Origin: Gemmatimonadaceae bacterium
GTDB lineage: Bacteria; Gemmatimonadota; Gemmatimonadetes; Gemmatimonadales; Gemmatimonadaceae
DNA: 32,054 nt
Direction: 5' to 3'
Assembly (NCBI GenBank): GCA_025930755.1
Contig: JAICOJ010000032.1
Span: 1-32,054, forward strand
Shown here: in pieces, positions 1 to 32,054 of the stretch
Layout: the number at the start of each line of letters is the position of its first letter
Position numbering within the stretch: position 1 is the stretch's first letter
Position numbers and translations under genes: made by a program
Notes under the pieces: model-generated
The model's database searches: none
What the model saw: only the letters and a program-made list of their open reading frames with translations
Told to the model about the DNA's origin: nothing

Positions 1-924
1 CGCGAAATCGCCCTGATCACGCAGGCTCTGCGCGACGCGGCGCATCACTGGCAGGCGATAGCGCCCGGTGCCTTCGCGCCCCCGGAAGTACTGATCGGCC
101 GCTTCGGCGCCACCGACCTGTGTGAACGCGATCGCCATGTATTCGATCGCTTCGGCCTGGAGTCCGAGGCGAGCCTGCTGCTCGGATGACAGCTGGTCAT
201 AGGACGCGACCAGTCGGCCGAAGACGTCGACCGCCCGCCGATACTCTTCCTGATTGGTCGCGGTGGCCTGGTTGTAATACGCCCACCCGAGCTTGTAGAG
301 CGCCAGGAAGTAGATGTCGCCGTTAGGCGGAGCCGACTGGGTGGCGGCCTCGTACGCCTCGGCTGCCCGCGCGAACGTCTGCCGGCGGGGGGCTCCCCGT
401 TGCTGGGCGGCCAGCTCGAACTGCGCATCGCCCAGGCGGAAGTACGCCTCCGGACGGAAGCGCGACGAATCGTCCTTTGTGACCGCCTCGAACATGCGAG
501 CGGCATCGGCATAGCGCTGGGAGGAGAAATACATCGTCCCCAGCGTGTATGCCGCGGCGTCGAACTTCGAGAAGTTCGGATAGCGCCGCACCAGATCTTC
601 CAGGCGGGCGATCGCCGGCTCGTAGTTCGGACGAATGGGCGCGTCGGCGCGTCCCGCGGTGTCACCGCCGACGGCGCGCTGCGACTCGGCGAACTCCTCA
701 TCAGCCCGGCGGACGAGCAGCTCGCTCAGCTGAAAGAGCGCGTTGGGTCGCAGGTCGCTCGCCGGATATCTCGTGAGAAACGACTCCAGCTTCGCGATGG
801 CCTCGTCCCGCGCGGTATCCGCCGGCGAGTTCGCCATGGCGACGAGCCGCGTGCCGCCTTCCTGAGCGAGCGCGAGGACGGGGGCGAGGGCAACAAGAGC
901 GAGGAGTCCGAGTATGCGCTTCAT
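1..924 (-). CDS. Secreted TPR protein (GltE/NfsE-like candidate), 3' end outside window
   Basis: The reading frame starts at ATG 924 and stays open to the left edge, giving 308 codons without a stop. The N-terminus (MKRILGLLALVALAPVLALAQ) is a clear Sec signal peptide. After it come helical repeat units with TPR spacing, such as 'AIAKLESFLTRYP', 'AIARLEDLVRRYPNF' and 'YADAARMFEAVTKDD', so this is a periplasmic TPR scaffold protein. The start lies 3 bases after the stop of the upstream TPR gene, so the two are almost certainly co-transcribed and translationally coupled. It is the fifth gene of the operon that begins at 6417. By position and class it matches the GltE/NfsE TPR component of the Myxococcus machinery; YbgF/CpoB-like or generic TPR proteins are alternatives. 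TPR is certain; the Glt link is inference. Confidence 0.85.
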   Translation of the reverse strand, partial: MKRILGLLALVALAPVLALAQEGGTRLVAMANSPADTARDEAIAKLESFLTRYPASDLRPNALFQLSELLVRRADEEFAESQRAVGGDTAGRADAPIRPNYEPAIARLEDLVRRYPNFSKFDAAAYTLGTMYFSSQRYADAARMFEAVTKDDSSRFRPEAYFRLGDAQFELAAQQRGAPRRQTFARAAEAYEAATQSAPPNGDIYFLALYKLGWAYYNQATATNQEEYRRAVDVFGRLVASYDQLSSEQQARLGLQAEAIEYMAIAFTQVGGAEAADQYFRGREGTGRYRLPVMRRVAQSLRDQGDFA

Positions 925-927
925 ATC

Positions 928-3198
928 CTACCGGGGTGTCGATGGCGTGACGGGAGCGGGAGCGGCCTGTTCTGCTCCCGCGACGGTGCCCGAACCAGTA
1001 CCCCCTGCCCGACCCTGAGTGCCCGCCGCACGCGTGCCGGTGGGCTCGACGACCTGGAAGAAGGAAGCGCTCGCCGATCCGAAGTCTGCGGCCTCCGCAT
1101 CCTTCCGCAACTGGGCGATCATGCGCTCGGCACGCGCGCGAAGCTCAGCGTCGACGACGGCGATCACCTGGGCTTCGCCCTGCGCGAGCGCCGCCTGTGC
1201 GCTGGCGAGGGCAGCCCGGGCGGCCCGCACCCGCTCCGACTCGCCGCCCTGAAGGGCGGCGAGCTCGGCGGCGACGATTTGCTGTGTCGCATCCAGCTGG
1301 CTGCGAACCGAGTCCACGAGCGCAAACGCGTGGTTCGACTTCTGTTGCAGTGAATCCCGCAATGCGACCACAGGATGGCGACGGACGGCGCTCTCGATGT
1401 TCTGCTCGATCGCCTGCGCCAGGCGGAGGTAGATCTCGGCCGTCGAGCGCTCGTACTGGAGGATGGTAGCTTCCGTCGAGCCGGCGGCCGCGCCCAGCGC
1501 GGCGCGCGTGCTGTCGACCTTGGCCAGGTTCGCCTGTGCGAGCTCGCGGGTCTCCGCGGCGCTGGCGACGAGCATGTCTCGCACCATGTTGGCGACCTCG
1601 TCGACCGCGGCGGACACGCGCTGCAGCGAATCGCGAGCGGTGGTCAACCGCGCGGTCACCGTGTCGAGGCGCGAGCGCTCCTGCCCAATGACCTCCTGCA
1701 GACGCTGCATGGTCGCCAGGCGCAGCTGCTGCGCATCGAGCTGTTCCTGGAGGCGTAGCTGCGCCATGGCCACCAGCACGTCACCCGCCGCCAGCCGCTC
1801 CGCAGCCTGCGCATAACGACCGAGGTTCTCGGTGGAGGCCGGGACGTACAGCACCCGTCTCGGGAACCCGGCGCCAAGCGCGTTGGCCACCGTGTCGAGC
1901 CGTACCTCGACATCGGCGAGCGTTACGACGTCGGGCGCTGGTGGGTCCGTCGCAACACGCGCGAGCGCGCTGTCGGCGAAGACCGCCGCCAGCACGGAGA
2001 CGTCGGCGCCTGCGGCGTCGGGTAGCGCGAGGGTCTTTCCGGCGGCCGGGTAGCTCAGGAACAGCAGCCCCGCGGCGCGCGACGTCACGAGTGCCCGGGC
2101 GGCGTTACCCATCTGCCCGGCGCCGCCCTGCACCACGTTCACTTCGGCGGCCAGGGAATCGGAGATCGATTCGAACAGGCGCTCCGCGTCCGCGGTGCGT
2201 CCCTGCTGAAGCTGGATCTGCGCGGCGAGCACGCGCGCCTCGTCACGCTCGGGGAGCTTTGGATAGCGTGTCGCAAACTCGGTGAAGGAGGCTGCTGACG
2301 CGTCGAGCTGGTTGGCGCGGAACTGCGCCCAGGCGCGAATCAGAAGCGCCTGCGCCCCCAACCCACGGGCGGCGTCGATCTGGCCCGCCACGGCAATGGC
2401 GTCGTCATACCGACGCGCGGAGTACGCGAGCTGCGCCGCGGTGAGGCGAACGTGATCCGCCGCATCCCCGGTGGCGCTGCCGGCCAGCTGACGGAGGGCA
2501 TCGATGGCCGCCCCGACTTGCGACGTGTCGGCGCGCGCCATTGCCACCGCATCCATGTAGCGCGCGTAGATGGTGAATGGCCCCTCGTTCTGCGCGGCAG
2601 CGGCGAAGGACGTCCGCGCCTGCGCGACATTCCCCTGGTTGTACGCCACGAGCCCGGAAATGAGCGCCGTTAGGCCCCGATCACCGGCGACGCCGGCGCC
2701 GCTGGCGAGCTCGGTCGCTCGTCCATAATCGCCGCGGCGATACGCGTCGACCATGAGCTGAAGCCGCAGCAGTCCGGTGTACCGGCCGGAGGGTGACGCG
2801 TTGACAATGTCCTGCGCGGCGCCGCGGAAGCGTTCTCCGACGCCGAGCCGGTAGTAGGTCTGCGCGAGGAGAAAGAGCAGATCCTGGCGGCGGTTGACGC
2901 TCGCGCGCGAGACGCTGTCGCCCGTGAGAGCAACCGGCGAGGCGCGCAGGAACTCCAGGCGGTTGAGCGCCACCAGCGCCCGATCGGTCGCGATGTCGTA
3001 GAGCGCTGCACGCAGCTCGGCATCGACGCCGCGCGCCTGATCCGGCTGCGGCGTGACGGCGGTATCGCGTCTGGCAGTCGTATCGACGACCGGCGTCGGC
3101 CGCTGCGCCGTGTCGGCGGGGACCTGCGCCGATGCCGCGCCGGCCAGGATGAGCGCTGTCGCGGCGCCATGGATGCACGACCGCACGAGGGAGGACAC
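928..3198 (-). CDS. Large secreted TPR and coiled-coil protein (GltD/NfsD-like candidate)
   Basis: The start chosen is GTG 3198 (756 aa). It has AAGGG eight bases upstream and gives a good signal peptide (VSSLVRSCIHGAATALILAGAASAQ). Earlier in-frame GTGs at 3207 and 3243 are possible, but the latter overlaps the preceding gene by 31 bases. The N-terminal half is TPR-like, with repeats such as 'NRRQDLLFLLAQTYYRLG' and 'DDAIAVAGQIDAARGLG'. The C-terminal half is long Ala/Arg/Glu/Gln-rich coiled coil, including 'LQEQLDAQQLRLATMQRLQ', and ends in a Gly/Ala/Pro-rich tail. It is probably a periplasmic scaffold. It sits 14 bases after the 231-aa gene and 3 bases before the next TPR gene. Class and position fit GltD/NfsD of the Myxococcus gliding and spore-coat systems; I cannot confirm homology by search. 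Confidence 0.85.
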   Translation of the reverse strand: MSSLVRSCIHGAATALILAGAASAQVPADTAQRPTPVVDTTARRDTAVTPQPDQARGVDAELRAALYDIATDRALVALNRLEFLRASPVALTGDSVSRASVNRRQDLLFLLAQTYYRLGVGERFRGAAQDIVNASPSGRYTGLLRLQLMVDAYRRGDYGRATELASGAGVAGDRGLTALISGLVAYNQGNVAQARTSFAAAAQNEGPFTIYARYMDAVAMARADTSQVGAAIDALRQLAGSATGDAADHVRLTAAQLAYSARRYDDAIAVAGQIDAARGLGAQALLIRAWAQFRANQLDASAASFTEFATRYPKLPERDEARVLAAQIQLQQGRTADAERLFESISDSLAAEVNVVQGGAGQMGNAARALVTSRAAGLLFLSYPAAGKTLALPDAAGADVSVLAAVFADSALARVATDPPAPDVVTLADVEVRLDTVANALGAGFPRRVLYVPASTENLGRYAQAAERLAAGDVLVAMAQLRLQEQLDAQQLRLATMQRLQEVIGQERSRLDTVTARLTTARDSLQRVSAAVDEVANMVRDMLVASAAETRELAQANLAKVDSTRAALGAAAGSTEATILQYERSTAEIYLRLAQAIEQNIESAVRRHPVVALRDSLQQKSNHAFALVDSVRSQLDATQQIVAAELAALQGGESERVRAARAALASAQAALAQGEAQVIAVVDAELRARAERMIAQLRKDAEAADFGSASASFFQVVEPTGTRAAGTQGRAGGTGSGTVAGAEQAAPAPVTPSTPR

Positions 3199-3212
3199 CG
3201 AGCCCACCCTTA

Positions 3213-3908
3213 TCAGAAGGGAGTAGTGCCGCGACTCGTCCACGTCGTCGGGACGAGCTGTCCGTTGCGCACAGCGAATTGCAGGTACGTGACGGTCTCA
3301 CCCGCTGTGTTGACGTCGATCGTCTGTACGATCGGCTGTCCATTCACCGTCGCCTGGAACCGAATCGAGTGCCGCGTCGGCAGGACGTCGGAGCGATACA
3401 GCTGATCGACCGCGCCGAGCTTGAGCGCCTCGTTCGCAGTGGCCGAGTACTCGCGAGTCGCCGCAACGGCGCCATCGACCTCGACGCGTGCGTCGGTAAT
3501 CGTCTGACCTTGCGCGGCCGAATCCGCGCGAAGCAGGACGACCAGCACCGAGCCGGTGCGCCGGCGAACGGCGTCGCCCAGGGAACGGAAGCGCTCGCGC
3601 TGCGCGATCAAGTTGTCCTGCGAGGACGTCAGAATCGCATCGAGCTGCATCAGCGCGTCGCGCTCGCTGCTCATCATCAACTGCTGCGCGCGGCGCTCGA
3701 GCTCCGCGGCGAGCACGTTTTCGATGCGGGCCTGAAGCTGAACGCGCTGCCCGCGCAGCTCGCTGAGCCGCTGCTGCGTCGTCTCGAGCTCTTTCACCAG
3801 CTCGGCACGGCGCCGTTCGTAGGCCTCGTCCGCGGGTGACCGTTGGGCGGCCGCGGCCACGGGAATGAGAAGCGCGAGGGCCGGAGCCCACCATCCACGA
3901 AGGTTCAT
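3213..3908 (-). CDS. Small periplasmic coiled-coil protein (GltC/NfsC-like candidate)
   Basis: 231 aa starting at ATG 3908. The signal peptide is MNLRGWWAPALALLIPVAAAAQ. Residues about 26-105 are a charged coiled coil (for example 'RRRAELVKELETTQQRLSEL'). The remaining ~120 residues look like a compact beta domain, with alternating strands around 'DARVEVDGAVAATREY', 'HSIRFQATVNGQPIVQ' and 'TVTYLQFAVRNGQ'. From memory, proteins of this size and layout next to gliding-type TPR genes in myxobacteria are often mislabelled 'dihydrolipoamide acetyltransferase'; there is no lipoyl or acyltransferase motif here. It lies 28 bases after the second barrel gene and 14 bases before the large TPR gene, so it is the third gene of the operon. 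Role inferred: periplasmic link between outer-membrane barrels and TPR scaffold. Confidence 0.85.
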   Translation of the reverse strand: MNLRGWWAPALALLIPVAAAAQRSPADEAYERRRAELVKELETTQQRLSELRGQRVQLQARIENVLAAELERRAQQLMMSSERDALMQLDAILTSSQDNLIAQRERFRSLGDAVRRRTGSVLVVLLRADSAAQGQTITDARVEVDGAVAATREYSATANEALKLGAVDQLYRSDVLPTRHSIRFQATVNGQPIVQTIDVNTAGETVTYLQFAVRNGQLVPTTWTSRGTTPF

Positions 3909-3936
3909 GAGATCTCGTCGAGAATGCGCACTGGGA

Positions 3937-5151
3937 TCAGCGGCGACGTGGCGGTGGCGCGCGTTCCTCGATGCGGCGGAGCCGCTCCTCGAGGCGCTGC
4001 AATGCTTCGCGCTCCGCCCGGAGCTCGGCTTCCGCCGCGGCGCGACGCTGCTCGAGCTCGAGAAGATTCTGAGCCTCGTACCGGTTGATCTCGAGCTCCA
4101 ACGCCGCGATGCGCTGCTGCCGCGTTTGAATCTCGGCGAGCAACGCTTCTCGCTGCCGCTCGAGCTGTGTCACGCGCGTGCGAAGGAAGTCTCCCTTCAA
4201 CAACGCGAAGATGTTGCTCTGGAGGCCCAGCGTAAAGGCGAACTTGCTGTAGTTGTACAGCGCGCGCGCGGCCGCCTCGGTGGTGGTGTTGTCAGGCGAG
4301 CGGGCAGCACCGGCTCCGAGCTCCGTCCAATAGAGGCCGGCCCGCATGCCGCGCCAGTCGAGCGACGCGCCCACGTTGTAATCCCAGGCGTTGTTTTCCG
4401 CCATGAGCGACAGAACGGTGTTCGGCGTCGGGGTGAAGTCGACCTTGATGCCCCCGAACAGTCCGCCGGTCGAGTTCTTGGCGTACGCATCACCAAGCTC
4501 GCCATCCTCCGAGAACAGCCCGTTGCCGTACCCGACCGAGATCGAGAGGTTCACGTCGGGCCACCCGGACCTGATGTCCGCGAGCGAGAACGACTTGGTC
4601 CCGACGCCGTACACCGTCGGGGTGACGTCGAACGACTCGTGAATGCTGTCGGCCACGTGCCGATAGTTCGGCGAGCCGGGGTTCGGAGGCAGGAGTGAAT
4701 ACCCGATCCCGAATCGATCGATCTGATCGTACGGACCGATCCCGCGAACCCCGAACGCGATGCTGGGAATGAACCACCCGCCTGGGCGCCCGCGGAACTG
4801 CTCCTCGTTCAGCACGAGTGCCTGCCCGAAGAATCCGTACTCGGGATTGCTCGAGTAGAAGGCGACGCCAGCCTCGACGCGTCCGAAGACCGACAGCGAG
4901 AACGTGAGCTGCGAGTTCAGCTGATCGTTGTAATTGATCTTCGTGACGGTCTGATCGCCCTTTTCGAACGTCTTGACCGAGTAGTTGAGCGCGAAGTCAC
5001 CGCTCAACGGCGCGACCCACGCGACCGGAATGTCGACGAGTCCCGCGCCCCAATAGAGCGTCTGCGGATACGTCTGCTGTGCCGCGAGTGGGCTCGCCAG
5101 GGCGCCGAGCCCGACAGTGGCTGCGGTCACGACGCGACGACGGATGCTCAT
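3937..5151 (-). CDS. Outer-membrane barrel-like protein with C-terminal coiled coil (paralogue 2)
   Basis: 404 aa from ATG 5151, with GAGG eight bases upstream. The signal peptide is MSIRRRVVTAATVGLGALASPLAAQQ. Residues ~27-315 are rich in alternating aromatic and polar segments with glycine turns, such as 'LYWGAGLVDIPVAWVAP' and 'SLSVFGRVEAGVAFYSSN', as in transmembrane beta strands. Residues ~318-398 are a heptad-like coiled coil starting at 'LRTRVTQLERQREALLAEI', followed by a short Pro/Arg end. It is a tandem paralogue of the gene ending at 5164 and starts 12 bases after it. Motifs shared are 'YPxTL', 'GxGLxxIPVAWVxP' and 'LRTRVTxL'. By class and order it would match GltB/NfsB. A YjbH-like barrel is an alternative because of the 'GLINIP' style N-terminus. 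Barrel prediction is by eye. Confidence 0.85.
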   Translation of the reverse strand: MSIRRRVVTAATVGLGALASPLAAQQTYPQTLYWGAGLVDIPVAWVAPLSGDFALNYSVKTFEKGDQTVTKINYNDQLNSQLTFSLSVFGRVEAGVAFYSSNPEYGFFGQALVLNEEQFRGRPGGWFIPSIAFGVRGIGPYDQIDRFGIGYSLLPPNPGSPNYRHVADSIHESFDVTPTVYGVGTKSFSLADIRSGWPDVNLSISVGYGNGLFSEDGELGDAYAKNSTGGLFGGIKVDFTPTPNTVLSLMAENNAWDYNVGASLDWRGMRAGLYWTELGAGAARSPDNTTTEAAARALYNYSKFAFTLGLQSNIFALLKGDFLRTRVTQLERQREALLAEIQTRQQRIAALELEINRYEAQNLLELEQRRAAAEAELRAEREALQRLEERLRRIEERAPPPRRR

Positions 5152-5163
5152 CGTTCTTTCCTC

Positions 5164-6417
5164 TTAGCGGAACGCGGGCGGAGTGGCGCTCGACGACGGC
5201 GCGCTGGGCGGCGGCGAGCTGGACGGTGGCGGTGTTGTCGGCGGCGGCGGATTGCGCTCGATGTTCTGGAGCCGCTCCTCGGCGCGCCGAATCGCATCGC
5301 GCTCTTCCTGGATCTGGCGCTCGAGCTCCTCACGACGACGGGCAATGTCGGCGAGCTCACCGGCCTGGGCGCGACGTAGCGCGACCTCGAGCGCCTGAAT
5401 ACGGCGCTCACGGTTCGCGATCTCGGCGCGCAGCCGGTACTGCTCGCGCGTCAGCTCCGTCACCCGCGTGCGGAGAATGACGCCGCGCGAGATGTCGATC
5501 AGGTTTCCTGCATAGCCGAGCGAGACATTCCACTTGCGGTAGTTGTAGACCCGGCAAAGGTTGCACTTCGCTGGGTCGCGTGACCCCTCCTCGAGCTCCG
5601 TTCCGTACAGCCCGAGCGAAATGCCGCGCCAATCGAGAAGGACACCGGCATTCCAATCCCACGCGTCGTTCTCGGCCAGCACCGTGACCGACGTGTTCAG
5701 GGACGGATGGAAGGATACGCGGCCGCCAAGGAACATTCCTTCGACGAGCGTGCCTTTCATGTTGTACTCGTCGCCGAGCCCGCCGTCATCGCTGAAGATG
5801 CCGTTGCCCCAGCCAACCGAGAAGCTGCCGCTGGTGGCGAGGGGAGAACCGAACTCCTTCGTCGCAACCGCGTACAGCGTGGGCGTCGACTTCAACTCCG
5901 TGAAGAACGGCGCCACTTCCTCCTCGTACTCGACGCCTTGCAACGCGATGTCATGGGCGATGAGCAGGCGATCGGAATGATCGTAGGGCCCCAGGTTGCG
6001 CACGCCAATCGCGACGGAGGGAACCACGCCCCCGAACTGCTCCTCGCGCAGCAGCATGACCTGCCCAAAGAACCCCCACTCGGGGTTCTGGCTGTACGCC
6101 GCCACGCCCGCGGAGAAGCGACCGAGCCAGTGCGTGTCGATGGCGATATTCGTGTTCCACTTCGTGGCCCAGTTCATCGCATCGACATTCACGTAGTGCT
6201 CGATCGTCTTGGCCGACGTATTCAGCCACATGTCGGCATTGCGCGGTGACACCCACGCCACGGGAATGTTGATCAGGCCCGTGCCGAACTGAAGCGTCGC
6301 CGGATACGGCGTGCGCTGCACGGTCGGGGCGTCCTGCGCCGCCGCAGCGGACGCCAGGAGCAGCGAAGCTGCGAGGGCGCGCGGCATCAAGCCGACAGCC
6401 GACCGCATCGTGCGCAT
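5164..6417 (-). CDS. Outer-membrane barrel-like protein with coiled coil and Pro/Ser tail (paralogue 1)
   Basis: The start is ATG 6417, preceded by GGAGG at short spacing (417 aa); the in-frame ATG at 6408 is less well placed. Signal peptide, then 'YPATLQFGTGLINIPVAWV' and about 300 residues of beta-strand-like sequence. A coiled coil follows, beginning 'LRTRVTELTREQYRLRAEI' and running through 'RRREELERQIQEERDAIRR'. It ends in a Pro/Ser-rich tail of ~30 residues that the paralogue lacks. A CNLC motif in the barrel part is also absent from the paralogue. This is the first gene of the five-gene operon and therefore a candidate GltA/NfsA-like outer-membrane component. The coiled coil would sit in the periplasm and the Pro tail might reach peptidoglycan; both are inference. 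Confidence 0.85.
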   Translation of the reverse strand: MRTMRSAVGLMPRALAASLLLASAAAAQDAPTVQRTPYPATLQFGTGLINIPVAWVSPRNADMWLNTSAKTIEHYVNVDAMNWATKWNTNIAIDTHWLGRFSAGVAAYSQNPEWGFFGQVMLLREEQFGGVVPSVAIGVRNLGPYDHSDRLLIAHDIALQGVEYEEEVAPFFTELKSTPTLYAVATKEFGSPLATSGSFSVGWGNGIFSDDGGLGDEYNMKGTLVEGMFLGGRVSFHPSLNTSVTVLAENDAWDWNAGVLLDWRGISLGLYGTELEEGSRDPAKCNLCRVYNYRKWNVSLGYAGNLIDISRGVILRTRVTELTREQYRLRAEIANRERRIQALEVALRRAQAGELADIARRREELERQIQEERDAIRRAEERLQNIERNPPPPTTPPPSSSPPPSAPSSSATPPAFR

Positions 6418-6630
6418 GAATCCTCCACTCACTCGGTGTTCATCGGTGATCATCGTAGCGCTGCGCCAACGACGCGTCTTTCACGACAACGCCGCGACGG
6501 CGGGAAACTTGTACGACGCGTGCGCCAGAATCAAACCCCTACGGGGTGCAAGAGGTATGCCCCATGCCAGCGAGTCGCGCGACCCGTCCGTCAGGTAGCG
6601 AGTATCGCGCACAAAACGTATCTCTCGTGC
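6418..6630. promoter_or_regulatory. Divergent intergenic region between the barrel operon and the LVIVD operon
   Basis: 213 bases separate the minus-strand start at 6417 from the plus-strand start at 6631, so promoters for both operons must lie here. I cannot point to a convincing -35/-10 pair on either strand. A short perfect inverted repeat (cccctacgggg) is near 6536-6546. No ORF in this region looks like a gene. Confidence 0.4.
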
Positions 6631-7788
6631 GTGCGTCTTGGCCTGCTGATTCCAGCATTGCTGCTCTCGGCCGCTCCACTCTCCCTCGCTGCGCAGAGTG
6701 ACGCGGCCACCGCTTCCACCAGTCGCGTTCCACGGCGGACGCTCCTCGCCATCATTGGTACGCTCGTCGGTGGAGCCGGCGGTGCGGTGCTGCATCACGA
6801 CGGAAGCGGTACCGCTTGCCGCGCGTGCACCATCGGAGCCGGTGCCCTCATCGGCGGCATCGCCGGGCTGCTCATCGGCCGCGAAGTCGACCAATCATAT
6901 GCGCTGCGTTACCGCGGAGTACCACGCCTGCGAATCCCGTTCATGGAGCAGCCGCTCGACGGTGATCCTCTCGCCCTCACCGCGCGAGACACCCTCCTCG
7001 CCGTAGCTACATCCACCGGTGTCACCGTGTTGTCAAGCAACGGCGGCCTGACCACTCGCGGACGACGCGCCAACGGTATTCGCGGGATCTCGGCGATCGA
7101 CCTCACGGGTCGCACACATGCGCTGGCCGTTGCGACTCCCACCGGCCTCTACCTCTACCCACCCCGTCACGGCGCGGGCACCCTGCTGCGGGAGGGCACG
7201 ATTCAGGCCGCGACCGCGTCGGACGACCACGTATTCTTTGCCCTGGGGCCCAGAATCGAGTGGGCACCGCTCGATGCCGATTCCGCGCGGAGTTGGCCGG
7301 GCCAGGACGTCGGCGCTCCGGTGGCGGACCTGGAATGGGACGACCGGCGCCAAATCCTCTGGGCGCTCGGCGATACCCTCGTGATCGCGCTCGAGTGGCG
7401 CGGAGACAGCCTGCACAGCTCCTCCCGCGTCGGTGTCGGCGCTGGTGGACGGGCGTTGACCATCCACGGCGACAGAATGGCCGTCGCGTTGGGGCCCGCG
7501 GGCGTCGTGATCCTCGACACATCGGATCCGGCAGCACCGCGCGTGACATCGCGGTGGGCAGAGGCTCGGTTCGTTTACGACGTGGCTCTCGCTGGTGAAC
7601 GCCTGTACGCCGGGGCCGGCCCCGAGGGGGTGTTCGTCATCGACGCGGCCGCCGCCCCGGCGCGGACCCTCGGCCTCGCGTTCGATCTCGGCTTCGCCGC
7701 CACCCTCCTGTCGCGCAGCGGATATACGTACATTCTCGACCGGCGCACGGCATCCGTGCGTCGCATCGTTACCCCGACGACCCGGTGA
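6631..7788 (+). CDS. Secreted LVIVD/beta-propeller protein with glycine-zipper segment
   Basis: The start chosen is GTG 6631 (385 aa) because it opens directly into a signal peptide (VRLGLLIPALLLSAAPLSLAAQ); the frame is open further upstream but that sequence is Arg-rich and unlike a protein N-terminus. There is no strong Shine-Dalgarno sequence. After the signal come two glycine-zipper hydrophobic stretches ('GTLVGGAGGAVL' and 'GAGALIGGIAGLLIG') around a CRAC motif. The rest is repeated beta units of the LVIVD type: 'LLAVATSTGVTVLSS', 'ALAVATPTGLYLYPP', 'MAVALGPAGVVILDTSDPAAPRV', 'LYAGAGPEGVFVIDAAA'. LVIVD/WD-like propellers usually serve as surface or periplasmic interaction modules; the ligand is unknown. 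The DsbA-like gene follows after 3 bases, so it is likely co-transcribed. Confidence 0.8.
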   Translation: MRLGLLIPALLLSAAPLSLAAQSDAATASTSRVPRRTLLAIIGTLVGGAGGAVLHHDGSGTACRACTIGAGALIGGIAGLLIGREVDQSYALRYRGVPRLRIPFMEQPLDGDPLALTARDTLLAVATSTGVTVLSSNGGLTTRGRRANGIRGISAIDLTGRTHALAVATPTGLYLYPPRHGAGTLLREGTIQAATASDDHVFFALGPRIEWAPLDADSARSWPGQDVGAPVADLEWDDRRQILWALGDTLVIALEWRGDSLHSSSRVGVGAGGRALTIHGDRMAVALGPAGVVILDTSDPAAPRVTSRWAEARFVYDVALAGERLYAGAGPEGVFVIDAAAAPARTLGLAFDLGFAATLLSRSGYTYILDRRTASVRRIVTPTTR

Positions 7789-7791
7789 GAC

Positions 7792-8475
7792 ATGACTCGG
7801 TCACTCGCGCACGGCGCGGTGTCGCTTTCTTTGATGGTTGCCCTGGGCTGCGCGGAAAAGGCCGCCGACGGGGAAACTCCGCAGCCCGCCGGGCCGCCTC
7901 CGGCGACGTCCGACTCGCTCACGGCGCGGGCTGACGCGGCGCGCATCCAGGGGAACGCGAACGCGCCGGTATGGGTCGTGGAGGTCAGCGACTTTCAGTG
8001 CCCATTCTGCAAGACGTGGCACGACTCGACGTATCGCGTCCTCCAGCGCGAGTTCGTGAACCCGGGCACGATCCGCCTCGCGTACGTGAACTACCCGCTG
8101 CCCAACCATGCCAACGCCCTCCCGGCGGCGGAAGCGGCGATGTGCGCGGGAACGCAGGGTAAATTCTGGGAGATGCACGACAAGCTGTTCGACACGCAGG
8201 ACCGGTGGGCGCCGCTGCCTAACGCGGCGGCCGTGTTCGATTCCGTTGCTCGCGCGGCGGGTGTCGACGTCGCGGCCATGCGCCAGTGCATCGATCAGGG
8301 CGCCATGCGGGCGCTCATCCAGGCAGACGCCGAGCGCGCGCGGGAATCCGGCGTCGAGGCTACCCCGTCTTTCATTATCGGGGGTGACGTGCTGATCCGC
8401 GGCGCCCAGCCGATCGCCGCGTTCCGACGCACGATCGCGCAGAAGCTCGCGGCACGGCCAGCCGCGACGCCCTAG
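7792..8475 (+). CDS. DsbA-family thioredoxin-fold lipoprotein (CPFC)
   Basis: 227 aa starting at ATG 7792, with GGTGAG just upstream and 3 bases after the previous stop. The N-terminus ends in ALGC (Cys20), a slightly atypical lipobox, so it is probably a lipoprotein facing the periplasm. The thioredoxin fold follows, with 'VEVSDFQCPFCKTW' holding active-site Cys70-Pro-Phe-Cys73, the helical insert typical of DSBA/Thioredoxin_4 ('AAEAAMCAGTQGKFWEMHD'), and the cis-Pro loop in 'VEATPSFIIGG'. It should catalyse disulfide formation or exchange in exported proteins; oxidant versus isomerase cannot be decided from sequence. Cys-pair-containing secreted proteins are frequent in this window and could be clients. 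Third-gene spacing to waaA is 9 bases, so all three probably form one operon. Confidence 0.93.
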   Translation: MTRSLAHGAVSLSLMVALGCAEKAADGETPQPAGPPPATSDSLTARADAARIQGNANAPVWVVEVSDFQCPFCKTWHDSTYRVLQREFVNPGTIRLAYVNYPLPNHANALPAAEAAMCAGTQGKFWEMHDKLFDTQDRWAPLPNAAAVFDSVARAAGVDVAAMRQCIDQGAMRALIQADAERARESGVEATPSFIIGGDVLIRGAQPIAAFRRTIAQKLAARPAATP

Positions 8476-8484
8476 CCGCCCGCG

Positions 8485-9774
8485 GTGCGCTCGCTGCTCG
8501 CCGCCACGTACGAGGTCGCGGCGCGACTCGCGCTCGTGGCTGCACAGCTGCTTCCGCCGGGCCAGTCGAAGCTCGTGCGCACCCTTCGCGCCCGGCGCGG
8601 GATTTCCGGCCGGTATCGACGCTGGGCGGACCTGCACCGCGACCGCGCGCGTCCGCTCCTCTGGATGCACGCTCCTTCAGTGGGGGAAGGGCTCCAGGCG
8701 CGCCCCGTGCTCGAGCGGGTCCGAGCCACCCGGCCCGACGTGCAGCTCGCGTACACGTACTTCTCCCCGAGCGCGGAGGCCTTCGCCGCCAGGCTGAACG
8801 TCGATTTTCGCGACTACCTGCCATTCGACGCCACCGGCTCCGCGCGCAGCGCACTGGACGCGCTGCATCCCACGGCGCTCGTCTTTTCCAAGGTCGACGT
8901 CTGGCCGACGCTCACTCGTGAGGCGCGGGCCCGGAACATCCGGCTCGGACTGATCAGCGCGACACTCGCCGCGCGATCGTCCCGACGGCGCGGTCTCGCC
9001 TCAGCGATGCTGCGCGAGGCGTACGCGCGTCTCGATGCCGTCGGAGCCATCGACGCCGAGGACGCCGAACGCCTCGCCGAGCTCGGGGTACGCCGCGGCG
9101 TCATCCAGGTCACCGGCGACACGCGCTACGATCAGGTGTGGGCTCGCGCGGTGTCGGTCGACCGCTCGAGCGCGCTCCTGGCGCCACTCGATTCCGCCCG
9201 CCCGACCCTGGTGGCTGGAAGCACGTGGCCCGCCGACGAGCGCGTGCTGCTGGCCGCGTGGCTCCGCGCACGACGCCTCGTCAGCGACGCGAGACTCATC
9301 ATCGCGCCCCACGAGCCGACCGGCGCGCACCTCCTGCCAATCGAACGGTGGGCGGCGGAATCCAGCGTTCCATACGCTCGGCTGGGGGCGCCCGGCGCAG
9401 ACCGCGCCGACGTAGTCGTCGTCGATCGCGTGGGCGTCCTTGGCGACCTGTATGCGCTCGCGACGGTCGCCTTCGTCGGCGGAGGATTCCACGCTGCCGG
9501 ACTGCACTCGGTGGTCGAGCCCGCGGCGTTCGGCGCGCCGGTGATCTTTGGGCCTCGCTGGCACATGAGTCGCGACGCACGCCTCCTGCTGCAGGCGGAC
9601 AGCGCCGCCGCGGTGTCGGATGCGGCGGAAATGGAGAGACGACTGCATGAGTGGATGAAGTCGGCCACCGAGCGACAGGCAGCGGGAGACCGTGCTCGTG
9701 AGGTCGTGCGCTCGGGACTGGGAGCCGCCGATCGCAGTGTCGCGCTCGTGGCGCGACTGCTCGACGGGGCCTAG
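8485..9774 (+). CDS. waaA: 3-deoxy-D-manno-octulosonate (Kdo) transferase
   Basis: 429 aa from GTG 8485. It adds Kdo from CMP-Kdo to lipid A precursor at the cytoplasmic face of the inner membrane, an essential step in LPS core synthesis. Length matches the family (~425 aa). Family marks: 'WMHAPSVGEG' with the catalytic-base Glu68 of the SVGE motif; 'VFSKVDVWPTL', equivalent to the ETxxWP loop but with Lys-Val-Asp, closer to the Bacteroidetes pattern; 'AGSTWPADE'; 'IIAPHEPTG'; 'VVVDRVGVLGDLYALA'; and 'FVGGGFHAAGLHSVVEPAAFGAPVIFGP'. The N-terminal helix is amphipathic rather than a clear transmembrane anchor. It is last in the 6631-9774 operon. Its TAG stop lies inside a CTAG shared with the stop of the convergent EAL gene. 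Confidence 0.92.
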   Translation: MRSLLAATYEVAARLALVAAQLLPPGQSKLVRTLRARRGISGRYRRWADLHRDRARPLLWMHAPSVGEGLQARPVLERVRATRPDVQLAYTYFSPSAEAFAARLNVDFRDYLPFDATGSARSALDALHPTALVFSKVDVWPTLTREARARNIRLGLISATLAARSSRRRGLASAMLREAYARLDAVGAIDAEDAERLAELGVRRGVIQVTGDTRYDQVWARAVSVDRSSALLAPLDSARPTLVAGSTWPADERVLLAAWLRARRLVSDARLIIAPHEPTGAHLLPIERWAAESSVPYARLGAPGADRADVVVVDRVGVLGDLYALATVAFVGGGFHAAGLHSVVEPAAFGAPVIFGPRWHMSRDARLLLQADSAAAVSDAAEMERRLHEWMKSATERQAAGDRAREVVRSGLGAADRSVALVARLLDGA

Positions 9775-11411
9775 CGCGGCGCTCGCGCCGCCGGCAGTCC
9801 GAACGTGGGCACGAGATCGGGGCGATGCAGGAAGAACCCCTGCACCAACGGCACGCCGAGCTGCTTGACGGTCTCGAGCTCCTCTGCGCGCTCCACCCCT
9901 TCAGCGATCACCATCGCGTCGTGCTCCTCGGCGAATTTCACCATCGTCTCGACGAGATTCTGCTTGATGAAGTTCGTGTCGATCGAATTGATGAGGGAGA
10001 TGTCGAGCTTGATGAAGTCGGGCTCGAGATTCGCGATCGATCCGAGCCCAGCGTAGCCGCTGCCGGCATCATCGACGGCGAACCGGAAGCCACGGTCGCG
10101 AAATGCCTGGAGCCGCTCGCGGAATTTGGGATAATCCTTGATCGCGGTGCGCTCGGTGATCTCGATGACGACGCGCTCCGGATCGGCCGCTTCGAGCGAG
10201 TCGAAGGTGGGATCGGAGAAGTCGTGCGGATCCACGTTCAGGAAGAGCAGCTGCTGATCGGTGAGCCACGACGCCATGCCTTCGACCGCGCGGCTCCGGC
10301 AGAGGCGAGACAGCTCCCAAATGAGATCGGCCTCGGCGGCCACCTCGAACATCACCTCGGGGCTGCGCAAGCTGCGCATGACGCCGCGCGCCAACGCCTC
10401 GTAGCCGAAGATCTCACCGGTGTCCGTGGTGAGAATCGGGTGATAGTCGATGTAGACGCTGCGGGCGCGAAGCGTGGCCTTGAGATCCGAGACTTTGCGG
10501 GCGCGCTCGCGCTCTTCGACGCTCTTGGCCGCGTTGGCGGCTTCACGAATGCCGCGATAGATGAGGCGCTCGAGCCGGATCTTCGGGTTGTAGTACACGT
10601 GGGAAGATCCAATGTAGATATCGAACAGCGCCGCGATCTCCTCCCCATGCGCCTCCTCCAGCCGCTGCGCGACGTGTCGCTCGAGCCGGCTGGCGAGCTC
10701 GGTGATCAGGCGCTCGCTCGCCGCGGGAACCCCGGGCGCCGGCACGTGGAAGAAGATGAAGTCGTCGTCGTTGGTGAAGCCCACCATCATCCGCGACGAC
10801 CGCAGCGCGCTGTCATCGAGAAACTCGTGCACGGATCGCGCGGTGGTCTCGAGCACCGCATCGAGCTTCTCCCAGCCGTAAATCTCCTCGATCTTCGAGT
10901 AACGCACGAAGTTGAGATACATCACGACGAGCTCCCCGCGCTTGCGGATGGCGCCGCGCATCCGCTCGATCATCACCGGGAGCGTGGGCAGGCCGGTGAG
11001 CGCATCGTAGAGCATCTCCTGGCGCTCGACGCGCTCCGCCCGCTCGGCGACTTCCGCACCGGTGGGCGCGACGCGGCCTAACGCGGTATGGATGCGGGCG
11101 GCGATCTCCTCCGGGGACGCGGGCGAGCGATACCATTCCTCGACGCGGAAGTCGACCGCGCGCCGTCGCGCCGTCTCGTCCCGGCACCCCATGATGACCG
11201 CGATCCGGCGCTCGTGGCTCTTCTCGACGGCAGCGCGGAGAATGGTCGGGTCATCGGTCGTCAGCAGGACCGCCCGTATGTCCGACATCGCGTCCAGCGT
11301 CTCGACGAGCTCGTCGAGCGGACGCATCTCCAGGCGCCACCCCGGCAGGGCGGCGACGGCCTCTTGAACTTCCTGGTCGTTGGTGTCGCTCAGCAGTACG
11401 GAAACGGTCAC
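9771..11411 (-). CDS. Pseudo-receiver, degenerate GGDEF and intact EAL protein: likely c-di-GMP phosphodiesterase
   Basis: 546 aa from GTG 11411, with no clear Shine-Dalgarno and 15 bases after the response-regulator stop, suggesting translational coupling. Residues 1-112 look like a receiver domain that has lost its chemistry: the usual phospho-Asp region reads 'AVLLTTDDPT' and the Lys-Pro loop reads 'WYRSPASP'. Residues ~135-300 are GGDEF-like with 'YDALTGLPT', but the active-site motif is TNDDDF (213-218) and the metal Asp region reads 'LNFVRY', so cyclase activity is unlikely. The EAL domain (~310-535) looks complete: EAL 338-340, Asn392, Glu417/Glu420, Asp447-Asp448, Lys468, Glu504 and Gln524. 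Expected reaction: c-di-GMP to pGpG. The degenerate GGDEF may act as a nucleotide sensor. Cytoplasmic; no membrane segment. Confidence 0.93.
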   Translation of the reverse strand: MTVSVLLSDTNDQEVQEAVAALPGWRLEMRPLDELVETLDAMSDIRAVLLTTDDPTILRAAVEKSHERRIAVIMGCRDETARRRAVDFRVEEWYRSPASPEEIAARIHTALGRVAPTGAEVAERAERVERQEMLYDALTGLPTLPVMIERMRGAIRKRGELVVMYLNFVRYSKIEEIYGWEKLDAVLETTARSVHEFLDDSALRSSRMMVGFTNDDDFIFFHVPAPGVPAASERLITELASRLERHVAQRLEEAHGEEIAALFDIYIGSSHVYYNPKIRLERLIYRGIREAANAAKSVEERERARKVSDLKATLRARSVYIDYHPILTTDTGEIFGYEALARGVMRSLRSPEVMFEVAAEADLIWELSRLCRSRAVEGMASWLTDQQLLFLNVDPHDFSDPTFDSLEAADPERVVIEITERTAIKDYPKFRERLQAFRDRGFRFAVDDAGSGYAGLGSIANLEPDFIKLDISLINSIDTNFIKQNLVETMVKFAEEHDAMVIAEGVERAEELETVKQLGVPLVQGFFLHRPDLVPTFGLPAARAPR

Positions 11412-11426
11412 AGAGGAGAGTGCACG

Positions 11427-11822
11427 TCAGCGTCCTGCGCCGATCAGCGCGAGATTGCGTTCGACGCGTGCGTTCAAATCGCTGAAGTCGATCGGCTTCG
11501 TGATGTAGTCATCCGCCCCCTGCTGGAGCGCCGACTGCTTGTCGTCCCAATCCTTCAGCGCCGTCACCATGATGATGCGCACCGACTTCCCATGCTCCGA
11601 ATGCTGCTTCATGAGCCGACAGACGTCCCACCCGCTGCGACCCGGCATCATGATGTCGAGGAGCACGAGCGCGGGCCGCGTCTGCTCGAATTGCGCGAGC
11701 GCCTCGTCGCCGCTATTCGCCACCACTACGTGATATCCGCGCGAGGTGAGATAGTCTCGAAGAAGGTCCGCGTTGTCGATGTTGTCATCGACGACGAGCA
11801 ACGTTGCGGCGTTTTGCTCCAT
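11427..11822 (-). CDS. Receiver-only response regulator
   Basis: 131 aa from ATG 11822 (MEQNAATLL), chosen because it enters the receiver fold directly and has AGG about nine bases upstream; an in-frame ATG at 11846 is possible, and the earlier start at 11921 gives sequence unlike a receiver. All receiver residues are visible: the acidic pair in 'LLVVDDN', the phospho-acceptor Asp in 'VLLDIMMPG', Thr in 'IMVTALKDW' and Lys in 'DDYITKPID'. There is no output domain, so it works by protein contact. It is followed by the EAL gene after 15 bases, so the simplest model is that phosphorylation of this protein controls the EAL protein. No histidine kinase is in the window. Confidence 0.93.
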   Translation of the reverse strand: MEQNAATLLVVDDNIDNADLLRDYLTSRGYHVVVANSGDEALAQFEQTRPALVLLDIMMPGRSGWDVCRLMKQHSEHGKSVRIIMVTALKDWDDKQSALQQGADDYITKPIDFSDLNARVERNLALIGAGR

Positions 11823-11918
11823 GGGCGCCGTCCTGCCAAGGGCCATTCCAGCGTGGATAAGAGGAAAGGGCAAGACTCGGGCCCCGCGAGCCCGACATTC
11901 GTGTATCGTATTGCGGGA

Positions 11919-12012
11919 CAAGAAGAACGAGGAAACAGGAACGAGGAAGCGGTGCAGGACCGCCGGAGAAGCTCGGGCGCGTCTTCCTCGTTCCTCCTTC
12001 TCGTTCTTGTTT
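11919..12012. repeat. Long imperfect inverted repeat built from AACGAGGAA units
   Basis: Left arm 11919-11949 and right arm 11982-12012 are purine-rich and pyrimidine-rich complements; they share GGAACGAGGAAG exactly and AACGAG/ACAAGA elements around it, with a 32-base loop. The left arm also repeats AACGAGGAA in direct orientation. It starts 3 bases beyond the stop of the 12015-12680 gene and could end transcription from that gene, although there is no clear T-run. It may also be a dispersed repeat family. Confidence 0.7.
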
Positions 12013-12014
12013 AC

Positions 12015-12680
12015 CTACCGCGGCGATAGCGCCGCCGGCCTCCACGCGATCGAGATTCCGAACCCGTCGTCGTCGCCGAAGAGATCGCCACCAGCGAACA
12101 GCGCCGCGAACCGTAAGGAGAGCTGGCGAGAGAGCTCGAGATCGGCACCCAGATCAAAATTGATCGAGATGTCGCTGTCGTCGTCGCCGGGACAATCCGA
12201 ACAGAAATCCACCGAGACGCGGGGGTGAACGTATGGCGTGACGGCCATGGCGCCCTCGAGCGGGAACCGGTGGCCGACCGACAGCCCCACCGGAACTCGG
12301 AAAAGGTTGAAATCGCCGAAGGCTCCATAGACGCCCCCCGTCAACACGAGGTCGAGCGGCATGTCGGCCGACGCCACGGCGAGCCGATGGCCAAAGGCGC
12401 CGCCGGCGATGAAGTATGCATCACCTTCGTCGTCCGGGTCAGCAAAGCCCACGTCGAACTTCAATTCGGTGCGAATGCCGAAGCCCTCGCGCCACTGAAA
12501 CACCAACGCGGTCCCGTAATCGCCGCCATCAGCGAGCGCGAAATTGAATTCGCGACTCATGATTTGAGGGTGATTGAACGAGGGATAGTTCCATCCCTGC
12601 GCCGCGGCGGGCGCGGCGGCGGTCACCGTGCAGGCGAACGCGAGTGACAACCTGCGTGCGCGGGCGAGGCCGAGCGACAT
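12015..12680 (-). CDS. Small outer-membrane beta-barrel protein, unknown function
   Basis: 221 aa from ATG 12680, with AGGAG seven bases upstream. Signal peptide (MSLGLARARRLSLAFACTVTAAAPAAAQ). The mature part alternates hydrophobic and polar residues with Gly and aromatic positions typical of barrel strands ('YGTALVFQWREGFGIRTELK', 'LDLVLTGGVYGAFGDFNL', 'FGISIAWRPAA'), probably eight to ten strands. An unusual acidic loop holds CSDCPGDDDSD, a Cys pair followed by Asp, and another acidic stretch 'FGDDDG' lies near the end; calcium binding is possible but only a guess. It follows the 12716-13387 gene after a 35-base gap containing a hairpin, so the two are probably one operon. I do not recognise a named family. 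Confidence 0.8.
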   Translation of the reverse strand: MSLGLARARRLSLAFACTVTAAAPAAAQGWNYPSFNHPQIMSREFNFALADGGDYGTALVFQWREGFGIRTELKFDVGFADPDDEGDAYFIAGGAFGHRLAVASADMPLDLVLTGGVYGAFGDFNLFRVPVGLSVGHRFPLEGAMAVTPYVHPRVSVDFCSDCPGDDDSDISINFDLGADLELSRQLSLRFAALFAGGDLFGDDDGFGISIAWRPAALSPR

Positions 12681-12700
12681 TCACTCTCCTGGGTACGTGG

Positions 12701-12718
12701 TAGAGCCCCGCGGCTCTA
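12701..12718 (-). other. Intercistronic hairpin at the stop codon of the upstream barrel gene
   Basis: A perfect seven-base inverted repeat (tagagcc / ggctcta) with a four-base loop (ccgc). Its first three bases on the minus strand are the TAG stop of the 12716-13387 gene. There is no T-run, so it is more likely an mRNA-processing or stability element between the two barrel genes than a terminator. Confidence 0.5.
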
Positions 12719-13387
12719 CTGCCCGCGCCGCAAGGCGTAAGAAACACCGACTCCAAACGAACCACCGGTCGCGCCGGGCGGGCCGTCGTCCGCGTTTTGC
12801 CCGAACTCGTAGCCGACGGTGATCCCAAGCGATGGGACGACCGCGACGTCCACACCGACGGAAGCGCGGAAGAGCCCCTTGCTCTCCGACTCGTCGTCGA
12901 AGCTCACGCGCGTCCAGCTATAAAATGGCGCGGCATAGATTGAAATGCCACGCCGCTCGCCGAGTCGGGTTCGCCACGAGATGCTGGCGCCTGCCGGTAC
13001 ATGCAGGAGCGACGCGTCCTCCTCGGACGCTCCACCCACACCGGCGAACGCACCGATGCCCAGCTTCCCAGCCATCATCGTCTGCGTGATCGGCACCGAG
13101 GCGCGCGCCCCCCATGCCCAGGCTCGATCCCCCTCATCCGGCTTGAAGGCGCCGAACCCGCCCGTCACCTGAAACCGTGCACTCGCCGGCGCCCACGCCA
13201 GCGCTCCCGCGTATCCCTTCGACTCGTCGGACTGCCCATAGTTCACGCCAATGGTCAGCCCTGGATTCGCGAACGCGTTCTGTAGAACCGGGACACCCGG
13301 CAGCTGCGCACTCACGTCGCTCCAGGCGAGGAGTGAGGGCGCCGCCATGGACACCAGGATGAACCGCCGCGACATGATCGCAATCAT
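12716..13387 (-). CDS. Small outer-membrane beta-barrel protein, unknown function
   Basis: 223 aa from ATG 13387, which has GGAG six bases upstream; a second in-frame ATG is at 13375. Signal peptide to about residue 28 (...LLAWSDVSAQ). The mature protein is Gly/aromatic/Ser-rich with barrel-like strands: 'GLTIGVNYGQSDE', 'ARFQVTGGFGAFKP', 'GISIYAAPFYSWTRVSF', 'LGITVGYEFGQ', 'SFGVGVSYALRRG'. It resembles general outer-membrane beta-barrel proteins of about 200 residues (OmpW/OMP_b-brl size), but no signature identifies the ligand. First gene of the pair with 12015-12680. Gene confidence is high; function is unknown. Confidence 0.8.
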   Translation of the reverse strand: MIAIMSRRFILVSMAAPSLLAWSDVSAQLPGVPVLQNAFANPGLTIGVNYGQSDESKGYAGALAWAPASARFQVTGGFGAFKPDEGDRAWAWGARASVPITQTMMAGKLGIGAFAGVGGASEEDASLLHVPAGASISWRTRLGERRGISIYAAPFYSWTRVSFDDESESKGLFRASVGVDVAVVPSLGITVGYEFGQNADDGPPGATGGSFGVGVSYALRRGQ

Positions 13388-13481
13388 TGATGACTCCGTC
13401 GGTGATTCGCGTCACCGGAACGCGCAATGATCGTGCTCCGCCGCACCCGAGCGGCGCAAGTCCCGGTGTCGATAAGCGAAA

Positions 13482-13511
13482 GCGGAGGGCGCCAGCCATG
13501 GCACCCTCCGC
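13482..13511 (-). terminator. Factor-independent terminator after SusD 1
   Basis: On the minus strand, 24 bases past the SusD stop, GCGGAGGG pairs with CCCTCCGC; the stem continues with TGGC/GCCA after one mismatch and is closed by a four-base loop. It is followed by the T-rich TTTCGCTTA. The fit is good for SusC/SusD pair 1. Confidence 0.7.
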
Positions 13512-13534
13512 GTTCACATCCTCTTAACCGGTGA

Positions 13535-14935
13535 CTACGCGTTGCGATTGATGCAAGCACCCGTGGCGGGAACGTTCGGATTGTTCTCCTCCGCCTGTGG
13601 AACAGGAAGGTTCACGTCGTCACCGTACGTTCCGCCCTTGAAGTGCCGTCCGACCGGGAACGTATTGTCCTCCGTGCGGCCGTACTGTCGGATCAGGCGC
13701 CGCAGATCGCCCAGTCGCTGACCGCGGCTGAACGTCCAGAACGCCTTCTCCCGGAAGAACAAATTGATCGCGGCGTCATACGTCGTCGGTACGGGCAGCG
13801 CAGCCATGACCGGGGGCTGCACCTCACCCAACCGTGGTGGAGCAGCGCGCAGTCCATTCAGAATCGTCATCATGCCGGCGAAGTCCATCGCACGGAGGCG
13901 GGCCTCGGCGACGATCAGCCGGGCGTCGAGTCCGTTGGCAACGGCGATCGACGTCGTACGCCCGTAGAGCGTGGTGGTCCGTGAATTGGTTTGTCCGTCC
14001 TGCGACTTTACCGTATCACGTCCATTCGCCGCGATCGTGTACACGACCGGCAACCGCGGATCCTGCGCGGTGAAAAACGGTATGGCGTTGCGCACCGTGT
14101 CGGACCGCGAGTTCCCTTCGAGTGAATCACCGACCGTGTAGCGCCGGGAGCTCGCCGCCTGATTCCAGATAATGTTGTCGCCGCTCGTCACCGCAAACGT
14201 GTGATTGTAGGCGAAGGACAGGGGAATCGAGTCCACGAGTGCCGCCGCTTGCGCGACCTGGTCGATTCCGACCATGGCGCGCGCCTTGGACACGAGGGCG
14301 CCGCGTCGGATCGTCACCGTCGCGCTGTCGGTCGCGGTGGCGAGAGCGATCGCGGAATCGAACGACGCGATCGCGCGGCGGAACACCGAGTCGACCGGGA
14401 GTGGTACGCCGGGTATCACGTCGTCCCCTTCGATCCGGCTGAGCGGGATGCCGTTACAGAAATCCTGCGCCATCTGCATCTCGGCAAACCCCCGGGCGAA
14501 GTACACGTCGGCGATGGTTCTCGCCGGCTCGGGGCGATACTGCTTGAGCCCCCGGATCGCCAAATCGGCCGCCAGGCGTACCCGCCCCATGTCGCGGAAC
14601 ATTCCCGTGACGATCGAGTTGTTCGTCTGGACCTTCCGCTGATCCGTTTCGTCGTTCTGGACGAACGTCGAGCTCGTGGACCACTCATCGGCGAGCAGCC
14701 CACCGAACAGCCACGTGCTTTCATCACCGGCCGTCAGGTCGCGAAAGAACTCCAGCGCACCATTGGCAAGTGCCACTGCGCCTTCCGCGTTCTGCACGTC
14801 TTCCGGATTGATCAGGTCCGGATCCTTGGCCTCGAGGAGGGAGTCCGTGAGGTCGCACGCCGCGACGGCGAGCAATCCTGCCGCCGCGAGCGCGCGCATC
14901 CCCGCCCGGCTCCATGCGGTCATCTCTCGTCTCAT
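13535..14935 (-). CDS. SusD/RagB-like substrate-binding lipoprotein, pair 1
   Basis: 466 aa from ATG 14935, with GGAG ten bases upstream; the frame is open further upstream but would overlap SusC. Signal peptide ends in the lipobox VAAC (Cys27), so it is an outer-membrane lipoprotein, by family knowledge at the cell surface over the SusC barrel. SusD/RagB features: 'LEAKDPDLINPEDVQNAEGA' near the N-terminus, alpha-helical TPR-like scaffold ('ADVYFARGFAEMQMAQDFCNG'), 'DARLIVAEARLRAMDFAGM', 'FFREKAFWTFSRGQRLGDLRR' and the closing 'PQAEENNPN'. A Cys lies four residues from the C-terminal end region (GACINRNA), also seen in the SusD of pair 3. It begins 25 bases after the SusC stop. The substrate (glycan or peptide) cannot be read from the sequence. 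Confidence 0.92.
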   Translation of the reverse strand: MRREMTAWSRAGMRALAAAGLLAVAACDLTDSLLEAKDPDLINPEDVQNAEGAVALANGALEFFRDLTAGDESTWLFGGLLADEWSTSSTFVQNDETDQRKVQTNNSIVTGMFRDMGRVRLAADLAIRGLKQYRPEPARTIADVYFARGFAEMQMAQDFCNGIPLSRIEGDDVIPGVPLPVDSVFRRAIASFDSAIALATATDSATVTIRRGALVSKARAMVGIDQVAQAAALVDSIPLSFAYNHTFAVTSGDNIIWNQAASSRRYTVGDSLEGNSRSDTVRNAIPFFTAQDPRLPVVYTIAANGRDTVKSQDGQTNSRTTTLYGRTTSIAVANGLDARLIVAEARLRAMDFAGMMTILNGLRAAPPRLGEVQPPVMAALPVPTTYDAAINLFFREKAFWTFSRGQRLGDLRRLIRQYGRTEDNTFPVGRHFKGGTYGDDVNLPVPQAEENNPNVPATGACINRNA

Positions 14936-14960
14936 GGTCTGAGTTCTCCAGGGATGGTCG

Positions 14961-17900
14961 TTAGAAGCCGAGGTTGACACGGAAAATCAGCGATGACGTC
15001 GGGCCGAAGGTCTGGAATTCGTCGGGCCGGTCATTCGATTCGCCGGCGAGACGATCCGTCTCCGGATCGACGCCGCGATAGTCCGACCAGACGGCGAGGT
15101 TGCGTGCCGTCACGACGAACTGCGCGCTCGACGCCCGCATCATCGCCGCCCACCGCTCAGGGGCACGCAACGATACGGACATTTCGCGGAATCGCAGGAA
15201 GTCGCCCTTCTGGATGAATCCCGCGACCGTGCGCGTCGGATGGTCACGGGTCGCGACGACCATGGCCTGCTCCTCGAACGACGCATTCGGATTCATCAGG
15301 CCGTTGCAGTTCGCGCGGCTCACGCACCGGATGCGCTCGGTGTTGTTGTACCAGTAGTGACCGCCGCGCCAGTCGAACATCGCCTGCAGACGCAACATGC
15401 GGTTGAACAGGTCGAGGCCGCCGGTCGTCGTGATGTTGTGCCGTGGCTGCACATATCCGATGAAGCTCGCCACGCTGTCGACGAACACCTCGTTGAGCGC
15501 GGCATTCGAGTTGTAGGTGAGAATACCGTCCCCATTCTTATCGTCCCAGCCCTGGATCTTCCGCTCCCAGAAGCCGAAGAGCGGGTAGCCTTCGACGACA
15601 CGCGTCGTGACGCCGATCTGTGGTGGCGTCCCGCCGAGGCTGAGCAGCTTGTTGGAGTTCGTCGACGCGCTCACCGTCAGGTCGAAGCCGACGGACTCAC
15701 GCTGAAGCAGCTGGGTGCTCACCAACAGCTCCCACCCGTTGTTCTGCACTGCTCCCAGATTCTGGCGAACCGTCGTGCCAATGGAGCCATAGGAGGGCGG
15801 CACCACGGCATCGATGAGGGCGTCCTTCGTGCGCTTGCGGTAGTGCGTGAGATCCACCGTGGCGCGATCGTTCAGGAAACGCGCTTCGAACCCCAATTCG
15901 AGCTCCGTGGTGCGCTCGGGTCTCAGGTCCTCGTTTCCGATGTCATCGAACTGCACCGCTGGCACGTCCACCGCGCGAATGTTGGTGGCCTCGCCGGCGT
16001 AGGTGCGGAGCGCATCGTTCGACCCGGGCTGTACGCCCGACGCCCCATAGGCGGAGCGGAGACGGAAATAGCTCATCCACCCGATTTCAGGGAAAAACGG
16101 CTCGTCGGAGAGAATCCACGACACGCTCGCCTTCGGATAGAACACGCGCTGGAACTCCGTGCCGAAGGCGCTGTTCTGGTCCGTACGCAACGCCGCCGTG
16201 AGGAACAACCGATCGTTGAGCGTGACGGACTCCTCGACGAACAGGCCGAGCGTCTTCGAGTACGTGGCCGACTCGCGGGAGCCGGGCTCGGCGGCATTGT
16301 TCGGAATCTGCTGCCCCGGCGGCAAATCCTCACCCGAGGCTTCGCCGAACTCGAGCTTGTAGTCGACGTACTGCACGCCAGCCGTCGTCCGCGACAGGAT
16401 GTTGTCCCGCACCTGCCACGACGCACTGCTGGCGATGTCCGCGCTCAGGTTCCGAATGTCGGCGCGCGTGTTGAACTTGAACCCGAGCCGATAGGTGTTG
16501 TTGATCGGCGGTCCGCTGCCACGCAGCAGCAGGTTGTCGTCAACGCGGTCGGTGAAGTCGTTGCCGAAGTTCATGCGCGTGTCGAGCCACGACGTCGGCC
16601 GCCAGTTGGCGCTGAGGCTGCCGATGTACCGATTGAGCTTCTGGCCGATCTTCTCTTCCCAGGAGTACGCTGGCGTCCAGGCACGGTAGCCATTGAGCGG
16701 CGTTCCGAGACCGCCGCCGACGGTGCCATTCTCGCGATAGCCCGGTCCACCGAAGACCTGCGAGCCAATGCCCACCGTCGCGTTCGACTCGGGCGAATAG
16801 CGCTGGTCGATGTTGATGAAGTTGAAGAACACCGCGAGGTCCAGCTTGGAGCTCAGCGCCGCGGCGAGGTTGGCGCGCATGCTGTTTCGCCCGAGCACGT
16901 TCGGCCGCTCGGTCCACTCGGCGATGGGCAGTCCTAACGAGTCGAAGCGCCGCCGCTCGAACTTCGGCAGCTCGAACACCCCCGTCTCGCCTTCGCGCTC
17001 GGCGGCGACGAAGTAGCGCACGATCTCGGTGCCGCCCGAGACCTGGGCGCCGAACTGGTAGCGGTTGCCCATTCCGATCGGCGTCAGGTCATCGTCTTCC
17101 ATGATGTCGAGCGTCCGCACGCTGTCACGGATACACGACCCCGTGGAGACCTGCGGCAAGGTGCACGCGCGTCCCGTCGTCGCTCCCGGAGAATGCCCCC
17201 AGATCGTGTAGTTCGTCGGATAGTCGTTCCGGTCTTCGATGAGACCGCCTTCGACGTACGCGGTCCATCGGGCCGGCCCCGCGCGGCCGCGCTTGGTCGT
17301 GATGACCACCACTCCGTTGGCCGCATCGGTGCCGTAGAGCGTCGCCGCCGACGGCCCCTTGACGATCTCGATGTTCTCGATCTCGTCCGGGTTGATGTCG
17401 GCCGCCCGGCTCGGCTGCGTGCCGCCGGTGAAGAGCTCCGATGAGTTGGAGTTCCTGGTCATGCGCACGCCGTCAATGATGTAAATCGGGTCGTTCGAGA
17501 GGTTGAGGCTGCTCTGCCCCCGAATCCGGATGCGCGAGCCCGATCCGGTTTGCGACCCCGTGACTACGGTGACGCCCGGCGCGCGGGAGTTGAGGACATC
17601 GGCGATGGTCGACACCGGCGCCGTCTGCGTGACGTTGGCGACGTCGATCGTCGACACGGCGTTACCGAGCTCTTCGCGGGCCGTCTGCCCCGTGGCGGTC
17701 GTGACGACCGGCGCGATGCTCACGGCGACCTGCGAGAGCGTGAAGTCGACGCTCGCCTGCTGCCCTGCCGCCACCTGCACCGGCCTGCGCTGCTCGGCGT
17801 AGCCGACGCGAAGCGCGCGCACCTGAACGGTGCCCTGCGGAACGTTGCGGAGCAGCAGCCGACCCTCGGAGTTCGTGACGCCGCCGAGGTTGGTGCCGAC

Positions 17901-18056
17901 GACGTTCACCTGGACCGCTTCGACCGGGCGAGCGGTACCCTGCTCCGTCACCTGCACGAGAATACTTCCCTGCTGCGCGTGCGCAGCCGTCGCGCTGACG
18001 AGCAACGCGAGGGCCACGCCGGCACAGCGCATCGCGCTGACAACATGGACGTGCAT
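14961..18056 (-). CDS. SusC/RagA-like TonB-dependent outer-membrane transporter, pair 1
   Basis: 1031 aa from ATG 18056, which has a near-perfect Shine-Dalgarno (GGAGGTG); the long in-frame extension to 18215 is Arg/Pro-rich and lacks signal character. Order: signal peptide 1-27 (ends AHAQ), carboxypeptidase-regulatory-like domain (~30-105, 'VNVVGTNLGGVTNSEGRLLL'), TonB-box region ('APVVTTATGQ'), plug ('SRIRIRGQSSLNLSNDPIYI', 'DEIENIEIVKGPSAATLYG', 'NGVVVITTKRG') and a large barrel ending in the aromatic Phe ('FRVNLGF'). It imports large substrates with energy from TonB-ExbBD, the SusD acting as lid. 'RIRCVSRANCNG' carries a Cys pair that the pair-3 SusC also has. Its leader has two hairpins, one around the ribosome-binding site. 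Confidence 0.94.
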   Translation of the reverse strand: MHVHVVSAMRCAGVALALLVSATAAHAQQGSILVQVTEQGTARPVEAVQVNVVGTNLGGVTNSEGRLLLRNVPQGTVQVRALRVGYAEQRRPVQVAAGQQASVDFTLSQVAVSIAPVVTTATGQTAREELGNAVSTIDVANVTQTAPVSTIADVLNSRAPGVTVVTGSQTGSGSRIRIRGQSSLNLSNDPIYIIDGVRMTRNSNSSELFTGGTQPSRAADINPDEIENIEIVKGPSAATLYGTDAANGVVVITTKRGRAGPARWTAYVEGGLIEDRNDYPTNYTIWGHSPGATTGRACTLPQVSTGSCIRDSVRTLDIMEDDDLTPIGMGNRYQFGAQVSGGTEIVRYFVAAEREGETGVFELPKFERRRFDSLGLPIAEWTERPNVLGRNSMRANLAAALSSKLDLAVFFNFINIDQRYSPESNATVGIGSQVFGGPGYRENGTVGGGLGTPLNGYRAWTPAYSWEEKIGQKLNRYIGSLSANWRPTSWLDTRMNFGNDFTDRVDDNLLLRGSGPPINNTYRLGFKFNTRADIRNLSADIASSASWQVRDNILSRTTAGVQYVDYKLEFGEASGEDLPPGQQIPNNAAEPGSRESATYSKTLGLFVEESVTLNDRLFLTAALRTDQNSAFGTEFQRVFYPKASVSWILSDEPFFPEIGWMSYFRLRSAYGASGVQPGSNDALRTYAGEATNIRAVDVPAVQFDDIGNEDLRPERTTELELGFEARFLNDRATVDLTHYRKRTKDALIDAVVPPSYGSIGTTVRQNLGAVQNNGWELLVSTQLLQRESVGFDLTVSASTNSNKLLSLGGTPPQIGVTTRVVEGYPLFGFWERKIQGWDDKNGDGILTYNSNAALNEVFVDSVASFIGYVQPRHNITTTGGLDLFNRMLRLQAMFDWRGGHYWYNNTERIRCVSRANCNGLMNPNASFEEQAMVVATRDHPTRTVAGFIQKGDFLRFREMSVSLRAPERWAAMMRASSAQFVVTARNLAVWSDYRGVDPETDRLAGESNDRPDEFQTFGPTSSLIFRVNLGF

Positions 18057-18057
18057 C

Positions 18058-18073
18058 CGACACCTCCGTGTCG
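18058..18073 (-). promoter_or_regulatory. Hairpin presenting the SusC 1 ribosome-binding site in its loop
   Basis: On the minus strand CGACAC-GGAG-GTGTCG forms a perfect six-base stem whose four-base loop is the Shine-Dalgarno core GGAG. It ends one base before the start codon at 18056. It could tune translation by RNA-binding protein or temperature, or simply be a small hairpin melted by the ribosome. Confidence 0.55.
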
Positions 18074-18080
18074 CGGGAAA

Positions 18081-18102
18081 GCGCGCGCCTCCTGGCGCGC
18101 GC
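18081..18102 (-). promoter_or_regulatory. GC-only 9-bp hairpin in the SusC 1 leader
   Basis: Perfect inverted repeat gcgcgcgcc / ggcgcgcgc with a four-base loop reading AGGA on the minus strand. It is 24 bases before the start codon and is followed by TTTCCC. It may act as an attenuator, an mRNA stabiliser or a regulator site; nothing in the sequence decides. Confidence 0.55.
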
Positions 18103-18189
18103 GGGGAACACGATCGGGAGCGCAGACCTTCAGAGGCCGCCGCCATCACGCGGATACTCGGCATCGGCACGAGAACCCATGGGGCGTAA

Positions 18190-18326
18190 TCACGGTTCAG
18201 TCGGGAACGCCCCAAGGTTGCGGCCCAGTCACGGGGCTGTCAAGACAGCGTTGGCGAACGGTGTGGAGCGGAGGGTGGGATCACCCGCACGCGCGGTGAT
18301 GTGGTCAGCAAAACGTCACGGTTCAG
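18190..18326. promoter_or_regulatory. 11-bp direct repeat TCACGGTTCAG flanking the SusC 1 promoter
   Basis: TCACGGTTCAG occurs at 18190-18200 and again at 18316-18326. The first copy would lie just downstream of the predicted transcription start of SusC 1; the second lies upstream of its -35 box, towards the divergent lipoprotein gene. This could be a pair of operators for one regulator. The rest of the 412-base gap between 18056 and 18469 holds the promoter and leader described separately and no other gene. Confidence 0.35.
18215..18243 (-). promoter_or_regulatory. Predicted promoter of SusC/SusD pair 1
   Basis: On the minus strand, TTGACA (18238-18243), a 17-base spacer and CAACCT (18215-18220). 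The -35 is perfect, the -10 weak. The spacer shares GTGAC and GGCCG positions with the promoter proposed for SusC 2, and both predict leaders of about 150-160 bases, which supports the call. Confidence 0.4.
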
Positions 18327-18468
18327 GGCGATTCGCGACCGGACTGTTCTTCCCCTGGCGGGATCGTGTAAGCCTTCGCCCCAGGCCGTGCCGGAAGCAC
18401 TCGTTAGGGTGTCGCATGAAGGAACACGTGCATCGCTCGATGCGCGGCCACTCCTTCAGGAGGCTTCG

Positions 18469-18948
18469 ATGCTCGCCCGAATCCATCGCGTGCTCTGCGC
18501 GGGTGCTCTTCTCACCGTCGGCGTCATGGCCTGTGCGCCGGCCACCTCGACCTCGACGTCCGACGCGGTGCGTCCCGCGCGCAACATGGGCCCCGTCCTC
18601 CCACTGACTCCGACCAGTCGCATCATCGACGCCGACCGCATCCACCGATCGGGATCGCACTCGGCCCTCGATGCGATCCGGGCGCTGGTCCCTGGTTATC
18701 GGTCCCTCGACGGCGGCCCGCTGGGAACGCGGTGGGTCGGCGCGACCCCGGCCTCCCGGGGCTCCCTTCGGGTCCTCGTGGACGGTCACCCGGTGGGCGA
18801 CGTGGAATCGCTGCGGATGGTTCCGGCGCGCGACGTCATCGCCATCCACATCCTGAGCGCACCGGACGCGACGATTCGCTTCGGGCCGAGCTTCAACGCG
18901 GGCGCGATCGTGGTGCAAACCGTCGGCTCCCTGCGACCTCTCGACTGA
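18469..18948 (+). CDS. Plug-domain-only lipoprotein (TonB-receptor plug-like, no barrel)
   Basis: 159 aa from ATG 18469, with AGGAGG five bases upstream. The signal ends in the lipobox VMAC (Cys22). The mature part keeps the order of a TonB-receptor plug: 'IIDADRIHRSGSHSALDAIR', a loop with Arg/Gly, 'LRVLVDGHPVGDVESLRMVP', 'DVIAIHILSAPDATIRFG' and 'AGAIVVQTVG'. No barrel follows; the stop comes at once. It diverges from SusC 1 across a shared 412-base control region. It may dock to a SusC barrel or to TonB, or be a decoy or signalling plug; I know of similar small plug lipoproteins in this group but no assigned function. Start and coding status are well supported; role is open. Confidence 0.85.
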   Translation: MLARIHRVLCAGALLTVGVMACAPATSTSTSDAVRPARNMGPVLPLTPTSRIIDADRIHRSGSHSALDAIRALVPGYRSLDGGPLGTRWVGATPASRGSLRVLVDGHPVGDVESLRMVPARDVIAIHILSAPDATIRFGPSFNAGAIVVQTVGSLRPLD

Positions 18949-18962
18949 GGGCTGCTCGGCAT

Positions 18963-18991
18963 TTGACAATGGAGTGGCACCGTCATATCAA
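18963..18991 (+). promoter_or_regulatory. Predicted sigma-70-type promoter for the 19030 lipoprotein
   Basis: TTGACA (18963-18968), a 17-base spacer and TATCAA (18986-18991). A start of transcription near 18998 would give a leader of about 32 bases before the ATG at 19030. This is the best match to a consensus promoter in the window. Confidence 0.6.
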
Positions 18992-19029
18992 TCGCGAGGG
19001 TACTTTACAACTTCCTCAACCCTCCGAGA

Positions 19030-19521
19030 ATGCGCCACCGTCCACTCCTCTTCGTCAGCGCCGCTGGCCTGCTTGCGTCGGGCTGTGCGTCATCCCCGTC
19101 GACTAACGAGGCCCCCGCGACACCCTCGTCGAGCGGGTGGGTCGGCACCTTCCAGCCGACGCAGGAACGCACCGGCGTCCTCGCTCCCACCCGGCTCCAG
19201 CAGGCGGGCGGCACCGTTCGGCTACGCCAATCCGTGCGCGACCCGCAGCGGACGACAGTGATCCTCGCAGTCTCGACCGCGCTCCAGCAGCCGACATCGC
19301 TCCGGTGGGCGCTCCTCCCTGGCCGATGCGGCTCCGGCAGTCTCCCGCTGCTGAGCTTCGAGCAGTTTCCGCCGCTCGACGTGACATCCAGTGGCCGCGG
19401 GCAACTCGAGATCGACATCCCCGTTCAGCTTCCCGCATCCGGGGCCTATCACGTCAACGTGTATCATGAAGGGACGCAGATCACCAACGTGCTGACCTGC
19501 GCCACTCTCAGGCGAGGCTAG
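19030..19521 (+). CDS. Lipoprotein of unknown function, beta-sandwich-like
   Basis: 163 aa from ATG 19030. The signal peptide ends in a clear lipobox, ASGC (Cys19), followed by a Ser/Thr/Pro linker. The mature domain (~37-160) is rich in predicted beta strands: 'GWVGTFQPTQERTGVLAP', 'GGTVRLRQSVRDPQRTTV', 'LRWALLPGRCGSGSLPLLS', 'RGQLEIDIPVQLPASGAYHV', 'THVLTCATLRR'-like end with two Cys that could pair. Strand order loosely recalls the CHRD/Cu-Zn SOD-like secreted fold, but no metal-binding His cluster is visible, so I do not name it. It has its own promoter just upstream and a strong bidirectional terminator just downstream, so it is a single-gene unit. Confidence 0.8.
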   Translation: MRHRPLLFVSAAGLLASGCASSPSTNEAPATPSSSGWVGTFQPTQERTGVLAPTRLQQAGGTVRLRQSVRDPQRTTVILAVSTALQQPTSLRWALLPGRCGSGSLPLLSFEQFPPLDVTSSGRGQLEIDIPVQLPASGAYHVNVYHEGTQITNVLTCATLRRG

Positions 19522-19553
19522 CCCCGACGCTCGAGCCTGTGGAGGCCGAAAAC

Positions 19554-19590
19554 ACGACGGGCGCGCACCGAGGTGCGCGCCCGTCGTTTT
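19554..19590. terminator. Bidirectional factor-independent terminator
   Basis: A perfect 15-base inverted repeat (19555-19569 with 19572-19586) centred on a tight loop, followed by TTTT on the plus strand and preceded by AAAA on the same strand, which gives a T-run for the minus strand too. It lies between the convergent lipoprotein (stop 19521) and SusD 2 (stop 19609) and should serve both. Confidence 0.9.
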
Positions 19591-19608
19591 CTTCCCTGCC
19601 CAACCCAC

Positions 19609-21126
19609 TTACATGTCGGGCTGGCCCACGCCGCCGAACGTATAGATCGGCAGCTGCAACGTCTCGAGCTCCTTCGCCGGAATCGGAAGGTGGCGCAGCG
19701 TTCCCGGCTGCAAGCCGTCAACGTGACGGCGGCGGAAGTGCTCGAAGCCGCTCGAGTTGATGAGCTCGATCTCGCGCTCGTAATCGATGTACTCGAGGAG
19801 CTTGTCGGCTCCCTCGGCAGCCGTGGCGGGTGGAAGCTTGCCGCGGCCGACGCGCGTGGTGTTGATCAGACTGGCTGCCGTAGCGAGGCTACCGCCCGTG
19901 CGAATGAGCGCCTCGGCGTGGACGAGATCGCTCTCGGCCGCGAGGAGATACGGCACCGGCGTTCCTGCGGCGGTCGGCGAGAACCGGCGATGCGCCTCGT
20001 ACCGGCTATGCCACCACGGCGTCTGCATGTAAATGCCGCGGCCTGCATCGCCGATCACGTCGCCGGCGAATGTGAAATCGCCGACGTTGTCAGTGGTATC
20101 GCCACCCTGGTCCTTCATGTAGCGATCGTCCGGCGAGTTGCCCGGGGGCACGATGGTACCGGTGAACTTCGCGGGCGTCGATCCGTCCATGCGGTTGATG
20201 ACTCGCACGTCGATGCGCACCCAACTCGGCTCGTTGCCGTAGTAGTTGAGGTACGACCACCAGTTGGTGCCGCCGTCGCCCTGCACCACCATGTCGAACG
20301 GCGTTCCGGCGGTTCCCGTACCGATCCCCTTCTCCGCCAGCGTCTTGACCTTGGCCCAGTCCACGCCCGCCACGTCAGCGGCGCGACGCGGGGTGTAGGC
20401 CAGGAGCAGTGCGTGCATCGTATTGGCGATGCGGTTGAGCTTCACCGCGGTGAGCGGCCCCCCCTCGAGTGGGATAGGCTCGTCATCCACGTAGCTGTAC
20501 GTCTTCCCCGCGGTCGCGGCGATCAGCTCATCGAACCACTTGCTCGCCGTGTCCGAGACCTGTTCGAAGGGTAACAGCTCCGGCGACGGATCGGTCTCGG
20601 GGTTGAACTCCTCGTTCACCACGAACGCCCGGTCGAAGAGCAGCGCCAGGTTCATCAGCGACGCGGCGCGCGTCCACATCGCGAGGTGCAGGAACCGCTC
20701 GTGCGGCGTGTCGTCGCCGAGCGTCCCGCCCCGCATCACGCGAATGACGTCATTCGCCGCGCCGAGTGTCGAGTAGTTGTCCTCCCACGGCCGGTTGGTG
20801 ACCTCACGGTCACCACCTGCCGAGTTGTTGCCGTACGGAGTGCGCGGCTCGAGGTTGTTGAAGCGCATTCCGAAGTTTCCGAAGTTCGCCGACAGCACGT
20901 CGGCGGTCACACCGAGCATCATGTAGGGCTCGATGTAGGTGCTCGTGAGGTACCAGCTGTTGACCGACGAGATCGCGATGTTCTGCACGTCCTCGGGGGT
21001 CGCGAGCGCGCGATCGACGTCGGGATTGTTGGGGTTCGTCACATCCAGATCCGTTTGGCAAGCGGTGCTTGCCAGGACCAGGACGACGCCCGCGGACAAC
21101 CCGCGAAGTTTCGGTGAAATTCTCAT
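19609..21126 (-). CDS. SusD/RagB-like substrate-binding lipoprotein, pair 2
   Basis: 505 aa from ATG 21126; AGGAG is present but 13 bases away, so translation may depend on coupling to SusC, whose stop is 33 bases upstream. Signal peptide ends in STAC (Cys23). SusD features: 'LDVTNPNNPDVDRALATPED' at the N-terminus, then helical segments 'PHERFLHLAMWTRAASLMN' and 'NRIANTMHALLLAYTPRRA', 'PYLLAAESDLVHAEALIRTG', 'LLEYIDYEREIELINSSGFE' and the classical SusD ending 'LPIPAKELETLQLP'. It belongs to a different subfamily from the SusD of pairs 1 and 3, which end in 'PQAExNNPN'. It would bind substrate above its SusC. Substrate unknown. Confidence 0.92.
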   Translation of the reverse strand: MRISPKLRGLSAGVVLVLASTACQTDLDVTNPNNPDVDRALATPEDVQNIAISSVNSWYLTSTYIEPYMMLGVTADVLSANFGNFGMRFNNLEPRTPYGNNSAGGDREVTNRPWEDNYSTLGAANDVIRVMRGGTLGDDTPHERFLHLAMWTRAASLMNLALLFDRAFVVNEEFNPETDPSPELLPFEQVSDTASKWFDELIAATAGKTYSYVDDEPIPLEGGPLTAVKLNRIANTMHALLLAYTPRRAADVAGVDWAKVKTLAEKGIGTGTAGTPFDMVVQGDGGTNWWSYLNYYGNEPSWVRIDVRVINRMDGSTPAKFTGTIVPPGNSPDDRYMKDQGGDTTDNVGDFTFAGDVIGDAGRGIYMQTPWWHSRYEAHRRFSPTAAGTPVPYLLAAESDLVHAEALIRTGGSLATAASLINTTRVGRGKLPPATAAEGADKLLEYIDYEREIELINSSGFEHFRRRHVDGLQPGTLRHLPIPAKELETLQLPIYTFGGVGQPDM

Positions 21127-21159
21127 GGTATTCAGATATCTCCTAAGGGCGTCTGCCCG

Positions 21160-24100
21160 TCAGAACTGGATCTCGACCTGGCCCGTGATCGTGCGGAAGT
21201 TCGGATAGCGGAAGCCGTCGATACGGAAGTTGAAGTCGTTCCCTGCCGTGACTTCCGGATCGAACCCGGTGTAATCGGTCCACGTGTACAGGTTGCGACC
21301 GATGAGGGCGATCTTGATGCCGCTCGCGTACCGGTCGATTCCAATCTTCGCCAGCATGGGCTGGGCGAACGTGTAGCTCGCCGAGAGCTCACGCAGCTTC
21401 ACGTACGAGCCGTCCTCGACGAAGTAGTCGTTCGCCACGAGGCCGTTGTACAATCCCGCCGCGTAGAAGTTGAGCGGAACCTTCTGCGCATCGGGCTTGC
21501 CGCGCTGATCCTGAGAACCGTGGCGGAAATCCTGGAACATCCACTGCTTCGTGAAGTTGTAGATGTCCCCACCGCGCTGGCCGTCGAGCAACGCGTATAG
21601 GTTGAAGCCCTTGTACCGGATGTTGTTCGCGAACCCGAACGAGAAGTCGGGATTCACGTCGCCGATCCGGTGCTGGCTCTCGTTGGCCGCGTTCACGTAC
21701 GCGATCGGCGCGTTGCGGGCCGACTTCGCGACGAGGAATCCTTCCGGATTGACCTCGTAGTCGGACTCGACCGCCGATGCTCTGGCCGGGTTCTCACGCA
21801 GCTCGGCGAAGCTACGGACCCACCGGGTGCCGTAGATCATGCCGAGGGGCTCGCCGACCTTGTAGTAGAAGACTTCCTGACCCTGTCCCTGCCCGGTGAA
21901 CGTCACGCGGAACGGCGCGCGGTTCATGCGGGTGATCTCCTGCCGGGTACGGTCAGCCGTCAGGGTAAACGAGTAGCTGAAGTCGGGACGGTCCAGCACA
22001 CGCGTGTTGAGCGCCATCTCCCACGTGTTGGCGTCGACGTCGGCGGCGTTCTGGACCTGCTCGTTGAACCCGCCCGTCTGCGCTGGCGAGAGAGGTACGC
22101 GCAGGAACGCGCCCTCCGTAAACCGCTTCGCGTACACGAGCTCGAGATCGAACCGATCGAGGAACGCCACGTTCAGCCCGAATTCATCCTCGGTCTGGAT
22201 CGCGGGCTTGAGCGCCTTGTTGCCGACCTGGTTCTTACTGATCTGGCCGGCGGTGACGGTGTACGTCTCGTACTGGTCGGCGAACTCTGGACGAAGCCCG
22301 GCGGTCCCGCGCGCTGCGCGGATCTTGAGCTCCTGGATCCCCGGAATCGCGAAGTCTTCGCTGATCCGGTAGGCGCCGGAGATGCGATAGAAGTCCTGCC
22401 ACCGCTCCTCGGAACCAAACAGCGACGACCCGTCGCGGCGATACAGAACGTCGACCAGGTAGCGGTCGCGAATGTCGAGCGACTGCGACGCCATGTAATT
22501 GATCGTCCGCGAGAACTCGTTCGTGGAGTTGATCGACGACTCGCCGGGATCTACGGCGGCGAGGTCCGGCACGTCGGTCAGCAGCAGCCGCGTGCCCTCT
22601 GCACTGAAGAAGTTCTCCCGGTTGTTATCCAGGACATACGCGACCCGCGTCGTGGACATCACCTGATCGAAGAAGAACTTCGTCGCCGTGGCGCTGATCT
22701 GCGTGTTGTCGCCCACGTTGTTGCGCGTTTCACGCTCGAGCTCGCCTGGGCCGGGCGTGCCGCCCTCGGTCTGATAGCCACGGAACTCGTAGTACGTGTC
22801 GAGGCGGTTCAGGCGGTCCGTGCCATATGCGGCCTCGAGACGGAGCCATTCCCACGGGCGGTAGCGTCCGGAGAACGAGCCGAGAATGCGCTCGCGGCGC
22901 TGACGGAAGTCGGCATTCGCGAGGAAGTACAACGGATTCGACCGGGAGCTCGGCGAGACGTTGTTGGGAATGTCCCGGTGAAACTGCGTCCCGTCGGGGC
23001 CGAGCGGGAACTCGAGGTTGACGTCGGGCGGCATCTGCAGCAGCTCGAACCACGAGGCGTTGCCCGCGGGATCGTAGTCGTTCTTCTGAATGCCGTAGGT
23101 CAACCCGAGCGAGATGTCCGCGTTCGACGAGATGCCCTGATCGATGTTGACACGGATGTTCTGCCGATCCAGGCCGTGCGTCAGCGGCAGAATGCCCTCG
23201 TTCCGATCGACCGTGATGGACGAGTTGAAGTTCGTGTTGCCCCGGCGCGTCCCGAGCTGGAGGTTCGTCGAGACGTACTGCCCGTTCTGCATCCACTCCT
23301 GGAGCTGGTTGCGGAACCGGTTGACGCCGGAGGACGGATACGGGTTGTCCGCGATGCCGTCCGGATCGAGGATGCGCGCCCCTGACGACGTCAGGGCGAA
23401 GTTGCCATCAGGGTTCAGCAGGTAGTGGTGACTGGCGTTGATCGGGACGTAGTTCTCGACGCCCGACTGCCCCACCTCGGTCCGGAGCGTGACCGACAGC
23501 TTGTCGGAAGGAAGGTTCCGGCCGCGCTTCGTCTTGATGTTCACGACGCCGTTCGCGGCATCGGAGCCATAGAACGAGGCGCCAGCGGCTCCCTTGAGGA
23601 CTTCGATCGACTCGATGTCGTTCGCGTCGAGGTCGGAGATGCCGTTCTCGTCGCGCGTGATGACGCCGTCGACGATGATCAGCGGGCGGCTTCCGCCGAC
23701 GGTGAGGCTCGTCGATCCACGAAGCCGGATCGTCGGCTCGCCACCAGGATTGCCGATGCCGGTGGCCACGCGGGCGCCCGACACCTTACCGGCAAGGGCG
23801 GCAATCGGCGAGCTCGCGGGCACTTCCTTGAGCTGCTCCTCCGTGACCTGGCCAACCGAGAACGTCAGCTTTTCACGAGACGTCGCCTCGGTGACACCCG
23901 TGACCACGACTTCCTGGAGGCGGAAAGGATCGGCCTCGAGCTGGAAGTTCTGCTCCTGGGTTCCGGCCGACAGCGTCACCGCGCGGGCCTGCGGGCGGTG
24001 GCCGATGAGGCGAACACCGAGCTCGACCGACTGGCCGGTTGCCTGCGCCGACGGAATGACGAGACGGTACGTCCCCTCGGCGTTGGTAGCCGTGCCGAGA

Positions 24101-24270
24101 TTCATCGTCTGGATGAACACGTTGGCGCCCAGCAGGGGGGCCCCCTGCGGGTTCGTCACGCGTCCCGTGATGATGGCTTCCTGTGCTGCAGCGCCGTTGA
24201 CGGAGAACAGCGCGACCAGCAGCGCTGCAATCCCGGCGGTGATACTTCTGACATGTGTCGCTCGCATCAT
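21160..24270 (-). CDS. SusC/RagA-like TonB-dependent outer-membrane transporter, pair 2
   Basis: 1036 aa from ATG 24270, preceded by GAGG six bases away; a second ATG follows directly at 24267 and the longer frame from a TTG at 24333 lacks signal character. Order: signal peptide (ends GAAAQ), carboxypeptidase-regulatory-like domain ('IITGRVTNPQGAPLLGANVF'), TonB box ('LQEVVVTG'), plug ('PTIRLRGSTSLTVGGSRPLI', 'NDIESIEVLKGAAGASFYG', 'NGVVNIKTKRG'), then a barrel of ~800 residues ending 'TGQVEIQF'. It is longer in the plug-to-barrel part than, and clearly divergent from, the pair-1 and pair-3 proteins, so a different substrate is likely. It is co-transcribed with the SusD 33 bases downstream. 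Confidence 0.94.
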   Translation of the reverse strand: MMRATHVRSITAGIAALLVALFSVNGAAAQEAIITGRVTNPQGAPLLGANVFIQTMNLGTATNAEGTYRLVIPSAQATGQSVELGVRLIGHRPQARAVTLSAGTQEQNFQLEADPFRLQEVVVTGVTEATSREKLTFSVGQVTEEQLKEVPASSPIAALAGKVSGARVATGIGNPGGEPTIRLRGSTSLTVGGSRPLIIVDGVITRDENGISDLDANDIESIEVLKGAAGASFYGSDAANGVVNIKTKRGRNLPSDKLSVTLRTEVGQSGVENYVPINASHHYLLNPDGNFALTSSGARILDPDGIADNPYPSSGVNRFRNQLQEWMQNGQYVSTNLQLGTRRGNTNFNSSITVDRNEGILPLTHGLDRQNIRVNIDQGISSNADISLGLTYGIQKNDYDPAGNASWFELLQMPPDVNLEFPLGPDGTQFHRDIPNNVSPSSRSNPLYFLANADFRQRRERILGSFSGRYRPWEWLRLEAAYGTDRLNRLDTYYEFRGYQTEGGTPGPGELERETRNNVGDNTQISATATKFFFDQVMSTTRVAYVLDNNRENFFSAEGTRLLLTDVPDLAAVDPGESSINSTNEFSRTINYMASQSLDIRDRYLVDVLYRRDGSSLFGSEERWQDFYRISGAYRISEDFAIPGIQELKIRAARGTAGLRPEFADQYETYTVTAGQISKNQVGNKALKPAIQTEDEFGLNVAFLDRFDLELVYAKRFTEGAFLRVPLSPAQTGGFNEQVQNAADVDANTWEMALNTRVLDRPDFSYSFTLTADRTRQEITRMNRAPFRVTFTGQGQGQEVFYYKVGEPLGMIYGTRWVRSFAELRENPARASAVESDYEVNPEGFLVAKSARNAPIAYVNAANESQHRIGDVNPDFSFGFANNIRYKGFNLYALLDGQRGGDIYNFTKQWMFQDFRHGSQDQRGKPDAQKVPLNFYAAGLYNGLVANDYFVEDGSYVKLRELSASYTFAQPMLAKIGIDRYASGIKIALIGRNLYTWTDYTGFDPEVTAGNDFNFRIDGFRYPNFRTITGQVEIQF

Positions 24271-24300
24271 GCCGTTCCTCGTTGAGGAGGTTACCTCGTT
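24271..24300 (-). promoter_or_regulatory. SusC 2 leader segment with two competing short pairings
   Basis: On the minus strand the order is GAGG-TAA-CCTC-CTCAAC-GAGG-AACGGC-ATG. The middle CCTC can pair with either GAGG; the second GAGG is the ribosome-binding site. AACGAGG is also directly repeated. Stems are only four bases, so this is suggestive at most. Confidence 0.3.
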
Positions 24301-24437
24301 CAATTGGACCTCGAGCTTCCTGAACTGGGACAAACGCTGACTTCGGGTACGCCACTGACGGCGCGCGTCGCACCTCCGTGTTTGGAAAAGGTGTGGATGT
24401 TTGCGAAGGAGTTAGGGAGGGGTAAAGAAAGCGCCCC

Positions 24438-24466
24438 ATCATGCGGCCATGTCACCGATGTGTCAA
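24438..24466 (-). promoter_or_regulatory. Predicted promoter of SusC/SusD pair 2
   Basis: On the minus strand TTGACA (24461-24466), a 17-base spacer and CATGAT (24438-24443; four of six consensus positions). The spacer is alike in 11 of 17 positions to that of SusC 1. Predicted leader about 160 bases. The 346-base gap 24271-24616 holds this promoter and the leader; I see no gene in it. Confidence 0.45.
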
Positions 24467-24616
24467 CACCCAACTTCGGCGTTTACCGCAGCGATTTACG
24501 CGTTCGGCTGCACCGGCGGGACGGAACACCGGCGGCGCGGGCGATGGGCGCCTCAGAGGCTCGCGGCGCGGCCTCGGGGAGGGAGCTTGGGGGGGCGATC
24601 TCCGCCGGCGAGGCGC

Positions 24617-25759
24617 CTACTGCGGAACGCCCTGGTCGCCGGAGCCGCGGGGGGGAGTGAACCTGAACGGAAGCGCCACCACCTGGCGAACACGACGCCC
24701 CTGCAGAACGGCTGGAGAGAACTGGGCGTCGTTGAGCGCGTCCCGGGCGGCTTGCGCGAATAGCTGATGGGTGGCGCTGACCTCGAGCGTCGGCATCTCC
24801 ACGAAACCCGACGTATCCACGATGAAGCGGACGTTGGCGCTGCCGCCCACCTGGGCCCGGAGCAGCGAGTCGGGATAGACGGTCCTGATACTTCCGGCAA
24901 GCGGGGTCGCGACGGAGTCGACGGCATCGGCCGGAAAAACCATCTCCAGCTCGAGAAGTGCCGTTATCAGTGATGTTTGCGCTGGAGGCGCAGGAGTCCG
25001 CTCGCGAGGCCGGAATGGGCGCGACCAGATCGCGATCACGCCGCAGCGGTCGCCTTTCACGCTGGAGAACTCCGCCGGGGCGCCAAATCCCCCGTACACC
25101 TCGATTCCCTCGACCGAGGAGAGATCGATCAGGTCGAGGTCGAGAGGGCCGGCGCTCGCCGGAGACCCGTCCACATAGACCAGCGGGGGGCAGTTGGCGC
25201 CGCGTACGTACGCCATCGTTCCGAGCCCGCGCACCATCGCGATGCGTACCGTCGGCACCTGCCGCAGCAGGTCGCTCAGGCGCTTGGACGTCGAACGCTC
25301 TATCCGGTCACGCGTGATGAAGTGCCCACTCTTGCGCTGGGCCGCCCGCGTCTCGAAACCGTAGAGACGCGCGTCGTAGACCTCGCGCTGCTCCGTGACT
25401 TCGACCGGGGCCAGCACCTCGGGAGTGACGGCCAGGGTAATCATGATTTGCGTCGCGCCGGAGGACCCGAGGTCGACGCGGAGCGAGGCAGCCTTGAACC
25501 CGATGCGGCGGACCACGACATCCACCCGGCCGAGCTCGACGTCGGCGAAGCGGAAGCGGCCGGCGGCATCGGTGATCGAGCGGAGCTCCGTGCCGTCGAG
25601 GGCCACCTGGGCGCCGGCGACCGGCGAGCCCAGCGAGTCGACGACGATACCAGCAACGACCGCACGCTGCTCCTGAGCGGCGCCGTCGTCGGGCAGGACC
25701 GCGAGAGCGAGCGCGAATGCGACGCGCCAGAGCACGCCGACCGGGCTTACGCCGTCCAT
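24617..25759 (-). CDS. Secreted fusion: carboxypeptidase-regulatory-like domain, TonB plug and TonB C-terminal domain
   Basis: 380 aa from ATG 25759. The only good Shine-Dalgarno (AGGAGG) is 19 bases upstream, so initiation is odd; no ATG lies closer. Residues 1-29 are a signal peptide or uncleaved anchor. Residues ~33-112 are a carboxypeptidase-regulatory-like beta domain ('GIVVDSLGSPVAGAQVALDG', 'DAAGRFRFADVELG'). Residues ~135-250 are a TonB-receptor plug ('HFITRDRIERSTSKRLSDLL', 'CPPLVYVDGSPA', 'VEGIEVYGGFGAPAEF', 'GDRCGVIAIWSRP') with the two Cys often seen in this plug type. After a Pro-rich linker, ~295-372 resemble the TonB C-terminal domain ('VGGSANVRFIVDTSGFVEMP', 'FAQAARDALNDAQFSPAVLQ', 'VRQVVALPFRF'). 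No barrel. It thus joins receptor and energiser parts. It follows the SGNH gene after an 83-base gap with its own putative promoter. Confidence 0.88.
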   Translation of the reverse strand: MDGVSPVGVLWRVAFALALAVLPDDGAAQEQRAVVAGIVVDSLGSPVAGAQVALDGTELRSITDAAGRFRFADVELGRVDVVVRRIGFKAASLRVDLGSSGATQIMITLAVTPEVLAPVEVTEQREVYDARLYGFETRAAQRKSGHFITRDRIERSTSKRLSDLLRQVPTVRIAMVRGLGTMAYVRGANCPPLVYVDGSPASAGPLDLDLIDLSSVEGIEVYGGFGAPAEFSSVKGDRCGVIAIWSRPFRPRERTPAPPAQTSLITALLELEMVFPADAVDSVATPLAGSIRTVYPDSLLRAQVGGSANVRFIVDTSGFVEMPTLEVSATHQLFAQAARDALNDAQFSPAVLQGRRVRQVVALPFRFTPPRGSGDQGVPQ

Positions 25760-25793
25760 CGAGCGAATGTGGATAGCTCCTCCTTCACCCAGC

Positions 25794-25824
25794 CTAATAC
25801 CCGCGGCGGCGCCCGCTGTGTCAA
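25794..25824 (-). promoter_or_regulatory. Possible promoter of the plug/TonB-C fusion gene
   Basis: On the minus strand TTGACA (25819-25824) and TATTAG (25794-25799), separated by 19 bases, which is longer than the usual 17. Both boxes are good alone. It lies in the only gap between the SGNH gene and the fusion gene. Confidence 0.35.
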
Positions 25825-25842
25825 GCGCGGCGCGGCTGGAGG

Positions 25843-27726
25843 CTACCGTCCAAGGCCCAGCGACTGCAGCCATTGGGCCAATCCCGGGAACCCCGGCGCC
25901 AGCTGTCGAAGCTGGAGCGCCGTAGCACGCGCATTGGCCATGTCCCCGGCGAGCCCGTACGCCAGGGAGAGCTGATGGAGAACCTCCGGCTGGTTCGGCT
26001 GCAGCGAGAGCGAGAGACGCAGCAACGCGATCCCACGCGGTAGCTCCCGCCGCCGCAACGCGAGCGTCGCCAGGGTGTTCGCGGCCGATGTCGACGGCCG
26101 GAGCCGAAGCGCACGCTCCAGCGCCGATTCCGCCTCCTTTTCGTTGCCAGCGGCGAGCAGCATCCGCGCGAGCAGTCTCAGAGGCTCCTCGAAGAAGGGC
26201 GCATCACGAACGAGCCCGCGGTATTCGGCCGCCGCCAGGCCGAATTGCCCACGCCGCTCGTAGTCCTCCGCGAGGCGAAGCTTTCCGTTTTCCCACGACG
26301 CTCCGCCGGACACGCCGAACGCCAGGCTGTCGAAGAGGTCCGTGGGAGTGTAGCTGCGACGGTAGTCGTTGCGTCGCGTGGGGGACACGAAGGGCCATCG
26401 CGTGGTGAGCGTCCGCACCGTATGCCTCACGATGCGCTCGTCGAACGCGGTGAGCTCCATGGACGCATAGTAGTCCTCCGGCGTCCGAAGGCGCTCGAGC
26501 CGGGCAGTCCGTCCGGCAAAGCCGGCGTCGCGCATGCCCTCGAAGAAGACCCGGGCCATCGTCGCGTACCCGCGCCGATTCGGGTGGACGTGCTCGAGAA
26601 AGAACTCGTTGCCGGGCACTCCGCCGGGAGCCTCCCGCGCCGCGGCCTCCGCGATCGGGACATAATGGGCGCCGGTCTGCTTCGCGACGCGGTCCACGAC
26701 CAGATTGAACTCCGTCGGAGCGCGAAACCGAACGACGTCGAGATCCCGCGCCCGCGTGAACAGCAGCTGGGCGAGCGTTGCGTCTCCCATCGCCAACGCT
26801 CGGCGCGCATTAATGAATGTGCCCTCCGCGCGCTCGGGCCCTCGATTCGCGCGCGCCGCCAGGGGCGGCTGATCGCGCAGGTTACTCGCCAGACTGCCAA
26901 TGAAGACGGGTACTTCCTCATTACGAAAGACGCGCACGAGGCGGAACAGATTGCTTTCGAACTGGCGGACCCCGCGTCGATAGATCTCGCCGTCGAGGGG
27001 AATGTCCCGGTTACCGGCGAGCGATTCCATCAAGGTCGCGGTCTCGCCCTCCGGTGTGGAGGGGGCCCCTCCCTGGAGCAGGCGGCGGAGCGCGAGCACA
27101 ACCCGCGACCGCAGCAACCAGAGGTACACGCGCTTTATCGCGGGCGAGCTCCCGACGACGTTCTCTGTGGAGGCCGCGCCGAGCGCGCCGTAGTACTCGT
27201 TATGGCCGGCGTAGATCACCACCGCGTCGGGCGACTGCGCCAGGACTTCGCGCGCGATGTCCGCCAGTGCGTATGTATTGGTGGCCGCGATGCCGAGGTT
27301 GACGACCTCCACCGAGTCGTCGGGCAGCACATCGCGAAGCATGTCGCGCAGGACGCGGGAGAACGTGCCGTTCCGGGGATACGGAAACCCGGCCGTCGAC
27401 GATTCGCCGAGGACGAACACGCGAAACCCCCGTGCCGGCTTCTGCGCCGCGAAGGGTTCGGGCATTGGCGCCGGTGGAACCCGTTCGCGCGCGAACCATC
27501 GACGGGCGACACCACGGTTCGCGACGAGGTACTGGCCATTCCCGATGGGAGACTCCACGAACATTGGCAGGGCGCCCTCCGGCCAGACCACGCGCGCGAT
27601 GACCTCCGCCACGCCGAAGAGTAAGAGCGGCGTGAGGAGAGTGATGCCGAGGAAAACCCACTGTTTGGGAGTACGCACGTGCGGAGTCGACAGCGGCGGG
27701 GCGTTGAGGCAGGAACGGCGGAACAT
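25843..27726 (-). CDS. Membrane-anchored SGNH/GDSL-type hydrolase with C-terminal TPRs
   Basis: 627 aa from ATG 27726; there is no clear Shine-Dalgarno, and GTG 27678 is an alternative. One transmembrane segment (~23-46) anchors the protein with the rest outside the cytoplasm. SGNH blocks: 'FVLGESSTAGFPYP' with nucleophile Ser109 (GESS), Gly145 in 'VNLGIAATN', 'VIYAGHNEYYGA' with Asn176, and 'EHVHPNRRGYATMA' with His382. Residues ~450-620 are TPR-like repeats ('AAEYRGLVRDAPFFEEPLRL', 'EALERALRLRP'-type, 'LSLQPNQPEVLHQLSLAYG'). Such proteins are esterases or acyl-transferring/deacylating enzymes acting on envelope polymers; the substrate is unknown. TPRs suggest a partner protein. Confidence 0.9.
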   Translation of the reverse strand: MFRRSCLNAPPLSTPHVRTPKQWVFLGITLLTPLLLFGVAEVIARVVWPEGALPMFVESPIGNGQYLVANRGVARRWFARERVPPAPMPEPFAAQKPARGFRVFVLGESSTAGFPYPRNGTFSRVLRDMLRDVLPDDSVEVVNLGIAATNTYALADIAREVLAQSPDAVVIYAGHNEYYGALGAASTENVVGSSPAIKRVYLWLLRSRVVLALRRLLQGGAPSTPEGETATLMESLAGNRDIPLDGEIYRRGVRQFESNLFRLVRVFRNEEVPVFIGSLASNLRDQPPLAARANRGPERAEGTFINARRALAMGDATLAQLLFTRARDLDVVRFRAPTEFNLVVDRVAKQTGAHYVPIAEAAAREAPGGVPGNEFFLEHVHPNRRGYATMARVFFEGMRDAGFAGRTARLERLRTPEDYYASMELTAFDERIVRHTVRTLTTRWPFVSPTRRNDYRRSYTPTDLFDSLAFGVSGGASWENGKLRLAEDYERRGQFGLAAAEYRGLVRDAPFFEEPLRLLARMLLAAGNEKEAESALERALRLRPSTSAANTLATLALRRRELPRGIALLRLSLSLQPNQPEVLHQLSLAYGLAGDMANARATALQLRQLAPGFPGLAQWLQSLGLGR

Positions 27727-27772
27727 ATATCGGGGACGCCGGCGCCCATAGCCCTTCCGGGTCCGGATGCAT

Positions 27773-27802
27773 CACGGGCCCCGTCGTTCGACGGAGCCCG
27801 TG
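27773..27802 (-). terminator. Hairpin after SusD 3, likely terminator without T-run
   Basis: A 30-base inverted repeat with 14-base arms (27773-27786 and 27789-27802) and one mismatch, 25 bases past the SusD 3 stop and 46 bases before the SGNH start. There is no T-run, so it may need Rho or act as mRNA 3'-end protection. Confidence 0.55.
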
Positions 27803-27826
27803 AGGGACGACAGACGCGTTCGGGCG

Positions 27827-29284
27827 TTAGGCTTGCGTGACGACGCAGGCAGAGCGCTCGAAGTTGGGGTTGTTGTCTTCCGCCTGAGGAATCGGGGAGT
27901 TGACGTCGGCCCCGTACGTACCGGGCTTGTGGTACGTGCCCGTCGGGAACACCGCCTCTGCGCCGCGCCCATATTGGCGGACCAGTCGACGCAGATCGCC
28001 GAGCCGATGGCTCGTTAGGTACAGCCAGTACGCCCGCTCCTTGAAGAGCTGGTCTTGCTGTGCGGCCGCCGTCGCCGCCGGGAGCAGCGGCGGCAGCGTC
28101 CGCGGATCCTGGTTGGCATCGAGATAGCCTCGGAGGCGGGCCAGTGGCGCATTGGCACGAAGCGCATTCAGGATCGTCAGCGTCCTCGGATAATCATTCG
28201 CCCGAAGTGCCGCCTCGGCCTCGATCAAGCGCGCCTCGACGCCATCGGCAATGATCGCGAGCGTATCACGCTTGTTGTGCTTCCCCACGATCCACTGCGG
28301 AGTGGCCCCGTCGAAGCCGACCCCTGCACCGCCACGCCGGAAGCTCGCGATGCGGGGATCGTCGACCGTACCGGCCGTGTCCCCCTCGCTCCGGAACGGC
28401 AGGCCGTTGGTCCCTTCGCGCTCCGGGACCCCGAACCGCGCGACACTCGAGATGGTCGCCCACGTGCCGTTGTTCTGGCGCGCGGTCACCTCCGAATGCT
28501 TGAAGAAATACTGGTAAATCGTCGGCACCTCGGCCTCACCGAGGTTCGCCCCCGCCTCGGCCGGGCGGTTGAGGTTGAGGAGCGCGCGCGCCCGAACGAT
28601 TCGAGCGAGACGCTCTTGTGCGCTCTTCGCCGCCGCGGTGCCGGCAGTCGTCGCCGCTCGTGCATGGGCCAGCGCCGTATCGGCCTTCGCGAGCGCCAGC
28701 TCCAGCAGCTGCGTCGTGGTCAGCGCTGACCCGTACTCGAACACACCCGGAGCAGTCTGACGGCTGATCGGCACCGCACCGCAATAGTTCTCCGCCATCA
28801 AAATGAGCGAGAGCGCCGAGAGGTTCAGCGCCTCCGCGAGTCCGAGCTGAGTAGGACCGAACTCGTAGTACGCCTCGCTCGCCCGATCCGCCGCTCCGCG
28901 CGCCTGCTGAATGGCGTAGTACGCGTCACGCAGCGAGCCATTGCTCTGGTACTGCTGCTGGCGCTGGTCGACCTCGATACGGGTGGGGAACGTCTCGGTG
29001 TTGATCAGCTCATCCGAGATGAGTCCCGACAGGGTCACCTGATTGAGATCGAGCGCGAGCCCGCTCGATTGCACCCCGCCGTTGTACGCCGTGCCGAAGT
29101 CGCCGATCGCGCCCGCGAGAAGCGACGGGAGCGCCTCCGGTCCCTCGATGGACGGAGGAAGGGCGACGTCGATATCCTCGACCTCCAGAATCCGGTCTGG
29201 GCTGCACGCCACCGCCACCAGGGCGAGGAGCACAGCCCTCAGCCGCGCCGCACCGGGGGCGCGCGTGAGTCGTGTGGTGATCAT
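27827..29284 (-). CDS. SusD/RagB-like substrate-binding lipoprotein, pair 3
   Basis: 485 aa from ATG 29284, with GAGAGG nine bases upstream; the longer frame overlaps SusC 3. Signal peptide ends in AVAC (Cys27). SusD features: 'ILEVEDIDVALPPSIEGPEA', helical 'AEALNLSALSLILMAENYCG', 'EARLIEAEAALRANDYPRTL', 'FKERAYWLYLTSHRLGDLRR' and the end 'PQAEDNNPNFERSACVVTQA'. The close match of 'RRLxRQYGR...FPxGxxxKxGTYGxDVNxPxPQAExNNPN' to SusD 1 shows the two are paralogues, and both keep a Cys near the C-terminus. It starts 41 bases after the SusC 3 stop. Ligand unknown. Confidence 0.92.
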   Translation of the reverse strand: MITTRLTRAPGAARLRAVLLALVAVACSPDRILEVEDIDVALPPSIEGPEALPSLLAGAIGDFGTAYNGGVQSSGLALDLNQVTLSGLISDELINTETFPTRIEVDQRQQQYQSNGSLRDAYYAIQQARGAADRASEAYYEFGPTQLGLAEALNLSALSLILMAENYCGAVPISRQTAPGVFEYGSALTTTQLLELALAKADTALAHARAATTAGTAAAKSAQERLARIVRARALLNLNRPAEAGANLGEAEVPTIYQYFFKHSEVTARQNNGTWATISSVARFGVPEREGTNGLPFRSEGDTAGTVDDPRIASFRRGGAGVGFDGATPQWIVGKHNKRDTLAIIADGVEARLIEAEAALRANDYPRTLTILNALRANAPLARLRGYLDANQDPRTLPPLLPAATAAAQQDQLFKERAYWLYLTSHRLGDLRRLVRQYGRGAEAVFPTGTYHKPGTYGADVNSPIPQAEDNNPNFERSACVVTQA

Positions 29285-29325
29285 ATGAGAAGTCCTCTCC
29301 GTGAGTTCAGGTCGCTGTGTGGTCA

Positions 29326-32054
29326 TCAGAACTGCACCGTCAGACGAGTCGAGAACGTCCGGAGTGGTGGAATCGTGAAGAAGTCGGAGTTGCTGAACAG
29401 GTTCAGCGGTTGAGAGTTGACTTCCGGATCGAAGCCGGTGTAATCGGTCCACGTCTTGAGGTTCCGGCCGGCAACCGTCAGGCGAAGACCCTCGGCCCGG
29501 AATCGCTGGGCGAGGTCGCGCGGCGCCGTGAGGGTGATGGCCACCTCACGCAGCTTGGTGAAGGTCGCGTCCTCGACGAAGCCGGCATCGGTCTGGAAGA
29601 ACCCCTGCGTCAAGTGCCGCGCCTGCTCCCAGAGCGGGGCGGTGCGATCGTACGCCGGCTGGCAATTGCCGAAGTTGCACCGGAACCGCGCGGTGTTGTT
29701 GAACTGCTTGTATCCGCCCTTGTGGTCGAACAGCGCCGACACCTCGAACCAGTCGCGGAACGCAATGCGCGGCGAGATCGAGAACTCACGCGTCGGCAGC
29801 GGGTTTCCGAGATAAACCAGCCCGGACGTGCGGGTGATCTCGCACGCGGGACCGCCGGTGACCGCCGGCTGGCCTGGGCAGTTCACGCGGGAGATCATCC
29901 CGTCGTTGTTGAGATCCTGGAACGTGTAGCCCTCGTCCCAGTACCCGCCCAGCGGGTACCCGGCGACGTGCCGCTGCGGGCCAAAGACGATGTCCGGAAT
30001 CGGATCGCCATTGGGCAGCCTTCCGAGCGAGACGAGGCGGTTCTTGTTGGTCGAGCCGATGGCCGTGAGCTCGAAGCGCGCGTCGCGGAACTCGAACACG
30101 CGCGCGGTGAGACGGCCTTCAAAGCCCTTGTTGGTGGACGTTCCCAGATTGGCGAACTGCACCTGCGTCAGAGCCAGCGAGGGTGGGAGCGGACGCTGGA
30201 CGAGCAGGTCCTCCGTCTTCTTGTCGTAGTACGTGAACTCCAGGCCGATCCGATCGCCAAAGAGCGCGGACTCGAAGCCGAGCTCGTACTCGCGCGACAG
30301 CTCCGGCTTGAGGTCGGGATTCCCCGTACCGCCCACCGTCACCCCGGCGAAGTCCGTTCCGCCCGCGGTGATGGTCTGCGTGTTGAAGAACGTGATGGCG
30401 TCGCGGAAGTTCGGACGCTGTCCCGACTGCCCATAGGCCGCGCGCAGACGCAGCGACGTCAGCACGTTGGTCTCGGGGAAGAACGGCTCGTCGGTGATCA
30501 CGTACGACAGGCTGAAGGCCGGATACGTGATCCAGCCGAAGTTCTCGCCGAACGCGCTGTTGTTGTCCGTGCGGAGCGCCGCGGTCGCGAACAGGCGATC
30601 GCGCCAGCCGATCTGCTGCTGGAGGAGCGCGCCCAAGGTCTTGTTGTCGGTATTGGCCTCACCGACGGCGAAGCGGGCGGCCGTTCCCTGGAGCGACCCC
30701 GTGCCGGCGAGCAGCTTGGCTCCGAAGGCGCGGTTCCCTTGAATGGCCTCCTGGGTGAACTGCACACCGAGCGTCGTCGTCGACAGGACCTCCGGCGACA
30801 GGGAGAAGTTGGCGGTCGCGCTTCCGTTCGCCGTGTAGTTCCACACATCGGTCGTGTTCGCCGTGCGCTGCCCATCGGGCAACGCCCCGAAGAACACCTT
30901 GTTCGGCGGGACGGTCGACTTGTTCCGCCGGTTGAAGTAGTCGACGCCTGTCGTTCCGACGATCGTCAACCACGGCATCGCCTGCCAGTTGGCGCCGAGC
31001 GACCCGAGGAACCGCTCGACATCCTCGCGCACATCGAGCGCAAAGACCTCCCCCGGTGTCTGCCCCGAGAGCCAGCCGCGGCTGGTCGGGTTGTCGAACG
31101 CCGATCCGAGCAACGCACCGCCGAGCACGCCCAGCACGTTGTTGTCGTTCTGTGGGAACTCGAGACGGCTCGAGACGTAGTTCGTCGCGACCTGAATGCC
31201 GAGGTCGGTGCCGAGCTGGCCGTTCAGGTTCGCGCGAAGGCCGACGCGCTTGAATTTGTTCGGTTCGAGCACGCCCCAGTCGCGGTCGAGGTCGCCCGAC
31301 ACGAAGTAGTTCGCCGCCTCACCGCCGCCCGCCACGCTCAGTCCCAGGCTGGTGCGTGTTCCGGTGACGAAGGGGCTCGCCTGCTCCAGCGGGCTCCACT
31401 GGGCGAGCGAGTCCGGGACGGCCGTGCAGATGTTGCGGAGCTGGGCATCGAGCGTACAGCCGGTCGTCCGATTGCCGTTCGACACGAGCCGGCCGACCTG
31501 CGTGAAGTTGGCGGGATAATCCGTCACGTCCTCCTGGGTGCCGCCCTCGACATAGGTCGTCCACCGCGTGCCGCCCGGACGGCCCCGCTTCGTGCGCACC
31601 TGGATGACACCGCTGGCGGCAGCCGTTCCGTACAACGCCGCGGCCGCCGGCCCCTTGAGGATCTCGATCGACTCGATGTCGTCGGGGTTGATGTCGTTGA
31701 ACCGCGACGAGCCCTGCCCGCCGACGCCGATCCCCCCACCGAGGTTGTTGGACTGCGTGATCTCGTTGCTCACGCGAATGCCATCCACGATGAGCAGCGG
31801 CTCGTTGGTGAGGGACAGCGAGTTCGCACCGCGAATGCGGATGCGGCTCGCGCTGCCGGTCGTGCCACCCGGGCTGTTGATGTAGACGCCCGGCGCCTGC
31901 GCCTCGAGGAGCTGTGCGACCGTCGTCGACGTCGCCAGGCGTTCGGGAGTCGGAAGCACCGTGTTCACGGTGTTGCCGCTTTCACGGCGACGCTGCGATT
32001 CGCCCGTCGCGGTGACGATGACTTCGTCGATGATGACCGCCGCCGGCGTCAGCG
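29326..32054 (-). CDS. SusC/RagA-like TonB-dependent outer-membrane transporter, pair 3 (N-terminus outside window)
   Basis: The frame is open to the right edge, giving 909 codons; the signal peptide and carboxypeptidase-like domain are not in the window. The visible part opens with the TonB-box region ('AVIIDEVIVTATG'), then plug motifs 'SRIRIRGANSLSLTNEPLLI', 'DDIESIEILKGPAAAALYG' and 'SGVIQVRTKRG', followed by a barrel ending 'STRLTVQF'. An internal ATG-like start at 31968 is not the real start because plug sequence continues upstream of it. Paralogue of SusC 1: both have 'DWRGG/DHKGG' then a Cys pair ('RFRCNFGNCQ'), then 'ARNL...W.DYxGxDPE'. Transport role as for the other pairs; substrate unknown. 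Confidence 0.93.
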   Translation of the reverse strand, partial: LTPAAVIIDEVIVTATGESQRRRESGNTVNTVLPTPERLATSTTVAQLLEAQAPGVYINSPGGTTGSASRIRIRGANSLSLTNEPLLIVDGIRVSNEITQSNNLGGGIGVGGQGSSRFNDINPDDIESIEILKGPAAAALYGTAAASGVIQVRTKRGRPGGTRWTTYVEGGTQEDVTDYPANFTQVGRLVSNGNRTTGCTLDAQLRNICTAVPDSLAQWSPLEQASPFVTGTRTSLGLSVAGGGEAANYFVSGDLDRDWGVLEPNKFKRVGLRANLNGQLGTDLGIQVATNYVSSRLEFPQNDNNVLGVLGGALLGSAFDNPTSRGWLSGQTPGEVFALDVREDVERFLGSLGANWQAMPWLTIVGTTGVDYFNRRNKSTVPPNKVFFGALPDGQRTANTTDVWNYTANGSATANFSLSPEVLSTTTLGVQFTQEAIQGNRAFGAKLLAGTGSLQGTAARFAVGEANTDNKTLGALLQQQIGWRDRLFATAALRTDNNSAFGENFGWITYPAFSLSYVITDEPFFPETNVLTSLRLRAAYGQSGQRPNFRDAITFFNTQTITAGGTDFAGVTVGGTGNPDLKPELSREYELGFESALFGDRIGLEFTYYDKKTEDLLVQRPLPPSLALTQVQFANLGTSTNKGFEGRLTARVFEFRDARFELTAIGSTNKNRLVSLGRLPNGDPIPDIVFGPQRHVAGYPLGGYWDEGYTFQDLNNDGMISRVNCPGQPAVTGGPACEITRTSGLVYLGNPLPTREFSISPRIAFRDWFEVSALFDHKGGYKQFNNTARFRCNFGNCQPAYDRTAPLWEQARHLTQGFFQTDAGFVEDATFTKLREVAITLTAPRDLAQRFRAEGLRLTVAGRNLKTWTDYTGFDPEVNSQPLNLFSNSDFFTIPPLRTFSTRLTVQF

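Follow-up and report, generated by a model that had tools for sequence, protein, structure and literature searches.

The five minus-strand genes that fill positions 1 to 6417 of this DNA are, with a probability of about two in three, the 5' half of a ten-gene, self-contained operon encoding a trans-envelope machine of the Agl-Glt/Nfs family, one that belongs to the lineage of the G4 type (the gene cluster found beside mglBA in Myxococcota) and is equipped with barrels specific to its own phylum. The relationship to the Agl-Glt/Nfs trans-envelope machines, which had been suspected in a sequence-only reading, is borne out by the profile matches of three proteins (E, Q and G) and by the presence of motor genes in the same operon of relatives.

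Genes at the contig end

The window, that is, the whole stretch of 32,054 nucleotides that was analysed, is an entire contig (G000:C79), and the contig end at position 1 falls inside the fifth of the genes listed here.

Gene A, 5164..6417, minus strand: reading frame open from 6453, with the ATG at 6417 as the probable start
Gene B, 3937..5151, minus strand: paralogue of A with the same layout
Gene C, 3213..3908, minus strand: 231-aa predicted periplasmic protein
Gene D, 928..3198, minus strand: 756 aa from 3198, the reading frame being open from 3243
Gene E, 1..924, minus strand: N-terminal 308 aa of a TPR protein that is about 1000 aa long, truncated where the contig ends

The five neighbouring open-reading frames were found where they had been reported, and are separated by 12, 28, 14 and 3 bases when D starts at 3198 and A at 6417. 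As had also been described, a segment resembling a signal peptide opens all five translations (read from the sequence), and there are TPR proteins among the five, the repeats having been detected in D and E.

Near the operon, at 8485-11411 of the window, lie kdo transferase and EAL/GGDEF genes; one or both kinds occur near the operon in several relatives as well (L033, L036, L042 and L224) and are absent in others. The 32-kb contig further harbors three SusC-like/SusD-like pairs (13535-18215, 19609-24333 and 27827-32052; assigned from gene order and from the sequences), and matches to TonB-dependent receptors were obtained for two SusC-like proteins. For one SusC-like protein the best match among plasmids is in Gemmatirosa (366 bits, compared with 182 for the best from a different phylum), which makes Gemmatimonadota the likely phylum of the window. 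Encoded at 24617-25873 is a 418-aa protein composed of CarboxypepD_reg, TonB-receptor plug and TonB C-terminal domains without a barrel. This combination is unusual, since the transducer end, which as a rule makes contact with receptors, is here joined to a receptor plug.

The complete operon in related genomes

A match to barrel A was found in 25 of the 99 genomes of the family (13 of 35 genera), and the regions around these matches revealed the gene order A, B, C, D, E (about 1000 aa), S (about 150-250 aa), Q (about 213 aa), R1, R2 and G (about 290-350 aa). The order from A through G is conserved in 15 genomes belonging to seven genera other than that of the window, a count that includes some loci in which D and E are fused and a few in which S is short or unrecognised. 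Because the identical order has been retained so widely, the arrangement of A to E is not due to chance, and the operon is real. A fortuitous cluster of unrelated envelope genes, for which one might adduce that A and B have a barrel domain that occurs alone elsewhere in the phylum, has a practically negligible probability in view of this order kept across genera and of profile matches that point independently to a single known system.

A genus-mate (G034) possesses the whole operon over two contigs, with A to D at the end of C21 (L033) and E-S-Q-R1-R2-G on C143 (L140), where E is complete (L140:182-3202). In the assembly of the window's own organism (G000), the rest of E, the motor half and an orthologous Q were not found; since the break coincides with the contig end, they were probably lost in assembly, and since this assembly is without the second half, the motor of the organism is deduced from its relatives. 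As candidates for the missing motor, two further MotA/ExbB genes of the organism were considered and rejected: the first adjoins a TonB gene, and the tree places it with ExbB; the second is of the TolQ type, its match being too short for the tree. A search to the left of position 1 for TolQR-type motor genes and a GltG-type gene had been proposed, and such genes are indeed present in the same operon of the relatives, including the genus-mate. The view that only an outer half is encoded has to be given up, as the inner-membrane half lies just downstream of E in the relatives, a place that here is beyond the contig end.

A clearly orthologous E was recognized in 15 of the 297 genomes of the phylum, all within the window's family, and 14 of these 15 have the barrels; weak E matches elsewhere in the phylum are TPR repeats. 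One genome (G020, L224) has C-D-E-S-Q-R1-R2-G without adjacent barrels, and the barrels may therefore be dispensable. D and E are fused into a single protein of about 1500-1770 aa in L037, L042, L043, L144, L225 and L226, which suggests that the two touch each other in the complex. A second protein, a small one, that bears the AgmX/PglI-type C-terminal domain is encoded downstream of G in several relatives, sometimes after a TPM-domain gene (L034:29-541, L141:14148-14642, L143:17242-17736, L224:3505-4188, L225:3779-4300 and L226:17040-17780). Relatives of A or E were not found in plasmid records.

Motor proteins, transducer and S

Q is a channel protein of the MotA/TolQ/ExbB kind (MotA_ExbB match, 1e-22), and R1 and R2 are ExbD/TolR proteins (ExbD matches, 4e-10 and 9e-13); the 14 R proteins that were aligned all have the same Asp in the membrane helix of the ExbD domain. 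In the motor tree, Q groups with the AglR-type motors (98/92) and is separate from the Tol/Ton motors (100/99), the Myxococcus triplet taken as AglRQS in this tree being assigned by gene sizes only. Such an AglRQS-type set, consisting of one TolQ-type and two ExbD-type proteins, is encoded in the operon of the relatives and of the genus-mate, not in the incomplete assembly of the window's organism. G is a short TonB-like protein (about 322 aa) with one hydrophobic segment in its alignment and, at its C-terminus, the AgmX/PglI domain known from GltG and GltJ, scoring above the cut-off (NF033768, 56.7 versus 40 bits). The GltG model NF033760 matched the C-terminal part of G (8e-9), the G profile places the protein with GltG/NfsG, and no match to an FHA domain was obtained in G, whereas an FHA-type N-terminus is present in GltG and in the relatives of G from G4. 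S is made up of a proline-rich portion and a coiled coil, and gave no clear match in profile searches.

The TolQR-type motor, together with YbgF/CpoB-like TPR repeats, could also belong to a system resembling Tol-Pal, in which the motor draws outer-membrane proteins towards the cell interior or keeps the layers of the envelope together, serving stability or division without lateral transport. Peptidoglycan-binding OmpA domains, which in other parts of the phylum are borne by some proteins related to A and B, would agree with this. We regard such a function as unlikely. The window's genome has separate TolQ-type and TonB-ExbB genes, the motor groups with AglR and not with TolQ, the OmpA domain is absent from A and B, and the distribution is patchy, so that the system is not essential housekeeping. 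TolA, TolB and Pal were not found in the operon.

Kinship of C, D and E with proteins of Myxococcota

Direct searches of Pfam, NCBIfam and PDB with the five proteins gave TPR and coiled-coil matches only. Profiles were run on ten genomes and 18 regions, the Myxococcota genomes having been reached by an MglA query (100% identical to a Myxococcus record). With hhalign, profiles A1 and A2 were compared with 163 entries, and profiles A3-A5 with 15 groups and 40 random controls. A record labelled Comamonas sp. KCTC 72670 (L050) encodes an MglA 99% identical to that of Myxococcus, and is probably mislabelled.

E was aligned with the GltD/NfsD family over almost its full length (hhalign, 3e-49, 889 columns). 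Its best hmmsearch match was the protein encoded beside mglBA (2.5e-60 in Hyalangium and 2.5e-59 in Myxococcus), and in the tree of GltD-type proteins, some branches of which are long, all of the E proteins group with G4 and its syntenic relatives, apart from the Glt and Nfs side (99/99). By tree and profiles, the closest Myxococcus system is thus the G4 cluster and not Glt/Nfs, as had been supposed.

D, a predicted periplasmic protein, consists of TPR repeats and a coiled coil. It gave no direct match to the GltC model (NF033756), and was aligned mainly in its TPR region with the GltC-type protein of G4 (hhalign, 1.6e-11; hmmsearch, 1.7e-6 in Hyalangium); this G4 protein of about 800 aa in turn matches GltC (NF033756, 6.9e-23) and NfsC (4.5e-22). 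On these sequence comparisons, D is predicted to be a GltC-type protein of the G4 branch, an assignment that is supported more weakly.

Between mglA and the GltC-type gene, G4 encodes a protein of 234-308 aa, and C is probably its counterpart, judging from a match that is remote and weak. Against the 163 Myxococcota entries, the top hit of the C profile was the family of this syntenic gene (Prob 69, the next being 9); hmmsearch within the small set found it in three genomes at 1e-4 to 3e-4, and genome-wide it was the best hit in Minicystis (E-value = 0.06) and absent in the others. The model of C shows, with moderate confidence, a helical hairpin (25-117) followed by an eight-strand domain (120-222).

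Since the GltC of M. xanthus is a 673-aa TPR protein (PMC3169522), the 231-aa C is not GltC, and the letter-by-letter equivalence to the A-B-C-D-E components that had been proposed gives way to a shifted lettering. The profile comparison with Glt/Nfs confirmed the kinship in part: D is GltC-like and E is GltD-like, while C is not GltC, and A and B are without a detectable homologue in Glt/Nfs. Similarity to the GltC and GltD families was thus found for D and E, and TolQR-like motor genes lie near by in the relatives; the findings that had been named as refuting the earlier reading did not turn up, although that reading has to be amended. A GltE-type TPR lipoprotein is encoded in the operon of none of the relatives, where S occupies its place.

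We take mglA to be MXAN_1925, and on that basis MXAN_1922 is the third gene after mglA in the Myxococcus region (L173). Disruption of MXAN_1922, the gltD homologue of G4, left motility unaffected (PMC3169522). A true gliding machine, orthologous to Agl-Glt and moving cells over surfaces, could be advocated on the grounds that the motor and periplasmic proteins are of the same family and that an MglA-like GTPase is encoded in the genome; it is, however, quite improbable, because G4 is reported to be unneeded for motility and because MglA-like proteins, being present in 97 of the 99 family genomes, do not track the operon. For the same reason, MglA was discarded as a marker of gliding. Moreover, E groups with G4 and not with GltD, counterparts of GltA/B, GltE, GltF, GltH, GltI and GltK were not recognised in the operon, and no publication on such a system in this phylum was found in the open-access literature, most subscription papers being outside the scope of the search.

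Barrels A and B

The open-reading frame of A has 429 aa; from the ATG at 6417, the signal peptide begins MRTMRSAVG and is followed by a barrel-like domain (about 45-315), a coiled coil (about 320-400) and a proline-rich tail. B (404 aa) is 45% identical to A. The terminal coiled coils of both are indicated by weak, non-specific coiled-coil matches and by helices in the model. That A and B are barrels, as had been claimed, is favored by their kinship to proteins of OmpA architecture and, weakly, by strand alternation, but not by the AF2 model (pLDDT 35); because this model, made from two sequences, failed, the barrel fold rests on the homology to the OmpA-architecture proteins. Their identification with the A and B components of Glt/Nfs could not be upheld, as they have no detectable homology to NfsA/NfsB (hhalign, Prob about 3). 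Likewise, genome-wide searches of seven to eight Myxococcota genomes gave no homologue of the barrel part, coiled-coil matches aside.

A different family of the phylum (f5) also has the barrel domain, in about 53 genomes, without a clear E. Five of the nine f5 barrel proteins tested, all from one genus, end in an OmpA peptidoglycan-binding domain, and the other four end differently; A and B have their coiled coil at the position where some related barrels bear the OmpA domain. The f5 barrel-domain loci with variable C-termini are L216, L217, L218, L219, L220, L227 and L228. The surroundings of related barrels from a different family of the class were also examined for a hidden motor cluster; none was seen, the neighbours being unrelated genes.

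Proposed mechanism

By analogy with related motors, the Q channel around R1 and R2 would pass protons and drive G, a single-pass protein whose AgmX/PglI-type end would span the periplasm. Again by analogy, both E, the long TPR protein of the GltD type, and D, of the putative GltC type, may receive the force from G. Coiled coils might link D and C to the tails of A and B, which are coiled coils as well, and the barrels, together with bound surface material, would be pulled or moved within the outer membrane; such a movement could take place because they have no OmpA anchor to the peptidoglycan. We infer all of these contacts, the direction of the force and the cargo, the contact between D and E with the support of the fusion.

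It is conceivable, though on balance doubtful, that a coiled coil replaced the peptidoglycan anchor of OmpA-type barrels, which thereby turned into the cargo carriers of a proton motor, in a transporter encoded by a single operon. If true, this transporter would be a compact counterpart of Glt/Nfs, in which the core complex and locally recruited barrels make up a surface-moving machine. As a specific form of the ten-gene machine proposed here, the cargo might be a secreted surface polysaccharide that is transported or laid out, in the same manner as the spore coat by Nfs (PMC3858216). The nearby kdo transferase and EAL/GGDEF genes hint, at most, at the control of a surface polymer; however, the operon contains no genes for polysaccharide synthesis or export, the neighbour genes are not constant, and NfsD is not the closest relative of E. 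A polysaccharide cargo therefore seems rather unlikely to us.

Gliding in myxobacteria is considered to have evolved as parts were added to a conserved core complex, itself of unknown function (PMC3169522). With a motor, a periplasmic chain and barrels in ten genes, the phylum-distant machine proposed here would be a compact system for testing what work the core does, and the comparison suggests that its outer-membrane part was recruited independently.

Comparison with known systems

The proposed machine shares with Tol-Pal and Ton a motor of the TolQ/ExbB and TolR/ExbD type with a TonB-like transducer, and differs from them in belonging to another branch of the motor tree and in the end domain of the transducer. 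With the Agl-Glt gliding machine it has in common the AglRQS-type proton motor (one TolQ-type and two ExbD-type proteins), the GltD type and the putative GltC and GltG types, whereas the GltE, F, H, I and K types were not recognised in the operon and the barrels are different. The Nfs system (nfsA-H, M. xanthus spore coat) is similar in that one cluster begins with two envelope proteins and continues with the GltC, GltD and GltG types (GltC and GltG being putative in the operon here), and in its AglRQS-type motor, the genes for which are located elsewhere in Nfs and in the operon here. Unlike Nfs, however, the operon is without the GltE, F and H types, its E is not nearest to NfsD, and NfsA and NfsB are not detectably homologous to A and B.

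A core complex of GltC, D, E, G and AglRQS exists in Gammaproteobacteria, Geobacter and Fibrobacter (Luciano 2011, PMC3169522). The operon resembles this core complex outside Myxococcota in that the motor, the GltD type and the putative GltC and GltG types are encoded together (the gammaproteobacterial operons being compared by description), and is distinguished from it by the missing GltE type and by the extra C, S and two barrels. No match to GltG or E was obtained in three Geobacter/Geomonas genomes.

The profiles of C, D, E and G all found matches in the G4 cluster, and the resemblance extends to the order of C-like, GltC-type, GltD-type and GltG-type genes, which is found in Hyalangium (L170) and, as far as the limit of the contig, in Myxococcus (L173). 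G4 differs in having mglBA adjacent, a GltE-type gene and a G of the FHA type, and is without adjacent barrels or motor genes in Myxococcus or Hyalangium, whereas the operon described here has two barrels, S and a motor of its own.
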